Both the position numbers and the translations under genes were made by a program. Shown here one piece after another: positions 1 to 64,000 of a stretch of 64,000 nucleotides of DNA; positions within the stretch are counted from its first letter, which is position 1, and the number at the start of each line of letters is the position of its first letter. This stretch comes from a virus: IMG/VR virus record IMGVR_UViG_3300044712_000810, positions 186,001 to 250,000 of that record. One strand, given 5' to 3'. Below the pieces are notes generated by a model. That model made no database searches. It saw only the letters and a program-made list of their open reading frames with translations, and was not told the DNA's origin.

Positions 1-38
1 GCATACATAGTTACAAGTGCAATATCGGCTTCGATCAT
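1..38 (-). CDS. Partial small gene, array continuation
   Basis: Only the first 12 codons (MIEADIALVTMY) are inside the window. The ATG overlaps the stop of the gene ending at 35 as ATGA, the arrangement used throughout this array, so it is probably the next array gene. Its C-terminus, where the family motif would be, is not visible. Confidence 0.6.
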   Translation of the reverse strand, partial: MIEADIALVTMY

Positions 39-328
39 ACTAACTCAATAATATACTTTTGCATTTCAAGTCGCATGTCTTCATCAAACAAAACCTCCAA
101 AGCAGGATACATGTCACGGTGAAAATCAAAGAATGCTCGTGCATGTGGAATATAAACTCGATGTTTATATTTAATTTGATCACCAATACACACATATTCT
201 TTATTAAATCTATATTTGTATTTGATTTTAAATCGTTCAAATAATTCACGTCTTGATATTAATCTGTTGTCATATATTAACTCAACAAATATATTTATTA
301 ATTTACGATCATCTGCATTATCTGTCAT
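35..328 (-). CDS. Small array protein with C-terminal motif (CTM)
   Basis: A 97-aa protein of unknown function. Its last residues, DEDMRLEMQKYIIELV, are a textbook example of the CTM shared by dozens of genes in this window: an acidic cap followed by an amphipathic helix that ends exactly at the stop. The rest is divergent, with basic and aromatic residues and a KYKYR segment in the middle. The start overlaps the previous stop (ATGA). Confidence 0.85.
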   Translation of the reverse strand: MTDNADDRKLINIFVELIYDNRLISRRELFERFKIKYKYRFNKEYVCIGDQIKYKHRVYIPHARAFFDFHRDMYPALEVLFDEDMRLEMQKYIIELV

Positions 329-606
329 ACTCGTTCAACCACATATTTCATCATATTAAGATACATATCATCATCCATAAGTGTTAATATTATATTAGAT
401 AAAGTTGGTGGATTTTGCATTTCAGTTCCACGTTCAATAACTTTATCATTATACTTGTATACTGTGACTTCACCAAGATCTTCTTCATCATAAACACTTC
501 GTTTAATTCCTAATGGAATAAATAGCTTTATATTAAAATACCCTGGTCTTTCTTTACTTCTAAAGAAATTCATATATGTAGTTAATAGTTGTTCTCTGTT
601 TGTCAT
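325..606 (-). CDS. Small CTM array protein
   Basis: A 93-aa protein of unknown function ending DDDMYLNMMKYVVERV. A run of beta-like residues (IKLFIPLG, EVTVYKYNDKV) precedes the helical tail. The start overlaps the upstream stop as ATGA, with GGAG from the upstream gene's last Glu codon as SD. Confidence 0.85.
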   Translation of the reverse strand: MTNREQLLTTYMNFFRSKERPGYFNIKLFIPLGIKRSVYDEEDLGEVTVYKYNDKVIERGTEMQNPPTLSNIILTLMDDDMYLNMMKYVVERV

Positions 607-842
607 ATTAACTCCAGTAACAGTTTTTGATACTGAACTAACAAATCAGGATCTTTAAATGCCTTAACAATAGCAGATACATCTTCAATGGTTAGATGTT
701 TATTAACCATGCGATATTCATAATTGGAATCACGTTTATAAAATCTAACTTTACCAACTTTATATTTATACATATCCATTCTAATATTTAACGCATTAAT
801 AATCCAATACGACCAACCATCTAAATTTGTTTCAGGAGCCAT
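603..842 (-). CDS. Small CTM array protein
   Basis: A 79-aa protein of unknown function ending DPDLLVQYQKLLLELI. It overlaps the upstream gene by 22 bases rather than by ATGA. The chosen ATG follows a TAAGGT SD inside the upstream gene. Confidence 0.8.
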   Translation of the reverse strand: MAPETNLDGWSYWIINALNIRMDMYKYKVGKVRFYKRDSNYEYRMVNKHLTIEDVSAIVKAFKDPDLLVQYQKLLLELI

Positions 843-1111
843 TTGTTGTACCTTATAGTTAGTTGTTCATCATCAAACTTACGTATTAGTATCCATAAGT
901 TATATAAGTCATTAGGAAATTGTCGTTTAATAACAATCTTACCATAGTGTTTAGTCCATGCATTATCGGATGGGCCGGAATATTTAAATTGATATTTAGT
1001 TACGACTTTTCTATGTAAGTCATACGTATCTACTGATTTGAATTCACTATATGTTATATTTAATTCAAACAAAATTTGTGACATTCGATGAAATGTAATA
1101 TGTTTATTCAT
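821..1111 (-). CDS. Small CTM array protein
   Basis: A 96-aa protein of unknown function ending DEQLTIRYNKWLLKQI. A middle segment (SGPSDNAWTKHYGKIVIK) closely matches one in the gene at 13948-14205 (QSEEWWTNHYGKIII), so these two distant array genes are a specific paralogue pair. ATGA overlap with the upstream gene. Confidence 0.85.
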   Translation of the reverse strand: MNKHITFHRMSQILFELNITYSEFKSVDTYDLHRKVVTKYQFKYSGPSDNAWTKHYGKIVIKRQFPNDLYNLWILIRKFDDEQLTIRYNKWLLKQI

Positions 1112-1359
1112 ACAAGTAACAACAATATTTTTTGATATTGAATTTTTAGATCAATATTATCAAATTCATTCACAATAGATTCAATATCTTCTAAACATGT
1201 TACATATTCTTTACGAATTACTTCTTTATTTTTAAATGAAAATTTATATCCATCATCAAAGTTATGATACATATGAGTTTTTATCTTTAACCCATCAAGT
1301 ATCATACGAAACCGTTTGGTTGAATAAAGAATCATTACCGATTTGCCAAGAAGGTTCAT
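1108..1359 (-). CDS. Small CTM array protein
   Basis: An 83-aa protein of unknown function ending NIDLKIQYQKILLLLV. It starts in an ATGA overlap, with SD CTGGAG supplied by the upstream LLLELI codons. Confidence 0.85.
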   Translation of the reverse strand: MNLLGKSVMILYSTKRFRMILDGLKIKTHMYHNFDDGYKFSFKNKEVIRKEYVTCLEDIESIVNEFDNIDLKIQYQKILLLLV

Positions 1360-1589
1360 ATAAGCTCCAGTAGAAGTCGTTGATATGCGATTGTTAGTTC
1401 TTCATCGTTGATAAATTCAACGATATCGGCAAGTCCATCAATAGTTACTGGGGCAGTACCCATGATACCAATGCGTTTACCTTTATAAAATATAGCAGAA
1501 GTCGGTGTGACTTTATCATTTTCATAAATTGTAGACATTTTGATATTATTATCACGAGTAAATTTAATAAGACAATCAAAAGGATTCAT
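1356..1589 (-). CDS. First gene of left CTM array
   Basis: A 77-aa protein of unknown function ending DEELTIAYQRLLLELI. The frame stays open to 1715, but the ATG at 1589 has a strong SD (AAGGAGG, 6 bases upstream) and follows the promoter motif at 1614-1627, so the longer reading is unlikely. It heads the operon that leaves the window at base 1. Confidence 0.85.
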   Translation of the reverse strand: MNPFDCLIKFTRDNNIKMSTIYENDKVTPTSAIFYKGKRIGIMGTAPVTIDGLADIVEFINDEELTIAYQRLLLELI

Positions 1590-1613
1590 TTTATCCTCCT
1601 TAATACACCAAAC

Positions 1614-1627
1614 TATTTCTATATGAA
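1614..1627 (-). promoter_or_regulatory. Putative phage promoter, TATAGAAATA type
   Basis: On the minus strand the sequence reads CATATAGAAATAGT, about 25 bases before the ATG at 1589. It matches the motif found before many operons here. No -35 element is visible. Confidence 0.7.
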
Positions 1628-1640
1628 AAGTTATAAAACT

Positions 1641-1678
1641 AAAAAATGGGCTATACGAGATCTTAGCCCGTATAGCCC
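1641..1678 (-). terminator. Terminator of tail operon
   Basis: On the minus strand GGGCTATACG pairs with CGTATAGCCC, followed by ATTTTTT. It ends the operon running 6337 to 1690 and insulates it from the promoter at 1614-1627. Confidence 0.85.
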
Positions 1679-1689
1679 AATAAAAAAAC

Positions 1690-2112
1690 TTATTTTGGAT
1701 ATGTACTCTTAACAAAATCTACTTTTGCAATTAAGTCTTCCATATCTTTACCAATATTGATATTCTGTGATTTAAGTACTTTAAATCCTTTTATGATTGC
1801 ATCCAATTGTTCACCAAAGTATTCATATGAAATATTACGTAACTCTTGATAATTAGTTTTAATAAAATCTGGATCGGCAATAACTGGGACTGGATCCCCA
1901 ATCATAATATGATAACGTTCAGTTGTAATTGGTGGTATTGGTAAACCATGTTGTTTATCTATAACATCAACTATTGGCGTATCATATTTAAAGTTATCTG
2001 GAACCCATACAAGTTTGCTTCCATCTTCATAGAAGCTTAACATTTTTCTATCAATATTTTGACTGTCAGCATGAAATCCAATTATTTTATCATCTTTAAC
2101 AACTAGTAACAT
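1690..2112 (-). CDS. Probable tail-fibre chaperone/assembly protein
   Basis: A 140-aa protein. The C-terminal part (ELRNISYEYFGEQLDAIIKG, then FVKSTYPK at the end) resembles the C-terminal region of phage tail-fibre assembly/XkdW-like proteins, where an R-x(4)-Y-x(3)-GEQLDA segment and a terminal YPK are common. It is last in the operon, directly after three tail collar proteins, where fibre chaperones usually sit. It has a good SD (AAGGAG). The role is inferred from similarity and position. Confidence 0.6.
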   Translation of the reverse strand: MLLVVKDDKIIGFHADSQNIDRKMLSFYEDGSKLVWVPDNFKYDTPIVDVIDKQHGLPIPPITTERYHIMIGDPVPVIADPDFIKTNYQELRNISYEYFGEQLDAIIKGFKVLKSQNINIGKDMEDLIAKVDFVKSTYPK

Positions 2113-2123
2113 ATGTTATCTCC

Positions 2124-3092
2124 TTAAATTTTAATACATGGTAGTAATGCTATGTTTCTTGGTCTTGTACTACTTCCACCTATGGCATTAAATCCTACTC
2201 CAAGACCAGTTGTTATCCATGGTCCTCTATACCAACCAATACGGTTCACGTTCGCTAAATGGTTATAAAAGAATGCATAGTTTGCATATGTATAGTGTGC
2301 GTGTTGTGCCATATCTTCATTTTGGAATGTGCCTAAAAGTCTTCCAGCATCAGTTCCACCACGTCCACCATCATAACCACAAACGAATTCACCTCGAAGA
2401 TCTGGAAGTGAGAATAAGTTTTGTGATAATGCGACATTATCATATAATTCTAATTCACCAATACCAACAACAGACCCATGTCCATTATTTGCTGTAATAT
2501 TTAATTTATATGTTGTATAACTTGTAGAATTGTTAAAGTAAAAATAACGATTTTCACCATATGTCCAGTTAGTTTGGTTTGTTTGTGTGTCTAATGTTAC
2601 CCATGTACCGTCAGATCCATTAGTAGTATCATTAGATCCTAATAGTGTCCAAGTTTTAGGATGCCAGTTCATATTATTTCGATTATAATATTGTGAAGAA
2701 TAGTCGTAACCTTTAATACCATATCCATTTATAATCTTTGGCGATGTAAATTTATATGCAATCCAACCTGTAGTACTTGTTGTTTGCCAACAGTCATTAT
2801 TAGTAACACCATTAAATGCTTTCCATGCAAAATATGTTGAAGCTTCTTGTGTACTATAATATACGTTACCGGATGGTGCTGTAGCACTAGTCATAAATGG
2901 ATTAGTTCTAGTTACTCCACCAAAACCATATGAATATCCGATCTTATTAAATAAATTAGATAAAAACAATTTATTTGCAGCACTACCATCTGCTATTACC
3001 CAACCTGAAGGAACTGAAGTTCTTAAAAAATAACCAATAGATCCTGTTGGATAATCAGATGGGTGTATTGTTTTATTATGTGTTAATTTCAT
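2124..3092 (-). CDS. Tail collar protein with discoidin-like insert (copy 3)
   Basis: A 322-aa protein. Residues about 12-35 (PTGSIGYFLRTSVPSGWVIADG) and about 230-322 (LPDLRGEFVCGYDGGRG, DAGRLLGTFQ, RPRNIALLPCIKI) are the two halves of a phage tail collar domain, as found in short tail fibres and receptor-binding tips. Between them lies about 160 aa resembling an F5/8 type C (discoidin) fold: WKAFNG, WIAYKF, PKTWTLLGSNDTTNGSDGTW, TYKLNITANNG. Discoidin domains often bind sugars, so host-surface attachment is likely. Third of three tandem paralogues (also 3103 and 4078). Confidence 0.85.
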   Translation of the reverse strand: MKLTHNKTIHPSDYPTGSIGYFLRTSVPSGWVIADGSAANKLFLSNLFNKIGYSYGFGGVTRTNPFMTSATAPSGNVYYSTQEASTYFAWKAFNGVTNNDCWQTTSTTGWIAYKFTSPKIINGYGIKGYDYSSQYYNRNNMNWHPKTWTLLGSNDTTNGSDGTWVTLDTQTNQTNWTYGENRYFYFNNSTSYTTYKLNITANNGHGSVVGIGELELYDNVALSQNLFSLPDLRGEFVCGYDGGRGGTDAGRLLGTFQNEDMAQHAHYTYANYAFFYNHLANVNRIGWYRGPWITTGLGVGFNAIGGSSTRPRNIALLPCIKI

Positions 3093-3102
3093 TATATCTC
3101 TC

Positions 3103-4068
3103 CTAATACTTTATATAAGGAAGTAGTGCTACGTTTCTTGGTCTTGTATCTAATGCACCAACATAGTTAGTATAGTTAACTGATGTTCCACCGGACATAC
3201 CACCAGTTACGTTAGTCATTCTGTTAGTTGCACCGATATTTACGTTTGCTTCATTATTTGCAGGAGGGGCAGTATGTGAGTGTGCATATACTTCATCCAT
3301 TTGAAAAGTGCCGATGAGTCGACCTGGATCAACTCCACGCCCAAGATCTGCACCACGAATAAATTCACCACGTAAATCAGGTAGTGATGCTTTAACTATA
3401 TCAACTTCATTATATAAATCTAATTCACCAATTAATGTATAATTTGCATATCCATTATTTGCGGTAATATTTAGTTTATATGTTTGAAATGGTTGTGGAG
3501 ATTTAATTTTATAACAACGTTTTTCACCAACACCCCATGATGTTTCACTAGTTTGTGTATCTAATGTAGTCCATGTACCATCTAAACCGTTTGTAGTATC
3601 ATTAGATCCCATAAATGTCCATGCTTTAGGATATGGTGTATATCCAGATCCTAATATTGAACTTGTATTAATATATCCACATACACGATATCCACCAATA
3701 GTCTGTTGAGTTGTGTATTTGTATGCAATCCAACCAGTTGTTACACCATTTGCAGTAATCCAACAATCGTTTTGATATACTCCATTAAATGCTTTCCATG
3801 ATTGATAGGTTGTTGCATCATACTGTGATGAATAAAATACAGTTCCAGATGGTGCTGTAGTACTTGTCATGATTGGATTCGATCTATTTATATTACCAAA
3901 TCCATATTTATATCCAATTAAATTAAATAAATTTGGATATAATATTGGATCATACTCTCCACCATCTGCAAATAACCATCCGTCTGTATTATCATTCCTA
4001 TGAAAATAATCAACCATTCCAACTGGAATCGGTTGTGTTTTTAAATCATGTTCAATTGATATTTTCAT
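3103..4068 (-). CDS. Tail collar protein with discoidin-like insert (copy 2)
   Basis: A 321-aa protein with the same architecture as its neighbours: split collar domain (IPVGMVDYFHRNDNTDGWLFADGG at the start, LPDLRGEFIRGADLGRG and RPRNVALLPYIKY at the end) around a discoidin-like module (WKAFNGVYQNDCW, TTGWIAYKY, TFMGSNDTTNGLDGTW). Divergence from the other copies is greatest in the about 50 residues before the C-terminus (TNRMTNVTGGMSGGTSVNY), the usual receptor-contact region of collar tips. SD present; 9-base spacer to the upstream gene. Confidence 0.85.
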   Translation of the reverse strand: MKISIEHDLKTQPIPVGMVDYFHRNDNTDGWLFADGGEYDPILYPNLFNLIGYKYGFGNINRSNPIMTSTTAPSGTVFYSSQYDATTYQSWKAFNGVYQNDCWITANGVTTGWIAYKYTTQQTIGGYRVCGYINTSSILGSGYTPYPKAWTFMGSNDTTNGLDGTWTTLDTQTSETSWGVGEKRCYKIKSPQPFQTYKLNITANNGYANYTLIGELDLYNEVDIVKASLPDLRGEFIRGADLGRGVDPGRLIGTFQMDEVYAHSHTAPPANNEANVNIGATNRMTNVTGGMSGGTSVNYTNYVGALDTRPRNVALLPYIKY

Positions 4069-4077
4069 ATTATTTCC

Positions 4078-5085
4078 TTATAACTTGATACATGGTAGGT
4101 ATGCAATGCTTCTTGGTGTTGTTTTTGTTCCACCATTCCATGTTGTTGTAGATCCTGACATATCTCCTACACCACCACTTATATAACCAAATTGGTTAAC
4201 AGCATATGTGTAGTTATAAGCAAACATACCAGAATTTAATGTATGATAATGTTGTCTAATATCTGGTGATTGCCATGATCCCAATATTCTATTACCGTCA
4301 ACTCCACGAGTACCATCATAACCACGAATAAATTCACCACGTAAATCCGGTAATTTAAAATAGTCACCAACATCATTAATATCATAAAGACCAAGATCGA
4401 TAATACTTAAATAGTATGGAGTCCCATTTGATGCAGATACATTAATTCTATATGCTATAAAACTTTGTGGTGTAGCAATTTTAAATATCTTTGTTTCACC
4501 ATAAGACCAGTTTAATATATTTTGTGTGTCTAATGTTACCCATGTTCCATCTGATCCATTAGTTGTGTTATTACTACCTTGGAATGTCCATGTTTTAGGA
4601 TATGTTGTAGTATTTTGTGAACTGTTATCAGTACTTGGAATTGTATTGATATAATTGTATGCGGTTCCATGATATCCTGGTTTTACTGTATAACCCAAAA
4701 GAGTCTTCGCCGCAGTAAACTTATAACATAACCAACCTGTAAGTGTTCCTTGTGGTGTTAACCATCCCCATTGATCTGTTAATACTCCATCAAATGCTCT
4801 CCATCCTTGATAGTTTGTTGAATCATATTGTGATGACTGATAAACAAATCCAGACGGTGCTGTCGCACTAGTCATAATTGGAGTTGCTTTAGTATTACAG
4901 AAACCATAAGTGTATCCAATTTGTGCAAATAAGTCAGGATTTTCTGTTTTATTTAATAATCCACCATCACATATAACCCATCCTGTTGGAGCAGTATTCG
5001 AATGAAAGAATTTAACAGTACCTGTTGGAATAGTAACATTATACGACGGACGCGGTGTTACTAATTCTGTAGATAAAAATGCCAT
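4078..5085 (-). CDS. Tail collar protein with discoidin-like insert (copy 1)
   Basis: A 335-aa protein, first of the three collar paralogues and immediately downstream of a radical SAM gene (1-base spacer). Collar halves are at about 17-42 (IPTGTVKFFHSNTAPTGW) and about 240-335 (LPDLRGEFIRGYDGTRG, TTPRSIAYLPCIKL). The discoidin-like insert (WRAFDGVLTDQWGW, GWLCYKFTA, YPKTWTFQGSNNTTNG) is slightly longer than in the other two copies. Probably a trimeric receptor-binding virion protein. Confidence 0.85.
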   Translation of the reverse strand: MAFLSTELVTPRPSYNVTIPTGTVKFFHSNTAPTGWVICDGGLLNKTENPDLFAQIGYTYGFCNTKATPIMTSATAPSGFVYQSSQYDSTNYQGWRAFDGVLTDQWGWLTPQGTLTGWLCYKFTAAKTLLGYTVKPGYHGTAYNYINTIPSTDNSSQNTTTYPKTWTFQGSNNTTNGSDGTWVTLDTQNILNWSYGETKIFKIATPQSFIAYRINVSASNGTPYYLSIIDLGLYDINDVGDYFKLPDLRGEFIRGYDGTRGVDGNRILGSWQSPDIRQHYHTLNSGMFAYNYTYAVNQFGYISGGVGDMSGSTTTWNGGTKTTPRSIAYLPCIKL

Positions 5086-5086
5086 A

Positions 5087-6337
5087 TTATATCTCCATAT
5101 TTATAAATTTAATATAATCTTCGCTTAATCTTTTTCTATGTGATGAATTGCATGATTGACATATCATAGGTAATTTAGTAATATCACCAAACATGTGTTG
5201 CCGAAGATTTCGAAAACCAGATGTATTCCATACTTTTCTAAAGTTATTAGTTATATTAAAATTTTGTTGTGCCCAATTTGGTTTAGTAGGATCTTTAAAG
5301 TGTTGAACTGTTGAACAGCATGGCCGAGAATTACTTTCAGGATCTACAACCATTTGTAACCAAGGCGCATAACAGTATGGTTCTCGAATATTTTCTTTTT
5401 GTTTTAATTCATCCATATACATTAGTATTAATTGATCTAATGAAAGTTTACCTGCACCATCATCTGAATTATCACCAAGTCTAATACGATGAATGAAATC
5501 TAAGTAATCATTATTGGTGCTTGGTTCACAACGTTTAAGTTCTACGCTTGGCAATTCTGTATGTAATGCAAATGATCTTCGCATATATCCATCTGCATAT
5601 ATAACATTTAACTCACGTTCATTAAATCCACTAAACTCAACATGTAAATCGTCTTTAATATCACGATAAAACATATTAAGATAATTCATATCATTAAGAT
5701 CAACTTCATATTCTTTTAACTCTTGCCAGTAGATACACTTCTGGAGTAGTATTTCCTTGACGCCAAGGTCTTTAGCAAATTTATACATATCATACACGTA
5801 TGCTAATGAGTATTTTGCGATTAACATGGTCGGGACGACGTTCACGTGTGGGTTTTGTTTAATAAAATTTTCTAAGTTAGATTTAACGGTATTCAGATCT
5901 CCACCCCGTAAACGGGTATAAAAACTACTTTCCGGAGCATCGATTGACACCATCATTCTTTTGAGGTTCTTAAATGTCTGGAAGTCATACTTATTAAGTA
6001 GAAGACCATTAGTGTAAAGTACTGAATTGTTTGTATTTAATGCCATAATTTTATTTATCATATCAGTTTGCAATAGTGGTTCACCTTCACCAGTTATTAC
6101 AAACGTTTCACTATGTTTTATAACTTCACTTAAGTTATCAACTATATTATCATTAAGATCATACTTTCTAAAATTAGTATAATCAGTATTTCCATATTTA
6201 GAATAATATTGACAATGAGCACATGATAAATTACATGTATTGCTCATGAATAAAACTAAACTACGCGGATATGAATATAACACGCGTTTTTCTAATGCTA
6301 TCTCTAATAAGTTTAAAAGTCTATACTTATCAAACAT
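5087..6337 (-). CDS. Radical SAM/SPASM enzyme heading the collar operon
   Basis: A 416-aa protein. The CxxxCxxC motif for the SAM-binding 4Fe-4S cluster is Cys35/Cys39/Cys42 (TCNLSCAHC). The C-terminal part has a SPASM-type set (CYAPWLQM, RPCCSTVQHF, MICQSCNSS) for auxiliary clusters. Length is normal for SPASM peptide- or sugar-modifying enzymes. Its closest relative in the window is the gene at 34816-36042: the first 50 residues align almost without gaps (NLLEIAL, YSYP, SLxLF, YYSKY). It sits in one operon with three tail collar genes, so a virion protein could be its substrate (inference). SD GGAG before ATG. Confidence 0.9.
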   Translation of the reverse strand: MFDKYRLLNLLEIALEKRVLYSYPRSLVLFMSNTCNLSCAHCQYYSKYGNTDYTNFRKYDLNDNIVDNLSEVIKHSETFVITGEGEPLLQTDMINKIMALNTNNSVLYTNGLLLNKYDFQTFKNLKRMMVSIDAPESSFYTRLRGGDLNTVKSNLENFIKQNPHVNVVPTMLIAKYSLAYVYDMYKFAKDLGVKEILLQKCIYWQELKEYEVDLNDMNYLNMFYRDIKDDLHVEFSGFNERELNVIYADGYMRRSFALHTELPSVELKRCEPSTNNDYLDFIHRIRLGDNSDDGAGKLSLDQLILMYMDELKQKENIREPYCYAPWLQMVVDPESNSRPCCSTVQHFKDPTKPNWAQQNFNITNNFRKVWNTSGFRNLRQHMFGDITKLPMICQSCNSSHRKRLSEDYIKFINMEI

Positions 6338-6360
6338 GTTTACTCCAATAATTTAAATAT

Positions 6361-6373
6361 TTATATAGAAATA
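6361..6373 (+). promoter_or_regulatory. Putative phage promoter, TATAGAAATA type
   Basis: TTATATAGAAATA lies 24 bases before the ATG at 6397 and just upstream of its AAGGAGG SD. Confidence 0.7.
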
Positions 6374-6396
6374 GTTACGTAAAACAAGGAGGATGT

Positions 6397-6801
6397 ATGT
6401 CAGAAGAAAAAAAAGATTCACTTGAAAAACCAAGTGAAGTAGCCAAAGATCTAACAACGGATGTTGACAAGAAAGTTTTAACTGATGAGGATAAAGGAAA
6501 ACTGATTGCAGGATTAGTTTGTCTTTTAGCCCTCTGTCTTACTGCTCTATGGATCGCCCATGATAGATGGTATGATCCAATGAATCAAGAAGCGACATGG
6601 TATGAGTTGTCACGCAACGTGTGCAAATCACCAAAAGCAAAAGAAGAGTTCTTGAAGTTGGATCTATCAAAGAATGGCATATCGTTTTTCGAAAAACGTA
6701 GGATTGAAAAGATCTTAATTGATGAACGACTTGCCGAATCCGCAGAATCATGCCGTCGTCGTGCAGAAACATGCGACGAACGAATCAATAAGAAACCATA
6801 A
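6397..6801 (+). CDS. Single-span membrane protein
   Basis: A 134-aa protein of unknown function. A charged N-terminus (about 35 residues rich in K, E and D) is followed by one transmembrane helix (about residues 37-54, LIAGLVCLLALCLTALWIA) and a C-terminal domain with four Cys and many charged residues. Monocistronic with its own promoter and terminator, and visibly GC-richer than neighbours. A lysis, spanin or exclusion role is possible, but nothing specific supports one. Confidence 0.85.
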   Translation: MSEEKKDSLEKPSEVAKDLTTDVDKKVLTDEDKGKLIAGLVCLLALCLTALWIAHDRWYDPMNQEATWYELSRNVCKSPKAKEEFLKLDLSKNGISFFEKRRIEKILIDERLAESAESCRRRAETCDERINKKP

Positions 6802-6835
6802 CCCGAAGGAAATCCCTTCGGGGATTTTCTTTTTG
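6802..6835 (+). terminator. Terminator of membrane-protein gene
   Basis: CCCGAAGG pairs with CCTTCGGG across a short loop, followed by a T-rich tail (ATTTTCTTTTT). Confidence 0.9.
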
Positions 6836-6844
6836 TTTTAAATT

Positions 6845-6869
6845 GGGGTGGAGATCTTCTCCCCACCCC
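6845..6869 (-). terminator. Terminator of adhesin operon
   Basis: On the minus strand a GGGGTGG stem pairs with CCACCCC and is followed by AATTTAAAAC. The T-run is weak, but it sits directly behind the last gene (6883). Confidence 0.6.
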
Positions 6870-6882
6870 CACATATCATAAC

Positions 6883-8325
6883 TTAATACTTCTTATAAAC
6901 TTTAATTTTACCTGTTACATTACTACCACCAGAATACAATCTCACTGAAGTAATTGTGGCAGATTGATTCCATGTAACATTTATCTGTCCTGTATATACG
7001 CCAGATGGTGTTTGATTGTAATTCATCCTTGCAGTTTTACTATAAGGATATATTTTAGCAGTTACATCAGAATTAGATGCTGCTATTAATGCAACTGGAA
7101 AACCTGTAATTTGTTGACCATTAGCTGTATTACCAGTACCATACATTTGTTCCCATGTATAGTGGCTAATTGTAGAATCGTTGTTAAAATAGATATTTAT
7201 AGGATTTGAATTCGATGGAGAAAACCCTTCAATTTCAAGAATATCACAATCAGTAACATCAATTGTCTCATCACATGGTTGTGTTGTATAAGTCTTATTT
7301 AAGACTAATTCAACAGGATTAGTATTTTGTTTTAATATTTGTTTAGTTGCTAATCTATATATTTTTAATGTTCCAGTTACAGCTAATCCAGATTGACTTA
7401 CAATTTGAATACTTGTAATAGGACTTGTAGTATTTGTCCAAGAGTTAGATTGAATTCTTCCTATTTGTACGGAACCAGAATATTGGCCACCCAAACTATT
7501 AATAAAGCGTCTTGTTCCACTTACTTTTAAATTTCCTTGTCCATGTGATGTTCCAGTACCGATAGATAATTGCATACTTGTCATTGCAGTATTACTTGTA
7601 GTATGAGAACTACCAAAGTAATGATCTGATAAAGCATAATTACTTGCAGAATCATTATTAAATCTTAATGCAAAGTTATCAGTGGAAGTATAAGTAACTG
7701 CTTCATAGTATAAAGTGCTATCAGTTTCACCATCCCAAGGAATATTAACATTTAGAACAGTGCCTGTTGCCGTTATTTCTTTTACTAATTCATATGTTGC
7801 TAAATTAGTAACTTTAACATCTTGCCATTTGTAAACAGTAATTGTACCTGTTACTGTAGCAGAAGTATTGAATGTTAATGTATTCATTGCACCAGAACCA
7901 ATATATCTAGCAACTTCTAATTGTATAGTTTCAACAGAAGCAATTAAAAATGATGCCTGTGTTGTTCCCATTTTTGTAGTTTTATCAAATTCTGTAATTC
8001 TTTTTTGTGGTTGTGATGTACCCGCAATAACAATACCAGGGTTTGTTGATAATCCACCTGAGACTGATGTTCCAGTACCTGTTACCATACCATTTTTATA
8101 ATTCGATCCAGTGTCAGAATCGAAACACATATATAGTGGTCCAGTTGCAGCTGTAAATTCAGATTCTATTCTAAATTTTGTACAACCACTAATATCAAAT
8201 GAACCTGACGGTATTGATGAATTAAATTTTTTACTTTCTACTTTGACCCAGTTAGAATTTTCTTGTGGGTCAACACCAGTTAACCATTTACTGATATCTA
8301 GATTCTCTTGAGTAGATAATTTCAT
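6883..8325 (-). CDS. Beta-rich adhesin-like tail protein (copy 3)
   Basis: A 480-aa protein poor in Cys and Lys and rich in Thr, Ser, Asn and Gly, as in virion appendages. It starts MKLSTQENLDISKWL like its two upstream paralogues. It has three internal modules of about 150 aa, each opening near a [FL]-D-[IV]-[ST]-[GD]-C or equivalent strand and closing with TG-x-[IL]-x-[VI]-Y (TGTITVYKWQD, TGTLKIYRLATK, TGKIKVYKKY at the C-terminus). This suggests repeated beta-sandwich domains. Function inferred from composition and its place beside tail genes. Confidence 0.75.
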   Translation of the reverse strand: MKLSTQENLDISKWLTGVDPQENSNWVKVESKKFNSSIPSGSFDISGCTKFRIESEFTAATGPLYMCFDSDTGSNYKNGMVTGTGTSVSGGLSTNPGIVIAGTSQPQKRITEFDKTTKMGTTQASFLIASVETIQLEVARYIGSGAMNTLTFNTSATVTGTITVYKWQDVKVTNLATYELVKEITATGTVLNVNIPWDGETDSTLYYEAVTYTSTDNFALRFNNDSASNYALSDHYFGSSHTTSNTAMTSMQLSIGTGTSHGQGNLKVSGTRRFINSLGGQYSGSVQIGRIQSNSWTNTTSPITSIQIVSQSGLAVTGTLKIYRLATKQILKQNTNPVELVLNKTYTTQPCDETIDVTDCDILEIEGFSPSNSNPINIYFNNDSTISHYTWEQMYGTGNTANGQQITGFPVALIAASNSDVTAKIYPYSKTARMNYNQTPSGVYTGQINVTWNQSATITSVRLYSGGSNVTGKIKVYKKY

Positions 8326-8337
8326 ATTGTATTATCC

Positions 8338-9825
8338 TTAGTATTTCTTCCAAACTTTAATCTTACCAGTAAATCCAGCACTAACAACTATTTGAACACT
8401 ATTTACTGTTCCACTACCATACCACGTATGATGATGCATTTGAACTTGTGGAACGGCTCCTACATCATAGTTTAATACAGCATTGAATTTCTTTACAGTA
8501 GGATATACTGTTATTTTTGAAGTAGACATTTGACCATTTGAGGAAGTCACACCACTAACAACGTTATTATTAGTTCCGGTTCCAACAGCAGTAGATATAG
8601 TAGAACCATTACCCGCAGTATAAGTTAATTTATAGTTTGAACTTACACCATCATTATTAAATTGTATAAAACCATTTTGTGTAGTACTAGAACCAATAAG
8701 TGATATTTCTAATTCATCACAATCAGAAACATCAATGGATTCACTAACGGCAGAATTAGAGTATGTTTTATTTAATACAAGTTCAACAGGTTTTACATTT
8801 TGTTTTAATAACTGTTTAGTTACTAAACGATATACTTTAACAGAACCGGTAATCGCTGCTAAAGAAAATATACGTATTGATGTTGTTACAGCAGCATTAC
8901 TCCAATATCCTCCGGTAAGTTCAGTTGTCGATGCACCAGGATTTTCTCTAAAATGTTTACATACACATTGATGTTTTCTTCCAGATTTTAAATTCATATT
9001 AAATTGACCATATGCAACATTTTTAAATCCATCTGCTATAAAAACATTTGAATAATTACTAGCATATGCAGCTGGTGATGCTCCACTATTAAATACACCG
9101 GTTGCAACATAATTAGTAGTAGTATCACCATTACATTGTAAACCAAGATAATTTGAAGTAGAACCATCACCAGATACGCTATATTCAATATATAAATCTG
9201 GTGTAGATTCCCAATCAATACCTGTAATAGTGTCGTTTAATACTGTTGCAGTAGTATAATTATATTCTTTTATTAATTCATATATAGCTAAGTTTGTGAC
9301 TTTAATATCTTGCCATTTGTATACTATGATTTCACCAGTAAAAGTATTAGTTCCACCAATATTAAGAGTATTCATCGCCGCAGTACCAGTATAAAAAACA
9401 CCCATTGGTTGAATAAATACACCTGATCCTGTAGTAGAATTAGCGGATATAATACTTTCACCCACTTTTGTAGTTCTATCAAACTCATGTTTGATAATAT
9501 AATTGCCACCCCATGTAGCACCTAGAATAAATCCGTTTCTAGTATTTCGGCCACCGCCAGCGACAGCTCCTTGGCCATATAAATCTTGTTCAACATAAGT
9601 TGCACCAGTATCACTATCGAAATATGCTAATATATTACCACTTGGCGATGCAGTTCCTTTTATTTCAATCATGAATTTAGTACATGTACTAATATCAAAA
9701 CTACATGTTGGGACCGCGTTTGTAAATTTCTTACTATCAATTTTAACCCAGTTAGTACTATCTTGTGGGTTTACTCCAGTTAACCAAGAACTAATATCTA
9801 GATTCTCTTGAGTAGATAATTTCAT
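8338..9825 (-). CDS. Beta-rich adhesin-like tail protein (copy 2)
   Basis: A 495-aa paralogue of the flanking genes: same start (MKLSTQENLDISSWL) and same three TG-x-[IV]-x-VY module ends (FTGEIIVYKWQD, ITGSVKVYRLVTK, FTGKIKVWKKY). Module interiors diverge strongly, while the junctions (VTNLAIYELIKE, KQNVKPVELVLNKTY) are nearly fixed, as expected of surface proteins under diversifying selection. Confidence 0.75.
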   Translation of the reverse strand: MKLSTQENLDISSWLTGVNPQDSTNWVKIDSKKFTNAVPTCSFDISTCTKFMIEIKGTASPSGNILAYFDSDTGATYVEQDLYGQGAVAGGGRNTRNGFILGATWGGNYIIKHEFDRTTKVGESIISANSTTGSGVFIQPMGVFYTGTAAMNTLNIGGTNTFTGEIIVYKWQDIKVTNLAIYELIKEYNYTTATVLNDTITGIDWESTPDLYIEYSVSGDGSTSNYLGLQCNGDTTTNYVATGVFNSGASPAAYASNYSNVFIADGFKNVAYGQFNMNLKSGRKHQCVCKHFRENPGASTTELTGGYWSNAAVTTSIRIFSLAAITGSVKVYRLVTKQLLKQNVKPVELVLNKTYSNSAVSESIDVSDCDELEISLIGSSTTQNGFIQFNNDGVSSNYKLTYTAGNGSTISTAVGTGTNNNVVSGVTSSNGQMSTSKITVYPTVKKFNAVLNYDVGAVPQVQMHHHTWYGSGTVNSVQIVVSAGFTGKIKVWKKY

Positions 9826-9837
9826 ATTATATTATCC

Positions 9838-11328
9838 TTAATATTTTTTATATACTTTAATTTTACCAGTGAATGCGGCAGATGGTGTTAATGTAATTGT
9901 CGTCGAAGTATCAGGTCCATTATATCTGTATGCATATTGTCCAGTTTGGATATCACTTGATGATGTTCCATTTTGCCAATTACATACAATTGTTTTTGAA
10001 TATTTAAAGAATTTTGTAATACAATGCGATGCTCCACCATAACAGGCTGAAGGTCTAGCATTATCACGACCACCTAGTGCAGAACTAGCAGAATAAAAAT
10101 AATTTCTAGCATAATTCGCGGCAGTTACATCTGCTCCAATCTGAACACCTATTGATGCAGCATTCGCATTTGGTGCATCACATACTATTTCAAGTGAATC
10201 ACAATCAGAGAAATCGATTGTAAGTGGAGCTGTACTAGCAGTATAATACTGATCATGTACAAGTTCAATGGGTTTAGTATTTTGTTTTAATAATTGTTGT
10301 GTTACTAAACGATATACTTCAACTGTTCCAGAACAATTTGCACTTGTAATAAGTTGTAATGATGTTACTGCCGATGATGTATTTGCCCATCTAGATCCAT
10401 ATACACCCATTCTATCTGTTGCATTAGTTCTATATCTTTGCATTGTGGATGTTGACAGTCGTTGTGATCCTGTTTTTAAATTAATTTCTGTAATCCAGTG
10501 CTCAGTTCCACTATTTGCAGCTGTATCACAACCACCAACCAAAAGTCCAGTATATGATGCGTTTTGTGAATCGGATGCTCCAAATAAAGTTGATCCGTTA
10601 TGTCCATAATAATTTAAAAAATAATTTGTATAAGTACTATCACCATTAGGTCTAACCCATAAATATGTAAATGCACCGGAGGCATTATATATCTTAGAAA
10701 CAATTCTAATATTTGGTGTAGATTCACCATCAATAGCAATAGTTTGATTTAATGTCGTATTATTTAAAGTATATGATCCAATTAATTCATATGTAGCTAA
10801 GTTTGTAACTTTAATATCTTGCCATTTATAAACAGTAATAGTACCAGTAAATGCGGCAGTTGCTGTTAATGTCAATGTATTCATTACAGCCGAACCAAGA
10901 TATATTGATCCATGTGTTTGAGCGTATAATACACCAGCACTTTGAATTGGATTTATATCATACCAACATTTAGATGTTTTATCGAATATAGTTTGTGTAA
11001 ATGATGGTGTTCCAACAGATAAATTAATTCCTGCGGATGTTACTTGTGATGCACCAACACTTGAACCATTATATGCAGCTATAGCTTGTTGTTTATAGTT
11101 GGCGGCAGTTTGATCTGTATCTAAATATGCATAAATAGCCGCAGAACTAGCGGAACATTGTGTTTCAATCATAAATTTAGTACAGTTACTAATATCAAAA
11201 CTACCAGAAGGTGTAGTACCATTAAATGTTAAAGTTTTTACTTTAACCCAGTTAGTATTCTCCTGTGGATTAACACCGGAAAGCCATTTACTGATATCTA
11301 GATTCTCTTGAGTAGATAATTTCATCAA
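9838..11328 (-). CDS. Beta-rich adhesin-like tail protein (copy 1)
   Basis: A 496-aa protein, the first of three tandem paralogues. It has the same N-terminal block (STQENLDISKWLSGVNPQEN) and three repeated modules ending FTGTITVYKWQD, CSGTVEVYRLVTQ and FTGKIKVYKKY. The AGGAGATATATTG leader gives a good SD. No TATAGAAATA motif precedes it, so it may be expressed by read-through from the array upstream or from an unrecognised promoter. Confidence 0.75.
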   Translation of the reverse strand: MMKLSTQENLDISKWLSGVNPQENTNWVKVKTLTFNGTTPSGSFDISNCTKFMIETQCSASSAAIYAYLDTDQTAANYKQQAIAAYNGSSVGASQVTSAGINLSVGTPSFTQTIFDKTSKCWYDINPIQSAGVLYAQTHGSIYLGSAVMNTLTLTATAAFTGTITVYKWQDIKVTNLATYELIGSYTLNNTTLNQTIAIDGESTPNIRIVSKIYNASGAFTYLWVRPNGDSTYTNYFLNYYGHNGSTLFGASDSQNASYTGLLVGGCDTAANSGTEHWITEINLKTGSQRLSTSTMQRYRTNATDRMGVYGSRWANTSSAVTSLQLITSANCSGTVEVYRLVTQQLLKQNTKPIELVHDQYYTASTAPLTIDFSDCDSLEIVCDAPNANAASIGVQIGADVTAANYARNYFYSASSALGGRDNARPSACYGGASHCITKFFKYSKTIVCNWQNGTSSSDIQTGQYAYRYNGPDTSTTITLTPSAAFTGKIKVYKKY

Positions 11329-11355
11329 TATATCTCCTATTTAAATTTTAATTAC

Positions 11356-11386
11356 AATAAAAAGTGAGTGGGAATAACCCACTCAC
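11356..11386 (-). terminator. Terminator of CTM array 11388-15242
   Basis: On the minus strand GTGAGTGGG pairs with CCCACTCAC, followed by TTTTTATT. Confidence 0.9.
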
Positions 11387-11387
11387 G

Positions 11388-11687
11388 TCATAAATCCATA
11401 ATTAATTTTTTTTGCATTTCTAATAACATATCATCGTCATATAGATTTGATATGATTTCATATAAATGTATACTTTTAAAAACATCTGGCGTGTATTTAT
11501 TTGCGTCGATGTATTTTTTTCTATTTAAGTATGTGTATACTCGAAAATCACCCGTTATACAACATTTGATTTGTAAATCTTTGAACAGTTGCGATACATA
11601 ATAGTAACCAACTGCATTTTTAATACCATCCGTACTATATTTGTTAATAAATAGCATTATTAAATCAGTATGTTCTTCTGGTATCAT
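11388..11687 (-). CDS. Small CTM array protein, last of its operon
   Basis: A 99-aa protein of unknown function ending DDDMLLEMQKKLIMDL. As the last gene of the operon it lacks an LE-x tail and needs no downstream SD, which fits the idea that the tail's Glu codon is kept partly as an SD. ATGA overlap upstream. Confidence 0.85.
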   Translation of the reverse strand: MIPEEHTDLIMLFINKYSTDGIKNAVGYYYVSQLFKDLQIKCCITGDFRVYTYLNRKKYIDANKYTPDVFKSIHLYEIISNLYDDDMLLEMQKKLIMDL

Positions 11688-11977
11688 AACAACGCTATTA
11701 TAATCTTTTGTATTTTTAATCTTTGCGAATCAGTCAATCCAAACCTATTAACTACATCAACATACATTTGTCTCATACAACTATGATAACGACTTGATAT
11801 ATTATGAATATACTCACGATGATAATACATAAACTCATTTCCAAAATCTTTAGATATTATCATATTATATTCATTTAATATTGCGATTGTTACACTCACA
11901 TTTAATATTTGTTTAATTAAAGCCTCATCTCGAACAACATCACATAATGTTTCAACTAACTCGATGTCACTACTCAT
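11684..11977 (-). CDS. Small CTM array protein
   Basis: A 97-aa protein of unknown function ending LTDSQRLKIQKIIIALL, a weaker version of the motif. The start is set at the ATG at 11977 (MSSDIELV), which overlaps the upstream stop as ATGA and follows SD CTGGAAC; an in-frame reading back to 12016 has no such support. Confidence 0.8.
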   Translation of the reverse strand: MSSDIELVETLCDVVRDEALIKQILNVSVTIAILNEYNMIISKDFGNEFMYYHREYIHNISSRYHSCMRQMYVDVVNRFGLTDSQRLKIQKIIIALL

Positions 11978-12258
11978 ATTGCATGTTCCAGTATATATTT
12001 TTGTATTTTCACGCAAAGATCTTCATCCCAGAAATGATCAACAACTTTAACGAATATTTGTTCGTGTACATATGATTCGTATGTTTCATATGTTTTATTA
12101 TTATATTTGTATAAATAAGGTGCTTTTAGGTCGAAATCTTTATCAAGATTTTCAACACTTATGTTTAACACGTTATATGGAGCAATAGCAGTTTCTGGTT
12201 CTACTACTATCCAAAATTCATGTATTAACTTTTCTTCTAACTTATTAACATTGTTCAT
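11974..12258 (-). CDS. Small CTM array protein
   Basis: A 94-aa protein of unknown function ending DEDLCVKIQKYILEHAI. ATGA overlap with upstream SD CTGGAAC encoded by L-E-H. Confidence 0.85.
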   Translation of the reverse strand: MNNVNKLEEKLIHEFWIVVEPETAIAPYNVLNISVENLDKDFDLKAPYLYKYNNKTYETYESYVHEQIFVKVVDHFWDEDLCVKIQKYILEHAI

Positions 12259-12536
12259 ATTATGTGTTCCAGTACATACTTGTTTAATGCGGTTACTAGA
12301 TCTTCGTCGTACAAAGCACGAAAGACAAATACGAATGTTGAGAATCCACTAATTTGTAATGTGGATGGTAATTCATATGTTTTATCACCATGCACGAATA
12401 ATACTTGTGCATTTTCTGTAACATTAAATGTTATTCCTAACTTTTCATACATGTTTGATACTACGAATGTTCTATGTGACCAGAAGATCTTCAACAAATC
12501 CATTTCTTCATCAGACAATGGTGTTAATTTGCTCAT
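12255..12536 (-). CDS. Small CTM array protein
   Basis: A 93-aa protein of unknown function ending DEDLVTALNKYVLEHII. The middle segment AQVLFVHGDKTYEL is the 'short strand, charged turn, K-x-Y/E' feature that precedes the helical tail in many array members. Confidence 0.85.
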   Translation of the reverse strand: MSKLTPLSDEEMDLLKIFWSHRTFVVSNMYEKLGITFNVTENAQVLFVHGDKTYELPSTLQISGFSTFVFVFRALYDEDLVTALNKYVLEHII

Positions 12537-12784
12537 ATGTGTTCTACCACAAACTTCTGCATTCTAAGCATCATGTCATCATCCATCATTTCACAAATAA
12601 CATCAACCCATTGTCCATGCTCATATATTTCACCTTTATAGTGTACTCCAAAATTAGGTAAGTCCTCATCACATTCAATCTCGATATTAAGTAAATTTAG
12701 AAGTGCAGTATATCGAAAATCATATACTTTTTTAAATGTATTATAAAATAATATGGCAAACTTTCTACGTTCTAATGGAGTCAT
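12533..12784 (-). CDS. Small CTM array protein
   Basis: An 83-aa protein of unknown function ending DDDMMLRMQKFVVEHI, with the mid-protein element HYKGEIYEHGQW. ATGA overlap; the upstream tail is IIDI, giving only a weak SD. Confidence 0.85.
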   Translation of the reverse strand: MTPLERRKFAILFYNTFKKVYDFRYTALLNLLNIEIECDEDLPNFGVHYKGEIYEHGQWVDVICEMMDDDMMLRMQKFVVEHI

Positions 12785-13002
12785 ATGTCAATAATTAATG
12801 CTTTAATAAGTTTTTCTCGAAGTTCATCATCAACAAGTTGTGATAATACTGTTTTCCACATTCCATGTTTTGCCATTTTATCTTTATAAAATACATATTC
12901 ATTATTATTAGACAATTCAGGTATACGTGAATATAAATCAGTATCAGGTCTTTTAAGTGCATAAAATTCATCAATTAGTTCAAACAACTCATTATCGGTC
13001 AT
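12781..13002 (-). CDS. Small CTM array protein, recent duplicate
   Basis: A 73-aa protein of unknown function ending VDDELREKLIKALIIDI. It is a close duplicate of the next upstream gene (12999): both start MTD-[NH]-EL-[FC]-[EK]-LID-x-FY and share DDELREKLIK. Confidence 0.85.
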   Translation of the reverse strand: MTDNELFELIDEFYALKRPDTDLYSRIPELSNNNEYVFYKDKMAKHGMWKTVLSQLVDDELREKLIKALIIDI

Positions 13003-13217
13003 ATGTGTACTATTGCTACTTTTATAAGTTTTTCACGCAATTCATCATCAATAATTTCAGGCAAGATATCTTGCCACCAACCATGTTGTACCTTCTTACC
13101 TTTATATTCAACCCCATCACCGTGTTCTATTAATTCAGGTATATGATCATAAAGACAAAATGGTATAGGTTTATGATAAAATGAATCTATAAGTTTACAT
13201 AGTTCGTGATCTGTCAT
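12999..13217 (-). CDS. Small CTM array protein, recent duplicate
   Basis: A 72-aa protein of unknown function ending IDDELREKLIKVAIVHI, the sister of the gene at 12781. It starts 23 bases inside the upstream gene with SD AAGGT instead of using an ATGA junction, so this pair may have been inserted as a unit. Confidence 0.85.
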   Translation of the reverse strand: MTDHELCKLIDSFYHKPIPFCLYDHIPELIEHGDGVEYKGKKVQHGWWQDILPEIIDDELREKLIKVAIVHI

Positions 13218-13485
13218 GTTTTACCTTCTGTTTACGTACTTCACGTTCAAACTGAACTATCTCAGTCATCTTTTGACGTATGTTGTCGTCTAAGATCTTA
13301 TTAAATAATATAAACCAGAAATGATCTATGCGTTCAAGTATAAAATCTCGTATGTTTGTAGTTTTATCTTTATAAGATATATTATAATTTCCATTATCTG
13401 TAATGCCAAAATATGTATAATAATTAATTTTACCATTAGTGTATAATAGAAATTCACTTATAAGTTTACGTTTACTTAATTTCAT
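13195..13485 (-). CDS. Array protein with tail extended past the CTM
   Basis: A 96-aa protein of unknown function. The motif-like helix (LDDNIRQKMTEIV) is followed by about 20 charged residues (EREVRKQKVKHDRSRTM), unlike other members, whose motif ends at the stop. The start at 13485 (MKLSKRKLI) is in ATGA overlap with the upstream gene. The extension may come from loss of an original stop. Confidence 0.75.
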   Translation of the reverse strand: MKLSKRKLISEFLLYTNGKINYYTYFGITDNGNYNISYKDKTTNIRDFILERIDHFWFILFNKILDDNIRQKMTEIVQFEREVRKQKVKHDRSRTM

Positions 13486-13766
13486 AGTGCTTGTATTAAA
13501 CACTTTTGAATGTTAAGTGCCATGTCTTCATCGAAAAATTGCGATAGTATTTCAAAATGATAATCACTCATTGGTTTACTATCTAATAATTCATTTGTAT
13601 CCAAAATAGTCCGACCTTTATATCCATATTCTCGACAATCACGAATGGTATTAGGATCATAATGAATTCCTATTTCACGAAAAGCATCGGTCCAAGTATG
13701 CCATATATTACCATTATAAATTATATCTAGAAATGTCCTTAATATATCTGCATCATGATGTGTCAT
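13482..13766 (-). CDS. Small CTM array protein
   Basis: A 94-aa protein of unknown function ending DEDMALNIQKCLIQAL. The ATG at 13766 (MTHHDADIL) overlaps the upstream stop and follows SD TTGGAG; the open frame to 13784 is not used. Confidence 0.8.
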   Translation of the reverse strand: MTHHDADILRTFLDIIYNGNIWHTWTDAFREIGIHYDPNTIRDCREYGYKGRTILDTNELLDSKPMSDYHFEILSQFFDEDMALNIQKCLIQAL

Positions 13767-13951
13767 ACTCGCTCCAATAACCACTTGTTTAAGTTATTAG
13801 TCACATCAGGATCATTAATTTCTAATACTACTTTACATAAAACATCTACAGGAACATAAACATTATGTGATTGACTTATAATATCCGATTCTAAATAACT
13901 TACACCAAAACGATGTAATAGTATTCTTAAATGATGGACATTTGTACTCAT
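13763..13951 (-). CDS. Short CTM array protein
   Basis: A 62-aa protein of unknown function, one of the shortest members, ending DPDVTNNLNKWLLERV. Little beyond the motif helix and one preceding helix is present. ATGA overlap. Confidence 0.8.
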   Translation of the reverse strand: MSTNVHHLRILLHRFGVSYLESDIISQSHNVYVPVDVLCKVVLEINDPDVTNNLNKWLLERV

Positions 13952-14205
13952 ATTCGTTCCAGTAAATACTTTTGATATGTTATGATGACTTGTGGATCTT
14001 CAAACTTATATAATAACTCCATAAAATCTTCTTTAGTTTCAGGAAACCCATCTATAATTATCTTACCATAATGATTGGTCCACCATTCTTCTGATTGTCC
14101 ACAATATCTAAATGCACATTTTCTTTTATTTCCAACATATCCATCAAGTCTAGTGACTCTTATTTCAGAACCACGTATATGATTTACTAATTCATAATAA
14201 GTCAT
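13948..14205 (-). CDS. Small CTM array protein
   Basis: An 85-aa protein of unknown function ending DPQVIITYQKYLLERI. It is the specific paralogue of the gene at 821-1111 (shared WW/AWT-[KN]-HYGKI block). ATGA overlap with SD GTGGAG. Confidence 0.85.
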   Translation of the reverse strand: MTYYELVNHIRGSEIRVTRLDGYVGNKRKCAFRYCGQSEEWWTNHYGKIIIDGFPETKEDFMELLYKFEDPQVIITYQKYLLERI

Positions 14206-14453
14206 ACATGCTCCACTAAGTATTTTTGTATATTGAGTTTAAGATCCTCGTCCATAAGTTTTAAAATACTTTCACAAATATTACCTGTTCGCTTTTGATG
14301 TATATATGATTTATTATTAAATCGTAATAACCATCCATATGGCAATGATTCATCTTCAATTCCTATAACTTCAAATATACTTTTAGTAGGATCATCATTA
14401 GTATTAAATACATTCCAATATGTATATATTAAATCACGATATTCTTGATTCAT
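14202..14453 (-). CDS. Small CTM array protein
   Basis: An 83-aa protein of unknown function ending DEDLKLNIQKYLVEHV. The start at 14453 (MNQEYRDL) sits in the ATGA overlap. Confidence 0.85.
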   Translation of the reverse strand: MNQEYRDLIYTYWNVFNTNDDPTKSIFEVIGIEDESLPYGWLLRFNNKSYIHQKRTGNICESILKLMDEDLKLNIQKYLVEHV

Positions 14454-14698
14454 ATTACATGATCCAATAACCATTTTTGCATTTTGCTTCTAATATCATC
14501 ATCCATTAACATCATAAATGCATCGGACCATAATACAACTGAAGTTCGTTCTAAGTCCCATTGTGAGTAATCATATTCTTTATTTTTATATCGCATTTTA
14601 TATTTACTACTTGCGTCTATTTTGAAATACTTTAAAAATGAACAGGTATCATATGCTTCTTCAATAAACCATTTAACAAGTTCTTCATCCGAACTCAT
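14450..14698 (-). CDS. Small CTM array protein
   Basis: An 82-aa protein of unknown function ending DDDIRSKMQKWLLDHVI, with the central element KMRYKNKEYDYSQW. ATGA overlap with SD CTGGAG. Confidence 0.85.
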   Translation of the reverse strand: MSSDEELVKWFIEEAYDTCSFLKYFKIDASSKYKMRYKNKEYDYSQWDLERTSVVLWSDAFMMLMDDDIRSKMQKWLLDHVI

Positions 14699-14949
14699 AA
14701 GTGCTCCAGTAAGTATTTTTGCATTGCCAGCCGAAGATCTTCATCCATGAATTGAATTATGACACTATGTATTGAATTAGGCCATATCCAATCGTATTTT
14801 TTATTCTTATAAATAAGATACTTATCCAAATCGTCGATATATTCCATACCGTTCTTATAAGTGTGTACTTCTATTCCGAACTCATCAAGTGTAGTAATAA
14901 ATTCAACACTATCCCAAAATAGATCTATTAATGTTTCATCGGCGTTCAT
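14695..14949 (-). CDS. Small CTM array protein
   Basis: An 84-aa protein of unknown function ending DEDLRLAMQKYLLEHL; central element LIYKNKKYDWIW. ATGA overlap. Confidence 0.85.
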   Translation of the reverse strand: MNADETLIDLFWDSVEFITTLDEFGIEVHTYKNGMEYIDDLDKYLIYKNKKYDWIWPNSIHSVIIQFMDEDLRLAMQKYLLEHL

Positions 14950-15242
14950 ATGAATTCCAACATAAACTTCTGTATCTTGACGAGCATGTCAACATCCATT
15001 ATTTGCATTATGATTCGTGTAAGATGATTTTTAGTCCAAGAAGAAAAGTTTTTCTTCATATGCACTTCATACATCTTATCATTGTATAAAACAAATCGTC
15101 TATTCCCGGATGGATTGCATTTGTATTGCAATCCTAAGTGTCTAAACACTCTATCGGGCAGTAATGATGTTTCTTTTTTATCACGTAACTTAATAATATA
15201 AGAATTCACTAAGTCTCTAGTGATTAACTTCTCTTGTTTCAC
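14946..15242 (-). CDS. First gene of CTM array operon, GTG start
   Basis: A 98-aa protein of unknown function ending DVDMLVKIQKFMLEFI. The start is GTG, preceded by SD AGGAG and by the promoter motif at 15273-15287. It heads a 15-gene operon reaching 11388. Confidence 0.85.
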   Translation of the reverse strand: MKQEKLITRDLVNSYIIKLRDKKETSLLPDRVFRHLGLQYKCNPSGNRRFVLYNDKMYEVHMKKNFSSWTKNHLTRIIMQIMDVDMLVKIQKFMLEFI

Positions 15243-15272
15243 GTGTGCTCCTGTAATTATTATTTACCTGTA

Positions 15273-15287
15273 TATTTCTATATGAAA
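15273..15287 (-). promoter_or_regulatory. Putative phage promoter of CTM array
   Basis: On the minus strand TTTCATATAGAAATA, about 30 bases before the GTG at 15242. It lies between the terminator of the upstream array operon and this one. Confidence 0.75.
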
Positions 15288-15298
15288 TCTTGAATAAT

Positions 15299-15330
15299 AA
15301 AAAAGTGGACGGGCATATGCCCAATCCACG
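15299..15330 (-). terminator. Terminator of CTM array 15332-19059
   Basis: On the minus strand GTGGA and TCCAC enclose an inner GGGCATATGCCC palindrome, followed by TTTTTTATT. Confidence 0.85.
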
Positions 15331-15331
15331 G

Positions 15332-15634
15332 TTAAAGTCTTTTTAATACTATTTTTTGTAAGTTTATTCTCATGTCGTCATCATATAACGTTTGAAGAAT
15401 ATACTTTATATCTCTAAATTGAAGTGACATTGATGGTGTCTTCAATACCTTGTTTTTATATTTAATTTTTGTTGACATTTTATCAACTGATGCGAACTTA
15501 AAACCAAAATCATTAATTAATAAATGTAATATATCAGCTATATTATATTGTGTAACATGTTTAAAGAATTGATCAATTAAGAAATCCTTTTCATCCATAT
15601 CAACTAAGTCACCATCTAGATCTAATTCCATCAT
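15332..15634 (-). CDS. Small CTM array protein, last of its operon
   Basis: A 100-aa protein of unknown function ending DDDMRINLQKIVLKRL. Acidic N-terminus (MELDLDGDLVDMDEKD). It is followed directly by the terminator; its tail lacks the GGAG-coding Glu. Confidence 0.85.
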   Translation of the reverse strand: MMELDLDGDLVDMDEKDFLIDQFFKHVTQYNIADILHLLINDFGFKFASVDKMSTKIKYKNKVLKTPSMSLQFRDIKYILQTLYDDDMRINLQKIVLKRL

Positions 15635-15867
15635 ATGCGATCCAATATGTATTTCATCATTTTAAGTTTCATATCATCATCATAAAAGTAACATAATATT
15701 CTATATAATGGTACATCATATAAAGTCTTTACCTTTACAGTAAATTGTTTATCTTTATATTTATATTTAATATACTGATTTGACATTTGAACATGTGTAA
15801 TATCCAAATGATAAAATATATCTTTGCCTACTGATAAATATGTTTTGACTAATATAGTATCAATCAT
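15631..15867 (-). CDS. Small CTM array protein
   Basis: A 78-aa protein of unknown function ending DDDMKLKMMKYILDRI; central IKYKYKDKQFTVKVK. ATGA overlap. Confidence 0.85.
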   Translation of the reverse strand: MIDTILVKTYLSVGKDIFYHLDITHVQMSNQYIKYKYKDKQFTVKVKTLYDVPLYRILCYFYDDDMKLKMMKYILDRI

Positions 15868-16118
15868 ACATACTCCAATAAGTATTTTTGCATTTTAAGT
15901 GTCATGTCATCATCGACAAGCGATTCAATTGTACTCCAGAAAGCATTGATTAATACCTTCTTATGAAACTCTTTATACTCTATTTCAAATATCATTGGTT
16001 GTCCCATCATATTATGTCGTTTAACACTAATACCTAACATGCTAAGTATAGTTAAATCATTATGTATGTATTTAGACATTACATTAAAACATGTGTTTAA
16101 TAATGTTTCATCATTCAT
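15864..16118 (-). CDS. Small CTM array protein
   Basis: An 84-aa protein of unknown function ending DDDMTLKMQKYLLEYV. ATGA overlap; upstream tail LLVERI. Confidence 0.85.
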   Translation of the reverse strand: MNDETLLNTCFNVMSKYIHNDLTILSMLGISVKRHNMMGQPMIFEIEYKEFHKKVLINAFWSTIESLVDDDMTLKMQKYLLEYV

Positions 16119-16363
16119 ATGCGTTCCACCAATAGTTTAAGCATTTTAATCCTTATATCTTCGTCCATAAATTGTTTTAGTACATGTGACCAATAACCAT
16201 ATCGGTCATTATCAGTAATAGGATCAATGATATATTCCTGATCTTTATAATATATTGCTTCGTAATTAAGTTGTTCATAATATGTAAGTCCAAAGTATTC
16301 ATAATACTTTACTGGGCCGAAGGTCTCTTCAAGAAACCATTCGATAAGTTTATCATCGGTCAT
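16115..16363 (-). CDS. Small CTM array protein
   Basis: An 82-aa protein of unknown function ending DEDIRIKMLKLLVERI. Tyr-rich middle (YYEYFGLTYYEQLNYEAIYYKDQEY). ATGA overlap. Confidence 0.85.
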   Translation of the reverse strand: MTDDKLIEWFLEETFGPVKYYEYFGLTYYEQLNYEAIYYKDQEYIIDPITDNDRYGYWSHVLKQFMDEDIRIKMLKLLVERI

Positions 16364-16647
16364 ATGTGTTCAACCACATATTTTTGCATTTTTATATATA
16401 ATTCATCATCCATAATGTCGTATAACATGTTTATCCAACTATTTAAATCATATTTAGAACAGTGTGGATCAATAGCATATTTAAGTATTTCTACTTTTTT
16501 ATTTTTGTATTTAAAATATTCCATAAATGTTTTTTCTTTACTTGGAACTCCATATACTCCAAATGATTCTAGTGTATCCCATAAATTATATGGAGGTAAT
16601 TCAAATATTAATCTGAATGTTAATATAAATGTTTTATCATATTTCAT
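16360..16647 (-). CDS. Small CTM array protein
   Basis: A 95-aa protein of unknown function ending DDELYIKMQKYVVEHI; central YFKYKNKKVEI. ATGA overlap. Confidence 0.85.
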   Translation of the reverse strand: MKYDKTFILTFRLIFELPPYNLWDTLESFGVYGVPSKEKTFMEYFKYKNKKVEILKYAIDPHCSKYDLNSWINMLYDIMDDELYIKMQKYVVEHI

Positions 16648-16946
16648 ATGTGTTCCAATATATATTTCTGCATTTTAATTAATATATCATCATCAAAGAT
16701 TTCACAGAATGCATCAATCCATTTTTGTTTACCTACTGGAGTATTTGCAAGTCCGATTTTATAAATATAATGTTGTTTATTTTTGTATTTATAATGTATA
16801 TCACCATACAGAGCTTTAGGATTATATCCATCGCGATCTTCGCTACGTGAATAATCTGTGAATTCAAAGTATTCACGATATACAATATCGTTAATTGATA
16901 ATTCAACAAATGTTTTTATAAAGTCGTAGTAAGGATGTTGATTCAT
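16644..16946 (-). CDS. Small CTM array protein
   Basis: A 100-aa protein of unknown function ending DDDILIKMQKYILEHI; central IHYKYKNKQHYIYK. The upstream gene ends IIKTL, so the SD here is weak. Confidence 0.85.
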   Translation of the reverse strand: MNQHPYYDFIKTFVELSINDIVYREYFEFTDYSRSEDRDGYNPKALYGDIHYKYKNKQHYIYKIGLANTPVGKQKWIDAFCEIFDDDILIKMQKYILEHI

Positions 16947-17206
16947 AATGTTTTAATTATAAATTTTTGCATGTTCACGCGAAGATCTTCATCCATAAAA
17001 TGATTTAATATATATCTAAATGAATCACGATTCCATGAAGCGCCACCGTCGATTTCATATCGACATGGAGGATCATTTATATTCATCGATTTATCTTTAT
17101 AATGAATACGTTCAGGAAATGTAATTCCAATTTGATAGAATACAGTCCTGTATGGTTTGTGTTTTAGTTCATGGTCAAGATACAACTCGATTAGATCTTT
17201 GTCCAC
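16943..17206 (-). CDS. Small CTM array protein, GTG start
   Basis: An 87-aa protein of unknown function ending DEDLRVNMQKFIIKTL. It starts with GTG sharing one base with the upstream TAG (TAGTG), after SD CTGGAGG encoded by the upstream LLEAL tail. Confidence 0.85.
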   Translation of the reverse strand: MDKDLIELYLDHELKHKPYRTVFYQIGITFPERIHYKDKSMNINDPPCRYEIDGGASWNRDSFRYILNHFMDEDLRVNMQKFIIKTL

Positions 17207-17532
17207 TACAACGCCTCCAGTAAGTATTTTTGTATTGCAATTCTGATATCATCATTGAATATTTGTTTCATGCATCTATAGACTGAATCACGTTGTAGTT
17301 TTGATAAATAGTATCTGTATTCAGGAACATCTATATTAATTTTTTTATTATTTAACTGTACTTCTATACCATCGTAATGTGTTTTAGTGACATAATGATA
17401 TAAAGATATATAGTTCCACTCAATATTTAAAGTTTGCAATAGGTGTTCAAATGAATAGTTCTTATATCCATTAATATAATAACAGTGCGCGTCAATAAAC
17501 AAGTTCACAAGTCTGCAATCAGCCAGTTTCAT
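17206..17532 (-). CDS. Small CTM array protein
   Basis: A 108-aa protein of unknown function ending DDIRIAIQKYLLEAL. It is longer than most because of a Tyr-rich N-terminal half (HCYYINGYKNYSFEHLL). ATGA overlap with SD CTGGAAC. Confidence 0.85.
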   Translation of the reverse strand: MKLADCRLVNLFIDAHCYYINGYKNYSFEHLLQTLNIEWNYISLYHYVTKTHYDGIEVQLNNKKINIDVPEYRYYLSKLQRDSVYRCMKQIFNDDIRIAIQKYLLEAL

Positions 17533-17795
17533 ATGTGTTCCAGTAAGTACTTCTGCATTTTGAGAATCATATCATCATCAACAATCCTCATTAAAGTATC
17601 TTGCCATGTTTCAGTATGAAACTCATGCATTTTCATTTCAAATATAATATTACCATTAATCTCAAATATCATATCACAATCTAATCTATGGAGTTTAAAA
17701 TCCAAAAACTCATCTATACTTTTATTACTTGTATTTTCATAACCAAAATACATATCACAAAACATATTAACTAACTCTTGTGTCGTGGATTCCAT
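17529..17795 (-). CDS. Small CTM array protein
   Basis: An 88-aa protein of unknown function ending DDDMILKMQKYLLEHI. It starts 18 bases after the upstream stop with its own SD (GGGAACC), a break in the overlap chain. Confidence 0.85.
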   Translation of the reverse strand: MESTTQELVNMFCDMYFGYENTSNKSIDEFLDFKLHRLDCDMIFEINGNIIFEMKMHEFHTETWQDTLMRIVDDDMILKMQKYLLEHI

Positions 17796-17813
17796 GTATG
17801 GTTCCCAAACCCG

Positions 17814-18095
17814 TTATATATTTTCTATTATGTACTTTTGCATATTAAGTATGAGTCTTTCATCATGTAATTTATGAAACAATTGAATATAATTACCACG
17901 TTTCCATTTAGATAAATGTTTGCAGTTATTAATAGTAAACACTCGATTATCATATGTAACTTTAAGAGTACGTTGTTGATATTTATAAGTGATATCAAGT
18001 ACATCAAATATATCCATCCAATAAAGGTAACTTTTATCTTTACTTTTAAAGTAATTTAGAAACAGTAGTACTTCATCAGGGGCTTTAGGAAACAC
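17814..18095 (-). CDS. Small CTM array protein, GTG start
   Basis: A 93-aa protein of unknown function ending DERLILNMQKYIIENI. The frame is open to 18116, but SD AAGGAG precedes the GTG at 18095 by 6 bases, which is therefore preferred. Confidence 0.75.
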   Translation of the reverse strand: MFPKAPDEVLLFLNYFKSKDKSYLYWMDIFDVLDITYKYQQRTLKVTYDNRVFTINNCKHLSKWKRGNYIQLFHKLHDERLILNMQKYIIENI

Positions 18096-18105
18096 GTAAC
18101 ACTCC

Positions 18106-18387
18106 TTACAGTTCAACGATTAAATGTTTTATCATATTGAGACGTATGTCGTCATCAAAGAAGTATCTGATTACTTCATAATAATTTCTAGTTCCATACT
18201 TGTGTTTAAGATCTTCCGCCCATAACTGTTTACCTTTATACTCATAATATAATACTGCTAACCTATATTCAGGATTATCTACTAATTTAATTTTAATTGG
18301 ATCATAATAATCTCTAAACCTTAATGTTACTAATGAATTAATTGAACTAACATACTTTCGCATTAGATTGTAATCGTCCAATAACAT
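18106..18387 (-). CDS. Small CTM array protein
   Basis: A 93-aa protein of unknown function ending DDDIRLNMIKHLIVEL; central LYYEYKGKQLW. It starts just after the upstream TAA. Confidence 0.85.
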   Translation of the reverse strand: MLLDDYNLMRKYVSSINSLVTLRFRDYYDPIKIKLVDNPEYRLAVLYYEYKGKQLWAEDLKHKYGTRNYYEVIRYFFDDDIRLNMIKHLIVEL

Positions 18388-18388
18388 A

Positions 18389-18718
18389 TTATAAGTCCAT
18401 GATCAATTGTTTTTGTATGTTTATCTCAATGTCTTGATCAAAGAAATGTCTTATCACAGTAACATTACGTCTTTCCCAATCATATTGTATGTAATTACAA
18501 TTAGTAAGGTTAATGTAGTTATCTTTATATTTTAAATATAATGAATAAGTTCGATAATCATAATGTTGATTGATATTTAGATTAGTTAATATCGCATGAT
18601 CTCGATCCATTGCACTTTTATCACGATATAATGCAATATACTTTCGTAGTAATATATATTGATGCTTCAGTACTAATGGTGGTTTATGATATATTTGCAT
18701 AAACGGAACAACTGTCAT
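18389..18718 (-). CDS. Small CTM array protein
   Basis: A 109-aa protein of unknown function ending DQDIEINIQKQLIMDL. TAATG junction with the upstream gene; SD CAGGAG lies in the upstream VIQEL tail. Confidence 0.85.
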   Translation of the reverse strand: MTVVPFMQIYHKPPLVLKHQYILLRKYIALYRDKSAMDRDHAILTNLNINQHYDYRTYSLYLKYKDNYINLTNCNYIQYDWERRNVTVIRHFFDQDIEINIQKQLIMDL

Positions 18719-19059
18719 TACAACTCCTGTATTACATACTTCTGAACGTTAAGAAACAACTCATCATCCATAAAGTGCAATATAATACGTGGAACTTCAG
18801 TACGCCACCATGATACATGTTTCATATTTTGAGTATCGTATATTATAGTCATGTCTTTATAAGTGTATTCTGTTGCAGATGCATCATTATGTTCATTATT
18901 AGAAGTAATTCCAATATCTTTGAATTGTGTTTGTCTAGTTAAAGCATATTGTATTCCAATTTTTATTTGCATTTTAATATATTGATTGACTATTTTACGA
19001 TATTTTCTTTTATTGATTTGATTAATTGTTAGTAGTTCAGACATTTTTATTGTAGTCAA
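18718..19059 (-). CDS. First gene of upstream CTM array operon
   Basis: A 113-aa protein of unknown function ending DDELFLNVQKYVIQEL. A TTG at 19059 with SD TGAGG 10 bases upstream, or the ATG at 19044, could be the start. It heads a 13-gene operon to 15332 and is preceded by a sigma70-like promoter. Confidence 0.75.
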   Translation of the reverse strand: MTTIKMSELLTINQINKRKYRKIVNQYIKMQIKIGIQYALTRQTQFKDIGITSNNEHNDASATEYTYKDMTIIYDTQNMKHVSWWRTEVPRIILHFMDDELFLNVQKYVIQEL

Positions 19060-19097
19060 TGTTTTAGTACCTCAGGTTGTAGTTTTAGACTTGTAAT

Positions 19098-19127
19098 ATT
19101 ATAAACCTAAAAAATCAAATTTGACAA
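19098..19127 (-). promoter_or_regulatory. Sigma70-like promoter for CTM array
   Basis: On the minus strand TTGTCA (-35, 19122-19127) is followed after 18 bases by TATAAT (-10, 19098-19103). This host-type promoter about 40 bases before the first array gene differs from the TATAGAAATA motif elsewhere and could mean early expression by host RNA polymerase. Confidence 0.6.
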
Positions 19128-19278
19128 CTTCAAGACTTTGCTTTAAGTAATTTTTGATTTTTCTTACAATATAACATCATAAACAAAATCACGACAACCA
19201 ATGTGTAAATTTTTACAACCACGATGGTCAAAAATTAAATAAAACCCAGTCCCATGTGAAATAAAATATAATATAATG

Positions 19279-19307
19279 GGGAGTACTACTAGTATAGCAA
19301 TACTCCC
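19279..19307 (-). terminator. Probable terminator of MNxLE array
   Basis: GGGAGTA and TACTCCC flank a 15-base loop. On the minus strand it is followed only by ATTATATTATATTTT, so the T-run is weak; the position behind the last array gene supports it. Confidence 0.5.
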
Positions 19308-19342
19308 ATCATGACATACGAGTAAAGAGTATTAAAAAGTAC

Positions 19343-19654
19343 TTACTGATCGGACACTTTACCATATAATTGATGATCATCATGTTTATCTAGTAAATTA
19401 TTACTAGGTTTCTTTTTAGGGAACATAGGAAATACCTTATTGTGTTGTAAATATGCTGGTTTCTTACCTTCTAATTCTCTTTTCTTTTGTCTTGCTGCAG
19501 TTTCTCTTGCTTTTTGTTCATTATATGCTGCAAATCCTTTTTTAGCTGCAATAATGTGTGCAGATGTAACATCAACTCTTTTTGCTTTTTTAGCAATAGG
19601 ATGATTAGATGGATACACCATTTCATTTAATATAGTTTCTAAAATGGATAACAT
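19343..19654 (-). CDS. Last gene of MNxLE array, basic tail
   Basis: A 103-aa protein of unknown function. The start is placed at 19654 because MLSILETILNEM matches the family N-terminus; SD GTGAGG is 12 bases upstream. A GTG at 19672 is the alternative. Unlike its relatives the C-terminal two-thirds is strongly basic (AKKAKRVDV, ARQKKRELEGKK, FPKKK) and lacks the IKI end, so it may bind nucleic acid or be a fusion of the family N-terminus to another protein. Confidence 0.7.
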   Translation of the reverse strand: MLSILETILNEMVYPSNHPIAKKAKRVDVTSAHIIAAKKGFAAYNEQKARETAARQKKRELEGKKPAYLQHNKVFPMFPKKKPSNNLLDKHDDHQLYGKVSDQ

Positions 19655-19675
19655 AATTATAAATAACCTCACTTT

Positions 19676-19969
19676 TTATATTTTAATACTTACATCATAT
19701 CCAGACATACACTGACTATTAACAAAGTCCAATACTGTTTTATAATTTTCATTCATTTTCATATGTTCTTTAATTAATATATCATCAGTATCTAATAACG
19801 ATAATTTAACTAACATTTTAGTAGATAAACTACCACGTGTAAAAGTAAATAATACATCGCTTTTAAAATAACCATACATAGTTAAAATTGTAATACCATG
19901 ATTTGTAATGAAGGCTTTGGCCGGAGATCTAAGTAATAAATCACATACGTGTTGTTCTAGTGTATTCAT
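19676..19969 (-). CDS. MNxLE-family array protein
   Basis: A 97-aa protein of unknown function. N-terminus MNTLEQHVCDLLL; C-terminus DVSIKI. Between them are alternating hydrophobic strands, suggesting a small alpha+beta fold. ATGA overlap. Confidence 0.85.
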   Translation of the reverse strand: MNTLEQHVCDLLLRSPAKAFITNHGITILTMYGYFKSDVLFTFTRGSLSTKMLVKLSLLDTDDILIKEHMKMNENYKTVLDFVNSQCMSGYDVSIKI

Positions 19970-20187
19970 ATCTTCACTATAAATGTAAAATTATGAAAAG
20001 TACAATAGTAACTACGTTTTACATTTATATCTAATTCACATGGATCAACTAAACTAATATGTATTCCACGAGATTTAAACACCAAACCAAATTTAGTTTT
20101 ATAATAATTAATAGTTGGAGTATATTTATAAAATTCAATCTCAGTAGATCTTAATAGTTGATACACGTGTCTTTCTAAAGCATTCAT
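19966..20187 (-). CDS. MNxLE-family array protein
   Basis: A 73-aa protein of unknown function. N-terminus MNALERHVYQLLRS; C-terminus FTFIVKI; a short version of the family. ATGA overlap, no clear SD. Confidence 0.85.
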   Translation of the reverse strand: MNALERHVYQLLRSTEIEFYKYTPTINYYKTKFGLVFKSRGIHISLVDPCELDINVKRSYYCTFHNFTFIVKI

Positions 20188-20450
20188 ATCTTTATTCTCA
20201 CTTGTCCTCCGTAGTCACGTATAAAGTCACTGAAATTATTATAAGACTTAAAGAAGTATTCTTGATTGAATAATGTAGTGGTTGCTACTAGAAGACAAAT
20301 AAGATCTCTATCAGTAGGCATTCTTTCTGCGTCAATTACAAAACTAAGATACTGCGTTTTTAAGACAGTACCATCTTCTGTAAAATACATTTGAAATGTA
20401 TTACCTTTTATTAATAACAGATTAAATACTTCTTGTTCTAATACATTCAT
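20184..20450 (-). CDS. MNxLE-family array protein
   Basis: An 88-aa protein of unknown function. N-terminus MNVLEQEVFNLLL; C-terminus QVRIKI. ATGA overlap. Confidence 0.85.
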   Translation of the reverse strand: MNVLEQEVFNLLLIKGNTFQMYFTEDGTVLKTQYLSFVIDAERMPTDRDLICLLVATTTLFNQEYFFKSYNNFSDFIRDYGGQVRIKI

Positions 20451-20665
20451 ATCTTAACCTGAAATTGATTATTACTAATATCTTGTGTTATTATAGCAGA
20501 TGGATCTGCTTTAAATTCACCATTATAAGGAGTTATAGAATTATGTGTATGAGATGATTTAAATATACCAAGTCTAGTACGGTATATAGCATCATGTATT
20601 GTACAATAGTAATCAACAGTACTTCCAACTAATAAATCACGAACATATGTTTCTAAGATATTCAT
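20447..20665 (-). CDS. MNxLE-family array protein
   Basis: A 72-aa protein of unknown function. N-terminus MNILETYVRDLLVGS; C-terminus QFQVKI. It shares the central YRTRLGIF strand with the genes at 20934 (YHTRIGTF) and 20662 (VKTNYGVY). Confidence 0.85.
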   Translation of the reverse strand: MNILETYVRDLLVGSTVDYYCTIHDAIYRTRLGIFKSSHTHNSITPYNGEFKADPSAIITQDISNNQFQVKI

Positions 20666-20937
20666 ATCTTAAGATCCATATCACAAAGTTCATAACCAAA
20701 ATTAAATTGAAAATAATCAAATAACCCTGTCATGAGATATTGATGTGATACACCATGAGAAATATCATTAGGAATACTTTGACCGACATAAACAAATGTC
20801 ATACCATCTTTATTATTGACATATTCAACTTTGTATACACCATAATTGGTTTTAACAAAGGTACCTTTTTGACGTACATATAGTACTCCAGATGAATTAA
20901 GTATTTTATCTAAAACATACTGTTCTAAGATATTCAT
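20662..20937 (-). CDS. MNxLE-family array protein
   Basis: A 91-aa protein of unknown function. N-terminus MNILEQYVLDKILNS; C-terminus DMDLKI. ATGA overlap. Confidence 0.85.
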   Translation of the reverse strand: MNILEQYVLDKILNSSGVLYVRQKGTFVKTNYGVYKVEYVNNKDGMTFVYVGQSIPNDISHGVSHQYLMTGLFDYFQFNFGYELCDMDLKI

Positions 20938-21224
20938 AGTTTTATCACAAAATAAGCATTATCGAATGATGTTTTATTTACTTCTTCTGATTTAGGATCG
21001 AATCCTTTCTTATGAATAGTTAATGTAGTGAAAACATCATTGTTTGGAGGAGCATGTGTAAATGTACCTATTCTAGTATGATATACATATCTATCTGTTC
21101 CTGTATACACATCATAATACTTATACCATTCACATTCAATAAACTGCAATAAATGATATATATGACGTTCTAATGCATTCATTTTATAATAATAGTATTT
21201 GAATGTTTTATCTGTTGTTGTCAT
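20934..21224 (-). CDS. MNxLE-family array protein with N-terminal extension
   Basis: A 96-aa protein of unknown function. If translation begins in the ATGA overlap at 21224, the family N-terminus MNALERHIYHLLQF comes 14 residues in; the internal ATG at 21182 is the alternative. Neither start has a recognisable SD. C-terminus FVIKL. Confidence 0.75.
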   Translation of the reverse strand: MTTTDKTFKYYYYKMNALERHIYHLLQFIECEWYKYYDVYTGTDRYVYHTRIGTFTHAPPNNDVFTTLTIHKKGFDPKSEEVNKTSFDNAYFVIKL

Positions 21225-21484
21225 ATTTTTATTTCCGCTGTTTCATACATGGCTAACTCATTAAATAATCTATCGGTTTCATGTATTGACATTACGTTGG
21301 TTATTATAAGTTGATCACAATGATATGTTAATATATATCTAGATTTAGGATTAAGAGGATATTCTAATTTGAGATATCCAAGATCTTCAAAATCAAATAT
21401 AAAAGTATCAGTTCTTGCTATTCTGTATATTTCAGGCTTTATTGGGCCGAAGATCTCTTTAAGTGTGCGTTCAAGATAGTTCAT
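21221..21484 (-). CDS. MNxLE-family array protein, tandem duplicate
   Basis: An 87-aa protein of unknown function. N-terminus MNYLERTLKEIFGPI is nearly identical to the next upstream gene; C-terminus ETAEIKI. Also shared: D-x-FI-x-DF-[EK]-[DE]-LG. Confidence 0.85.
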   Translation of the reverse strand: MNYLERTLKEIFGPIKPEIYRIARTDTFIFDFEDLGYLKLEYPLNPKSRYILTYHCDQLIITNVMSIHETDRLFNELAMYETAEIKI

Positions 21485-21732
21485 ATCTTAATTATCCACT
21501 GGTCGAATGTTTTATATTTACAACTTTGTTGTATTGTAGTTTGTCTTTCTAAGATTACACTGTTAGAATTAAATTCATAAGTATAACGAAATATATCATC
21601 TGAATTAGTATCAAGAAAAAGACATCCTAATTCTTTAAAATCGAGTATAAAAACATCGGCATCTTTATGTGCATAAACTATTGGAGATAAATTAGTAATA
21701 ATCTCTTTAAGTGTGCGCTCAAGGTAGTTCAT
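21481..21732 (-). CDS. MNxLE-family array protein, tandem duplicate
   Basis: An 83-aa protein of unknown function. N-terminus MNYLERTLKEIITNL; C-terminus QWIIKI. Recent sister of the gene at 21221. Confidence 0.85.
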   Translation of the reverse strand: MNYLERTLKEIITNLSPIVYAHKDADVFILDFKELGCLFLDTNSDDIFRYTYEFNSNSVILERQTTIQQSCKYKTFDQWIIKI

Positions 21733-21995
21733 ATTACAATCTCTAGTGCGTGGAAGTTGATTCTCATGTCTCGTTGCCGATATTCAAGAAATTCATTCTC
21801 ATCTATATGATCGTCAACATATACTAATTGGGTGATAATTTCATATTTGCCATTCATCTTAAGTTTTCTTGGCAATCTATATCGAAAATACCCAATAGAT
21901 GAATGAAATCGATATGAATTGTCCTTTGTTTTAATTACATCACCAGTAGGATTATCTGCTAACATTTCATATAGTAGTTGTTCAAGATAATTCAT
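21729..21995 (-). CDS. MNxLE-family array protein
   Basis: An 88-aa protein of unknown function. N-terminus MNYLEQLLYEML; C-terminus ALEIVI, a relaxed version of the IKI end. ATGA overlap. Confidence 0.85.
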   Translation of the reverse strand: MNYLEQLLYEMLADNPTGDVIKTKDNSYRFHSSIGYFRYRLPRKLKMNGKYEIITQLVYVDDHIDENEFLEYRQRDMRINFHALEIVI

Positions 21996-22258
21996 ATGTA
22001 AATCTCAAAATGATTTGCAATCATTACTTGTCTAACATTTACTCTTGGTATCAATCTTATATGTTCTAAATCATTTTCCATAAAGAAATCTTCCATTGAT
22101 ACCTGTGTTAATTGAAGAATATGCGGTCGTATACGTTTATCAAACCAATAGTTACCTAACATTGATTTGACATAATACAAATTACCTGAATTGTAACACA
22201 TACATATTAATCGACCATTCATAAAAATATCATGAACGTATCGCTCTAAATGATTCAT
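21992..22258 (-). CDS. MNxLE-family array protein
   Basis: An 88-aa protein of unknown function. N-terminus MNHLERYVHDIF; C-terminus HFEIYI. First family member of the operon, overlapping the Cys-rich gene upstream (ATGA). Confidence 0.85.
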   Translation of the reverse strand: MNHLERYVHDIFMNGRLICMCYNSGNLYYVKSMLGNYWFDKRIRPHILQLTQVSMEDFFMENDLEHIRLIPRVNVRQVMIANHFEIYI

Positions 22259-22485
22259 TGATCGCTACAACACTCCTTGTATTTACATGTAACGCACCAG
22301 TCACAATTATTTAACGGTTGACCAAAACACGGAGTATAACCTTCGCTAACTTGTTTAGCACGGATTTTATTTGCTAACATGTTTATCATACAACCATGAC
22401 AAAGTCCATGTGATATTAATTCATCATCATGTTCTTTATTCCCATCTGACCACGTTTTATGACATGAAATACATTCAGTAATCAC
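22255..22485 (-). CDS. Cys-rich putative zinc protein heading MNxLE array
   Basis: A 76-aa protein. Cys pairs CISC, CHGC, CDWC plus CKYKECC could form zinc knuckles. The GTG start is supported by SD GGAGG 5 bases upstream. Its expected partners are the ten MNxLE proteins that follow in the same transcript; no family is recognised. Confidence 0.8.
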   Translation of the reverse strand: MITECISCHKTWSDGNKEHDDELISHGLCHGCMINMLANKIRAKQVSEGYTPCFGQPLNNCDWCVTCKYKECCSDQ

Positions 22486-22510
22486 TGACGCCTCCGTAAA
22501 AATATTTAGT

Positions 22511-22548
22511 ATTGGGCGAAGATCTTAAACTAAAACCTCCGCCCAATA
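22511..22548 (-). terminator. Terminator or attenuator
   Basis: ATTGGGCG pairs with CGCCCAAT around a 22-base loop. On the minus strand it follows the gene at 22553 and precedes the MNxLE operon, which has no promoter of its own that could be seen, so partial read-through is possible. Confidence 0.6.
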
Positions 22549-22552
22549 TTAT

Positions 22553-22975
22553 TTACTCAACTATGAATTGGTATCCTGAATCAGACTGAGATTTATGATA
22601 TTTATCGTATGCTTTCAAACAGACCATACGAGGTGATGTCTTTTTGAATGCGACAGTATAAACTGCGCACTTCTCATCATCGAGTTGTTCGATTTCCTCA
22701 TAAGCCATGCCGATATTTGTAATATCCCATGATTCATCAAGATCCATGAGTTCACGAGCCATTTCACCGTAGTACTCATCTTCCTGCGTTTCATCATGTC
22801 CATTAAGGACAAGTTCAACAATCTTCTCTTGTGTCAAATCAAAAATATGAAATGCCATACAACTTGGATCACATTTTCTGTCGATCATGCAACATGCACG
22901 AAGTTCTGCATCTTCAGTTGTTACGCCTTTTCCAATAGGCATTTCCATAAAATCACGAAACGTCTTAATTTCCAT
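22553..22975 (-). CDS. Unknown acidic protein
   Basis: A 140-aa protein, rich in Glu and Asp, with six Cys (RACCMIDRKCDPSC near residue 30). The start at 22975 (MEIKTFRDF) follows SD GGGAG and the promoter at 23012-23026; the frame stays open further upstream without support. No family recognised. Confidence 0.8.
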   Translation of the reverse strand: MEIKTFRDFMEMPIGKGVTTEDAELRACCMIDRKCDPSCMAFHIFDLTQEKIVELVLNGHDETQEDEYYGEMARELMDLDESWDITNIGMAYEEIEQLDDEKCAVYTVAFKKTSPRMVCLKAYDKYHKSQSDSGYQFIVE

Positions 22976-23011
22976 GTGTTCTCCCAAGTAAAAAGTTAGT
23001 GTTTCGTGTAT

Positions 23012-23026
23012 TATTTCTATATAAAT
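23012..23026 (-). promoter_or_regulatory. Putative phage promoter, TATAGAAATA type
   Basis: On the minus strand ATTTATATAGAAATA, about 37 bases before the ATG at 22975. It is back to back with the plus-strand copy at 23059. Confidence 0.7.
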
Positions 23027-23058
23027 GTAATGAAAATAAAATTTTATATTCATTTTTC

Positions 23059-23072
23059 TCATATAGAAATAT
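23059..23072 (+). promoter_or_regulatory. Putative phage promoter, TATAGAAATA type
   Basis: TCATATAGAAATAT, about 50 bases before the small gene at 23121. A CCCAA/TTGGG inverted repeat lies in the 5' leader. Confidence 0.7.
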
Positions 23073-23120
23073 ATATGTATACCCAACTAGATTGGGATAA
23101 CTCATAATGGAGGCATCATT

Positions 23121-23210
23121 ATGGAAACAATCATCGTGATCATTACGGTCACTGTGATAGAGGCAGTTGAAGAAGTTAAAACCTTCATCAGGAGTCTTTT
23201 GCCATGGTGA
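23121..23210 (+). CDS. 29-aa hydrophobic peptide
   Basis: METIIVIITVTVIEAVEEVK and nine more residues, ending LLPW. SD TGGAGG lies 7 bases upstream. The N-terminal half could span a membrane. Its end overlaps the start of the next gene (ATGGTGA), so the three genes are probably translated in series. Confidence 0.7.
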   Translation: METIIVIITVTVIEAVEEVKTFIRSLLPW

Positions 23211-23413
23211 TCAGGTTAGTAAAAAAACATTTTCAAGTAGTATTGAATCTCATGGCTTACAATCTAACAATTAACAAAGAACTGGTTGTAATCCCAAGAC
23301 AACTTGGGTTAACACCGGAAGTTGAAATGTCAGATCGTGACGATTACCCATATCGGGCAATCATTGGTGGAAAAACTCTGCTATTCAATGCAGAAGGAGA
23401 GATATCAGCATGA
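23204..23413 (+). CDS. Unknown small protein
   Basis: A 69-aa protein of unknown function. It starts inside the previous gene's end and overlaps the next start (ATGA). No membrane segment or recognised domain. Confidence 0.75.
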   Translation: MVIRLVKKHFQVVLNLMAYNLTINKELVVIPRQLGLTPEVEMSDRDDYPYRAIIGGKTLLFNAEGEISA

Positions 23414-23613
23414 CAGATGAACAAATTGTGAGTTATATATCAATGGCCGTCTTCATAGGCAGCATGATAATAACTCTGGGTATTGCGTACACGGTCGTAA
23501 GACTTGTGCGTAAAGGTGCTGCTCCTGTGGTCTTCTATGAAGACCCAGAGGAATACAAATTCGCATCCTTGAACTTCCCCAATGGGAATGTCAAGGTGGT
23601 GGGCAAACTATAA
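23410..23613 (+). CDS. Small single-span membrane protein
   Basis: A 67-aa protein with one transmembrane helix (about residues 10-32, ISMAVFIGSMIITLGIAYTV) followed by an RLVRKG positive patch, predicting a cytoplasmic C-terminus. Last gene before a strong terminator. Confidence 0.8.
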   Translation: MTDEQIVSYISMAVFIGSMIITLGIAYTVVRLVRKGAAPVVFYEDPEEYKFASLNFPNGNVKVVGKL

Positions 23614-23621
23614 CCCAGCTC

Positions 23622-23650
23622 GGCCCTTCGGGGCCGCGCTTCTTGTTTGT
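23622..23650 (+). terminator. Terminator
   Basis: GGCCC-TTCG-GGGCC hairpin followed by a T-rich stretch (GCTTCTTGTTT). Confidence 0.8.
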
Positions 23651-23664
23651 ATATTTAATTAATA

Positions 23665-23678
23665 CATATAGAAATATT
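23665..23678 (+). promoter_or_regulatory. Putative phage promoter, possibly leaderless
   Basis: CATATAGAAATATT ends only 5 bases before the ATG at 23684, leaving no room for an SD if transcription starts 6-8 bases downstream, as at T4 late promoters. Confidence 0.65.
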
Positions 23679-23683
23679 GACGT

Positions 23684-24094
23684 ATGAAACAATATACACG
23701 CGGTTACTTGCATAATCTTTTAAGACAAATTATGTTGAGCAGATATAATAGAATGCGAAAACATTTACGAGAACTTGTTTTTGATTTAACAACCATAAAT
23801 ATAATTTATGAAATGTTTAAATTAAAAGACTGTAGTATAATTCGTCAACCTGAATGGTTTTATTTTGTACAACTCGGTAAGAAACATCAAACAGAAAGAA
23901 GTGAACTATTTATACGTTTAATTGATGGTAAACATGTAACTATATTTGGAAGAACATATTGTCATGATGGTGATTATGACATTAAAGTAACTGATAAAAC
24001 ATATAAAATTGATTTTATTGATTTTGTATTGAGAATTTATACACCCGAGGAAGTTTACATTAAACTACTTAAACTACAATTGGAGTTTGTATGA
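23684..24094 (+). CDS. First gene of plus-strand CTM array
   Basis: A 136-aa protein of unknown function, basic at the N-terminus (about residues 1-29, many Arg), ending PEEVYIKLLKLQLEFV. No SD before the ATG; a later in-frame ATG (codon 17 or 23) is possible. Its LEF codons give the TTGGAG SD of the next gene. Confidence 0.8.
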   Translation: MKQYTRGYLHNLLRQIMLSRYNRMRKHLRELVFDLTTINIIYEMFKLKDCSIIRQPEWFYFVQLGKKHQTERSELFIRLIDGKHVTIFGRTYCHDGDYDIKVTDKTYKIDFIDFVLRIYTPEEVYIKLLKLQLEFV

Positions 24095-24264
24095 CCGAGG
24101 CACGGCAAGAATTAATCAAATTATATAAGGAAGTAATCTCACCTGATTGTGCTGTTGATGATAAAATCCTCGACAACTTAATCAGTACAGTATGTAAAGA
24201 AAAGAATATAAGTGATGAACAATTGCGTGAAGAACTTATAAAGGATGCTATTATAAATTTATGA
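24091..24264 (+). CDS. Short CTM-like array protein
   Basis: A 57-aa protein starting MTEARQELIKLYKE and ending SDEQLREELIKDAIINL. ATGA overlaps on both sides place it firmly in the translation chain. Mostly helical; unknown function. Confidence 0.8.
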   Translation: MTEARQELIKLYKEVISPDCAVDDKILDNLISTVCKEKNISDEQLREELIKDAIINL

Positions 24265-24545
24265 GTGAATTTGATAAGGTCAAAGATTTTGTTTATGAGA
24301 CCTTTACCTTATTCACACATGACGAATTTAATACATTTATTAAAAATATAACAGGTCTTAATAATAGATTTGAAGTAATAGATAATGGATCATATATGTT
24401 CTGTTACTTCGATATACAAGTTGGGAATCATAATATTCCCAGTGTACCTGTTGGTGTGCCTATTAGTGAATTACACAACGTTGCAAACAAATCATGGGAG
24501 ACAATATACCATGAACTACTCAAATATAGAATTAATATGTTATGA
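24261..24545 (+). CDS. CTM-like array protein
   Basis: A 94-aa protein of unknown function ending WETIYHELLKYRINML, a weak version of the motif. ATGA junctions on both sides. Confidence 0.8.
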   Translation: MSEFDKVKDFVYETFTLFTHDEFNTFIKNITGLNNRFEVIDNGSYMFCYFDIQVGNHNIPSVPVGVPISELHNVANKSWETIYHELLKYRINML

Positions 24546-25057
24546 CAAGTGAACAAGAAATTAATGACATTTTAAATGCATTATTAAATACTATTATAGA
24601 AAAACAAGAACAAGTAATGAAAAATGCAATCATAGGAAGATCAAATAGATATAGTGCTATGAATAGTTTTGTTGATGATAATGATATACTTGATAAAATG
24701 AGGCCACAAGAAGCATATGAATTTAGTAATAGTGTAATGTCCAATTCTATTGAAGAATTATATAACATAGTTAAAGACATTATATTATCTTATAATATAT
24801 TTAAAATAATCAAACTTGCTAATGTTACAAGATATTATTCTAAAAACTATCCAACGAGACAAATATCATTTGATCGATCACAAGTTGGTGAAACACATGC
24901 CGAAAGTGGTAATTTATTACAAATATTTGTACAGTATGCACCAAAGATAAATGTTAGAAACAATATATATTCAATATATGAATTTCTTGAACTTGAAAAA
25001 ATAGATATTGATGATTTCAAATTAAAAATTCAAAAACTAATACTGAGTGGCGTATGA
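24542..25057 (+). CDS. CTM array protein, long
   Basis: A 171-aa protein of unknown function ending DIDDFKLKIQKLILSGV. A helical N-terminal half (residues 1-80) makes it about twice the usual length. ATGA junctions. Confidence 0.8.
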   Translation: MTSEQEINDILNALLNTIIEKQEQVMKNAIIGRSNRYSAMNSFVDDNDILDKMRPQEAYEFSNSVMSNSIEELYNIVKDIILSYNIFKIIKLANVTRYYSKNYPTRQISFDRSQVGETHAESGNLLQIFVQYAPKINVRNNIYSIYEFLELEKIDIDDFKLKIQKLILSGV

Positions 25058-25362
25058 CCACAATCGATCACGTCAAATGGTATTATTACAGAGTATTTCA
25101 TGATTATAATATTTATAATCCTGAAAATGGAATGAGTGATTGGCAAGATAATGTTATTACAACATTTGAAAATATATGCAATAAATATATGAAGCCTGAA
25201 ATACAAAATGTTAAATATAATAAACAAACACGTGAAATTACATTTAATAAAGATGGTCAAAAGATATTTACATCACCATTAAATTTCATGGTCAATATAC
25301 TTAACATCCCATTGGATGAATTATGTACAGAGTTTGCAAAACTTGAATTGGAGTATTTATGA
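25054..25362 (+). CDS. CTM-like array protein
   Basis: A 102-aa protein of unknown function ending LDELCTEFAKLELEYL; its LEY codons form TTGGAG, the SD of the next gene. ATGA overlap. Confidence 0.8.
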   Translation: MTTIDHVKWYYYRVFHDYNIYNPENGMSDWQDNVITTFENICNKYMKPEIQNVKYNKQTREITFNKDGQKIFTSPLNFMVNILNIPLDELCTEFAKLELEYL

Positions 25363-25793
25363 TTACTTTCGACAACTGTCAAGAAGCTTATAAAACATTA
25401 TTGATAACTGTCGGAAGGAATCATAATGCAAGTAAAGATCCAACTAAACATGTGCCACCAACTGATAGATTATCTGGTGTTTTCGCCGAAGAGTTCTTTG
25501 AATATTTTAAATCAAGAGAAGATTCAGTCGCTATAGAGTTTATTGATTATGGATACTATATTCATAAACGATTAAGGACACTAACACAACAATTTGATTT
25601 CCTTGGATATACAAATCCAGATTTTAAAGAAACTTATGGGGCTGATCTTTCAATACTCACAACAGATGCTTTTGCATTAAATGTAAGACATTCTGAATTA
25701 TATGATTTGTTAGAGTATATGAATATAAAACTACAGATGTCAAATGATGAAATGTATAATCATTTAATCAAGATGACACTTAATCTTTTATGA
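25359..25793 (+). CDS. CTM-like array protein, last of operon
   Basis: A 144-aa protein of unknown function ending NDEMYNHLIKMTLNLL. As in the other operons the final gene lacks an SD-coding tail. A bidirectional terminator follows at once. Confidence 0.8.
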   Translation: MITFDNCQEAYKTLLITVGRNHNASKDPTKHVPPTDRLSGVFAEEFFEYFKSREDSVAIEFIDYGYYIHKRLRTLTQQFDFLGYTNPDFKETYGADLSILTTDAFALNVRHSELYDLLEYMNIKLQMSNDEMYNHLIKMTLNLL

Positions 25794-25794
25794 G

Positions 25795-25830
25795 TTTGGG
25801 GGACAAACGTCCCCCAAACAATTTTTATTT
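25795..25830. terminator. Bidirectional terminator
   Basis: TTTGGGGGAC and GTCCCCCAAA flank an AAAC loop. On the plus strand ATTTTTATTT follows. It separates the converging array operon (plus) and adhesin operon (minus). Confidence 0.85.
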
Positions 25831-26187
25831 CCAATCTAATCCATCGATTGGTGGATTTTCTTTTTTTAATCTTTCTATTTCATCTAATTCTGATTGAACA
25901 TCATCCCAACTTTCAGGTAATCTTATTAAATGTGTTCTGGCTTGTACATTATATGAAGGTACTGTTTCTTCTGGATAGTAATTATCTTCTGCGTCTGAAT
26001 ATTCTTCAATTATTTGTTCCGGCACATTATATGCTGGATATTCAACAACAACTGATGGAAAAGCAGACACATTTGGATATTGTTCCATACAATTGGGATA
26101 TACCAATACTTGTGCACCTTTAATAACTGCATACTGTTCAACAAACTCTCTTGAATATTTATCATATGGATTATGTAGTATTATCAT
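25825..26187 (-). CDS. Thioredoxin-fold-like protein without catalytic Cys
   Basis: A 120-aa protein. The start MIILHNPYDKYSREFVEQY recalls the ArsC/glutaredoxin opening (HNPxCxxSRE) with Asp and Lys where the redox Cys would be, and SAFPSVVVEYP recalls the cis-Pro strand of thioredoxin folds. If so, it is a non-catalytic version, perhaps a tail assembly factor: it is the last gene after a Gly-rich adhesin. The fold is only a suggestion. Confidence 0.6.
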   Translation of the reverse strand: MIILHNPYDKYSREFVEQYAVIKGAQVLVYPNCMEQYPNVSAFPSVVVEYPAYNVPEQIIEEYSDAEDNYYPEETVPSYNVQARTHLIRLPESWDDVQSELDEIERLKKENPPIDGLDWK

Positions 26188-26188
26188 A

Positions 26189-27214
26189 TTATATCACCAC
26201 TTTTTGAACTCGAATATTACCAGCACCACCATTACCACCGGTAAAGTACCAATTATATCCTTGTGAATTACAGGAACTAGCGCCACCAGAACCACCATTT
26301 GCTCTTATTGTTCCAGAATTTGTATAATTACCAGTATATAATAGTGTAATACCACCGCCACCAGAACCACCACCGCCAGCAGATCTATGACCACCACATG
26401 CTGATCCACCAGGTGATCCATCAGATATAATAGCACCAGTTGATCCAATTATAATATTTCCATAAACAACAAAAATTAATGCGCCACCAGTTCCAGAACT
26501 TCCTGTGTATCCAGTTCCCATAGGTCCTGAATATGGTGAACCTCCTGGGTTACCAGCACCACCACCACAAGCATTTGCTCCAGCTGTTCCAGAACCCGCA
26601 TCGTTACCATTACCACCAGCACCACCATTAGCTACACCAGCACTACCAGAACATGAAGATGCTGGCCATCCTCTCCATGCACATTCCCAACCAGATGCTC
26701 CTCCACCAGATCCGCCAGAATAAATAGTTCCAGCCGAACCATTACCACCGGCATTTCCAATTCCACCACCGTTACCACCACCACCGCATAATCCAGTGTT
26801 AGTCGCAGCAGCGTAACCATGTGTATACCATGTTCCACCGGCTCCAGCACTAGTACTTAACCATTGTATATCACATGTTGAAACATCAGTTTGATGTAAC
26901 ATTTCTAATGTTTTAAGTTTTAATCCTCTATTAGTCCCAGTAGCTCTTGCGCCTCTAGCACTCATATTAATTACACCATTAACAACCAGATCACCTCTAC
27001 AAAATATATGTAGACCTTTACATCTATTAGATGTTGTAAGTGTAACACCTGAATTAACTGTAATACCATCATAATATAATTCAACTGGTGCACCATCTAA
27101 TGTCGATGTTAATGTTGTATTTGTTGTATATGTAATCTTTGGTAAAAATGTTTTATTTAACCATGGTTTTCTAATACTTGATGCTTTTTGCATAAATAAT
27201 GTTGTACTTGGCAT
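26189..27214 (-). CDS. Glycine-rich tail adhesin
   Basis: A 341-aa protein. Residues about 1-125 are beta-rich (TLTTSNRCKGLHIFCRGDL and similar). Residues about 125-330 are dominated by Gly runs (GGGGNGGGIG, GGAGGNGNDAG, SAGGGGSGGGGI) separated by short variable stretches. This layout matches the polyglycine-sandwich tips of T-even-type receptor adhesins (gp38-like). It probably determines host range. SD AAGGTGAT. It overlaps nothing and follows another fibre gene by 9 bases. Confidence 0.8.
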   Translation of the reverse strand: MPSTTLFMQKASSIRKPWLNKTFLPKITYTTNTTLTSTLDGAPVELYYDGITVNSGVTLTTSNRCKGLHIFCRGDLVVNGVINMSARGARATGTNRGLKLKTLEMLHQTDVSTCDIQWLSTSAGAGGTWYTHGYAAATNTGLCGGGGNGGGIGNAGGNGSAGTIYSGGSGGGASGWECAWRGWPASSCSGSAGVANGGAGGNGNDAGSGTAGANACGGGAGNPGGSPYSGPMGTGYTGSSGTGGALIFVVYGNIIIGSTGAIISDGSPGGSACGGHRSAGGGGSGGGGITLLYTGNYTNSGTIRANGGSGGASSCNSQGYNWYFTGGNGGAGNIRVQKVVI

Positions 27215-27223
27215 AATATCACC

Positions 27224-27961
27224 TTACTTAAGATCAAGTCCTGCTGCAAATCCGTATATGTTTTGTCCACCATCATCAGAAACAAATACTAAACGATCTA
27301 TTCCAGCAGTAGTTAACGTTGGTTTTGTTCCACCACCCCATTTTACATTGGGTGACCAAGTAACAGTATATGCTCCACCATTAGCCATACTTAATACAAC
27401 AGATGCAGATTGTCCTTGTGAAGCACTTGGAAATCCACTAAAACTTATAGTACATGCACCGCCAATTGTTACCAATTGAACTACACCTTTTGTAATATCA
27501 ACTGTAAAACTTGATGTTTTTGTATTATTATTAAATACAGTTTCAGTATATTGTGTAAAACGTTGATTTAAAAATCCAGCAGAATCACTCATTGCAAATA
27601 TTAATGCTTTACCAGATGTTGGTTCAGAGAAGTTTAAAATAATACTATCATTATTAGAAAATGTTATAGTTGAAGGGAAGTTAATATCACCTTCTTCATC
27701 ATATACTACAACAATTAAATCTTGTGAGTTCAACCCGTGAACAATTGACCACGTGGATGTAACTGCTGTTTGAACATGTTTATAATGTTGATTTTCTCTA
27801 GTTAATGGACGCCATGCTTGGACTCCTTCTACTTCTGTCCAAATATATAAAACGCCGCCAACTAATGCGAATTGCCCAACAGTGGGTGAAGTCGGAAAAG
27901 TATCATTATCATTTTTGAGGATTAGTTTTCCTCTACATGTAAAATCTGCAAGAGCTTTCAT
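27224..27961 (-). CDS. Tail fibre protein with shared anchoring domain
   Basis: A 245-aa protein. Residues about 8-130 closely follow the N-terminus of the 591-aa fibre at 39952-41727: F-P-x-SPT-[VI]-GQ, [VL]-LYI, W-x-PLT, HxLNS, the run NLSF/LNFSE and GKA-[LV]-[IV]-FA-x-SDS. This is probably a common domain for attaching fibres to the baseplate. The C-terminal half is beta-rich with no recognised domain. Confidence 0.75.
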   Translation of the reverse strand: MKALADFTCRGKLILKNDNDTFPTSPTVGQFALVGGVLYIWTEVEGVQAWRPLTRENQHYKHVQTAVTSTWSIVHGLNSQDLIVVVYDEEGDINFPSTITFSNNDSIILNFSEPTSGKALIFAMSDSAGFLNQRFTQYTETVFNNNTKTSSFTVDITKGVVQLVTIGGACTISFSGFPSASQGQSASVVLSMANGGAYTVTWSPNVKWGGGTKPTLTTAGIDRLVFVSDDGGQNIYGFAAGLDLK

Positions 27962-27977
27962 TCATATCTCCTAAATT

Positions 27978-28002
27978 TAAAAAATAGGGGGATTTCTCCC
28001 CC
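27978..28002 (-). terminator. Terminator inside fibre operon
   Basis: GGGGGA-TTTC-TCCCCC hairpin; on the minus strand TATTTTTTAAATTT follows. It would end the transcript after the gene at 28011 and so part the enzyme block from the two adhesin genes. Confidence 0.8.
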
Positions 28003-28010
28003 ACTCGACA

Positions 28011-28781
28011 TTATATTTCTAGTTTGAATCTAGATATATATTTTCTTGTTTGTGCAATAATATTAATACATTTATTATGATTATTAATAAAATAAATATC
28101 TTTTATATGTCCTTCTGGAATTGTATCAATATCATATTTTTTACCATATTGAATGTAATTAATAATATCAATTTGTTCAGGTATTGCACCAACAATTTTG
28201 TTCAGTGCAGATTCAGATAAAGTTGATACTGGATTGTTTGGTGTTAAGCTTAATGAATTCATAAATGTTTCATACCATTTAGAGAAGAATTTATCTTTTC
28301 TAAATGCACAAACAAATGAACTATCACATGCGGGTTGTTCTTTCCACCAATATGATGCGATTTTAGCAATTTTATTATATCCTGGTGACATTAATAATAA
28401 AGATGGTTCTTTAATTAATGTCATATCAAGATCTATATGAATTAATAAATCTTCTGTTAAATTATTATCAGCCCAAGCCATGACCAATGGTTTATTAAAG
28501 ATAGGATATTTAAAATTATCACTTGTAGATATTAATTCGGGAACTTCCATATATGTTACATTAAGTTCAGATAATTTTGCTTGTTGTTCATCGGTTAATG
28601 TATAACTAGATGGACATATAGCATAAATTGGAATATTTCTAAGTTCTCCAGCAAGTGATCTCCATGCAGTAAAACATACGATTGCATCTGATAACATTGG
28701 TGAATGTGGATTTTTTATACCATTTTCATCAACTATTGGTCTATTATAATTTTCAATAATTGTAACTAATGCTGGATTCAT
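28011..28781 (-). CDS. Glycosyltransferase-like protein
   Basis: A 256-aa protein. Residues about 30-60 (AIVCFTAWRSL, NIPIYAICPSS) form a nucleotide-sugar-type Rossmann start. HIDLDMTLI (Asp117-Leu-Asp119) looks like the DxD metal-binding motif of GT-A glycosyltransferases, preceded by LVMAWADNN. It could glycosylate a virion protein or receptor. It closes the radical SAM block, separated from the adhesins by a terminator. Family not certain. Confidence 0.6.
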   Translation of the reverse strand: MNPALVTIIENYNRPIVDENGIKNPHSPMLSDAIVCFTAWRSLAGELRNIPIYAICPSSYTLTDEQQAKLSELNVTYMEVPELISTSDNFKYPIFNKPLVMAWADNNLTEDLLIHIDLDMTLIKEPSLLLMSPGYNKIAKIASYWWKEQPACDSSFVCAFRKDKFFSKWYETFMNSLSLTPNNPVSTLSESALNKIVGAIPEQIDIINYIQYGKKYDIDTIPEGHIKDIYFINNHNKCINIIAQTRKYISRFKLEI

Positions 28782-28795
28782 TTTTTATCTCCAGA

Positions 28796-29443
28796 TTATA
28801 CATTTTCAAGATCAGATCTTGTAATTGAAGGAACTCCTTCAAGTTCTGCACCTGTGATTGCATTTAAATATACATTATAGGAATTTTCAATTGCGGCAAA
28901 GTCTGTACTTGTTTTAATAAAATCAAATACATTAAGTGCGTATTTATATACTTTAAATGTATAGTAGAAACGATCCATATTATTAATATGTTCTTCTAGT
29001 GCATTGATTGCCTCAATATTTCCACTTTGTAAAATTTCAGCTGTTTTGATTTCGCGATTTTCATCGGTGACAACATAACCTAAGTTGAATAACTTAGACC
29101 AAGACATAAGATATGCCCAAAAATAAGCCATACCCATTGGTCCAGTTGCCATTTGCATATGATCATAAATCTTTTCAACAACTGCACTTTTAATTGCCAT
29201 TAAATTATCACGAGATTCAAAAGTAAAATCTGTAGTGTTACTAACAATTTGACCAGCAACAACTTTTGATTTTAAAATTAATGCATCATTAGTAGGCAAT
29301 TGTGATTGAAGTAATTCAAATACTTCTTGTGAAATCTCAAATGCAAATTGTGTTGAATATTTAAATGATTGATCGACAGTCATAATTGACTGTATTAAAT
29401 ATCTATCACTGTGTTCTGAATTTTTAATTTTTGCAAGATACAT
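28796..29443 (-). CDS. Unknown protein beside Cys-rich gene
   Basis: A 215-aa protein of unknown function. Mostly helical, ending SITRSDLENV. SD AAGGAG before ATG. It lies directly downstream of the Cys-rich repeat protein, so it may be its partner or carrier. Confidence 0.75.
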   Translation of the reverse strand: MYLAKIKNSEHSDRYLIQSIMTVDQSFKYSTQFAFEISQEVFELLQSQLPTNDALILKSKVVAGQIVSNTTDFTFESRDNLMAIKSAVVEKIYDHMQMATGPMGMAYFWAYLMSWSKLFNLGYVVTDENREIKTAEILQSGNIEAINALEEHINNMDRFYYTFKVYKYALNVFDFIKTSTDFAAIENSYNVYLNAITGAELEGVPSITRSDLENV

Positions 29444-29464
29444 ATTATTTATCTCCTTTATTTA

Positions 29465-29968
29465 TTATGCGCACCAGAAACACCAACAGTTTCCATGGCA
29501 ATCACTATGACAGTTACAGTTTCCATGACAGTTACTATGACAATCACCAGACCAGTTACAATCACTATGACAGTTACTATGACAGTCTGAGTGACAGTTA
29601 CTATGACAGTTTGAGTGACAGTTTGAATAATATGCATCACAAACACATGCAACTTCATCGGTATTAACATCAGACTTAATTAAGTTTAATGTAGTACCGG
29701 CGATAATTTCACCAGTAGAAACATTTGAATAACCAGTATGTGTTGCTATTGTTTCTGCTGCACTTCTAAGATTGTTAGTATCTGTTGTTGGAATAATTGT
29801 TCCAACTGTTGGTGACGGTATAGAAGATGTTGCCAATCCTCTACGAGTTTGTTCACGAACAATTGCATTCGCGACTTCAATATATGCGCCAGTTTGAATC
29901 ATACTTCCAGTACTTGTACCATAAGACCACACGGTGGCATTTGATGCACAAGGAGGTATTCTACCCAT
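29465..29968 (-). CDS. Cys-rich repeat protein, candidate radical SAM substrate
   Basis: A 167-aa protein. Residues 1-105 are ordinary (AIVREQTRRGLATSSI, then TGEIIAGTTLNLIKSDVN). The last about 58 residues hold about 15 Cys, mainly as a four-residue repeat C-H-S-[ND] (NCHSNCHSNCHSDC), then CHGNCNCHSDCHGNC and CWCFWCA at the end. The gene follows two radical SAM genes without a gap (ATG overlaps the stop region of 29961). A conserved leader with a modified repetitive core is the architecture of radical-SAM RiPP precursors; metal binding is the alternative. The encoding DNA is a 12-base tandem repeat. Confidence 0.8.
   Translation of the reverse strand: MGRIPPCASNATVWSYGTSTGSMIQTGAYIEVANAIVREQTRRGLATSSIPSPTVGTIIPTTDTNNLRSAAETIATHTGYSNVSTGEIIAGTTLNLIKSDVNTDEVACVCDAYYSNCHSNCHSNCHSDCHSNCHSDCNWSGDCHSNCHGNCNCHSDCHGNCWCFWCA
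29488..29627. repeat. 12-base tandem repeat encoding C-H-S-[ND]
   Basis: Imperfect repeats of the type CAGTTACTATGA and CAGTTTGAGTGA on the plus strand, in frame with the Cys repeats of the minus-strand gene. Copy number could vary between isolates by slippage. Confidence 0.75.
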
Positions 29969-31202
29969 TATTATACTCCTTTTTAATATTTATAAATTCG
30001 TTCTTTTTATGTGATATAATTCTATTTAATATACATACACGTTGTTCAACGTTAAAATCATACCATTTATCATAATAATTTTCTTTATTGCTGGCATCAT
30101 ATTTATCTTTATTACATTTTACACAATATAAAGGTGAACAGTCGACACATTCATCATCTAGTTTTGTTGATGATTCATATTTATCATGTTCCATTTTACT
30201 CTTCATGAGATCATTATAGAAATCTAATTCTATATGTGATATCATATGATCTTTTTTATTTGGAGTATATAATGTTCCATGACACTTATATATAAATCCA
30301 TCAATATCTATTGTAAATAAATCTTTACCAGCAAAACAATTACCTATTTGTTTTTTCTCTAGTAACCATGAAAAGAATGGTTTGACATTACGATCCTTTT
30401 CCCAACGATCAAGTTCGAAGTGCATTATCTTATATATCTGTAATTCAAGATTATGTAATGCAAATCTAAATGATTTTTTGTCAAGTGCTGTAACAGATTG
30501 GCCACGTTCTAATGTTGGGCAATAGCCTTTCATTATATGTGGTGCATCAGGGAATGAATTCTGTAAATCATATATATCACAATATGATTCATATACGTAA
30601 TTTACACTTTTTAATGGTATTGTGCTTTTGATTGAATGTACAACGCCATATTTCATACAGTTTATAATATTTTCACGGACTTTGTCGCCGCAGATTCTAT
30701 TGTATTCGTTAATTGGATTACCATCGTAACTTATTTGAGTTATAAGTTTAGGTTCTCCAAATGCAGTCATGTGTTTTGAATAAAAAATCATATTCTCAAA
30801 AATATTTTCTAAATATATTCCATTAGTATATAGTGTGAATTCTACATTTTTAAAGTTTAAGAAGTATCGTAACATAAATTTGATTGCTGGATAATTTAAT
30901 GTAGGTTCGCCACCCCAAAATGTAATATTTAATACATCATAATTCTGTTTAAAATGATCAGTTTTAACTAATTGTTCGAGTTTATAACAAGTGAGATATA
31001 TTTGATCTTCACTAAAATAAAGTTTATCAAAATGTCCTTTCTCAAAACAATAAGAACATTTAGAATTACAGTCATTTGTAAGATTTATTTCAATTGTTAA
31101 ACGTCTAAGATTTGGTTTATTTGTAAATTTTGGTTTTTGATATAAATCTAACGCTGATGATATATATTTACGAAGTTCATCTTTATAATTAAATTCTAAC
31201 AT
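29961..31202 (-). CDS. Radical SAM/SPASM enzyme
   Basis: A 413-aa protein. Cys45/Cys49/Cys52 (DCNSKCSYC) bind the SAM cluster; FWGGEPTLNY is the GGEP motif. The C-terminal SPASM region has CFAGKDLFTIDIDGFIYKC, then DECVDCSPLYCVKC and a last Cys (RVCIL). This set of auxiliary-cluster ligands is typical of enzymes that modify ribosomal peptides (anSME/sactisynthase-like). It lies directly upstream of the Cys-rich repeat gene, making that its likely substrate (inference). Confidence 0.9.
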   Translation of the reverse strand: MLEFNYKDELRKYISSALDLYQKPKFTNKPNLRRLTIEINLTNDCNSKCSYCFEKGHFDKLYFSEDQIYLTCYKLEQLVKTDHFKQNYDVLNITFWGGEPTLNYPAIKFMLRYFLNFKNVEFTLYTNGIYLENIFENMIFYSKHMTAFGEPKLITQISYDGNPINEYNRICGDKVRENIINCMKYGVVHSIKSTIPLKSVNYVYESYCDIYDLQNSFPDAPHIMKGYCPTLERGQSVTALDKKSFRFALHNLELQIYKIMHFELDRWEKDRNVKPFFSWLLEKKQIGNCFAGKDLFTIDIDGFIYKCHGTLYTPNKKDHMISHIELDFYNDLMKSKMEHDKYESSTKLDDECVDCSPLYCVKCNKDKYDASNKENYYDKWYDFNVEQRVCILNRIISHKKNEFINIKKEYNNG

Positions 31203-32143
31203 TTCTTAAAGCTCCCAATCTCACTACCTTGATTATTGCATAAGTTACGGTAATTTTTAAAGAATACAGATTGATATGTATTATATTTAGGTCTTGCTCG
31301 AACACCTTCTTGTGGGACTAAATATATATCATTTGTCATCTTTGTAAGTTTAATACATTGATGTTCACAAATAGAACATACTTCCTGACACATTTTGATT
31401 TTGTATTTCTTGTATATTTTATTCATGTAACATGCTTCAAGAATATCTTTCAATTGATATGCATCAGCATCAGGATGATGATTATCTATTTCATTCCAGT
31501 TATGTGTAATAGAAAATCTATGAACATTCGGATAATATTCACACATATAAACCATATCATGAACAATATGATCTATATTTTGTTTATTTACAGTATATGC
31601 AATACCATAACGAATACCAGAATGTTTTAATATTTCTAATGCTTCTTCGATTTCTGATTTAGCTGATTGTTTATTTCCACGCCAAATACGTCTATCAGAA
31701 TGTGGACCATCATAACTAACTTGAACTAGAAATGTACTATTGTGTTTTGATGTAATTCTTTTATTTAATTCTAATAACTCATTGATATATTTCTTTACTA
31801 ATATACCATTAGTTTCTATCATAATATTCAAGTATCCATCTATTTTTGCGAATACTTGTTCCATAGTATATAATATAGTATCCATTCGCAGTAATGGTTC
31901 GCCACCAAAGAATAATAAACCAGTAGGTCCTTTAGTTCCTTCGCGTTTGATTATATTATCAATAAATGCATCAACTTCTTCTTTTGATGCATCGCGTTGG
32001 TAATCACCAAGTTCTTGTCTTTTTTCTTCTTCAAAACAATATTCACATGCTAAGTTACAACGAGTTGTAACATATATAATATTCATTTGGTGGCCGGTAA
32101 TCTTACTAGCATCTTCTTCAAATATTTGAGACGCTTTAACCAT
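31196..32143 (-). CDS. Radical SAM enzyme, short
   Basis: A 315-aa protein. Cys29/Cys33/Cys36 (RCNLACEYC), GLLFFGGEPLLR, and a compact C-terminal Cys set (CQEVCSICEHQC). It is too short for a full SPASM domain. It overlaps the next radical SAM gene by 7 bases, suggesting the two act together. SD GGAG. Confidence 0.9.
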   Translation of the reverse strand: MVKASQIFEEDASKITGHQMNIIYVTTRCNLACEYCFEEEKRQELGDYQRDASKEEVDAFIDNIIKREGTKGPTGLLFFGGEPLLRMDTILYTMEQVFAKIDGYLNIMIETNGILVKKYINELLELNKRITSKHNSTFLVQVSYDGPHSDRRIWRGNKQSAKSEIEEALEILKHSGIRYGIAYTVNKQNIDHIVHDMVYMCEYYPNVHRFSITHNWNEIDNHHPDADAYQLKDILEACYMNKIYKKYKIKMCQEVCSICEHQCIKLTKMTNDIYLVPQEGVRARPKYNTYQSVFFKNYRNLCNNQGSEIGSFKKC

Positions 32144-32152
32144 GAATTACTC

Positions 32153-32839
32153 CTACAAATATTTTAACAACTTGTTCTTATTTCCAAGTGTAAAAGTTGA
32201 TGTTTTAACTGCTAAATACATTAATGATACTAGGCGCGGATGTGTTAGTTTTATTTTTGATAGATTTGGTTGAATGATTGTATCAAAATATTTAATAACA
32301 TCATCTTCTACTGCTGTTTTATCTTTACACAGTGCAATAAAGTATGAACTAATTAAATATGATTTACGACTATCTTCATTTATTGTTATTAAATATTTAA
32401 CAATAGCATCAAATCGTCTATTATTAAGTAATATTTTATATTTAATACAATACCTATCAAGATAATACATTATACCATCAAACAATGCATTATCTGGAGC
32501 ATCACCAGACTTAATTATCTCTTCAACATATGATGTTGAAATATCAAAGTTATTAAGATTAACTAGACAAAACAAAATATCATGTAACCAATCACTTTGT
32601 GTGTATTTATCTTTTATTAATGTTTCTTTATTTACATTAAGAAAAGTGAGCGCATCATCAAATTTATTTTGATTTATAAGATCAAAATAATAATTAAACT
32701 TATCATTTCCACGTTTAGAGCTTAGATCTTCATGAATAATTTTCTTTTGCCAATCTTTTAAATATTTAATTGTAAACTTAATAAGTTTATTATATTTACC
32801 TGTATAAAATTCTGATTCATCCATAACTCTATTAATCAT
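32153..32839 (-). CDS. Unknown helical protein in radical SAM operon
   Basis: A 228-aa protein of unknown function. Almost entirely helical with repeated pairs of amphipathic helices (FDDALTFLNV, NNFDISTSYVEE, RRFDAIVKYL), perhaps a TPR-like scaffold. It could hold substrates or enzymes together; no motif proves this. Confidence 0.75.
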   Translation of the reverse strand: MINRVMDESEFYTGKYNKLIKFTIKYLKDWQKKIIHEDLSSKRGNDKFNYYFDLINQNKFDDALTFLNVNKETLIKDKYTQSDWLHDILFCLVNLNNFDISTSYVEEIIKSGDAPDNALFDGIMYYLDRYCIKYKILLNNRRFDAIVKYLITINEDSRKSYLISSYFIALCKDKTAVEDDVIKYFDTIIQPNLSKIKLTHPRLVSLMYLAVKTSTFTLGNKNKLLKYL

Positions 32840-32852
32840 TTTATTATCTCCA

Positions 32853-33437
32853 TTACTTAGTTTGGGACAACTGTTCCTTCACATAAGCGATAATAGCGTT
32901 TACTTCATTTTCGCATTCCGCATCTTGTTCTTTTGTGAGTCGAACCATTGGTCCTTTAATTCTTGCTTCTTTATTAATCCATGTATTCGAAGTGACACCT
33001 TCGTGACCACTTACTTGTAAATATGCTGCAACTTGTGGTGCAGGTTTGGTTTCTGGAATATATTTTAAACTTCCATCAGGATTTCTATCAGCGAATTTTT
33101 TGACCGGCTCTGGACATTGTGGACATCTTTCAACTGGATCATCACCACAATTACATGAACGTTTTTCAGGAACTACCGTTGGTGGTGTTTTTGATGGACA
33201 TGCACTACAACCAACAACTTCATCTGGTCCGTTTTTGGCATTTTGTTCTGCACAATCACACGAACCAAATGCTTTAGTAAATTCATAATTATAATCAAAT
33301 TCTGCACCAACTGTTTTAGCGCAGAAAAACATAATAGTTTCTGACATCATTGGATTTTTATCTTTGAAATACATTGCACCTTTCATTAAACTAGATAGTG
33401 CATCTAACATTTCGTCTGGGATTTGTCTTTCTTCCAT
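32853..33437 (-). CDS. Cys-rich protein, candidate modification substrate
   Basis: A 194-aa protein. A central 50-residue stretch holds CDC, CSAC, CNC, CPQC with Pro-rich spacers (CPSKTPPTVVPEKRSCNC). The flanks are non-Cys and helical. It overlaps the upstream radical SAM gene by 34 bases. SD TTGGAGGA. It could be a metal-binding carrier or another substrate of the enzymes around it. Confidence 0.75.
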   Translation of the reverse strand: MEERQIPDEMLDALSSLMKGAMYFKDKNPMMSETIMFFCAKTVGAEFDYNYEFTKAFGSCDCAEQNAKNGPDEVVGCSACPSKTPPTVVPEKRSCNCGDDPVERCPQCPEPVKKFADRNPDGSLKYIPETKPAPQVAAYLQVSGHEGVTSNTWINKEARIKGPMVRLTKEQDAECENEVNAIIAYVKEQLSQTK

Positions 33438-34543
33438 GATTTCTGTCCTCCAAATTTAGTGATTTGATCTGTAAAATATTTCTGGAATGGTTCAAAATCT
33501 TTAAGTAGATCAAAAAGTCTTAAAGATTCACGAATAGTAATTTTAGTTACTTCACAAAAACCATCTAATGGTTCTTTAATCCATTCACCATCACACTGTT
33601 TTAATTCCTGATTAAGACATCCTGTCATACAAACAAATTTAACTTCACAATCTTTGCATTTAGGAACAAAATCAGGGACTAATATATCAGGTCTAGAAAA
33701 TAAATCCATATTTTCAGGATACCATTCATTTGTTCTATAATTTAATATAGGATATTTATGTTCATGTGCAAATCTTCCACATGGATATGCATTTCCATCT
33801 GGAAAAAATGATATCATCCATGAACATGCTTCACATGCTCTTATTGATTTATTCCTAGATCCTAAAGCCAGCATAAATTCAAGTTTCTCTCGAAACATCG
33901 TTGGCATATTAGGTATTCCAGATTTCCAATATTCTACTATTTTATCAACTAATTGAGGACATGTTTTATTAAAAGTTTCAACACCTTCGGGTGTCCAACC
34001 TTCTTTAATAAAAGCAAAATCCATAAATGGCCATTGCAATCCTTCAATAAAAAAACGATAGTTGTCAACTAATGTTGACACATTATCATTGGATACCATA
34101 CAACGTGAACGTCCAAATTGTTTAAAGAATTGTATACGTTTCATATATTCAGTAAATGAATCTCCACCAGTTTGTAATGGTCTGTTGGTTTTATTCCAAA
34201 GTCCATCAAAACTTAATGTGAATCCAACATCGTGTGATTTAAGGTAGTCAAACTTCTCTTGATCCATTAATAGACCGTTGGTTGGGAATATAATACGAAC
34301 AATTCTTTCATCTTTGCCATATGTTTCAATGAAATATTTAATCAAATCATATCGAATCAATGGTTCACCACCAAAGAAAGCAATGACGGCAGTTTTATGA
34401 CCATAAACTCGTAAATATTCATCAAGATTAGACACGATTGTATCTAAATCTTCTTTAGTCATGTCATCTTTATCATGCTCAATATAACAATATTTGCAAT
34501 TCAAATTGCATTTTTGTGTTAGAATTACTTGTAATGTTAACAC
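33404..34543 (-). CDS. Radical SAM/SPASM enzyme
   Basis: A 379-aa protein. Cys12/Cys16/Cys19 (KCNLNCKYCY), VIAFFGGEPLIR, and a complete SPASM set: CEACSWMISFFPDGNAYPC, then CKDCEVKFVCMTGC and CDGEW/CEVT. The layout matches peptide-modifying maturases. It directly follows the 86-aa Cys-tailed gene at 34556. Confidence 0.92.
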   Translation of the reverse strand: MLTLQVILTQKCNLNCKYCYIEHDKDDMTKEDLDTIVSNLDEYLRVYGHKTAVIAFFGGEPLIRYDLIKYFIETYGKDERIVRIIFPTNGLLMDQEKFDYLKSHDVGFTLSFDGLWNKTNRPLQTGGDSFTEYMKRIQFFKQFGRSRCMVSNDNVSTLVDNYRFFIEGLQWPFMDFAFIKEGWTPEGVETFNKTCPQLVDKIVEYWKSGIPNMPTMFREKLEFMLALGSRNKSIRACEACSWMISFFPDGNAYPCGRFAHEHKYPILNYRTNEWYPENMDLFSRPDILVPDFVPKCKDCEVKFVCMTGCLNQELKQCDGEWIKEPLDGFCEVTKITIRESLRLFDLLKDFEPFQKYFTDQITKFGGQKSWKKDKSQTKC

Positions 34544-34555
34544 ATATACTCCTAT

Positions 34556-34816
34556 TTATTCACCATGACATGCAGTGTGACAATCTACATAAGGACCCAT
34601 ACATTCACATGTTTCATATTGTTCTTGAATTATTACATCTGATTTTTTATTATGGGCATCATATAATACTACAACTTTGATATATTCCATATGAGGACCA
34701 ATAAGACATTCAAATTTTGTATTTGAAAATCCATCTTTGATTTTCTGAATATAAGCTAACATTTTATCATGCGGCATACTTTTTTTAGGAATTAAAAATT
34801 CAGTAATAAGTTCCAT
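34556..34816 (-). CDS. Small protein with Cys-rich tail, RiPP-precursor-like
   Basis: An 86-aa protein. Residues 1-65 form an ordinary helix/strand domain; the last 18 residues (CECMGPYVDCHTACHGE) carry four Cys. The CHTAC element matches the C-H-[ST]-x-C pattern of the repeat protein at 29465. It lies between two radical SAM/SPASM genes, with a TAATG start overlap to the upstream one, the classical location of a precursor peptide. No experimental analogue is recognised. Confidence 0.8.
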   Translation of the reverse strand: MELITEFLIPKKSMPHDKMLAYIQKIKDGFSNTKFECLIGPHMEYIKVVVLYDAHNKKSDVIIQEQYETCECMGPYVDCHTACHGE

Positions 34817-36042
34817 TACAAACCTCTAAATTTTAAATATTCATCACGAAACTGATGTCGATAACAATCATTACAATTCTTACACTCATCAGGAAGTCTT
34901 TCTTTACCAAACATTGCACGACGTAAGTGTTGATATTCTAAACTATTCCATGCACTAAATATATCAGTACATGTATTTATATTTAATTCTTTATCAATTT
35001 CACTTAAATCATTAAAATATTGCAATGTACTACAACATGGTCTAACATTTCCTTTCGGATCAATATTAAACCGTGTCCACGGCGCATAACACCATGGCTC
35101 TTTTATTTCTTTATCTTTTAATTCGGCATAATATTCTTTTATTAAATCATTTATATGCCTATTAGGTAATGTTTTATTATATTTTTGTTTTGGTATTTTG
35201 GCCAAAAAATCTATATAAGGATTAGTTTTTGGAATTTCAATCTTATTTACTTCAATGTTTTTTGGTATTTCATAAACATAAGTATAAACTGAATTTCGAC
35301 GTTCATTTCGAATGAAATCAAGTTCAGTACTACTAAAATTATTAAATGTCATTGGAATATCGCGAACTTCATTATAGAAATTATTTAATACGTATAAATC
35401 TGTATCATCTATTTCATATTTCTTAAGTTCTTTCCAAAATCTACATTTTTGAAGTAACATTGTACTTGCTTTATATTCTTTACATATTTTATAGAATTCG
35501 TCTAAATACATTATACTATATTTAGTTATTAACATACTTAAAATTAAATTTACATTTGGTAGTTCTTTTTTAAGTAATTTTAGATTATATAAAACATTAT
35601 CTAAATTACCACCTCTTGTTTTCTCATATAAATCTTTTGAAGGTGCATCAATACTAACAATCATTGATTTAACATTTTCAAAATGTTTCAATTCGACCGT
35701 ATGAAACAATGTGCCATTTGTAGTTATATGGACATTATTGTTAGCATATGCTACGGTTGCCTGTAATTGTGGGTCAAGAAATGGTTCACCTTCAGCAGTT
35801 ATAAGAATGTGTTCACAGTTTTGTAAGAATGGTAATATTTTCAATTCAAAATTCATAGGTAATGCCATTCTTCGAAAATGACTATTGTCAGTATTTGAAT
35901 ACTTTGAATAATATGGACAATGAACACATCTAAGATTACATTTATTACTAACAAATAACATTAAACTTTGTGGATAACTATATATTATTTCTTTTTGTAA
36001 TGCAATCTCAAATAGATTTAATACTTTTAGTTTATCATTCAT
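34816..36042 (-). CDS. Radical SAM/SPASM enzyme, sister of the 5087 gene
   Basis: A 408-aa protein. Cys35/Cys39/Cys42 (KCNLRCVHC) and C-terminal CYAPWTRFNIDPKGNVRPCC with ECKNCNDC. It is clearly paralogous to the enzyme heading the collar operon at 5087-6337. TAATG start overlap with the upstream gene. Confidence 0.9.
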   Translation of the reverse strand: MNDKLKVLNLFEIALQKEIIYSYPQSLMLFVSNKCNLRCVHCPYYSKYSNTDNSHFRRMALPMNFELKILPFLQNCEHILITAEGEPFLDPQLQATVAYANNNVHITTNGTLFHTVELKHFENVKSMIVSIDAPSKDLYEKTRGGNLDNVLYNLKLLKKELPNVNLILSMLITKYSIMYLDEFYKICKEYKASTMLLQKCRFWKELKKYEIDDTDLYVLNNFYNEVRDIPMTFNNFSSTELDFIRNERRNSVYTYVYEIPKNIEVNKIEIPKTNPYIDFLAKIPKQKYNKTLPNRHINDLIKEYYAELKDKEIKEPWCYAPWTRFNIDPKGNVRPCCSTLQYFNDLSEIDKELNINTCTDIFSAWNSLEYQHLRRAMFGKERLPDECKNCNDCYRHQFRDEYLKFRGL

Positions 36043-37700
36043 TATTCAAACCTTGTAGGTTTAATATTTAATTGTTTTTGAGCGTTGGTAATATACTCAT
36101 TATCTTTTCGATAATATGTTTTGATAATATCCATAACATGTTGTTTATTTTTACAACATTTATATAATGCGAACAATAAATGTTGTGGTATACCGCGATT
36201 GTATGGTATTAATAAATCAAATGCTGATTTATAAAGTCCTTTTTTATATCTTTCAATTTGATCATAATCAAATCTTTTTGATTCACGATATAAATCATAA
36301 TGAAATGTAACATTCTTTTCATTATTGTCTGTCAATACTTTATCATCTCCATCAAAGTTTTTATGTTTTTTGATAAAGTGTACTGGATCTATAATTAAAT
36401 CATACTTTTCTGGATTTGTGTAAAATTCGCTATTATATGTTAGATAAAAACTATTGATTGCCACTGTATTTACTATTTCTATATTTTTTAAGATAAAGTG
36501 AATTGTTTCACTAGTCGAATGTTCATCATCGTATGGTAAACCAAATATAAAGTTCAATAAAGTCCATATACCAGATTTATGGCACCAATAAGTACCCTCA
36601 AGTATTTGATCTTTAGTAACACCTTTATTAATATATTTTAACATACGGTTATTAACACTTTCTGCACCAAATGATAAATGTCTACATCCGGCTTCATAAC
36701 ACATTTTAAAGAAATCTTCATCAACAAACTTATACTGACATGAATTTGACCAAGTAACTTGTTTCATATTCTTACGAATAAACCAATTACACATTTCATC
36801 AGCAATCTTTCTTGATGGATTAATACATGTATCTTTAAAGAATATATTATTTACACCTTGATCAACTAATCGTTCAATATTATCAAATATATCTTGTGAT
36901 TTACCACGATGATAAGTCGCAGTTGATGAACTACAAAATGCACACTTATTAGTACATCCGTAAAATGTATTAAAAGATGCTTGAAAAAACCAATCAGATG
37001 GTATATTAAGACCTTCTTTTGGTATATTGTAATAATCGAGTATATAATTATAACTATATTTTAAATCTTGTGTATTTTTTGGTAAAATGCTAGACATGCG
37101 ATGTTCTTTATGTAAGCGTCCAGCATTTCCAACTTTATTATCGACTAATAATTGACGTAAAGCTTCTTCATTTGGAATAGTACCAATATGAAGTATATCA
37201 ATAAATGATTTATCTTCTAACTTTTTAATATGTGTTTGTAACATTGATGCGTTATAACCACCAACAACAATTTTTGAATCTGGATATACATACCTTAACC
37301 ATTTTAACAACATGATATTAAGATAACTGGTTGGTGATATATCTATTGTTGGAGCATCTTGATATGATACAATGGATGCTAATATATATTTATATTTTTT
37401 ATGTAGATTTAAATTATTATCTACAATGTTATGTATTTTAGCTGGCCATAATGGATGTTTGAATAATTCTATGGCATTATCAAAATCATGTGGATATTTA
37501 AAATTTTCACAAAAGTTTTCAAATGTAGTATATTTCTTTAATAAATATGCATCAAAATCATAATAATCTATATTATGATCTGATTTTAAATACTCTGCAA
37601 ACATTGCAGGAGCATAATGACTAAACTTTAATGGCTTATATAATGGATTTTCATATGTAAATCTTGTCGGCATTGATAAAATTAAAACGTCCGCTTTCAT
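36042..37700 (-). CDS. Radical SAM protein with N-terminal B12-binding-like domain
   Basis: A 552-aa protein. About 200 N-terminal residues (FSHYAPAMFAEYL, KIVVGGYNASML) resemble the cobalamin-binding Rossmann part of class B radical SAM methyltransferases, but no DxHxxG motif is seen. The radical SAM core has CTNKCAFC and FFKDTCINPS, GAESVNNRMLKYINKG. The start at 37700 follows SD AGGAAG. Paralogue of the 38403 gene. Peptide C-methylation is one possibility. Confidence 0.85.
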   Translation of the reverse strand: MKADVLILSMPTRFTYENPLYKPLKFSHYAPAMFAEYLKSDHNIDYYDFDAYLLKKYTTFENFCENFKYPHDFDNAIELFKHPLWPAKIHNIVDNNLNLHKKYKYILASIVSYQDAPTIDISPTSYLNIMLLKWLRYVYPDSKIVVGGYNASMLQTHIKKLEDKSFIDILHIGTIPNEEALRQLLVDNKVGNAGRLHKEHRMSSILPKNTQDLKYSYNYILDYYNIPKEGLNIPSDWFFQASFNTFYGCTNKCAFCSSSTATYHRGKSQDIFDNIERLVDQGVNNIFFKDTCINPSRKIADEMCNWFIRKNMKQVTWSNSCQYKFVDEDFFKMCYEAGCRHLSFGAESVNNRMLKYINKGVTKDQILEGTYWCHKSGIWTLLNFIFGLPYDDEHSTSETIHFILKNIEIVNTVAINSFYLTYNSEFYTNPEKYDLIIDPVHFIKKHKNFDGDDKVLTDNNEKNVTFHYDLYRESKRFDYDQIERYKKGLYKSAFDLLIPYNRGIPQHLLFALYKCCKNKQHVMDIIKTYYRKDNEYITNAQKQLNIKPTRFE

Positions 37701-38406
37701 AAGACTTCCTATACTCAAGCATAATATGTTCACTGATATCTTTTACATACTTACAAAAAGTAGAATATGATAAACCTCTATTTTCAATTTGAATACAATA
37801 ATTCAAATTTCCAAAATGTTTTCGATCATGTGATACTGATATTATATAATTCATTTGTGTATGTCCACATTTATTCATAGCTTCTGACATTAATTGATCA
37901 AATACATACAAATCATATGAACTTGAATAAAAAATTACATATAATACACATCGATTATGACCTTCACATGATGATATTGTCTTCATTCCACAAATAAGAT
38001 TGATTGCATCACATAAAGGTTTAACATTTTTATCTATTTTATTTTTAGTATCGATATTTATCATATAATTTGGTCCAAACAAATCACCACTTGATGTTTG
38101 TTGTGGTAAATATTCACGATATTTAACTTGTTCATCGTCAGTTAATCTACGAATTTTAACATTATCAATACTTTTTAGAAATGTTTCCAAAAATGCTTTA
38201 AGTTTATCACCAAATAGTTCCGAAAATGGTGAAACAAAACAAACATTTTCAAAAATATGAACAAATTCTAAATCTTTATCATAATCTTCAGGAAATTCAC
38301 CAATATCAACTATAAATTTATTAAGAAGATCATTTAATTGATCTTTCCATTCATAATTTTCAGCAAATATTACAAACATCCGTCTAAATTCACAAATAGT
38401 TATCAT
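37651..38406 (-). CDS. Unknown protein between two radical SAM genes
   Basis: A 251-aa protein. The motif GMKTISSCEGHNRCVLYVIFY (from about residue 139) resembles the short SCEGH-type block of some phage and TYW3-like proteins. The rest is unrecognised. It is in ATGA overlap with the upstream radical SAM gene and overlaps the downstream one by 50 bases, so all three are translated together. Confidence 0.7.
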   Translation of the reverse strand: MITICEFRRMFVIFAENYEWKDQLNDLLNKFIVDIGEFPEDYDKDLEFVHIFENVCFVSPFSELFGDKLKAFLETFLKSIDNVKIRRLTDDEQVKYREYLPQQTSSGDLFGPNYMINIDTKNKIDKNVKPLCDAINLICGMKTISSCEGHNRCVLYVIFYSSSYDLYVFDQLMSEAMNKCGHTQMNYIISVSHDRKHFGNLNYCIQIENRGLSYSTFCKYVKDISEHIMLEYRKSYESGRFNFINADKIYI

Positions 38407-39902
38407 AAAACCTTCCTGTAATATTTATCAATCATATCTCTAACTATAGTTTTATCATTATACATATCATAAAGTGCAAATATTAAATGTTGTGGTACAC
38501 GCATATGATATGGATTTAGATAATTAAGAGATATATTGTGTAATTTTGTTTTATATTCTTCAATTTCATGAAAGTCGAGTCTATCAATTTCGCGATATGC
38601 GGGATATTGAAACTCTGTAGTTGGGTCTTCTTCAGGTTTGACTTGTAAAGTCTTGTCCTTATTCAATGATGGAATACGAACAATCGACACATTTTTATTA
38701 AATTCAAGACCATACTTGTGTGGGTTTTCATAAAAATCACTACCGGCGGTCATATAAAACCGACTAAGTGTAATTTCATCAATATGTTTTATATTTTTCT
38801 TTATTAGAGCAATAGTAGTGCCAACTGTTGTTTCATCATCATATGGAAACCCAATAATAAAATTAAGTAAATTCCATATACCAACTTCACTACTATCCTT
38901 AGTACGTTCAAGTATTTCATCTCTGTTTGTATTCTTATTAATATATTTCAACATATCATTATGAAGACTTTCAGCGCCAAAACATAGTATTCGGCAACCG
39001 GCATCATATAACATATGAAAAAAATCTTTACTAGTATTATGAAAACAACATGAATTTGACCATTTGATATTCAAATTCTTTTTAATAAACCAATTACATA
39101 ATCTTTCGGCATATTTTATAGATGGATTAACAGAACTATCTTTAAAGAATAAAGTATTTACACCTTGATCATATAATTTTAATATACAATCATACAATTC
39201 ATTCTCATCTGGTATACACAATTTACTTTGTTGCCGACAGTAGGCACATTTATTGGGACAACCACGAAATGATATGATTGATGATTGAAAAATGTATTTA
39301 TTTGGATTTGGCCGAAGATCTGGAAATCCATATTGATCTAAAATTTCTTTATATGAATATCTTAAATCATTTTGATTTTCAGGTAATATACTTGTGTAAA
39401 AATCATCTACATGATTATGGTTATTTGTACCATTTAATAAATTGTCAAGATCACACTTATCGTTGATATTTTTATTATATATAATATCAACGATATTTTT
39501 ATTAATATTTTTTTGTATCTTCAATGCTTCTTTTCCACCAACTATTATTTTTGCTGATGGGAATCGTTTTCTTAAATACTCTAAAATTAAAATATTCAAG
39601 TCAATTGTCTTATTTCTTCCCATCGAATGATCTTGACGATGAGGCAGACAAGAACATAATATATAATTGTATGATTCTTTTAAATTTAAAGAATCAAACA
39701 TTTCATTCAAATTTATATTATTACAATTTTGATATCGTTTTGATAATAATACATCAAGATCGTAATAATCAACAACATCATCTTTTAAGTATTTAGCAAA
39801 AAGAGATAATGCGTAACTACTAAATCTCATTGGAACTGAATTAATTTCATTTTTATCTAATGTAAATAAACAAGGCATAGTTAATAATAAAAACGTACGC
39901 AC
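38403..39902 (-). CDS. Radical SAM protein, B12-type layout, GTG start
   Basis: A 499-aa protein. The GTG at 39902 follows SD AGGAGGA; the frame is open to 39941 but would start inside the hairpin. CPNKCAYC (about 220 residues in), FFKDSSVNPS and FGAESLHNDMLKYINKN match the 36042 paralogue block by block. It has the N-terminal Rossmann-like region (KIIVGGKEAL). First of the enzyme block. Confidence 0.85.
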   Translation of the reverse strand: MRTFLLLTMPCLFTLDKNEINSVPMRFSSYALSLFAKYLKDDVVDYYDLDVLLSKRYQNCNNINLNEMFDSLNLKESYNYILCSCLPHRQDHSMGRNKTIDLNILILEYLRKRFPSAKIIVGGKEALKIQKNINKNIVDIIYNKNINDKCDLDNLLNGTNNHNHVDDFYTSILPENQNDLRYSYKEILDQYGFPDLRPNPNKYIFQSSIISFRGCPNKCAYCRQQSKLCIPDENELYDCILKLYDQGVNTLFFKDSSVNPSIKYAERLCNWFIKKNLNIKWSNSCCFHNTSKDFFHMLYDAGCRILCFGAESLHNDMLKYINKNTNRDEILERTKDSSEVGIWNLLNFIIGFPYDDETTVGTTIALIKKNIKHIDEITLSRFYMTAGSDFYENPHKYGLEFNKNVSIVRIPSLNKDKTLQVKPEEDPTTEFQYPAYREIDRLDFHEIEEYKTKLHNISLNYLNPYHMRVPQHLIFALYDMYNDKTIVRDMIDKYYRKVL

Positions 39903-39917
39903 AACTCCTCCTAAATT

Positions 39918-39943
39918 GGGTGGACCCAAACAAGCGTCCACCC
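39918..39943 (-). terminator. Terminator or attenuator before enzyme block
   Basis: On the minus strand GGGTGGAC pairs with GTCCACCC; only AATTTAGG follows. It sits between the fibre gene and the first radical SAM gene, so it may tune how much of the fibre transcript reaches the enzymes. Confidence 0.55.
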
Positions 39944-39951
39944 TTCACACA

Positions 39952-41727
39952 TTAACTAGCTGAATATAACCATGTTGTTCCAGAATAAATAAACTCTACT
40001 CTGGCCCATGCAACGTCAACTGTAAGATCTTCTGCGACACCGCGAATGGTTGAACCATTGCGTATAACTATAATATTGTTTGTAGCAAACATGCCTTTTT
40101 CATCTATTAAACATACACGATCACCTTGTGATGGTGATGCTGGAAGCGTAAAGTTAAAACCAGCAGTTGTTGTATCAGCAATAACATAATCTGATGCGAC
40201 TGCTGTATATGCTGCGCTTTTCTTAAGAATTGTCCAACCACCGCCGCCACCAGATGCTGAAACAACTCCAGATCCATCAATTGAAAGACCTGAACCAATT
40301 TTAATAACACCGGCAACCGATGCTGATGCAGTTGGAAGTGTTGCTGAAGTTAATACATCATTTCCACCAACTTGAAGTTTAGTTCCTGTCCAAGTAATGT
40401 TTGATGATGTTGTGAACTTTCTTGTTGAGTTATCAAAGTATGGAACACCATTATTTACTGGTGAATCTTCACGTGTGGCAACAACTTGTTGATCATTTAC
40501 CATACCAACTGTAAATGCATCTTTTGTTTCATCGAAAATAAATTTATAATCGGTGAGTGTTCCACGATCAACTTGAATACCAGCTTCACCATTTGTTACG
40601 CCGGCTCCAGTTTCACCAGAGTTTACTTCAATTAAGTTATCTTTTGCTGTAATTGAAGTAGTATTAACAGTTGTTGTTGTTCCACTGACTGTTAAGTTAC
40701 CTGTAATTGTTACATCACCAAGACCTGTGATTGTTTTTCCAGTAAAGTCAACAGGTGAATTAAATTTAACGGTTGATGCATTAAAGTTAGTTTCGCCTAT
40801 TGAAGTGAATTGTACTTGTGAACTTGTACCAGAAGCAACAAAACTAATAATACCACCGGATGATTGGTTTTGGAAAAGAATGTTTTTATTTGCATTATTT
40901 GATGGGACTGTTGTTTCGACTCCACCCTTAGCATTTGTTGTAACAGTAGAATCGGAAAGAAGATTTACATCACCTGTTCCAGTAGTTTTAACTGCTAAAT
41001 CTTGATCTATATCTGTTTTAATTGTAATGGTATTTGAAACATCTTCGATAACTTTCTTATCGTTAACATAAAGTGAACTTGCGCCAACACGAACTTCTGC
41101 TGCATAAATGTTAGCAAAACGATTTGTTGCAGACCCAAGGTTACGTGTATTATCACCATCAGGTAAAATATTACCAGTTACACGGTATGAACCATCAAGT
41201 TGATCTACTGCATCAAGAACACCAGTTGTTGCACCAATAGATAGATTATTACCAACTTTAACACCACCAAGTGCTGTTGCTGTTGCGATTGGTAATGTAT
41301 ATGAACCACCGCCAGTGCCAGTTCCCATACCAGCATAAGAATCACTAGCAGCAAAAACTACTGCTTTACCTCTTATTGCTTCTGTGAAACTTAAATTAAG
41401 ACTATTGGCATCAATAAAACTTGGTTGTGTATTTTGTAATTCATCATTTTCATCATATGCAAAAATACCAACAAGTTTACTATTTAAATTGTGTGTAATT
41501 TGCCATAGTGTTGATAGTGTTTCTTGTGTATGAATATAATATAGCGCTTTATTTGTGAGTGGATACCAAGTTGCAGTTCCTCCAATATTTGCATAAATAT
41601 AGAGGACTTGTTCCATGAAACATATTTGGCCGATTGTTGGTGAATCAGGAAATGAAGTAACATTGTCGAACATTACTGTTGCACCAGCTTTCATCTTTAA
41701 ATTCGCGCGTGTATTTAATTGTGCCAT
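39952..41727 (-). CDS. Long tail fibre/virion structural protein
   Basis: A 591-aa protein. The N-terminal about 130 residues are the anchoring domain also present at 27224-27961. The middle holds the fibre segment GNLTVSGTTTTVNTTSITAK, NLIEVNSGETGAGVTNGEAG and GIQVDRG, a conserved block in fibre/appendage proteins of large myoviruses. The C-terminus (KKSAAYTAVASDYVIADTTT and on) is a small beta domain seen at many fibre ends. Good SD (AGGAGA). Confidence 0.85.
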   Translation of the reverse strand: MAQLNTRANLKMKAGATVMFDNVTSFPDSPTIGQICFMEQVLYIYANIGGTATWYPLTNKALYYIHTQETLSTLWQITHNLNSKLVGIFAYDENDELQNTQPSFIDANSLNLSFTEAIRGKAVVFAASDSYAGMGTGTGGGSYTLPIATATALGGVKVGNNLSIGATTGVLDAVDQLDGSYRVTGNILPDGDNTRNLGSATNRFANIYAAEVRVGASSLYVNDKKVIEDVSNTITIKTDIDQDLAVKTTGTGDVNLLSDSTVTTNAKGGVETTVPSNNANKNILFQNQSSGGIISFVASGTSSQVQFTSIGETNFNASTVKFNSPVDFTGKTITGLGDVTITGNLTVSGTTTTVNTTSITAKDNLIEVNSGETGAGVTNGEAGIQVDRGTLTDYKFIFDETKDAFTVGMVNDQQVVATREDSPVNNGVPYFDNSTRKFTTSSNITWTGTKLQVGGNDVLTSATLPTASASVAGVIKIGSGLSIDGSGVVSASGGGGGWTILKKSAAYTAVASDYVIADTTTAGFNFTLPASPSQGDRVCLIDEKGMFATNNIIVIRNGSTIRGVAEDLTVDVAWARVEFIYSGTTWLYSAS

Positions 41728-41756
41728 AAAAATATCTCCTATTAAATTATTATTTG

Positions 41757-41771
41757 TTCATTTATATAAAC
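41757..41771 (-). promoter_or_regulatory. Possible promoter of fibre operon
   Basis: On the minus strand GTTTATATAAATGAA, a looser match to the TATA(G/A)AAATA motif, about 35 bases before the ATG at 41727 and just after a terminator. Confidence 0.4.
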
Positions 41772-41774
41772 TAA

Positions 41775-41810
41775 TAAAAAAAATTTGATCTTGGGAAACC
41801 CCAAGATCAA
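41775..41810 (-). terminator. Terminator of SLOG operon
   Basis: On the minus strand TTGATCTTGGG pairs with CCCAAGATCAA, followed by ATTTTTTTTATT. Confidence 0.92.
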
Positions 41811-41817
41811 TTAAAGA

Positions 41818-42084
41818 TTAAACTTCAGTTTGTGTAAAATTAACTACGCCCGTTTTATTATCATTCATTGTAAATATGATTTGATACATAACATCTTTAT
41901 TGTTTACATATTTAAATTCAAAACTTTTAATTTTGTTTTCAAGAACATATGATAATATATGTGCCATTACTGCATTTAACTGTTTATCATCACCATGATC
42001 ACAGTATTGTGTACAAATATTTCCAACTTCAAATTTAATAAGGTCTACAATATTCATATCAGTGTAAGCAGTCAACATCTTCAT
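41818..42084 (-). CDS. Unknown small protein of SLOG operon
   Basis: An 88-aa protein of unknown function with an alpha/beta pattern (NAVMAHILSYVLENKIKSFEFKYV). Its start overlaps the upstream stop (TAATG). Confidence 0.75.
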   Translation of the reverse strand: MKMLTAYTDMNIVDLIKFEVGNICTQYCDHGDDKQLNAVMAHILSYVLENKIKSFEFKYVNNKDVMYQIIFTMNDNKTGVVNFTQTEV

Positions 42085-42428
42085 TAGTTTTCTACCTTTT
42101 GTTTTCCTTCACTCATCCAATCGTCCATCATTTTATTTACGACTTCTGTTGAGTAACCTTTTTCAATTAACTCTTGTGCTTTTTTAATTTTATCTGTAAA
42201 TGCACAATATCTAAGTCCTTCTTGACCTTCTTCATATCCTATTAAATGTGCATCATCAAGTTCTTGTTCATGTCCTTTAGTAATTAATTCCATCATATCT
42301 TTTGTAAATTCTTTACTTACTTCTAAACCATATCTAATTCCAATTTTCTTTCCAGCCATATAACCAAATGCCGTAAAAATTATTGCAAACAAAATTAATA
42401 GTATTGTTGTATTTATATTTAATTCCAT
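42084..42428 (-). CDS. Membrane-anchored protein of SLOG operon
   Basis: A 114-aa protein with an N-terminal transmembrane helix (residues 8-25, TILLILFAIIFTAFGYMA) followed by a charged helical domain (KAQELIEKGYSTEVVNKMMDDW). Probably faces the cytoplasm. Confidence 0.8.
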   Translation of the reverse strand: MELNINTTILLILFAIIFTAFGYMAGKKIGIRYGLEVSKEFTKDMMELITKGHEQELDDAHLIGYEEGQEGLRYCAFTDKIKKAQELIEKGYSTEVVNKMMDDWMSEGKQKVEN

Positions 42429-42436
42429 AGATTCTC

Positions 42437-42676
42437 CTAATCAATAATATTTGGAGGTGTATCTCTTTCCAAAGGTTCCGAGTATAAAAAATTATCAATA
42501 CTCATAACGACAAAATCAATTTCATCACGATCATCTTCATGTAGTATATGTCCTTGATCTTCTAATAATTGTTTTACTCCATCTTGAAATAATTCAAAGA
42601 ATTCAATCGCTGACATTTTACTTCTAGGAAAACTTATACTAGATTCCGATAAAAGTTTATGAACTTCTGGAGTCAT
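42437..42676 (-). CDS. Unknown small acidic protein of SLOG operon
   Basis: A 79-aa protein of unknown function, acidic and helical. The start at 42676 uses SD AGGAG, part of which is the upstream gene's last codons (TGE). Confidence 0.75.
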   Translation of the reverse strand: MTPEVHKLLSESSISFPRSKMSAIEFFELFQDGVKQLLEDQGHILHEDDRDEIDFVVMSIDNFLYSEPLERDTPPNIID

Positions 42677-42677
42677 T

Positions 42678-43139
42678 TTACTCTCCTGTAAGAATGTGAA
42701 CAAATACTGGTTTATTTAACTTTTTCATGTAAGTAATCATGTGTTCGGTTCCTTTTGATTTCCCATCCCAAATAGCAATGAGAATATTTGCATAATTTCC
42801 CATTTGTTCATTTCTTACAAATCCAGCTAACTTATTATATTGATATTCACGTTCTGTAACTCGAGTAATACCAAATCTATCAGTTCTTTCTATTTTTTGT
42901 ATTTTTGTAGCAATAATTTTTTTCTCAACTGAAAGATCTTTCCATAATGCTGGAAAGAAAATTATTTTAAGTTGATTTTCATAACCATACATTTCACCAA
43001 ATGTATCCGCGCCTTTAGCACAACCAGAAATCACTTCAGTTATTTTAAAATTATTAGTTTCACAAATGTTATCAATAATAGTATTAAACTCTGATTGAGT
43101 AATTTTAATATTTCTGGAACCTGCTATTATAACTCTCAT
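42678..43139 (-). CDS. SLOG-superfamily (YspA/DUF2493-like) protein
   Basis: A 153-aa protein. MRVIIAGSR at the start, SGCAKGAD (residues 38-45), FPALWKD, AGFVRNEQM and GTEHMI are the signature blocks of the DprA/YpsA-related SLOG nucleotide-binding fold. Known SLOG domains bind or process NAD- or ADP-ribose-type ligands. It lies between two small membrane proteins, a context reminiscent of nucleotide-signalling effectors (inference). Confidence 0.85.
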   Translation of the reverse strand: MRVIIAGSRNIKITQSEFNTIIDNICETNNFKITEVISGCAKGADTFGEMYGYENQLKIIFFPALWKDLSVEKKIIATKIQKIERTDRFGITRVTEREYQYNKLAGFVRNEQMGNYANILIAIWDGKSKGTEHMITYMKKLNKPVFVHILTGE

Positions 43140-43144
43140 AGATC

Positions 43145-43273
43145 TTATGAAATTTTCAACCAGGTTAAAAGAGTTATCGCAAAAACTGCTGCGCCGAATA
43201 AAAATACTAGAACCATTTTAAGATCGTGTTTATCATCTTCACGAACTATATTTAACTTGGGAATACTCATCAT
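43145..43273 (-). CDS. 42-aa membrane protein before SLOG gene
   Basis: MMSIPKLNIVREDDKHDLKM followed by a transmembrane helix (LVFLFGAAVFAITLLTWL) and a KIS end. SD GAGGAAAA lies before the ATG. It ends 5 bases before the SLOG start. Too short for most ORF cut-offs. Confidence 0.7.
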   Translation of the reverse strand: MMSIPKLNIVREDDKHDLKMVLVFLFGAAVFAITLLTWLKIS

Positions 43274-43368
43274 ACATTTTTCCTCGCTTATATACCTAAA
43301 TATTTCGGCATCCGCCAATTATATGTTATGTTTTTTCAACGCATGAATAATAATAAAAGGGGTTTTAT

Positions 43369-43399
43369 GAATCGGGCCGGATTACTCCAAGCCCGATTC
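43369..43399 (-). terminator. Terminator overlapping gene end
   Basis: GAATCGGGC pairs with GCCCGATTC; on the minus strand ATAAAACCCCTTTTATTATT follows. The hairpin uses the last codons of the gene at 43382. Confidence 0.75.
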
Positions 43400-43783
43400 A
43401 GGTATTGCTTTCGGAATTTCGAATTGAATGTTTATTTTCTTAAAAAATTCATCCTCGATTATCTTCACAATCGTTTCGAGTTTACGAGGATAGTATGTAT
43501 TGATGAAATGAAAGAGTTCGACATACTCTGTAGCATTTGAAATGCCAAGATTTTTTTCAATTCCAATTAAAATAGGATGTCTATCTCCTGCAGAGGATTG
43601 TGAAATTCTAGCAGATATATTAAGTTTTTTATTAAATAGTGTTTTACCACTACTTACAAAACCAAGGCATCGCAATATTTTGCGAGAGTGACTAGTGACA
43701 TATGGAGGTACACTATTTGATTGTTTAAATCTTTGACGGAATTCGAAAAGTTTATGATAATACAATTCAAAAAATGATTGCAT
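43382..43783 (-). CDS. Unknown protein, no clear CTM
   Basis: A 133-aa protein of unknown function. It follows three CTM-type genes but lacks the terminal motif (ends PKAIPESGLE). SD GGGAG. Last in the operon. Confidence 0.75.
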   Translation of the reverse strand: MQSFFELYYHKLFEFRQRFKQSNSVPPYVTSHSRKILRCLGFVSSGKTLFNKKLNISARISQSSAGDRHPILIGIEKNLGISNATEYVELFHFINTYYPRKLETIVKIIEDEFFKKINIQFEIPKAIPESGLE

Positions 43784-44107
43784 CTAAATCTCCCTAATTA
43801 AATGTTTGGTCATTAGTTCAGTTGCAAGTTTATAATCGGTCCAATCAGATTTGTACAACATTTGTGGAAAACTACTAACTTTATTACCATTCATATAAAT
43901 CCATGGCACTGCTTCACGATATGTATGATCAAACGAAAATCCAGCATGATATATATTAAAACGTATATTCACCGATGCTAAAAATATAGAAAGATCATCG
44001 CGAACTATATCATGTTGATTTATACCATCTTGATATATTTTTTTATATATCATTTCATTGTATATATCACAAATATTAACAAAATCGAAAAATCGTTTAC
44101 CAGTCAT
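43784..44107 (-). CDS. CTM-like protein
   Basis: A 107-aa protein of unknown function ending DYKLATELMTKHLIREI. SD TGGAGG comes from the upstream LEAL codons, with an ATGA junction. Confidence 0.8.
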   Translation of the reverse strand: MTGKRFFDFVNICDIYNEMIYKKIYQDGINQHDIVRDDLSIFLASVNIRFNIYHAGFSFDHTYREAVPWIYMNGNKVSSFPQMLYKSDWTDYKLATELMTKHLIREI

Positions 44108-44415
44108 AGTGCCTCCAACATAGTTTTCATAACTTGAAATTGAAATTCTTCAAGTGTTTCAAAGTTACGAAGAACATACTCATACAATGTGAGTATGTGT
44201 CCTGTTGCATTTTGCACATAAACATATTCACCATGTATAGTTACATATTTATTATATATTAAATTCATAGCTATTTCTTGACGTTTTTCAATAGGAAATG
44301 TATTAAGAAATTCATTAAATATATTACATAAATGTTTAACATCTGCTGTATTTTTATAAATCGACAATTTCGGATTTGAGGATATCGATGTAGATATCAT
44401 CGAATTGTCCGTCAT
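44104..44415 (-). CDS. CTM-like protein
   Basis: A 103-aa protein of unknown function ending LEEFQFQVMKTMLEAL. The start at 44415 (MTDNSMIST) has SD TTGGAGGA and lies 62 bases inside the upstream gene. Confidence 0.75.
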   Translation of the reverse strand: MTDNSMISTSISSNPKLSIYKNTADVKHLCNIFNEFLNTFPIEKRQEIAMNLIYNKYVTIHGEYVYVQNATGHILTLYEYVLRNFETLEEFQFQVMKTMLEAL

Positions 44416-44716
44416 GAAGTTCCTCCAAGTAAGTAAACAATGGCCATGCCCGGTATTGACCAGTCTTTGATCCAATAGTATGGATATTCAAATATATAGC
44501 ATTACGTTTGATATTAAACTGTATAAAGTCAATAGGTTTTGGGCCAGTCCATTTTAAATTATCTGGAGGTCTTATATTGTGAACATTTGATACATCATAT
44601 CCAAGTTTTTTAAATATAAGTTCAACATATCCTGCTAACTTTTCTGTTTCATCATATTTTTCCGGAATTAGGATTTTATTTATTATTTCTTTAATAAAAG
44701 AGAGTTTGTCGTCCAT
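44354..44716 (-). CDS. CTM-like protein, first of operon
   Basis: A 120-aa protein of unknown function ending FDDIYIDILKSEIVDL. The start at 44716 (MDDKLSF) follows SD AGGAG and the promoter at 44734. Confidence 0.75.
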   Translation of the reverse strand: MDDKLSFIKEIINKILIPEKYDETEKLAGYVELIFKKLGYDVSNVHNIRPPDNLKWTGPKPIDFIQFNIKRNAIYLNIHTIGSKTGQYRAWPLFTYLEELHDGQFDDIYIDILKSEIVDL

Positions 44717-44733
44717 ACTTTCTCCTGTTTCAA

Positions 44734-44748
44734 TATTTCTATATATAA
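44734..44748 (-). promoter_or_regulatory. Putative phage promoter, TATAGAAATA type
   Basis: On the minus strand TTATATATAGAAATA, about 18 bases before the ATG at 44716. Confidence 0.7.
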
Positions 44749-44781
44749 CTATCAAATATTAAATTAAACATTCAACTAAAT

Positions 44782-44795
44782 CATATAGAAATATT
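44782..44795 (+). promoter_or_regulatory. Putative phage promoter of short transcript
   Basis: CATATAGAAATATT, ending 4 bases before an ATG at 44800. Confidence 0.7.
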
Positions 44796-44799
44796 ACTG

Positions 44800-44937
44800 A
44801 TGAAGAAGTGTCCCGCATTGTGTGCGACATTGACTTCATGTGGAGAGAATGCGGTATACCCGGCCAATTCATGTACCGCATTAATGTTCAAGATCTGCTG
44901 GAGGCACAATATGTCTCATGCTCGAGATCGTCCCTAG
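44800..44937 (+). CDS. Possible leaderless 45-aa Cys-containing peptide
   Basis: The ORF from the ATG at 44800 begins MKKCPALCATLTSCGENAVY and ends SHARDRP, with five Cys. There is no SD, but the ATG falls where transcription should start for the promoter 5 bases upstream. Alternatively the whole 44800-45010 stretch is a non-coding RNA. It is visibly GC-richer than its surroundings. Confidence 0.4.
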   Translation: MKKCPALCATLTSCGENAVYPANSCTALMFKICWRHNMSHARDRP

Positions 44938-44976
44938 GAAGATTAAGAACTCAACCCAACTCAGCAATGGCTTTAA

Positions 44977-45010
44977 GGGGGTCTGCCGGCCCCCTTTTAC
45001 TTTTATTTTT
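44977..45010 (+). terminator. Terminator of short transcript
   Basis: GGGGG-TCTGCCGG-CCCCC followed by TTTTACTTTTATTTTT. Confidence 0.85.
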
Positions 45011-45017
45011 GCACGTT

Positions 45018-45031
45018 TTATATAGAAATAA
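45018..45031 (+). promoter_or_regulatory. Putative phage promoter of coiled-coil array
   Basis: TTATATAGAAATAA, about 17 bases before the ATG at 45048 and inside the T-tail of the preceding terminator. Confidence 0.75.
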
Positions 45032-45047
45032 TGCAACTGGGGGAGAC

Positions 45048-45566
45048 ATGAAAAGACAAAAAAAGAAAACACAAAGTGTCCTTTTGGACAATGCATTATT
45101 AGATGCTTATCTTTCTATTTTATTAAAGATTAAAAATGACCGTTTATTCAATGCTGTAAATATTTTTTCAAAATATGGTTTCACCGTTGATCGACATAAC
45201 TCGTGGCGTGGCGAATTAATAACAAGACATACAACTAAAAAATATATATATTTAACACCAGATATACGTACATATTTATTAACCGATGAAATGTTAAAAG
45301 AATTAAATTTAGAACATTTAAAGACAACAAAAAGATCAAGTACAGGTGCCATCGAATTAAAATTTCGTCTTGTTTGTGGCGCTATAAATGGTATGTTCTC
45401 TGTTGAATATGATGACTATGAAAAATTATTCTATCAAGGACGTGAACAAATCTTTAGAAAAGAAAAACGAGTATCAGTAGGATATTTCTTTAATAGAATA
45501 TTCACCGACGAACAAAAAGAAACACTATCACTCGACCTTATGAAGGTTTGTCTGGAGAACATATGA
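45048..45566 (+). CDS. CTM-like protein, first of coiled-coil array
   Basis: A 172-aa protein of unknown function, basic at the start (MKRQKKKTQ) and ending DEQKETLSLDLMKVCLENI. SD GGGGGAG. The frame runs upstream through the terminator to 44808, which is rejected as start. Confidence 0.8.
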   Translation: MKRQKKKTQSVLLDNALLDAYLSILLKIKNDRLFNAVNIFSKYGFTVDRHNSWRGELITRHTTKKYIYLTPDIRTYLLTDEMLKELNLEHLKTTKRSSTGAIELKFRLVCGAINGMFSVEYDDYEKLFYQGREQIFRKEKRVSVGYFFNRIFTDEQKETLSLDLMKVCLENI

Positions 45567-45958
45567 GTGAAGCTACTGACCAGAGAGAAAATTTAAGACG
45601 CATTATATTAATATGTGAAAACTTAATCAAACAAGATCAGATGCAATTATCTGAATTTTGTAAAGAATTAGAAAAACTGGAAAGTAAAACAAGAGATATA
45701 AATATTTATTGGACAATGGCACAAATGAGAGCATCTTTAAGAGCAAATATAAATAAAACTAGATATACAAATTTATGTAAAATTGTAAATAAACATGATA
45801 ATAAAAAAATTAAATACATAAGATATTCTAATAAAGGTAAATTTAGCGTAAATACCAAAACAGGGAATTTACATACGTTCTTATTTAATACATTTACAAC
45901 AAAAACTATTACAGATTTTAATGATCGTATGTTAAAAACTCTAGTTGGTAAAATATAA
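45563..45958 (+). CDS. CTM-like protein
   Basis: A 131-aa protein of unknown function, helical (DQMQLSEFCKELEKLESK), ending NDRMLKTLVGKI. ATGA overlap with SD CTGGAGA from the upstream CLENI codons. Confidence 0.8.
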   Translation: MSEATDQRENLRRIILICENLIKQDQMQLSEFCKELEKLESKTRDINIYWTMAQMRASLRANINKTRYTNLCKIVNKHDNKKIKYIRYSNKGKFSVNTKTGNLHTFLFNTFTTKTITDFNDRMLKTLVGKI

Positions 45959-45969
45959 GGAGGTGTGTC

Positions 45970-46647
45970 ATGTCAATAAATAATAAAATAGCAAGTTTCT
46001 TATTTCAAGATGATTGGAGTGACACAATAGAATATAAAAAACATAAAGAAAAAGTCAAAAAAATTGAAACTAGTGCATATATGAAAAAACCACAAGCGGT
46101 AGATGAAATAATAAATGATCTTAAAGAAAAAATTAAAATAGGTGAAGATATTTCATGTGAATGGTTACAAATATTATTACAAAAACATCCAATATTGACT
46201 AAACAATTAATTATTAATGAATTCAAAAAGTTCTTTGATGGACTTAAGACAATACCAACCGCTCCGGAAGTTACTGCCAAAGTCGATTTAATATCATCTA
46301 TGGCATCGCAACTTTCAAAGGAGCGTGAAGATATAAATAAAAAAACAAAACAATTAGAAATACAAATGAAAAAATATGAAGTACTTAAACAAAATATTGC
46401 TGGACTTGAAAAACAAAAAGCAACACAAATGAAAGAATTGAATTCAATTAAAAGTGAAGTAAATAGACAAAAAAGACTATTACAAAATTCAGCAAATACT
46501 TTAATTCCTGAAGTAACATTAAATTTAAATATCGATCAATTAATACCTAAACTTGAAAAACTTGATATAAATGTTGTAAATGCACTTATGATTCACATGG
46601 ATGATATTAAAGTGATCATACAAAAAGAAATGTTACGGAGAGTATAA
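45970..46647 (+). CDS. Coiled-coil CTM protein
   Basis: A 225-aa protein. Residues about 105-180 form a long coiled coil (QLSKEREDINKKTKQLEIQM). Then a segment SANTLIPEVTLNLNIDQLIP, found in all five genes that follow, and the CTM MDDIKVIIQKEMLRRV. It suggests an oligomer built by the coiled coil and displaying the CTM. SD AAGGAGG. Confidence 0.85.
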   Translation: MSINNKIASFLFQDDWSDTIEYKKHKEKVKKIETSAYMKKPQAVDEIINDLKEKIKIGEDISCEWLQILLQKHPILTKQLIINEFKKFFDGLKTIPTAPEVTAKVDLISSMASQLSKEREDINKKTKQLEIQMKKYEVLKQNIAGLEKQKATQMKELNSIKSEVNRQKRLLQNSANTLIPEVTLNLNIDQLIPKLEKLDINVVNALMIHMDDIKVIIQKEMLRRV

Positions 46648-47069
46648 TGACACGACTTAAAGTGGAAAATGAAATTAATGATATATTATCATCACTAGAC
46701 GGAATAGATGATCCAAAGATATACACTGCAAGTCATTTGGCCGAAGAGCTAGGACTTGTAACAAAAGAAGAGGCATTACTACAAAAATCAAGGTCACTTG
46801 ATCAAAAGGAACGTGAACTTCTTCGTAAGGAATCATTTTTAGCTGATGAACAAGCAAAAGTTAGAAAAAAAATTAATGAATTACAAAATGAAATATCACT
46901 TATACATTCAAGTTTTAATAATATGATTCCAGGGATGGCACTTAATATGGATGTTGAAGATCTTCGGAGGAAGTTATCAAAACTTCCATTCACAGTATTA
47001 GCAGGACTAAGCGAATGGCTAGACCACGCAAAGACAGAAGTACAGAAAGAGATGACGAACCGGATATAA
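46647..47069 (+). CDS. Coiled-coil CTM protein
   Basis: A 140-aa protein of unknown function: coiled coil (SRSLDQKERELLRKESFLAD), MIPGMALNMDVEDL block, CTM LDHAKTEVQKEMTNRI. TAATG junction; SD CGGAGA from the upstream R-R codons. Confidence 0.85.
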   Translation: MTRLKVENEINDILSSLDGIDDPKIYTASHLAEELGLVTKEEALLQKSRSLDQKERELLRKESFLADEQAKVRKKINELQNEISLIHSSFNNMIPGMALNMDVEDLRRKLSKLPFTVLAGLSEWLDHAKTEVQKEMTNRI

Positions 47070-47563
47070 GAGAAATTTATGAAACTGCAACAGATGTTTA
47101 TTTTCCTAATGGATTTGATGCAAGAGATCATAATTTTATGGTATTTATTGAACAACAATATAAAGATTATTGGAATAAATATTATAAAAAACGAATGACT
47201 CCAAGTGCTAAAGAAATTAAAAAACGCACAGAAGAGTTAAATGAACGAGAAACCATATTAACGATTAAAGAACAAGAATTTAAAGATCGTATAAGAAATA
47301 AAGAAGATGACATTCGAGACATTAGTAGAGATTTAAAAGGTAAAGAAATTGCAATTCATCATAAGATGGAATTAGCAGATAAAAGATTAAAACAAATTGC
47401 TGAATCGAATGAAAAAATAATCCCAGAACTTGTATTTGAAATGGATCCTACAGTAATTCAAGAAAAATTAAGTAGGATCAATATGACATTTCTTGATTGT
47501 ATGTTAAATCATATGGACGATCTTAAAGCATTAATACAAAAAGAAATGTTACGGAGGATATAA
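47015..47563 (+). CDS. Coiled-coil CTM protein
   Basis: A 182-aa protein of unknown function: basic start (MARPRKDRS), coiled coil (about 65-135), IIPELVFEMDPTVIQEKL block, CTM MDDLKALIQKEMLRRI. It overlaps the upstream gene by 55 bases; no alternative in-frame start is apparent. Confidence 0.8.
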   Translation: MARPRKDRSTERDDEPDIREIYETATDVYFPNGFDARDHNFMVFIEQQYKDYWNKYYKKRMTPSAKEIKKRTEELNERETILTIKEQEFKDRIRNKEDDIRDISRDLKGKEIAIHHKMELADKRLKQIAESNEKIIPELVFEMDPTVIQEKLSRINMTFLDCMLNHMDDLKALIQKEMLRRI

Positions 47564-48106
47564 ATGCCAAAAAAAACCAGTCTTTTCGACGATGATGATT
47601 CGCCACTTGTTGCATATTCTAAATTAAGTAAAGGTAAACGAACATATAGACATGAATTCGTCGACTTATCAAAATGTAATCGTAAACAATTTAGAGAAAT
47701 AATCAAAGACATTAATGAATTTTATGAAGATAAATATTCAAAATTAATGACACCAACGGTAAGTCGTCTTCGAAGAGAACAACAGGCATTACGTGATCAA
47801 GTTAAAGCAATAACTGCCAGACATTTTGCATTAGATGAAAAAGAAAAAAGACTTAAAGAAAGAGAAAACAGAGAAATTGAAAATAAAAAAATATTTCTTC
47901 ATAAACGTGAAACTGAAATAGAACATAGAGAAAAAACACTTAAAGATATAAATATAAGAGTATGTGAAAAAATAGTATTTGAATTGAATGAAAAATATAT
48001 AACCGACACAATTTCCGGCATTAATATAACATTTCTTTGTTGTATGCCTGATCATTTAGATCGAATCAAAGAATTAATTCAACGTGAACTACTCAACCGA
48101 GTCTAG
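47564..48106 (+). CDS. Coiled-coil CTM protein
   Basis: A 180-aa protein of unknown function: coiled coil (KEKRLKERENREIENKKIFL), then KIVFELNEKYITDTI, CTM LDRIKELIQRELLNRV. SD CGGAGG is encoded by the upstream LRRI tail. Confidence 0.85.
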   Translation: MPKKTSLFDDDDSPLVAYSKLSKGKRTYRHEFVDLSKCNRKQFREIIKDINEFYEDKYSKLMTPTVSRLRREQQALRDQVKAITARHFALDEKEKRLKERENREIENKKIFLHKRETEIEHREKTLKDINIRVCEKIVFELNEKYITDTISGINITFLCCMPDHLDRIKELIQRELLNRV

Positions 48107-48115
48107 GAGGATCAA

Positions 48116-48451
48116 ATGCACCAACAGTACATCGATCAACATGCAGATTATGTGAAATTTGCAAATGCACAAAAACTGGCATGGAATAAAAATGCCATGA
48201 TTAAAACAAAACTGCATGAGATTTTTGAACTCATGCGTGATATTCCACAACATATCCAGACAATGGGTGTTCATAATGACAAACTCGATAAAGAGTTTGA
48301 TGAAGCAATCAAAACTGCAATTTTCACAGTCGATCCTGTGGAGATTGAACAAAAGTTCAATCGTATGAGTTCTCCTATGCTTCATGGTATTCTTGAACAT
48401 ATGGATGATGTGAAAGCAATCGCACAAAAAGTATTATTGGGACGCGTATAA
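48116..48451 (+). CDS. CTM protein with conserved pre-motif block
   Basis: A 111-aa protein of unknown function: TAIFTVDPVEIEQKFNRM, then CTM MDDVKAIAQKVLLGRV. SD AGGAGGA. Somewhat GC-richer than the preceding genes. Confidence 0.8.
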   Translation: MHQQYIDQHADYVKFANAQKLAWNKNAMIKTKLHEIFELMRDIPQHIQTMGVHNDKLDKEFDEAIKTAIFTVDPVEIEQKFNRMSSPMLHGILEHMDDVKAIAQKVLLGRV

Positions 48452-48768
48452 TGAAACCAGAAGATATGGTATATATAACGGAGGAGGAAAAACGCCTCAA
48501 GATAGATGCTACAGATAGAATAACAGAGATTGATAATCTGCATAAAACTTATGCAGTATTATTTGAGCAAATGAATGAAATCAATCAAAAAATTAAACAA
48601 ATTCAAAGATTGATGCAAGAAAAGCTCACCGAAGTCATTTTTACATTGGATATGACTGAAATTGATAATAAACTTGAGAAACTTGATGTACAAGTTCTCG
48701 GTCTTATGGCTGCTCACATTGACGGGGTGAAAATTCTCATCCAGAAGAAAATGACTGAAAAAGTCTAG
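48451..48768 (+). CDS. Coiled-coil CTM protein
   Basis: A 105-aa protein of unknown function: short coiled coil, EVIFTLDMTEIDNKLEKL, CTM IDGVKILIQKKMTEKV. TAATG junction. Confidence 0.8.
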   Translation: MKPEDMVYITEEEKRLKIDATDRITEIDNLHKTYAVLFEQMNEINQKIKQIQRLMQEKLTEVIFTLDMTEIDNKLEKLDVQVLGLMAAHIDGVKILIQKKMTEKV

Positions 48769-48778
48769 GAGACAACAC

Positions 48779-49186
48779 ATGACGTTACAGCAGAGGATTG
48801 AAAAAGATAGAATTGTTGCAATGAAAGATAAAAACATAGCAGTAAAAAATGAACTTACCGTTATTCTCGGTGAGTTTCAACGTGTTAACGACGGTAAACC
48901 GATTGACGACAATACGGCAATTGGTGAACTTATCAAAATGAAAAAAAATGAGATCGAACTCCTCAAAGCAAAAGGTGAGTCGAGTTCTGTATTTATGGAT
49001 CTCATGAAGATATATTTGCCCGAAATGGCAACCGATGATGATATCCGTGAGTTTATTAAGACTTTGGATTTGAATAAATATCCGAAGTTTGAAATGAACA
49101 TGAAGGATATCATGGCTCACTTTGGAAAACTCGCAGATGGAAAACGTGTATCTGCAATTCTACAGGAGTTTAAAAATGGAAATTAA
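48779..49186 (+). CDS. YqeY-like protein (GatB/YqeY domain)
   Basis: A 135-aa protein. MTLQQRIEKDRIVAMKDKNI matches the start of YqeY proteins, and EIELLKAKGESSS, IYLPEMATDDDIREFI and FGKLADGKRVSAILQEF match its second half (YLPxQxSxxEI, GKxMGxL). YqeY is related to the tail of the tRNA amidotransferase GatB; its function is unclear, and phages are known to carry it. SD AGGAG. Confidence 0.85.
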   Translation: MTLQQRIEKDRIVAMKDKNIAVKNELTVILGEFQRVNDGKPIDDNTAIGELIKMKKNEIELLKAKGESSSVFMDLMKIYLPEMATDDDIREFIKTLDLNKYPKFEMNMKDIMAHFGKLADGKRVSAILQEFKNGN

Positions 49187-49445
49187 GGAATTCACAGCCG
49201 ATAATATTGATGAATTTGTTGATCATTATAATAATCTTTCCAATGGATTTGCACATAAGGATGACAAATATCTTTATATCTGTCTTGGAACAGATAATGC
49301 GGATCAACATACTTTTGGAGATCCTGATGGGGATAACATTAGTGTTATCCGAAATGAAATGGGGACAACATATAAACTTAAAATAGAAAATCTGCATATG
49401 CGCGTTGCAGTGCAAGGCACAGCAGATGATCGGGTGATGCACTAA
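49176..49445 (+). CDS. Unknown small acidic protein
   Basis: An 89-aa protein of unknown function. The start at 49176 (MEIKEFTADN) follows SD AGGAG; the frame is open earlier inside yqeY. TAATG junction with the next gene. Confidence 0.75.
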   Translation: MEIKEFTADNIDEFVDHYNNLSNGFAHKDDKYLYICLGTDNADQHTFGDPDGDNISVIRNEMGTTYKLKIENLHMRVAVQGTADDRVMH

Positions 49446-49723
49446 TGGTATTTAATCCATTTGCACCGGTTGATCCGCTGGTATATAAATTTTATATGGA
49501 AAAAAGTAATGAGAATGTGTTATTCACATGTCTCGATAAAACACTTACAATAACAGTAACATCAAACGGTAATGAACCGATGATGATTATTGATGAAGAT
49601 GAAATCGACCATGAAGAAATTCATGGCTTCGGTAAAATCATTCATCGCATCGAAGAATTTCCACCAGAGTGGGGTCGCGATGTAAGAACACAAATAATTG
49701 GTACTCTTTACGAGATACTTTAA
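49445..49723 (+). CDS. Unknown small acidic protein, last of operon
   Basis: A 92-aa protein of unknown function, rich in Asp and Glu (MIIDEDEIDHEEIHG). No CTM. Confidence 0.75.
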   Translation: MVFNPFAPVDPLVYKFYMEKSNENVLFTCLDKTLTITVTSNGNEPMMIIDEDEIDHEEIHGFGKIIHRIEEFPPEWGRDVRTQIIGTLYEIL

Positions 49724-49727
49724 CCAA

Positions 49728-49756
49728 TGGCCCTTCGGGGCCATTTTTATTTTTTT
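49728..49756 (+). terminator. Terminator of coiled-coil array
   Basis: TGGCCC-TTCG-GGGCCA followed by TTTTTATTTTTTT. Confidence 0.92.
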
Positions 49757-49771
49757 AATATTCTAAAATTT

Positions 49772-49785
49772 AATATAGAAATTAT
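49772..49785 (+). promoter_or_regulatory. Putative phage promoter of small RNA
   Basis: AATATAGAAATTAT, directly after a terminator and upstream of a structured stretch without a convincing gene. Confidence 0.65.
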
Positions 49786-49789
49786 AGTA

Positions 49790-49904
49790 ACGTAGTTAGC
49801 AATAACTTCCAGGAGGTATGACAAGGGTCATCCCCTCCTCCTCATACAGCAATGTGATGAGGTCTCCGACCGGTAGAAGCTCCCCGCAAGGGGAGCTTTT
49901 ATTG
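49790..49904 (+). ncRNA. Candidate structured small RNA
   Basis: About 115-130 nt between a promoter motif and a terminator. Three hairpins are visible: GGAGG-TATGAC ... GTCAT-CC-CCTCC; CCTCAT-(11)-ATGAGG; and the terminator AAGCTCCCC-GCAA-GGGGAGCTT. The AGGAGG in the first stem would be hidden from ribosomes, and the only ATG there has no stop before the terminator, so coding is unlikely. Function unknown; a regulatory RNA or ribosome-binding decoy is conceivable. Confidence 0.55.
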
Positions 49905-49915
49905 TTATTTTTTTT
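49877..49915 (+). terminator. Terminator of small RNA
   Basis: AAGCTCCCC-GCAA-GGGGAGCTT followed by TTATTGTTATTTTTTTT. Confidence 0.9.
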
Positions 49916-49918
49916 GCT

Positions 49919-49943
49919 AAAAAAAAGAGGGCCCTTTCGGGCC
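49919..49943 (-). terminator. Terminator of lipoprotein gene
   Basis: On the minus strand GGCCC-GAAA-GGGCC followed by CTCTTTTTTTT. Confidence 0.9.
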
Positions 49944-49950
49944 ATCTTTA

Positions 49951-50301
49951 TTACTCTGCTGCCTTGATGTCGGTCAGCAGATATTCTGTTTCAGGTGAAC
50001 ACAGAAGACCGGGTTTCACCTTGACCTGCTTGTAAGTCACAATGACTTTCTTGCCGGCGAGAGAATTTGCCTTCTTGATCAATGTGCCGTCATCGCCTTC
50101 GTATGAGAATGCCCACAGATTGGCCTGTTCGTTTGAACTCACGGCCATGTTCAACTGCCCTTCATAGGTCTTGCAGTTGCTTCCCTTTTTGGAGAACTTG
50201 ATCAGTGTTCCGCTTCGGAAACCTTCCGAATATGTGTTACCACAACTGACGGTAATAGCCGTCATAACCAAAACACAGAGAACCGCAATCAGTGTTTTCA
50301 T
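49951..50301 (-). CDS. Probable lipoprotein
   Basis: A 116-aa protein from the ATG at 50301 (SD AAGGAGG). Signal peptide MKTLIAVLCVLVMTAITVSC with a lipobox Cys at residue 20. The mature part (YSEGFRSGTLIKFSKKGSNC, KTYEGQL, AGKKVIVTY) resembles small envelope proteins found in bacterial genomes. About half G+C by eye, unlike its neighbours, so it was probably acquired from a bacterium. It may alter the host envelope (superinfection exclusion or lysis). Confidence 0.8.
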   Translation of the reverse strand: MKTLIAVLCVLVMTAITVSCGNTYSEGFRSGTLIKFSKKGSNCKTYEGQLNMAVSSNEQANLWAFSYEGDDGTLIKKANSLAGKKVIVTYKQVKVKPGLLCSPETEYLLTDIKAAE

Positions 50302-50327
50302 TAAATCCTCCTTGGATTTAATCAACA

Positions 50328-50340
50328 ATTTCTATATAAA
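50328..50340 (-). promoter_or_regulatory. Putative phage promoter of lipoprotein gene
   Basis: On the minus strand TTTATATAGAAAT, about 30 bases before the ATG at 50301. Confidence 0.65.
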
Positions 50341-50349
50341 ACAATAGAA

Positions 50350-50375
50350 AATAAAAAAGACCCCGAAGGGTCTTT
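50350..50375 (-). terminator. Terminator of 52486-50379 operon
   Basis: On the minus strand AAAGACCC-TTCG-GGGTCTTT, then TTTATTTTC. Confidence 0.9.
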
Positions 50376-50378
50376 GAA

Positions 50379-50588
50379 TTAAATATCTTCTATAAGTCGA
50401 CGTAAATGTCGCTCTCTATATTTAATCAATTCATTTTTATGCATTCTGCAAAATTCATTATATAAAAAGTTTGGAGTACATGTTATATTCTCAAACATAT
50501 AATCTATTGTTTTTTCTTGAATTGTTAAACGAGTTTTAACTATATTCATCATATCGTTATAAATTTCATCAAAGTCATCATAGTCCAT
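50379..50588 (-). CDS. Small CTM-like protein, last of operon
   Basis: A 69-aa protein of unknown function ending YRERHLRRLIEDI, related in pattern to the CTM. It starts just after the upstream TAA, with GTGAG of the upstream ISEI tail as SD. Confidence 0.7.
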   Translation of the reverse strand: MDYDDFDEIYNDMMNIVKTRLTIQEKTIDYMFENITCTPNFLYNEFCRMHKNELIKYRERHLRRLIEDI

Positions 50589-50780
50589 TTAAATCTCACT
50601 AATTAATTCTTTTTGTAAATCATCTTTGATTTCACATATAACATCATACGATTCTTTACATAACATATTATATATGTATGCATCAGATTTTACAACTTCA
50701 CCTTTTCTACTTTCAGTTATAACTAACTTAAGTAATTGAACAGTTTCCATTGCTATTGGGTGAAAATTATCATGTTCCAT
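50589..50780 (-). CDS. Small CTM-like protein
   Basis: A 63-aa protein of unknown function ending IKDDLQKELISEI. TAATG junction with the large gene upstream. Confidence 0.7.
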   Translation of the reverse strand: MEHDNFHPIAMETVQLLKLVITESRKGEVVKSDAYIYNMLCKESYDVICEIKDDLQKELISEI

Positions 50781-52486
50781 TAGATTAAACAGTCCTCAAA
50801 CTTGGTTATGTTGTTCACATCGTACTGATATGGTATAATAATCTCGAAAACTACTCGAAGAAGCGTGTCATGATGAAAATTCGATGCATTTGGCAACTTT
50901 TTGAGTAAAAGATCATAATAACTAATCGTATCACAGTTTTCAGGTGAAATTTCTGCACTTGTTAGTACATTATTTGCCAAAATCTCAAACATGTTAAGTA
51001 TTTCTGGTTGAACTTTATCTTTCAACATCAAAATACTAGCACTGTCTTTAATATAATCAAGAAAATACTTATATAATGGTGTAATAATCTTTCGGCCATT
51101 AGTTCCAATGTTTTTATAATCCAAAAATGCATAGTTGTAATACTTATCATTACTTTCAACTTGACTCATTGCCACGTTATTAAATAACAAATCCATCATT
51201 TCACGGTTATTAAATGCTTTTGAATTGATATTGTTAGTTATACTAAGAAATTTTTCGATATCTATGATTTTTTTGTTAGTTACATAGAAATCTGTAGGAG
51301 TTTTTGTTGAATTTTCATCAATATTACTCAAAACTTTATTGATGAACTCATTTTCATCTATTTTTTTCAGATGTTTATGTTGTTCTGACAGTTGTTTTAC
51401 AATTTCTTCTGAAGATTTGTTTTCATCAGTAATATTTTCAGAATATTCTTTAAATTTTACTTCAATTTTGTCATAAAGTGTATCGAAATAGCGTTTTAAC
51501 ACATAATCGAACATTTTATTCTGACTAACTGACGAATTAATAATATTTAATAAATTTGTTCTTACATATGCATCATGTTCTAATGTTGCCATACGTAAAA
51601 CATAAATAAAAAGTAAGTAATTTATAAACATTACTAATAAAATTTGATTATTATATTCAGGATCCATTAATAACTTAAACAATGCTTGACATGCGAACTT
51701 AGTTTTGTCAACATCCAAGTCAAAGTTATTGGTTACTAATGTTTGAATATATTCTTTATCAAGTATAAATGAAGTAGGTAAAATCATAGGACAATTTATA
51801 GTTGTCTTATTATCATTTTTTTCAACTGAACAAAACTGGGCCGATACATATCTAAAATATTTTAAAGCATAGTGTATGGCCGAAGATTTAATAACAGAAT
51901 TCATACAAAGTTCTAAAATTGTATTAAGTTGGTTACCATGAACTTCATTTACTTGAATTTCTGTTACTTCTTGATCTTTATGTACAATTTTACGTTCTTT
52001 TTGTTCTTCTACATTTTTAACAGTCGGTGATGCAGTTGCACCTTGTAAAAGCATACGATACATTGCTTGCAATGACATATGATTGTTAACATAACTATTA
52101 AAAAATCTATAAATTCGTGTAATTACTTCATGGTCTGCACAAATTTTACATCTATCATTAATCGAAATTGATTTAATCCCATCTTTTTCTTTATCATAAG
52201 TATTATAATACCATTCAAACTCTTTTGCGATGCGTTCACATTCACAATATTCGAATGAACCATCGAAAATTACTTGATTTGCAATACGATCAATAAGATG
52301 AACATCAAATCTGTCAGCTATACATTGTTTTTTAAAAATCTCAATAATTTTTGGATCAACAATCTGAATTTGACAGAATTTAAAGTTGATTATAATATTG
52401 TGAAAACTTGGAATCGCAGCCATGCGTATTAGATACTTTTTAGTATTGTATTCTATAAACGCGTGATCTATGGATAAGATATTCAA
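50780..52486 (-). CDS. Large protein of unknown function, TTG start
   Basis: A 568-aa protein. The TTG at 52486 (MNILSIDHAF) follows SD AGGAGGG; the open frame to 52549 would run through the promoter. Contains possible metal-ligand pairs CECERIAKEF and CKICADHE (within the first 130 residues) and a central hydrophobic stretch (ILLVMFINYLLFIYVLRM). The C-terminal half is helical. No family recognised. It is divergent from the large gene at 52628. Confidence 0.75.
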   Translation of the reverse strand: MNILSIDHAFIEYNTKKYLIRMAAIPSFHNIIINFKFCQIQIVDPKIIEIFKKQCIADRFDVHLIDRIANQVIFDGSFEYCECERIAKEFEWYYNTYDKEKDGIKSISINDRCKICADHEVITRIYRFFNSYVNNHMSLQAMYRMLLQGATASPTVKNVEEQKERKIVHKDQEVTEIQVNEVHGNQLNTILELCMNSVIKSSAIHYALKYFRYVSAQFCSVEKNDNKTTINCPMILPTSFILDKEYIQTLVTNNFDLDVDKTKFACQALFKLLMDPEYNNQILLVMFINYLLFIYVLRMATLEHDAYVRTNLLNIINSSVSQNKMFDYVLKRYFDTLYDKIEVKFKEYSENITDENKSSEEIVKQLSEQHKHLKKIDENEFINKVLSNIDENSTKTPTDFYVTNKKIIDIEKFLSITNNINSKAFNNREMMDLLFNNVAMSQVESNDKYYNYAFLDYKNIGTNGRKIITPLYKYFLDYIKDSASILMLKDKVQPEILNMFEILANNVLTSAEISPENCDTISYYDLLLKKLPNASNFHHDTLLRVVFEIIIPYQYDVNNITKFEDCLI

Positions 52487-52525
52487 TTTCCCTCCTATGT
52501 AAAAAATAAAATTTTGACTATATGC

Positions 52526-52540
52526 ACTATTTTTATATGA
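52526..52540 (-). promoter_or_regulatory. Putative phage promoter variant
   Basis: On the minus strand TCATATAAAAATAGT, about 40 bases before the TTG start; A replaces G in the motif. Confidence 0.6.
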
Positions 52541-52575
52541 AACAGACAAATATTAAAATTTGTATAATCAATCAA

Positions 52576-52591
52576 TTTATATACAAATATT
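52576..52591 (+). promoter_or_regulatory. Putative phage promoter variant
   Basis: TTTATATACAAATATT, about 37 bases before the ATG at 52628. Confidence 0.55.
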
Positions 52592-52627
52592 GAAATTATA
52601 ATCTTATCTTATTTTTATGGAGATTTT

Positions 52628-54025
52628 ATGGACAACATCATACTTACTGATTTTAGCATGAACCACGAGACTATCACACTACCACAAGAAAAATTCAAGT
52701 ATCAAGAACCTGATCAAGAAATTTTATTAAAAGATTGTGAATTTAGATTACACCCATCATATATCTCTATAAGAAGAAATAAAGAAGTACATTATCCACA
52801 ATATTGGACATATTCTAATAAAAATATATCAGAAACGCATCATCTTATATTGATGATGGAACCTGATAATAATAAAATGGTTATAATTTTTCGAGAAATT
52901 AAAGATGATATTGATTCTATTCCATATTTTGAAGGTAATTATAATTACATGTATGAACGTGGGGCAAATAAAGATAATGTTTTAAGACAACAATGTGTAA
53001 ACTTATTAAATTCTTTATATTTATATTATTTAAATAATGAAGCTACGTTTCCAGTAAAATTTAAAACATACACTTCAAGATTTAATATTTTATACAATCA
53101 ATTGTATCGTTTTGCGTCGATGGAAATGTTAACCACCGAAGATTTTATATATAAACTTAAAAATGTTAAGTTTTTTCGTAAATTATTACCTATATTAGAT
53201 CAAAAATGTGATGATATTATCAAAGTTATTGAAAATGATCCCACTGGTAAGAAAAAATTACCAATTTTAAGTTTCTTTGGATGTTTTGGTAAACTTCAAG
53301 AACTTAGAGATCACCCAAGATTAGGTAAATATTTTAAAGATGATGACAAAGTGTATTTATATAAAACAATATTGCCTGTTCCGCATCTTGCAATGTATTG
53401 TAAAAAATGCAAACAAGTTAATGCTGGATGGAAACCAACAATTAAAAATGGTTATGAAGTTTGTAAGCGTGCATTTTCAAATCAGTTTGATGAATATCAT
53501 TTAGATTATATTAGAAAAACTTCAGGTTTTACAAAATTAGAAATGGATTATAATTTAAAACATGAAAATTGTCTTTATAATAGTAAAAAAGCTCACTGTA
53601 AACATAGACGTATAATTAAAACAAAACTTAGAACGTCAACTTTTCCACATGCCAGAGTTTTTACAATGAAATTTCTACTTGACGTTTACAATAATAAAAG
53701 AGCAGTTTACAGAGCTAAAACTAAAAATAATGGAGTTCCATATACTTTTAGAGAAATTAATAAAAACATTTTAACAATTCCAATGGCAAGCGCTAGTTAT
53801 TTAAATGACATATTTAACACAAAAGAAAAATGGAAACTTAACATATATCTAAACGATGAACGTTTTAATCGCAGTCTAAAATATTATAATGATAAAAAAG
53901 CATTATTTTTTAATAAAAATGGTACTGCATTAAAGATTATTGAAAATTTAGAGCTTATTAAAAACGAAAAAGTTCGTAAAAAAGCTAAATGGATATTTTT
54001 AAAAGTTGCCATAGAAAATTTGTAG
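52628..54025 (+). CDS. Unknown 465-aa protein with Cys/His pairs
   Basis: The N-terminal 200 residues are alpha/beta. Around residues 257-335, CKKCKQVNAGW, EVCKRAF, ENCLYN and AHCKHRR could bind zinc. No catalytic motif recognised. SD TGGAG. Monocistronic, with its own promoter. Confidence 0.75.
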   Translation: MDNIILTDFSMNHETITLPQEKFKYQEPDQEILLKDCEFRLHPSYISIRRNKEVHYPQYWTYSNKNISETHHLILMMEPDNNKMVIIFREIKDDIDSIPYFEGNYNYMYERGANKDNVLRQQCVNLLNSLYLYYLNNEATFPVKFKTYTSRFNILYNQLYRFASMEMLTTEDFIYKLKNVKFFRKLLPILDQKCDDIIKVIENDPTGKKKLPILSFFGCFGKLQELRDHPRLGKYFKDDDKVYLYKTILPVPHLAMYCKKCKQVNAGWKPTIKNGYEVCKRAFSNQFDEYHLDYIRKTSGFTKLEMDYNLKHENCLYNSKKAHCKHRRIIKTKLRTSTFPHARVFTMKFLLDVYNNKRAVYRAKTKNNGVPYTFREINKNILTIPMASASYLNDIFNTKEKWKLNIYLNDERFNRSLKYYNDKKALFFNKNGTALKIIENLELIKNEKVRKKAKWIFLKVAIENL

Positions 54026-54037
54026 TATTTCTCTTTT

Positions 54038-54051
54038 CATATAAAAATAAT
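54038..54051 (+). promoter_or_regulatory. Putative phage promoter variant
   Basis: CATATAAAAATAAT, 45 bases before the TTG at 54097. Confidence 0.6.
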
Positions 54052-54096
54052 ACAATATAGTTCACGGCCACCATGTTGGAGGAAGGAGAACCCACG

Positions 54097-54756
54097 TTGA
54101 GCAGGCAAAAAGCACACGTGGAGCTTCTGACAGTCGTACTCGGACTTGTAGTTTTACTATTGACCTATGTAGTGTACGACCAACATCTAACAATTGCGGA
54201 ACTTGAAGCAAAGTCGGAAGATCTACGCGGAGCCGTTTTGACGGCCCAACAGAAGGTTGCCGATAGCCATAAGGTGACCAATCTGTATCGAGTCGGTTTT
54301 AACAACAGAACCAATCAACTAATGGACGCAGAACAAAGGCTAGCCGAAAGGACTAGTGAGTTAGAGACTCTTAAACTTGTAAATGCGTCACTGAAACCAC
54401 AGCAACAACCTTGGTTCAAACCGACATTGTCAAAGGTGGAGTACAAACGCGAATTTGTCGCAACTATAACTGCATACAACACGGTAAAAGGACAATGTCC
54501 TGCGCCATATGATCAAACGGCATCTGGAAAGAAAGCCAAGAAAGATATGGTTGCCGTGTCTCACGATCTCTTGAAATCAGGAATCGTGAAGTTTGGTGAC
54601 ACCCTGCACATAGAAGGTGTAGGAAGGTTCACCGTTGAGGACACAACAGCAGCAGGCTATTCCAAGCGGGTCGATATCTGCATGGAGAAAGACATTCCTG
54701 CGGCAAAGGAATTTGGAGTCAAACGACTCAAGGTTTCTGTAGTGTCTTCACTCTAA
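54097..54756 (+). CDS. Membrane-anchored coiled-coil 3D-domain protein
   Basis: About 219 aa from the TTG at 54097, which has SD GGAGGAAGGAG; an ATG at 54073 in the same frame lacks an SD. A transmembrane helix (LLTVVLGLVVLLLTYVVY) is followed by a coiled coil (about 30-100) and a C-terminal domain (TITAYNTVKGQC, DQTASGKKAK, VAVSHDLLKSGIVKFGDTLH, FTVEDTTAAGYSKRVDIC) that matches the 3D/double-psi-beta-barrel fold of MltA/Rpf-type peptidoglycan enzymes. It probably acts on cell wall from a membrane anchor. GC-richer than its neighbours. Confidence 0.85.
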   Translation: MSRQKAHVELLTVVLGLVVLLLTYVVYDQHLTIAELEAKSEDLRGAVLTAQQKVADSHKVTNLYRVGFNNRTNQLMDAEQRLAERTSELETLKLVNASLKPQQQPWFKPTLSKVEYKREFVATITAYNTVKGQCPAPYDQTASGKKAKKDMVAVSHDLLKSGIVKFGDTLHIEGVGRFTVEDTTAAGYSKRVDICMEKDIPAAKEFGVKRLKVSVVSSL

Positions 54757-54816
54757 CCAACCAAAAACTTCTAAAGGTAGAAGTGAAAACAAACTTCAAC
54801 GGCCAGTGAACAAAGC

Positions 54817-54855
54817 TGGGAGGCTAAGGATGACCCTTAGCCTCCCAATAATTTT
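54817..54855 (+). terminator. Terminator of 3D-domain gene
   Basis: TGGGAGGCTAAGG pairs with CCTTAGCCTCCCA; AATAATTTTAAT follows. Confidence 0.9.
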
Positions 54856-54870
54856 AATATTCAAGTATTT

Positions 54871-54884
54871 CATATAAAAATAAT
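54871..54884 (+). promoter_or_regulatory. Putative phage promoter variant
   Basis: CATATAAAAATAAT, 30 bases before the 12-codon ORF. Confidence 0.55.
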
Positions 54885-54914
54885 AGTAATGAACAAATGA
54901 TTTGGAGGTCCAGG

Positions 54915-54953
54915 ATGGACGTGACTGACGGCGGCGATATTTCGATCGACTAG
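54915..54953 (+). CDS. 12-residue mini-ORF
   Basis: ATG to TAG encodes MDVTDGGDISID. SD GGAGG is 6 bases upstream. A GTCC/GGAC stem could enclose the start. Flanked by a promoter variant and a terminator, so a separate roughly 140-nt transcript is plausible, as a short peptide or a structured RNA. Confidence 0.35.
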   Translation: MDVTDGGDISID

Positions 54954-55007
54954 AAACTCACATTTCATTTTTGTATTCATTCCTTTTAGTTTAACTTTTT
55001 TGAACAA

Positions 55008-55044
55008 AAAGTGTCCGGGAGGGCACTTTATTTATATTTTTTTA
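55008..55044 (+). terminator. Terminator of mini-ORF transcript
   Basis: AAAGTG and CACTTT around a 10-base loop, followed by ATTTATATTTTTTT. Confidence 0.75.
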
Positions 55045-55055
55045 ATTTCTAAAAA

Positions 55056-55070
55056 TATATAAAAATATTG
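55056..55070 (+). promoter_or_regulatory. Putative promoter of RNA polymerase operon
   Basis: TATATAAAAATATTG, 27 bases before the ATG at 55097, which starts the gene string leading to the beta' genes. Confidence 0.55.
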
Positions 55071-55096
55071 AAAGTAAATAATTTTTTGGAGGGATT

Positions 55097-55510
55097 ATGT
55101 TAAAATTAAAAAATATAATACATTTTCCTGCATATTATAAAGAACATAATTTAAAACTCGATAATATTGATGTTACATCTATTAAAATTGAAAAAATTGA
55201 AGGAAAATACGAAATTAATGCAAAAAGTGGCAAACACGATGTTAAGATTGAATTTACAGATGAAAAATTAACAACTGATACAGATATTAAAGTGTTTTGT
55301 GGTTGTGAAAGTTTTAAATTTGAATTTGCACACGCACTCTACATAAAACAATCATTATTAGATGCTGAATCATTTAAAATGAATCTTGAAAGACGTGGAA
55401 AAAAGAAAAATGTATATGCAATTCCATCTGGCTGCAAACACGTTGTAGCTGTTGGACAGTATATTTTTAGGAATTTAGAGAAATTTCAAAAGGAGATCGA
55501 TAAATTATGA
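55097..55510 (+). CDS. SWIM-type zinc-finger-like protein
   Basis: A 137-aa protein. Cys68/Cys70 (VFCGCESFKFEFA) and Cys113-Lys-His115 (GCKHVVAVG) fit the C-x-C ... C-x-H SWIM pattern, but with a longer spacing (about 42 residues) than usual. SWIM domains mediate DNA or protein contacts. SD GGAGG. It is translated together with the next gene (ATGA). Confidence 0.7.
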   Translation: MLKLKNIIHFPAYYKEHNLKLDNIDVTSIKIEKIEGKYEINAKSGKHDVKIEFTDEKLTTDTDIKVFCGCESFKFEFAHALYIKQSLLDAESFKMNLERRGKKKNVYAIPSGCKHVVAVGQYIFRNLEKFQKEIDKL

Positions 55511-55881
55511 GTAAAACCTCAAAAAATCTAGAAATGGATACAGAAGTTCTTGAAGTTATGGAAAAAAAGTTTCCACCTGTAACAGTTCATGCAACACTTG
55601 AAGGCGTTGTTAGTGTTCCATTTACTATTAACGCAACAGGTCAAAACAGTAACTCAAATACTGATGAAGGATGTATTCGACTTATTCATGGTCGCACATA
55701 TTACATTCCAGTAGATACAGATGCAGATTCAGATAGTTATGGTAATCTTAAAATATTTAGCAATGTTGCCGATAAAATCGATATCAGATTCGTGAAACAG
55801 AAGTTCTGTGCAATTATTCCTATACAGCATAACGTGAAAATTCAACACGGACAACAACTGTGTATTTTATGGAATAATTAA
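55507..55881 (+). CDS. Unknown beta-rich protein
   Basis: A 124-aa protein of unknown function, mostly beta strands (EGVVSVPFTINATGQNSN, GCIRLIHGRTYYIPVD). It could be a minor virion protein. ATGA overlap with the upstream gene; SD AAGGAG. Confidence 0.75.
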   Translation: MSKTSKNLEMDTEVLEVMEKKFPPVTVHATLEGVVSVPFTINATGQNSNSNTDEGCIRLIHGRTYYIPVDTDADSDSYGNLKIFSNVADKIDIRFVKQKFCAIIPIQHNVKIQHGQQLCILWNN

Positions 55882-55892
55882 AGAGGTATAAT

Positions 55893-56354
55893 ATGTATAA
55901 GTTACCTGAAGATATTGAAAAACAATTACAACAAAAGTATAATACAGTTCATATACCATCATTAGTACATACATTATTCCAAGAAATATTACAGAAAACT
56001 TTAAAAGATGGTGCATGTCATATTCGTGAGTTTGGTAAATTCGTGTCATTTCAAACTCAATCATCTAAAACTAAGAATCCAACAATTAGATTTAAGTTTA
56101 GATTAGCATTAAGTCTTGATAAGAAATTAAAAGGCGATCAATATTTGCTTCAAATTGTTCCAGTAAAGGCCAAAGTACCATTTACAGAGCAACATGAACA
56201 AAAAGTTCTTGATAAGAAAGAAATTAAAGCATATAATTTCGAAGCATTACAAGAAGCAAATAAACATGCCAATAAAGTTACGAAAGACCGACTCAATGAA
56301 CTCGAAATCAAACGAATTTTAGAAGAGGACGGTGGCGAGGAATATGTCAAATGA
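55893..56354 (+). CDS. HU/IHF-like DNA-binding protein
   Basis: A 153-aa protein. Residues about 23-95 (LVHTLFQEILQKTLKDGACH, IREFGKFVSF, KNPTIRFKFRLALSLDKKLK) follow the HU/IHF pattern: helices, then GxFG-x-F, an arm, and a K-rich end. The last 50 residues are a charged helical extension. It lies just before the RNA polymerase genes, where a nucleoid protein could assist transcription. SD AGAGG. Confidence 0.75.
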   Translation: MYKLPEDIEKQLQQKYNTVHIPSLVHTLFQEILQKTLKDGACHIREFGKFVSFQTQSSKTKNPTIRFKFRLALSLDKKLKGDQYLLQIVPVKAKVPFTEQHEQKVLDKKEIKAYNFEALQEANKHANKVTKDRLNELEIKRILEEDGGEEYVK

Positions 56355-57246
56355 TGAATTACAAGAAGTCACTAGTCCAAGACCTTTCTTAGGCAAATCT
56401 AAGTTAATTGACGAAGATGGTCTATTAAGTGAAAGGATATTTGGACCACAACAGAATTTTAGGTGCAAATGTGGTAAGTTGAATACTAAAACGCATGATC
56501 GTGGAAAAAGATGCCCGAAATGCAATGTCTTATGTGATACAAATGATCTTCGACTTACTACATTTGCAAAAATTACTGTTCCTTTTGGAGCAATCAAACC
56601 AACAAAGAAACGTGAATTCTATAAAATCACAGGTAAGAAAAATACAAACTTATTAAATCCGATTTTTGCTGACCATTCAGTATCTTCATATAGATATTTG
56701 GCCATCCAATCCGATGGGAAAAAACTTAAGATTGTAAACTCGTTGGACAAAGACTCTAATTGGTATAATATTCCTTTTAGAATTACCGGCATTTACAGTT
56801 TTATATTAGTTTTAAAATACGTGGCATTCACGTTAAATCTCCCCGTAGCAAAAGATTTATTCGATCAAAAATATATCATGGAATATATCAAAGTCCTACC
56901 TCCGGACGTTCGTCCAATCATCCCAATGAAAAATCAACAGAAGTTGAGAATTACCGAAGTAAATAAACAGTATGAAAGTTTAATTAGTTTGAATCTGGCA
57001 AATAGACCAGTTATTAACAACATTAAGACAGATGAAGAAAATTGGCTTGGTATGATTCACGAATCATTTAAAAGTCAATTACTGGAGGACGAAATTGTTG
57101 ACCAAGCTGTTATACAATATGATAACTTGGCCGCAAGATATCAGTATTACGTTGATTTGGCTTATGAAAACGTATATAATGATGTATGCGGCAAAACTGG
57201 ATATATTCGTTCCGGTATTTTAGGAAAAACAATCGAGTTTAGTGCT
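56344..57246 (+). CDS. RNA polymerase beta' N-terminal part, exon 1
   Basis: 301 codons. Residues 26-34 (GLLSERIFG) match bacterial beta' DGLFCERIFG, and Cys41/43/57/60 (CKCGK ... CPKC) form its zinc ribbon. Near the end TGYIRSGILGKTIEFSA matches the conserved GRFRQNLLGKRVDYSG stretch. Without splicing the frame stops at 57264; joined to exon 2 the match continues. The GTG at 56332 is the alternative start. Phage-encoded multisubunit RNA polymerase, transcribing phage genes. Confidence 0.9.
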
Positions 57247-58216
57247 AGATTTGGCACCTTCTAGAGTGATCTAGATGTAAAAGTCTCTTAATTCGGTGAA
57301 ACTCCTACGAGATAACATCAAGAGGACAATACCGAGCCAAGCCTCTTTAGAGAGGAAGGTGTAACGACTATCCCGAAAGGGAGTACACGGTAACGCTAAC
57401 CGTGGAAACAGAGACTATCTCCCCCAATTGGAGTTTTATGGAAATAAAATATAATGAAATTGGAATTTCTAAAGAAATTTTAGAAAGATTTTGGTCGAAA
57501 GTTATATTCCCAACAAATTTAAATGATTGTTGGGAATGGAAAGGAAATGAAAGAAATAAAGATGGATATAAACGATTTACATATACTCCATCAAAATTGA
57601 ATAGAATTGAAGTGTCTGTACATAGATTTATATTTGAATTATATTATGGTAAAATAACTAATAATTTAGTTGTTTGCCACAACTGTGATAATCCGGGATG
57701 TTGTAATCCGACACATTTATTTCTCGGAACTGTTGCTGACAATATGAAAGATATGGTTAATAAAGATCGATCATGTTATGGTCAATATAACGGTAATAGT
57801 TCTTTAACTGAGGAAAATATTTCAGAAATTATTGAAAATATAATTTCTGGAGTTTACAAAAATAAACACCAAATAGCAGATGATTTTAATGTTGATGTTC
57901 ATTGTATTCAAGATATATTTCGTGAATATACATGGACTAAAATAACATCTACAATTCCAAACTTTAACATAGCAAAATCAATGTTAGATAGTAGAAAAAA
58001 ATTACCTGACGAATTAGTCAATCAAATAATAAATGATTTAAGATTGGGATTATCCCATAAACAAATTGCCACAAAATATAAAATAGCCAAAACAACAGTG
58101 TCAAATTATCGTCAAAAATATCTCGGGGGAGATAAAGATATAGTCTGATCTGCATAGTAATATGCAGCAGTGAGAAAATCACGGAAGAGGAGTAGCGATC
58201 CTCTTCGAACACCATG
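57247..58216 (+). mobile_element. Group I intron (self-splicing) in beta' gene
   Basis: 970 bases. P1: exon GTGCT (57242-57246) pairs with GGCAC (57253-57257), with the U:G wobble at the splice site. P/Q: AATTCGGTGAAA (57290) with ACAATACCGAGCCAAGCC (57326). R/S: ACAGAGACTA (57408) with AAGATATAGTC (58135), forming P7. Terminal hairpins CTGCAT/ATGCAG and GAAGAGGA/TCCTCTTC (P9) precede the final G at 58216. These are hallmarks of group IA introns such as those in T4. The intron holds an HNH homing endonuclease gene. Confidence 0.9.
57438..58148 (+). CDS. HNH homing endonuclease of the intron
   Basis: A 236-aa protein from the ATG at 57438 (SD TTGGAG). The HNH_3-type core is VHRFIFELYYGKI, VVCHNCDNPGCCNPTHLFLG and TVADNMKDM, with zinc Cys pairs. 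The C-terminus (LSHKQIATKYKIAKTTVSNY) is a helix-turn-helix, typical of phage intron endonucleases. It lies between R and S (P8 loop); its last codons and stop overlap the S/P7 strand. It spreads the intron by cutting intron-less beta' genes. Confidence 0.9.
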   Translation: MEIKYNEIGISKEILERFWSKVIFPTNLNDCWEWKGNERNKDGYKRFTYTPSKLNRIEVSVHRFIFELYYGKITNNLVVCHNCDNPGCCNPTHLFLGTVADNMKDMVNKDRSCYGQYNGNSSLTEENISEIIENIISGVYKNKHQIADDFNVDVHCIQDIFREYTWTKITSTIPNFNIAKSMLDSRKKLPDELVNQIINDLRLGLSHKQIATKYKIAKTTVSNYRQKYLGGDKDIV

Positions 58217-58480
58217 CGATCTGTTATTCGAGTTGATCCCAGTTTACCACCATATCAAATTGGTGTAAGTCGAAAGATTCTTCATAAGTTGTGGTATCCA
58301 TATTATAACTATTATATGACAACAATCAAAGGGATTGAGTACGAACAATTTTTTGAGAACTATACTGCTCGAGAAATGTATGATCAGCATACGTTTAATG
58401 AATTTTTAGTGTGGTTTATGCAATCTGATAATCCACAAGCGGAAGAAATGTTTCAAAAAGTGAAGGTAGTAACACCATAG
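58217..58480 (+). CDS. RNA polymerase beta' N-terminal part, exon 2
   Basis: 87 residues plus stop, in phase with exon 1. RSVIRVDPSLPPYQIGVSRK continues the conserved GRSVIVVGPxLxLxQCGLPK stretch; the ATG at 58214 is intron sequence, not a start. The product ends at VKVVTP, just before the block that begins the second beta' gene. Confidence 0.88.
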   Translation, partial: RSVIRVDPSLPPYQIGVSRKILHKLWYPYYNYYMTTIKGIEYEQFFENYTAREMYDQHTFNEFLVWFMQSDNPQAEEMFQKVKVVTP

Positions 58481-58490
58481 GAGAAACAAA

Positions 58491-58577
58491 ATGCTACTTA
58501 AACTCATACAAATAATTCCAACTTTTATATTTACAATAGTAGCAATCACTTTTGTAATCCTTTCATTTTCTAATTAA
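58491..58577 (+). CDS. 28-aa hydrophobic peptide
   Basis: MLLKLIQIIPTFIFTIVAIT and eight more residues, a single membrane span. SD AGGAG 7 bases upstream. It lies in the break between the two beta' genes. Too short to recognise. Confidence 0.65.
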   Translation: MLLKLIQIIPTFIFTIVAITFVILSFSN

Positions 58578-58586
58578 AGGAATGGC

Positions 58587-58886
58587 ATGAGAAATACTAT
58601 ACCAGTAAGATTCGTTTATGATAACAACGAAATTATTACATTTAGTTGTAATGGTATTAATTTAGCAGATAATTTAAATGGAAAATATGCAGATTTAATA
58701 TTAACCGATCGAAAATTAGTAAAATATAAACATGAGGATCATATATTTATTGATGGTATTATAAGTTATGATGACTGTATGTATATATTCGATGGATCAC
58801 TTAATAGATGTTCCGAAATTCTTAAAAAATATAATATATTCGATTTAGATTTATATAATTATCTTGAAAAAAGGTTTCCATCATGA
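58587..58886 (+). CDS. Unknown protein between beta' genes
   Basis: A 99-aa protein of unknown function, alpha/beta (PVRFVYDNNEIITFSCNGIN). ATGA overlap with the second beta' gene indicates coupled translation. Not recognisable as part of beta'. Confidence 0.75.
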   Translation: MRNTIPVRFVYDNNEIITFSCNGINLADNLNGKYADLILTDRKLVKYKHEDHIFIDGIISYDDCMYIFDGSLNRCSEILKKYNIFDLDLYNYLEKRFPS

Positions 58887-60847
58887 GAAATAAAGAATTA
58901 AAAAGATTAGCATTCTGTAATAGACAACCAACTCTCTGGCGACATTCAATGCCAGCGATTGAAATTATTCCACTTGATAATGATGAAGATGAAACTATTT
59001 CATTGTCTCCACTTATGCTAGAGCCATTAAACGCGGACTTTGATGGAGATACTCTTGCAATATATTTACCTCACGACGAGGAATCACAAAAAGAGATAAA
59101 TGAAAAAGCGTTCATTAAAAATTATGTAACATACGATCAAGATGGAAGTTTTTTAGCCACTGTAAGACACGAAGCATTATATGCCTGTTTTATTCTGACT
59201 GAAGATCAAGAAAGTGATGATAATAATGTAATTCACATTAATACATTACAAGAACTACCAGAATCGTTTGATTATTATAATAATATTACGACTGGTGTGT
59301 ATATTAAAGATATTCACGCTACATGGCCTTATGGTTATGCACTTCTTAATAAATGGTGTGGATTTGACAAAATCCTAATCGATCAAAAAATCGTAAAAGG
59401 AATGTCAAACTATATCAGTTCAGTAATTTATGATTTTCATGGTAAAAACAGTGATGTATTTTATACACACTTAACAAATTTAAATAAAAATCTACTATTC
59501 TTTATTAGTAGCACAGTTCATGCACCAACCATCAATATTAAAGATATGATGGCAATCGTGGATGAAGATACACGTTCAAAATTCAAAAAAATACCATCGG
59601 GTCATGCACACCTTGGATATCATATAAACGAAGCACTTGTTGATAAATGTCTTGATAATTGTGATAAAACATCTCAGTTATATAAATTATTTAAATCAGG
59701 TTCACGTTTTAGTAAAACACAACTTGCACGTTCATGTATTAACATTGGTTATTGTGCCGATGACAGTAACAACGTAGTCGATATACCAATTCGTGGTAAC
59801 TTAATGGAAGGAATCACAGAAGATGACTTCTTTCTAGGTGCACCAGGTACACGTAAGGCAATTGCAGACAAATCGGATGCAACTCCTGACTCTGGTCACT
59901 TAGAACGTACACTCGTTATGGCATTAAGTCCTCTTGAGTGTATTGAAGATGATTGTAATACATCTGGATATCTTGAATTTGAAGTGCAAAGTAAAAAACA
60001 CGCCGAAACAATAGTAGGAAAATATTATCGTTTAGGAATTCATCAAGACTGGACAGTATTAGATGAGACTACAGCGATAAGTTTAGTTGGACAAACAATA
60101 CAAATGCGTTCACCAATGACTTGTGTTACTCCAAATTTTAGAATGTGTCGTAAATGTTTTGGTGACAGACAATATCCAACAAAATATTTAGGTATTTCGG
60201 CAGGACAAAACGTAACAGAAAGATTTACGCAATTAACAATGCGTACTTTCCATGAATCTGGTGCAGCAAGTCTTGAAGCTGACAAAGAGTCAGTTAATTT
60301 CTTAAAATATAATCTTGTTGACGTTCAAGAATTTGATGACATCATTAAAGTTACTGTCACAAATATTAATCAATGCCCAGATAAACTCAAAACAATGTCT
60401 GGATTCATTGGAATCGAAGAAGATAAAATCGTATATCAAAAACTTAAAAATCCAGTTGCAAACAAAGATACTATTAGTACTTTAAATGCAATTCGTGATT
60501 TATTAAAAACACAAAAGAAAAGCTTAAGTGAACCTAAGGAATACTACACTAAGATGATGAAACACATCCTTGAAGTTGGTAAACCTTATAGTTCATTTGT
60601 AGAAATGCTATTTGCAAACATGTTCATGACAGACATCAAAACTAAACAGTTTTGGCGTTATAATCAAGGTCAGAAAGTGGTTTGCAAATTAGGTGATAAA
60701 ACACTAGCAGCTAAATTAAGTCCGCTTCTCGGTTTACTGTTTACTCCAAACGCCAGGACAATCGATGACGTTGGCAAAATCGACGAAATCGATCTTGAAG
60801 AAGAACACTTAACTATATACGAACGTATATTCCTGGAGATGTTTTAA
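58883..60847 (+). CDS. RNA polymerase beta' C-terminal part
   Basis: A 654-aa protein. [16 protein letters not shown] corresponds to beta' NRAPTLHRLGIQAFE, and LNADFDGD (49-56) is the invariant catalytic NADFDGD, whose three Asp hold the active-site magnesium. [20 protein letters not shown] with [20 protein letters not shown] is the trigger-loop region, and [20 protein letters not shown] matches the switch region [20 protein letters not shown]. A second zinc set is CRKCFG. With the first gene it makes a split beta'. The beta subunit is not in this window. Confidence 0.95.
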   Translation: [654 protein letters not shown]

Positions 60848-60848
60848 C

Positions 60849-61172
60849 ATGAACTACATCACTCACGACGACTGTGAACACAGAAAGTATCAGAAAGGAT
60901 GTAAGATTGCCAGTGGTGATCCATACTATCCTGCATCTGCATGGGGTGCATATCTTCCAGGTGATGAACCTGGTAACTATTGCGACTTTAATGAATGTAG
61001 TTGTGAGTGTTATACTCCGATTGAAATAGATTCATGCGGACGCATGGAAAAAACTGAAAAGGTTTGTCCAAAATGTCTTGAGGAAGAAATCGAATCAATA
61101 GTATATTTCGATAAAGATCTCGATGAGTACTATTGCCCGGAATGTGGTGAAATCCACAAAACTATAGGTTAG
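60849..61172 (+). CDS. Cys-rich zinc-ribbon protein
   Basis: A 107-aa protein. C-terminal ribbon CPKCLEEE ... YYCPECGEIHK; N-terminal half with CEHRKYQKGC and CDFNECSCEC. It directly follows the beta' gene (SD GGAGATG from the LEMF end), so it may be an RNA polymerase partner. Confidence 0.8.
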   Translation: MNYITHDDCEHRKYQKGCKIASGDPYYPASAWGAYLPGDEPGNYCDFNECSCECYTPIEIDSCGRMEKTEKVCPKCLEEEIESIVYFDKDLDEYYCPECGEIHKTIG

Positions 61173-61179
61173 GAGAATA

Positions 61180-61207
61180 GGGAGTCCATTCGGACTCCCA
61201 CTTTTAT
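61180..61207 (+). terminator. Terminator of RNA polymerase operon
   Basis: GGGAGTCC-ATTC-GGACTCCC followed by ACTTTTATT. Confidence 0.9.
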
Positions 61208-61208
61208 T

Positions 61209-61463
61209 ATGAAGCCAACAAAAGGTAACGCGATTAGAGGTTATAATTCTAATTCTATAATAATTGATGATGCAGGATTTAATGTTAGTGGTAATGTTCA
61301 CATGTGGGGCAGTACAATAATAAATAATCCACTATTACCACTTAAAGAAACAATAATTGAAGCAATTAAAAGTTGCACAGATACTTCTGAAATTAATGAT
61401 GTTTTATCTTCACTTGATGAAATACGAGAACTATTACTTAAACAAGGAATTAAAGAACTATGA
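61209..61463 (+). CDS. CTM-like protein with fibre-like N-terminus
   Basis: An 84-aa protein. N-terminal half (SNSIIIDDAGFNVSGNVHMW) reads like a fibre/beta segment; the end DEIRELLLKQGIKEL is nearly shared with the next gene. No SD before the ATG, which directly follows the terminator's T-rich tail. Confidence 0.7.
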   Translation: MKPTKGNAIRGYNSNSIIIDDAGFNVSGNVHMWGSTIINNPLLPLKETIIEAIKSCTDTSEINDVLSSLDEIRELLLKQGIKEL

Positions 61464-61753
61464 GTTGGTCCGCACAAGGTATACGAATTCTTCCACCTAA
61501 TTCATTTCCACAAAATGCCAATGAAGGCGATGTGTGTTATGATGATAATACTGGTGAAATGAAAATTTTTATATCTGGACACTGGTTACAATTTACTAGT
61601 AATAATCGAACAGAAATACGAAAAATAAAATTAATGCAACGATTATTAGAATGTATAAAAGATTGTGATGATACAAAGGAAATAGTTGAAGTTCTTGATA
61701 ACTTTGAATGGTTAAAAGAAGTTATAATTAAACAAGGAATTAAAGAATTATGA
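61460..61753 (+). CDS. CTM-like protein with fibre-like N-terminus
   Basis: A 97-aa protein. Residues 14-41 (NSFPQNANEGDVCYDDNTGE) resemble the small domain at the start of tail fibres (compare FPDSPTIGQICF at 39952). C-terminus EWLKEVIIKQGIKEL. ATGA overlap. Confidence 0.75.
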   Translation: MSWSAQGIRILPPNSFPQNANEGDVCYDDNTGEMKIFISGHWLQFTSNNRTEIRKIKLMQRLLECIKDCDDTKEIVEVLDNFEWLKEVIIKQGIKEL

Positions 61754-61950
61754 TAAATGTAAATAAAAAGAAAGCAGTCGTGTTGTTAGGTACTTTACTT
61801 AACATGATGACAAAACATGAAGATAAAAAACTTAAAGTAACACAAATGTATGTCGAGCAAAAACTTGATGACATTATTGAGTGTTTAGTAAATGAAGCAG
61901 TCGAAAGAATCAATTTAAAATCACAAAACAGCCAAAATTCGAATAATTAA
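61750..61950 (+). CDS. Unknown small protein
   Basis: A 66-aa protein of unknown function, helical (KVTQMYVEQKLDDIIECLVN), basic start MINVNKKK. ATGA overlap with the upstream gene. Confidence 0.7.
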   Translation: MINVNKKKAVVLLGTLLNMMTKHEDKKLKVTQMYVEQKLDDIIECLVNEAVERINLKSQNSQNSNN

Positions 61951-61956
61951 AAAAAT

Positions 61957-61970
61957 CATATAGAAATTAT
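61957..61970 (+). promoter_or_regulatory. Putative phage promoter of Ub-like gene
   Basis: CATATAGAAATTAT, about 60 bases before the ATG at 62032. Confidence 0.7.
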
Positions 61971-62031
61971 ACTAGCACTGATATTTTTCTTGTAAACTTG
62001 TAATTTTTTATTAAACCTGTCGGAGGACAAA

Positions 62032-62448
62032 ATGGCTGAAATGATTTTTGACCCTGTTCTTGGTAAAGAAGCTGAATGCATTAAGAAAGGCACCAACTCC
62101 AAGGGCGATCAAGTTTGGATGAACAAAGAAACCAAAAAGCGTTTTTCCCAAACCCAGTCAGACGATGCAAAGAAGGCCGCAAAGCCTGGTAAGGCAAAGC
62201 CCAAAACCCAAACTCGTCCTACTACCGCCGCTGCTACTACTCCTGCAGCAAAGAAAGTTGTAAAGAGTCTTATTTACGTCAACAACCAATGTGTCAAAAC
62301 CATCGACGGCAAAGAAGTTAGTAAAGAACAAGCATTTGAACTTATCAAAGAAAACTTCCGCGAAGTCGCACTTCAGAATGCTGAAGTTACAATGAAGAAT
62401 GGTGAAACCAAGATTTATTTCACCATCATGACCGGAAACAAAGGTTAA
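62032..62448 (+). CDS. Ubiquitin-like (PRTRC protein C-like) protein
   Basis: A 138-aa protein. Residues 76-138 (KSLIYVNNQ, EVSKEQAFELIKENFREVAL, AEVTMKNGETKIYFTIMTGNKG) follow PRTRC-system protein C (Prok_Ub, ubiquitin-like beta-grasp): a hydrophobic strand, S-x-EE, Y-PEL-x-A and a Y-x-F-x(5)-G-x-KG end. The N-terminal 75 residues are a charged, Ala/Pro-rich extension absent from that family. It has its own promoter, strong SD (GGAGG), terminator and higher G+C, suggesting high expression. A conjugated modifier ending in Gly is possible (inference). Confidence 0.6.
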   Translation: MAEMIFDPVLGKEAECIKKGTNSKGDQVWMNKETKKRFSQTQSDDAKKAAKPGKAKPKTQTRPTTAAATTPAAKKVVKSLIYVNNQCVKTIDGKEVSKEQAFELIKENFREVALQNAEVTMKNGETKIYFTIMTGNKG

Positions 62449-62455
62449 TCTAATA

Positions 62456-62482
62456 GGGGGAGGGATTCCCTCCCCCACTTTT
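62456..62482 (+). terminator. Terminator of Ub-like gene
   Basis: GGGGGAGGGA-TTCCCTCCCCC followed by ACTTTTGG; the T-run is short. Confidence 0.75.
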
Positions 62483-62493
62483 GGAAGGATAAA

Positions 62494-63102
62494 ATGATAA
62501 GATCATACAAAAAAACGTTAACAATTACAGCGGATGAAATTCCAATTGAATGTTATCCTTCATTACAATTTAAATTAGATTCACCACGTGATGGTCATTC
62601 AGTTAAAATATATAATGAAACTTGGAGTTATTTAATGTCGATGAAAGTTGCAAAAGAATTTATAGAAAAATATAAAGATTCTATCAAATATGTCAACTTA
62701 CAACGACTTATTATTTTTATTAAAAATGAAATTGTTGGTGTACAAACTCAAATTCGACTGTCACCTTATGATTTTAAATATCCTAAAAAAACCATAACAA
62801 CAAGTTATGGTAGAGAATATGTTACAGATGATTATTCAAAAAATCCTCATAGAACTCGTGTTTTACCAATAAATGAAGAAATTGAAATATTATGGGATTA
62901 CTACCGCGTAACAAATAAAGTTGCAGAGTATGAAGAAATCGATTTTACCTTCAAAAATATATATTACTTCATTAAGTTTTTGAAAAAATATAAACAAGAA
63001 TTATTTGAAGCTATTATAATGGATAAAACACATTATCGTACTCTAGTTATTATGAAAACTCAAGAGGAACAAAATGCCAATAGAATTCTTACCAATATGT
63101 GA
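62494..63102 (+). CDS. Unknown protein in Ub-like cassette
   Basis: A 202-aa protein of unknown function, alpha/beta with basic patches. SD GGAAGG. It lies between the Ub-like gene and the next two genes, which it overlaps by 29 bases. Confidence 0.7.
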   Translation: MIRSYKKTLTITADEIPIECYPSLQFKLDSPRDGHSVKIYNETWSYLMSMKVAKEFIEKYKDSIKYVNLQRLIIFIKNEIVGVQTQIRLSPYDFKYPKKTITTSYGREYVTDDYSKNPHRTRVLPINEEIEILWDYYRVTNKVAEYEEIDFTFKNIYYFIKFLKKYKQELFEAIIMDKTHYRTLVIMKTQEEQNANRILTNM

Positions 63103-63427
63103 CGAACCTGTAAAAAATGATCATGATCATAGTTTTTATGGTCCATTAAAAAATCATGCTACTTGTAAAAATATACGAATAAATGATTATGAATTCCTTA
63201 CAAGAAATTCAGAAAATGTTAATATCACTCCTGAAAATGCATTAAAAAAACTTAATACCCATATTGAAAAAATGGAAACTAAGTTTTTGATGTTTTCACA
63301 GTTTGATATTAGTACAGATTATTGGTATCATTCTAGGCACTCTAAACAAAGAATTTATCTTGATCCACGGGACGGTGCATTTTGGAAAGAAAAACTAAAT
63401 TTGAAGTCAACTTTACTCAGTTTATAA
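63074..63427 (+). CDS. Unknown His-rich protein in Ub-like cassette
   Basis: A 117-aa protein of unknown function with several His (NDHDHSFYG near residue 16; YWYHSRHS near 85). SD AGAGGAAC. It is overlapped by the E2-like gene. Confidence 0.65.
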   Translation: MPIEFLPICDEPVKNDHDHSFYGPLKNHATCKNIRINDYEFLTRNSENVNITPENALKKLNTHIEKMETKFLMFSQFDISTDYWYHSRHSKQRIYLDPRDGAFWKEKLNLKSTLLSL

Positions 63428-64000
63428 ACAACGATAACAGTGAATATGAAACTATTTTATATTTTCCAAAAGATAATCCCAACACGATTATCATGGAACG
63501 TCCGGGAAGTAATACTTTTCGAAAAATAGATTCTCATCGTGCTGCGAATTTTATGAGACTTACAGAAATCAAAACCGATTGGATAAATATTCCAGGAAGT
63601 TTAGACTCTGTTTCTAAGTTTAAAATTCAAGGTGATATAATTAAATCGATTGTTCCTATCTTTGAAGATGATTATAAAGTATATAATACTACAATCAATT
63701 TTAGTTATATGTTAGAAACAAGTTCTAGAAATGATGTATATGATCCATTTCCATTGGCAGGATTTCATGATAAGAATTTCTCAATGACATGTTTTAAAGA
63801 TCCAAATGAAATGCGTAAAAATAGAATTAAGATTTCATGCAAACTTCCAGTATTCAAACCTTATGTTCGTTGCTCAAGTCAAAAGAGATCACCAATTATA
63901 ACAGTCGAAGACATGTTAATGAAAATTGGTGATAAATTCTATGGTTTCCCATACGGAAACGTTCATGCAAATGGACATATCTGTTATGGAGATGGAAAAC
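63382..64000 (+). CDS. E2-like (PRTRC protein B-like) protein, partial
   Basis: At least 206 codons, running off the window. The first possible start is the TTG at 63382 (MERKTKFEVNF, weak SD GGGACGG) inside the upstream gene; the first ATG is at 63493. Near the end, DKFYGFPYGNVHANGHICYG matches the PRTRC protein B (Prok-E2_D) block PxPNVYxxGxVCWG, with a conserved Cys. Together with the Ub-like gene upstream this points to a conjugation cassette; a ThiF/E1-like gene might follow outside the window. Confidence 0.55.
   Translation, partial: MERKTKFEVNFTQFINNDNSEYETILYFPKDNPNTIIMERPGSNTFRKIDSHRAANFMRLTEIKTDWINIPGSLDSVSKFKIQGDIIKSIVPIFEDDYKVYNTTINFSYMLETSSRNDVYDPFPLAGFHDKNFSMTCFKDPNEMRKNRIKISCKLPVFKPYVRCSSQKRSPIITVEDMLMKIGDKFYGFPYGNVHANGHICYGDGK

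Follow-up and report, generated by a model that had tools for sequence, protein, structure and literature searches.

The Radical SAM Block

The window analyzed here is a 64,000-nt stretch of IMGVR_UViG_3300044712_000810, a phage record of 314,837 bp. A search of the phage's own genome identified eight radical SAM (rSAM) genes in the record: six in a tail-fibre block, one elsewhere in the window (5087–6337), and one outside the window. An earlier note, made from the window's letters, had pointed out the six block members; the gene at 5087 was absent from its list. Genes are referred to by their first coordinate, and the core rSAM genes as alpha (33404), beta (31196), and gamma (29961).

5087..6337 (minus strand): seventh rSAM of the window; paralogue of 34816, adjoining tail-collar fibre genes
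27224..27961 (minus strand): tail-fibre protein; PHROG tail fiber protein, 3e-11
28011..28781 (minus strand): glycosyltransferase-like protein; relatives CP220 gp088 (9e-13) and locus L422 (5e-26) by blastp
28796..29443 (minus strand): conserved "post" gene behind the fibre gene; matches in 23 loci, best 3e-12
29465..29968 (minus strand): Cys-array fibre protein and putative substrate; N-domain of three helices, then a C-terminal CHSN/CHSD array (17 Cys)
29961..31202 (minus strand): gamma rSAM/SPASM, seven auxiliary Cys, directly upstream of 29465; orthologues (e-35 to e-63) beside Cys-array fibres
31196..32143 (minus strand): beta rSAM with four auxiliary Cys; gene order kept around orthologues (e-30 to e-38), CP220 gp099 at 9e-22
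32153..32839 (minus strand): 228-aa protein; no relatives found in PHROG or by locus comparison
32853..33437 (minus strand): Cys-containing protein after alpha, placed as the small Cys proteins of L386, L388, and L389
33404..34543 (minus strand): alpha rSAM/SPASM, seven auxiliary Cys; orthologues e-58 to e-78, CP220 gp023 at 1e-46
34556..34816 (minus strand): 86-aa protein, candidate substrate; ends DCHTACHGE, a second CHxxCH tail
34816..36042 (minus strand): twitch/SPASM rSAM; 41% identical to its paralogue 5087, matching Pfam rSAM and SPASM
36042..37700 (minus strand): B12-class-like rSAM; the ORF opens at 37733, ATG 37700 being the likelier start
37651..38406 (minus strand): TYW3-like protein; Pfam TYW3 at 3.9e-6, slightly below cut-off
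38403..39902 (minus strand): B12-class-like rSAM; 43% identical to 36042, AGGAGG site at GTG 39902
39952..41727 (minus strand): tail-fibre protein bounding the block upstream; PHROG 972 tail fiber proximal subunit (4e-9) and PHROG 21918 (8.5e-19)

The six rSAM ORFs named in the earlier note are real. All lie on the minus strand, carry CxxxCxxC (positions 45, 29, 12, 35, 260, and 228), and score above the gathering cut-off of Pfam Radical_SAM (PF04055), and the start/stop overlaps described for the block are likewise genuine (-8, -7, -34, -1, -1, and -4 bp). Other details needed adjustment. Three full SPASM Cys sets had been claimed, and the complete 7-Cys pattern is present in 29961 and 33404, whereas 34816 has fewer auxiliary Cys despite matching Pfam SPASM; 31196 has only four. 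Similarly, the B12-type N-termini ascribed to 36042 and 38403 are supported indirectly, by best NCBIfam and PDB matches that are B12 rSAM enzymes, but neither gives a Pfam B12-binding hit. No relatives of 34816, of the B12 pair, or of the twitch pair were found on scanning IMG/VR.

The tail-fibre setting holds, as the flanking genes 27224 and 39952 match tail-fibre PHROGs; the two share an N-terminal region of ~130 aa (36.6% over 131 aa). The glycosyltransferase-like 28011 belongs to PHROG 23758 (unknown function). The Cys-rich genes were also confirmed, with CHxxCH occurring beyond chance in 29465 and 34556. These are the only two of 495 non-overlapping ORFs in the 314,837-bp genome to contain the motif (0.01 expected), and both lie in the block. 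No homology was detectable between 32853 and the small Cys proteins of L386, L388, and L389.

Class II Modules in Other Phages

We define a class II module as the rSAM orthologues alpha, beta, and gamma in this order, followed by a Cys-array fibre gene. The window has this arrangement, together with the fibre N-domain of the family. Peptidase_S74, considered below, was left out of the definition because some family members lack it.

Alpha, beta, gamma, and a Cys-array fibre gene are kept in other phage contigs, often in the order of the window. The earlier note had suggested looking for the same block in other phages, and loci L386, L388, and L389 do follow the window: alpha, small Cys gene, beta, gamma, Cys-array fibre. 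Locus L387 has this order too, but the gene following alpha has few Cys. In class II loci (L389, L396, and L399), relatives of 28796 follow the Cys-array fibre or lie close to it. In Campylobacter phages, alpha, beta, and gamma are all present but dispersed, along with an array protein, gp140 of CP220 (CDCNYCT).

The earlier note had also made its proposal depend on whether related phages with the enzymes keep the Cys-rich genes. They largely do so for the array gene: a dense-Cys ORF lies ≤10 kb away in 20 of the 21 best gamma loci, against a background of 5 per 1.04 Mb. In a wider gamma set, and under the strict test that the array be the very next gene, the figure is 20 of 45, about half being without. 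Pattern matches to CHxxC in IMG/VR are mostly low-complexity or shadow ORFs; the analysis relied on ORFs read in context. The arrays vary widely while the enzymes persist, and class II arrays other than that of 29465 are of the form CxCxCxY, not CXXX. Only alpha, beta, and gamma are tied to the array; the other three of the six block rSAMs (the B12 pair and the twitch enzyme) and the TYW3-like protein are not conserved with this core.

A Fibre-Family Protein with a C-Terminal Cys Array

With its tail removed, the N-domain of 29465 matched the class II fibre HMM at 1.2e-10 (hmmsearch), the next of ~495 ORFs of the same phage scoring 0.05. Aligned with the class II family after removal of the arrays, it gave an hhalign score of 47, compared to 10.2 ± 2.1 (maximum 20.5) for shuffles. 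The predicted model has a pLDDT of 81–94 over most of the N-domain and a disordered tail. A fold search with the class II model gave no match at E ≤ 0.001, the best being archaeal rod-shaped virus proteins (4e-3), and tblastn with 29465 and 28796 in phage records gave none.

Peptidase_S74 is a self-cleaving fibre chaperone that trimerizes the fibre and then cuts itself off. The domain is located behind the array in many class II relatives, and in all eight intact S74-bearing proteins scanned, Pfam S74 position 1 lies directly behind it. S74 is split in L387/L388 and absent from L399, L427, and L463. In the many relatives with this arrangement, the fibre would thus come to end in the array as its tip. 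In 29465, which is without Peptidase_S74, the array itself is the C-terminus.

A Second Module in Jumbo Phages

A class I module consists of an upstream group A rSAM, a companion protein, and an array protein with its own N-domain and a CHxxCHxxCHxxR[GS]RR end. A CHxx-array gene lies downstream of rSAM-A in 75 of 76 usable IMG/VR loci, and nearly all of these end in CHxxCHxxCHxxR[GS]RR; among RR-ending class I tails, CH, CH, C, and R[GS]RR are kept in 77 of 77. IMG/VR holds at least 377 rSAM-A relatives. The six rSAMs of phage DT01 (pPa_SNUABM_DT01) belong to this module, and its array protein is PA10_00065 in DT01 and gp170 in Agrobacterium phage Atu_ph07. In the published account of Atu_ph07 (PMC6102473), CDS 170–215 form a virion-protein cluster by mass spectrometry, with gp170 as one boundary. 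Mass-spectrometry support concerns class I only and rests on a boundary position. A fold search with the class I model gave no PDB match and BFVD matches mainly to its own family, gp170 included; tblastn with the class I protein of L088 in phage records gave none.

Assignment of the window to class I was considered and rejected. The protein 29465 lacks R[GS]RR and its N-domain is unrelated, the window rSAMs give only generic HMM scores, and neither 28796 nor 32153 is homologous to the class I companion. Whole-protein hhalign did relate 29465 to the class I precursor at 94%, but this likeness was discounted because the score stemmed from the tail: with the N-domain by itself, the value fell to 0.1%, in the range of shuffles. 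By sequence comparison, the true family of 29465 is class II, and classes I and II are sequence-unrelated modules with the same logic, in which an array gene is paired with an rSAM.

Relationships of the Enzymes

The enzymes were compared with rSAM subgroup profiles (NCBIfam), a check that the earlier note had proposed. A peptide maturase, PapB, is the best model for alpha and gamma, but every maturase cut-off was missed by far. For example, the PapB-type ranthipeptide maturase model (NF047865, cut-off 340 bits) scored 130 for 33404, 61 for 31196, and 52 for 29961, and the CXXX-repeat maturase model (TIGR04115, cut-off 350 bits) scored 35 for 29961 and 62 for 33404. Given such scores, the reaction is unreadable from homology. 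Among solved structures, both alpha and gamma come closest to 5wgg, the thioether-forming SCIFF maturase CteB; for gamma, anaerobic sulfatase maturase is next.

Proposed Maturation of the Fibre Tip

We consider it probable (about 0.72), on sequence evidence, that the rSAMs covalently tailor the virion fibre tip and that the block is a fibre-tip maturation operon. The earlier note had offered two outcomes, marks on a virion protein or a RiPP-like product. The former is favoured because 29465 belongs to a fibre family, S74 follows the arrays of relatives, and the array is retained in related phages that have the enzymes.

In the proposed mechanism, the folded helical N-domain of 29465 presumably attaches the protein to the tail or trimerizes it, and the flexible Cys array at its end would be the target of gamma, beta, and alpha before or during assembly. 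Stable covalent bonds would replace free thiols, thioether links to neighbouring residues being judged most likely, and the product would be a compact, disulfide-independent tip meeting the host surface. In relatives, self-cleavage of S74 after trimerization of the fibre would make the array the new C-terminus. The B12 pair, twitch enzyme, and TYW3-like protein may act on a different fibre or contribute additional marks. More generally, and with somewhat less confidence, two unrelated multi-enzyme rSAM lineages in tailed phages appear to tailor the extreme C-terminal fibre tip covalently. The virion would then wear a RiPP-like peptide as its receptor-contact or puncturing tip, and viral maturation of this type would be new.

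Metal-bound phage spike tips are known, and repeats such as CHxxCHxxCH and CTCNCNY are plausible as metal ligands or disulfide knots. The Cys/His array could form a tip stabilized by metal, Fe-S, or disulfides without radical chemistry while the rSAMs act elsewhere, and arrays that vary widely beside constant enzymes fit this reading. We regard it as unlikely, since it leaves unexplained both the pairing of enzyme and array (20/21 best gamma loci and 75/76 rSAM-A loci) and their co-occurrence in CP220-type phages despite scattered gene positions. An auxiliary role for the rSAMs, metabolic or DNA-related, or one in modifying host or virion glycans, with the Cys gene as a passenger, is quite improbable. 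Roles of this kind are supposed in the CP220 and DT01 papers (PMC2853527, PMC8541153), and the block contains glycosyltransferase-like and TYW3-like genes; against this, the order of rSAM and then Cys-array fibre is conserved in two sequence-unrelated modules, and the SPASM enzymes are nearest to peptide maturases. Such a role may still apply to the genes outside the conserved core (B12, twitch, and TYW3-like). A free RiPP-like peptide cut from 29465 or 34556, for instance for use against rival phages or bacteria, would suit the adjacency of Cys-rich sequence and SPASM enzymes, which is the usual RiPP arrangement. This is very improbable, because family scans of the block genes recognized no protease or exporter, and because 29465, encoded between fibre genes, is a member of a fibre family in whose relatives S74 follows the array. 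For 34556, such a product is less improbable.

If tip tailoring is correct, phages build a covalently stabilized fibre tip by oxygen-sensitive radical chemistry, a new form of virion maturation in which RiPP-like chemistry probably hardens or arms the tips that touch the host. The rSAM-A relatives in IMG/VR would then be a new reservoir of rSAM peptide chemistry, and the large rSAM sets annotated as metabolic since 2010 would be supplied with a substrate. Phages of Campylobacter, Pseudomonas, Agrobacterium, Sinorhizobium, and Burkholderia are in culture and open to a direct test of the idea.

Comparison with Known Systems

Fibres and spikes with Peptidase_S74 (the endosialidase chaperone) resemble the many class II relatives in which S74 lies behind the array, while 29465 itself differs in having no S74. 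To our knowledge, none of the known examples carries a Cys array or is associated with an rSAM. SCIFF/ranthipeptide maturation (CteB, PapB) likewise pairs SPASM rSAMs with a Cys-rich ribosomal substrate encoded next door, but its substrates are small leader-core peptides, in contrast to a fibre-family protein with a C-terminal array. The C-x3-C repeat of the 29465 tail recalls the CXXX-repeat peptide system (TIGR04115), from which the CxCxCxY arrays of other class II members and the low score of 29961 set it apart. Anaerobic sulfatase maturase and QhpD-type rSAM/SPASM enzymes target Cys residues in proteins, not in small peptides, and the former is among the nearest matches; the substrates differ, however, the one proposed here being a virion protein, and several rSAMs are present per locus.

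The earlier note had thought an rSAM set of this size in a phage undescribed. In fact, 11–12 rSAM proteins are reported for Campylobacter phages CP220/CPt10 (PMC2853527) and six for Pseudomonas phage DT01 (PMC8541153), and CP220 shares alpha, beta, gamma, and a Cys-array protein with the window. Those sets were published as metabolic or DNA-repair genes, and the parts of the two accounts consulted draw no link to a Cys-array fibre; nor was a description of rSAM-tailored fibre tips found in the open-access literature. What is new here is the substrate link between phage rSAM sets and a Cys-array fibre protein.

Radical SAM Genes of the Window

The six radical SAM (rSAM) genes of the tail-fibre block are real, as each scores above the Pfam Radical_SAM gathering threshold and carries CxxxCxxC. 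The block is bounded on either side by tail-fibre genes that have an N-terminal region in common. Genes referred to here are (window start coordinates):

27224, bounding tail-fibre gene
29465, Cys-array fibre protein, the proposed substrate, directly after gamma
29961, rSAM gamma
31196, rSAM beta
33404, rSAM alpha
34556, Cys-rich protein
34816, 36042 and 38403, further rSAMs
39952, bounding tail-fibre gene

Starts and stops are tightly packed, as the earlier note had seen, which fits a translationally coupled operon. That note had also counted three full SPASM Cys sets; two stand, in 29961 and 33404 (seven auxiliary Cys each), whereas 34816 has a Pfam SPASM match and 31196 four auxiliary Cys. 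B12-type N-termini had been proposed for the paralogues 36042 and 38403 (43%), and their closest families are B12 rSAMs, although neither gives a Pfam B12-binding match. Across the genome, CHxxCH occurs in only two proteins (0.01 occurrences expected), 29465 and 34556, both inside the block; the latter, already named as Cys-rich, has the motif in its end, DCHTACHGE.

The window spans bases 186001–250000 of an IMG/VR virus record (314,837 bp). The whole record yields eight Pfam Radical_SAM matches: the six of the block, one at window 5087–6337 and one outside the window at record 272501. The seventh gene of the window (5087–6337), a paralogue of 34816 (41%), adjoins three tail-collar-type fibre paralogues (2124, 3103, 4078), with three further paralogous proteins (6883, 8338, 9838) nearby. 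Many small ORFs (about 70–225 aa) lie in tandem at window 1–21732 and 45970–48768; they have in common a C-terminal motif like DD(D/E)xxxxMQKYIxEx, and several are detectable paralogues. At 56332–60847, judging from translations, the two pieces of an RNA polymerase beta-prime-like gene flank an HNH-endonuclease-like ORF (57402–58148), which suggests an intron or homing insertion.

The Module in Other Phages

Profiles of 33404 and 29961 recovered the window's own kind of module, referred to as class II, in other phage contigs. Four loci (L386–L389) share its gene order of alpha, small protein, beta, gamma and Cys-rich protein. The small protein has Cys in L386, L388 and L389; in L388 the gamma frame is broken and extra short ORFs are present. 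Blastp E-values of the orthologues were 4e-58 to 8e-78 for alpha, 1e-38 to 5e-30 for beta and, with L396 and L399 included, 2e-61 to 1e-35 for gamma. Arrays such as CTCNCNYACTCNCNY or CICNSDCSCNLVCACHNDCGCNY form the C-termini of the Cys-rich proteins. With every array removed, the N-domain of 29465 matched the family profile at 1.2e-10, versus 0.05 for the best-scoring other ORF in the same genome, and its hhalign score was 47 versus at most 20.5 among 150 shuffles.

By a strict test, a dense-Cys gene lay immediately next to gamma in 20 of 45 wider loci. Among the 21 best loci, picked by E-value with duplicates excluded, 20 had a dense-Cys ORF within 10 kb, and the sole exception was on an 8.6-kb contig; control bacterial loci held 5 such ORFs per 1.04 Mb. 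Two proteins of 470 and 461 aa (L467 and L468) adjoin gamma-like rSAMs and have a shorter terminal motif, CVCNCN(F/Y)CSCFGHEA, which could represent a third kind of tip.

Campylobacter phage CP220 and its relatives, counted as one lineage because they are so close, encode alpha, beta and gamma at separate genome places, as well as gp140 (L495 2933–4537; 534 aa, 35 Cys), whose heptapeptide array, CDCNYCT, is encoded by a 21-bp repeat, the only coding repeat in CP220. Timms et al. had noted this repeat (CPT_0180, PMC2853527). The gp140 homologues of phages CP21 and WX1 carry the annotation N-acetylneuraminate pyruvate lyase, apparently in error. Small proteins gp020 and gp022, upstream of the alpha orthologue gp023 (L023), have Cys near their C-termini and are possible further substrates.

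A Separate Module in Jumbo Phages

A DNA pattern for CHxxCHxxCHxxC returned mostly low-complexity noise from IMG/VR, along with several credible proteins that end in CHSxC repeats and adjoin rSAM genes. With one such rSAM as query, tblastn matched cultured jumbo phages of Pseudomonas, Sinorhizobium, Agrobacterium and Burkholderia, in which the following gene ends in CHTSCHTSCHSARGRR, CHTSCHASCHSSRSRR, CHSSCHASCHNSRSRR or CHSSCHTSCHGSRGRR. This module is referred to as class I. Profile searches found at least 377 relatives of its group A rSAM in IMG/VR; among the best 80 of these, a CHxx-array ORF was downstream in 75 of the 76 loci with enough downstream DNA (79 of 84 once genome-contig loci were added). 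All 77 RR-ending proteins keep C-16 H-15 C-12 H-11 C-8 R-4 [GS]-3 R-2 R-1, and 76 keep H-7, with N-domains far more diverse than these tails. Loci with wide flanks mostly have 4–6 rSAMs, from six groups overall, one of them B12-class-like. Array length differs from phage to phage, and L213, L239 and L244 have long CHSS arrays interrupted by NVPV or NVV spacers. Modules L304, L306, L307 and L311 come from contigs assigned to MAGs of Rickettsiales, Bdellovibrionaceae and Bacteriovoracaceae; these may be phage contigs that point to hosts.

The window block was considered as a class I module and rejected, as its rSAMs fall outside the class I groups and the N-domain of 29465 is unrelated to that of class I.

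Arrays at the Probable Fibre Tip

Peptidase_S74 acts as an intramolecular chaperone: it brings tail fibres or spikes into trimers and afterwards releases itself by cleavage at its own start. In each of the eight scanned class II proteins with an intact S74, it begins directly after the array, and it also follows the CHxx tail in class I locus L116. Since S74 comes directly after the array, its self-removal would leave the array as the C-terminal end of the fibre. In L387 (14063–15038) and L388 (9143–9954), the S74 sequence breaks at an identical position, following SDxxLKxxIxY, and continues in a second ORF, possibly a way of making the chaperone separately. The array is already C-terminal in 29465 and most class I proteins, and predicted models of 29465 and a class I protein show a folded N-domain with a flexible tail. 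The class I N-domain model is confident (pLDDT 87) and had no match in the PDB.

In the published Atu_ph07 virion proteome, three clusters account for most of the proteins; CDS 170–215 is one of them, and gp215 is the major capsid protein (PMC6102473). By accession numbering, gp170 is the CHxx-array protein, and its place at the cluster boundary implies that it was probably itself detected in virions.

Proposed Chemistry

Two sequence-unrelated modules pair SPASM rSAMs with fibre-tip Cys arrays, which speaks for the arrays as targets of the enzymes (probability about 0.7). Thioether bonding at array Cys is judged the most likely chemistry because 5wgg, the thioether-forming CteB, is the closest solved match to alpha and gamma, and their best NCBIfam match, far below cut-off, is PapB. 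Array Cys would then receive thioether bonds from the rSAMs, although thioethers in particular are perhaps a little short of an even chance; the modification may instead be methylation, epimerisation, formylglycine or other. Action on the arrays could involve the B12, twitch and TYW3-like genes in the same pathway, which is somewhat doubtful since they are not conserved alongside the core.

Comparison with Known Systems

So large an rSAM set in a phage had been thought undescribed; large sets are in fact already known, with roles given as metabolism, DNA or unknown (PMC2853527; PMC3322345; PMC8541153), and PMC8066314 and PMC11898562 also list such sets. The array-bearing parts and N-domains of the tested fibre proteins fall outside every Pfam and NCBIfam family, and PHROGs 35144 and 26958, which match some of these proteins, have no assigned function. 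Searches of open-access papers turned up no link between rSAMs and a Cys-array fibre. Maturation of a ribosomal substrate by rSAMs is of a known kind, and its proposed setting here appears to be new.

Follow-up and report, generated by a model that had tools for sequence, protein, structure and literature searches.

Why would a virus carry a protein that ends in repeated Cys-His units, with its gene directly behind a radical SAM (rSAM) gene? This question was raised by one gene in a window of 64,000 nucleotides, bases 186001-250000 of a 314,837-base IMG/VR virus record from a giant phage.

A Cys-His tail behind a radical SAM gene

29465-29968, minus strand: repeat-tail protein, a 167-aa ORF with an ATG start
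29648-29968, minus strand: its N-terminal part, residues 1-107, without a detectable homologue
29465-29647, minus strand: its Cys/His tail, residues 108-167, with nine CH[SG][ND] units, interruptions reading CNWSGD and CN, and a CWCFWCA end
29976-29981, minus strand: AAGGAG ribosome-binding site, 7 bases before the ATG of the repeat-tail gene
29961-31202, minus strand: rSAM protein of 413 aa with SPASM-like Cys, the proposed maturase, directly upstream of the repeat-tail gene with an 8-base overlap

The ORF translation has 17 Cys overall, 15 of them within the last 58 residues. The nine C-H-[SG]-[ND] units span residues 117-160 and the C-terminus reads CWCFWCA. These counts confirmed the first-pass annotation, which had described about 15 Cys in the final 58 or so residues, nine or more such units and the same ending. 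When the codons of the gene were shuffled 20,000 times, the maximum was two CHxxC units, compared to nine in the actual sequence.

It had also been proposed that a 12-base tandem repeat encodes the tail. Tandem Repeats Finder detected an array at 29486-29626 with overlapping periods. The 12-base register was correct, but the repeat is imperfect, as the 12-base unit alone gave 74% and 63% matches and the purest period was 24 bases (2.3 copies, 96% matches). The array is real, and duplicated small ORFs form arrays elsewhere in this phage, so the tail could be a chance product or a neutral expansion of DNA that reads C-H-S-N. However, the residues are kept despite codon differences. Across 144 codon pairs from the repeat units, 78 were identical, 34 synonymous and 32 non-synonymous (N/D or S/G only), and the same residue is written with varied codons (TCA or AGT for Ser, CAT or CAC for His). 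Because the units differ in codons, the motif has been maintained at the protein level and not just as DNA. The same motif also recurs beside rSAM genes in other phages, and a neutral origin, already disfavored, is hardly credible.

The position of the gene directly downstream of a rSAM gene was also borne out, since its start codon falls within the final 8 bases of 29961-31202, a gene with a Radical_SAM domain above the Pfam cut-off. This overlap and the good ribosome-binding site suggest that the two genes are probably co-translated. The SPASM match of the rSAM protein reached 24.4 bits against an NCBIfam cut-off of 27, and a seven-Cys SPASM-like pattern was seen by eye. Its best NCBIfam matches were peptide maturases, all far below cut-off (PapB, 6e-14; TIGR04115, 8e-9). 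Relatives of this enzyme were found in 22 cultured-phage records and none in viral contigs. The best were from Campylobacter phages (28-29% identity), and no CH tail was found in their fetched neighbourhood.

For the repeat-tail protein itself, a direct search found no relatives in viral contigs or among cultured phages, and comparison with PHROGs gave nothing meaningful. An AlphaFold model from the one sequence was useless (pLDDT 36). The tail could have been a known metal-binding domain from a family unrelated to rSAM genes. No Pfam family and no NCBIfam match above cut-off was found, and those relatives of the tail that were found are rSAM-linked.

Further rSAM genes and candidate substrates in the window

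31196-32143, minus strand: second rSAM protein, 315 aa, with a 7-base overlap with rSAM 29961-31202
32853-33437, minus strand: Cys-rich 194-aa protein (CDC, CSAC, CNC, CPQC), a possible further substrate, starting inside rSAM 33404-34543
33404-34543, minus strand: rSAM protein whose top NCBIfam hit is the PapB ranthipeptide maturase (130 bits, 1e-37; cut-off 340)
34556-34816, minus strand: 86-aa protein with the C-terminus CECMGPYVDCHTACHGE; its start coincides with the last base of rSAM 34816-36042
34816-36042, minus strand: rSAM protein of the twitch type, by NCBIfam match
36042-37733, minus strand: rSAM protein resembling B12-dependent types, by NCBIfam match
38403-39941, minus strand: rSAM protein resembling B12-dependent types, by NCBIfam match
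27224-27961, minus strand: tail-fibre-like protein near the repeat gene (PHROG 9017, 3e-11)
39952-41727, minus strand: tail-fibre-like protein on the far side of the rSAM cluster (PHROG 972, 4e-9)

Eight Radical_SAM matches were found in the genome record: six in the run 29961-39941, which is flanked by tail-fibre-like genes, one at 5087-6337 and one outside the window. The order of a rSAM gene followed by a CH protein occurs twice in the window (29961-31202/29465-29968 and 34816-36042/34556-34816). The end of the 34556-34816 protein, CHTACHGE, is the sole other CHxxCH site in the record, and from its sequence this protein is a candidate second small CH-bearing substrate. The Cys-rich protein at 32853-33437 matched no family above cut-off in Pfam, NCBIfam or PHROGs.

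Several other features of the window were noted. The two B12-dependent-like rSAM genes (PhpK, HpnJ; 36042-39941, minus strand) adjoin a tail-fibre gene. The rSAM gene 5087-6337 (minus strand) ends 2 bases before gene 4078-5085 (minus strand); compared by eye, the latter looks similar to its neighbour 2124-3092, a tail-collar-like protein (tail collar PHROGs). Arrays of small ORFs (~90-180 aa) lie at 35-19059 and 43382-49186 and show, by eye, a common C-terminal signature, e.g. DDDLxxxxQKYxxEHI or HMDxxKxxIQKExLxRV. A RNA polymerase beta'-like gene (56332-60847, plus strand) consists of two pieces separated by an ORF (57402-58148) that looks HNH-like by eye. Searches with this polymerase found no relatives of the phage in viral contigs and distant ones only among cultured phages.

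Similar tails in other phages

Tails of this kind were found by motif scans of viral contigs and not by homology to the window protein. A scan for the C-H-[x]-[ND] triplet gave 13 stretches, 10 of them with an in-frame ORF, and all 10 ORFs end at or just past the motif. A looser scan gave 34 stretches, of which 19 were kept. Typical CH tails read CHSNCHSNCHGSRSRR, with the consensus end C-H-x-S-C-H-x-S-C-H-x-S-R-x-R-R. The rSAM gene beside one of these tails (locus L013) has counterparts of 39-50% identity in seven cultured phage records, and in all four regions read, the next gene ends in a CH-type tail. The tails in cultured phages are CHSSCHASCHNSRSRR in Agrobacterium phage Atu_ph07 (gp170), CHTSCHASCHSSRSRR in Sinorhizobium phage Phosso, CHSSCHTSCHGSRGRR in Burkholderia phage FLC6 (gp72) and CHTSCHTSCHSARGRR in Pseudomonas phage pPa_SNUABM_DT01. 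All four proteins are annotated as hypothetical, and each gene comes immediately after a rSAM gene.

A scan of viral contigs for CHxxCHxxCHxxRxxR followed by a stop gave at least 120 stretches, 116 of those listed being new, and among the matches listed 115 of these 116 had an ORF with that end. The pattern itself fixed C, H and two of the R positions. The S/N positions, the preceding G/S and the penultimate R (present in 139 of 140 distinct tails among the matches listed) are independent of it. Three tandem units were counted in 154 of 156 tail ORFs and four in the other two (among the matches listed), counts that are uninformative on variation since the scan patterns demanded three units. 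Several CH-tail proteins matched the PHROG family phrog_35144 through their C-terminal part, L019 best of all (2e-7); with E <= 1 as the limit, 8 of the 10 that were scanned gave a match.

rSAM genes accompany the tails

A rSAM ORF lay within the fetched stretch in 92 of the 115 tail loci among the matches listed. When whole records were searched for the remaining 23 loci and 7 more, 29 of the 30 gave a Radical_SAM match (26 above the Pfam cut-off), with commonly about five matches per record. Thus, a rSAM gene is present in 114 of 115 tail-bearing records (among the matches listed), the exception being one 18-kb record, compared to 2 of 15 controls. The controls were viral loci of the looser scan with the pattern out of frame or in a short ORF (57-93 aa), deemed spurious by eye with the rSAM column in view during the choice. 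The Fisher value (5.5e-15 among the matches listed) overstates independence because many tail loci are related.

Locus and gene-order counts were made with a rSAM HMM of our own, based on 20 rSAM proteins taken from the window and from the fetched loci. Among the matches listed, a rSAM gene lay within 100 nt of 74 of 156 tail ORFs, and in 73 of these 74 it was directly upstream on the same strand. For the other tail ORFs, it was 100-2600 nt away in 29, further in 15 and absent from the fetched stretch in 38. The proposed tie between repeat and rSAM gene therefore extends to many phages, where similar tails accompany rSAM genes in the same gene order, and to two bacterial RiPP-like cassettes described below. 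The converse does not hold throughout. Campylobacter phage CP220 has 11 rSAM proteins (PMC2853527) and no CHxxCHxxCH among its Cys-spaced matches, suggesting that phage rSAM clusters also have other roles.

The adjacent rSAM proteins of the family resemble peptide-modifying SPASM maturases (PapB, DynA), and SPASM was above cut-off in three of four tested. PapB is among their best NCBIfam matches, always far below its cut-off of 340. Anaerobic sulfatase maturases, which turn Cys into formylglycine within the motif C-x-[PA]-x-R, are another model that they match, best in pPa_SNUABM_DT01 (1.2e-13). The enzymes could then convert a Cys to leave a reactive aldehyde on the particle, with the CHxSR end in place of the sulfatase motif. 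That match is far under cut-off, though (51 vs 349 bits), and other peptide maturase models match equally. Arg is absent from the window tail, and nine units would be a strange arrangement if just one residue is catalytic. We consider formylglycine formation very unlikely.

A folded domain among tail genes

An AlphaFold model of the typical family, made from 45 aligned members, was confident (pLDDT 85, pTM 0.79). It shows a small beta sheet alongside helices, and the final strand leads into the weakly predicted tail. The modelled chain thus ends with the tail, behind a folded domain. Compared with the PDB, it gave no match at E <= 0.001 and none at Z >= 2. Among predicted viral proteins, its matches were uncharacterised phage proteins, including that of Atu_ph07. 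The proteins of a short class (124-140 aa) are often encoded by two tandem genes, and two tandem tail-bearing paralogues were seen in 23 of 115 loci among the matches listed. Loci L166, L187, L194, L245 and others have tandem short-class genes with the rSAM genes elsewhere in the record.

In the loci checked, the CH-tail genes sit in baseplate/tail-fibre modules. At locus L020, the 10 kb upstream encode a baseplate wedge protein (PHROG 438, 2e-60) together with a tail-fibre protein. Tail-fibre proteins are nearby at L014 and its relative L013, and Phosso encodes a large virion structural protein that ends ~4 kb upstream of the CH-tail gene. Their folded N-domain and these neighbours give the family proteins the look of particle proteins whose tail is modified. 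Virion proteomics exists for phage RP31 (PMC5468394, available in part); no proteomics naming a CH-tail protein was found in the literature.

Other genes recur next to the tails. A cupin/JmjC-like protein is encoded two genes upstream (48 of 63 in the largest cluster), and two uncharacterised families are encoded downstream (59 of 81 and 36 of 61). Because oxygenases and the cupin/JmjC-like protein share the islands, the tail protein may carry extra modifications, e.g. hydroxylation. The regions of L163 and L164 have 2OG-Fe(II) oxygenases and a cupin/JmjC-like protein within phage rSAM islands.

The motif in bacteria

L313, 6574-12245: bacterial RiPP-like cassette, CHGN repeats ending in RGWR
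L031, 2885-7272: bacterial RiPP-like cassette, CHGN repeats ending in RGWR

A scan of genome contigs gave at least 116 stretches, with most ORFs short or not C-terminal and without a rSAM-like neighbour. L027, L031 and L049 were retained from it. L067 (56 aa, nine CH units) was dropped, as the sole rSAM protein there is the housekeeping HemW. The two RiPP-like cassettes come from a Methylococcales MAG and from Vibrio hepatarius. Their precursors, of 125 and 154 aa, end in CHGNCHGNCHGSRGWR and CHGNCHGNCHGNHSSRGWR and are accompanied by three and four rSAM genes. The CH pattern was present in 1 of 227 genomes of the genus Vibrio. Since the cassettes share both motif and rSAM genes, the motif looks like a rSAM substrate in its own right.

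The resemblance of these cassettes to RiPP loci raises another explanation, in which the tail, once modified, is cleaved from its leader and set free as a small molecule that could serve as toxin, metallophore or signal. CXXX-repeat rSAM targets are indeed known in NCBIfam. In the phages, however, the model predicts a domain with confidence for the N-terminal part, and the genes sit among tail genes with no recognised protease or exporter next to them. A released RiPP is therefore unlikely. The same evidence bears on the first-pass description of the window protein as a leader and a modified core. The rSAM link stands, and a leader and core in the RiPP sense are doubtful, as the N-part of the family is folded and its genes lie among baseplate/tail-fibre genes.

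A more serious rival is a metal-binding tip, with Zn, Fe or Cu held by Cys/His, perhaps across the chains of a trimer, and the rSAM enzymes modifying something else. Cys-His pairs are good metal ligands, and both the baseplate/tail-fibre setting of the genes and the tandem paralogues in 23 of 115 loci (among the matches listed) would suit such a tip. It leaves unexplained the near-constant company of rSAM genes and the occurrence of the same tail in bacterial rSAM cassettes, and the Arg-rich end is not a metal-ligand feature. We find metal binding in place of modification somewhat unlikely, and metal binding could coexist with modification.

Relation of the window protein to the phage tails

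The window protein shares with the family its C-terminal tandem C-H-x-x units (nine vs the typical three) and its gene order, with the rSAM gene directly upstream on the same strand. Its tail lacks the R-x-R-R end of the family and has the aromatic, Cys-rich CWCFWCA instead. Comparison of the window leader with the N-domain of the family gave hhalign probabilities of 0.5% (long class) and 0.4% (short class). The leader alone gave 6.0 bits with hmmsearch --max (E 0.0009, for a one-sequence search). Homology of the leader to the family domain was rejected as unproven. The rSAM protein of the window and the one encoded next to the family's tails are not orthologous (31 bits vs 504 for the Atu_ph07 protein). 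The usual neighbours (cupin and the two uncharacterised proteins) are absent in the window, where the neighbour models hit rSAM proteins only. Judged by these comparisons, the window protein should be called a look-alike of the same logic and not a proven member of the CH-tail family.

A proposed role for the enzymes

On balance, we slightly favor the explanation that rSAM/SPASM enzymes modify the tail Cys of a phage particle protein, and we infer that the tail is their substrate. In the infected cell, the phage's own rSAM enzyme, encoded directly upstream, would act on the repeat-tail protein, targeting the Cys of the C-terminal C-H-x-[ND/S] units. The most likely product would be a thioether link from the Cys to a neighbouring residue of each unit, which would turn a flexible tail into a rigid, cross-linked tip. 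Thioether links occur in ranthipeptides and sactipeptides, and the idea fits because the Cys are evenly spaced and the enzymes are SPASM-type. By this analogy, thioether cross-links are probably the modification, although the chemistry is a guess. The carrier would probably be a protein of the tail/baseplate apparatus, in which case the modified tip would meet the host surface. We infer both the presence of the CH-tail protein in the virion and its role in host contact.

A broader statement is offered more tentatively. Many tailed phages may have a dedicated rSAM cassette that remodels or cross-links the C-terminal Cys-His tip of their own tail/baseplate protein. The window would then be a separately diverged extreme, with nine units vs three and at least one further CH-bearing substrate (34556-34816).

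Phage rSAM clusters have been reported several times. Campylobacter phages CP220 and CPt10 have 11-12 rSAM genes with a guessed role in host metabolism (PMC2853527), Aeromonas phage 332-Vera has eight inside its structural cluster (PMC12390700), pelagimyophages have rSAM cassettes in a host-recognition island (PMC7029224), and rSAM genes were noted without a function in FLC6 and SURPRISE13 (PMC8066314, PMC11898562). Such clusters have been termed "highly unusual" and are left unexplained, and no substrate is named for them in the available portions of these papers. String searches of the literature did not find the CH-tail motif, and model-name searches likewise gave nothing relevant. A fixed tail motif right behind a rSAM gene is a concrete substrate candidate for part of these clusters, and the cultured carriers FLC6, Atu_ph07, Phosso and pPa_SNUABM_DT01 render the idea testable. 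If the tip is modified in particles, RiPP-type chemistry would be built into virus particles, a new viral route to a receptor-contacting or puncturing end.

Comparison with known systems

The CXXX-repeat rSAM systems (TIGR04115/TIGR04117) are alike in having tandem Cys at every fourth residue and a rSAM neighbour. The window rSAM protein aligns to the maturase TIGR04115 over residues 36-377 (E 8e-9), but with 35.4 bits against a cut-off of 350, and the window peptide has no match at E <= 1 to the target TIGR04117. There is likewise no match at E <= 1 between the window protein and phrog_35144, a phage family with no function given.

The PapB ranthipeptide maturase is the best NCBIfam match of the window rSAM proteins beginning at 29961, 31196 and 33404, although all fall far below the cut-off of 340. 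As in PapB-type ranthipeptides, an acidic or amide residue lies near each Cys of the CH units. Freyrasin, a PapB-type ranthipeptide with Cys-Asp thioethers, has the spacing C-X3-D, compared to C-X2-[ND/S] here, and here a phage protein is the apparent carrier. QhpD is a rSAM enzyme acting on a subunit of quinohemoprotein amine dehydrogenase, where the Cys cross-links lie in a protein and not a small peptide. The window rSAM protein matches its model, TIGR03906, only weakly (4e-10).

The long tail fibre of T4, with His-X-His iron sites, and PAAR spike tips, with zinc, are also phage tip proteins with metal ligands at the extreme end. The family model differs in having no structural match in the PDB, and we know of no rSAM involvement in either tip.
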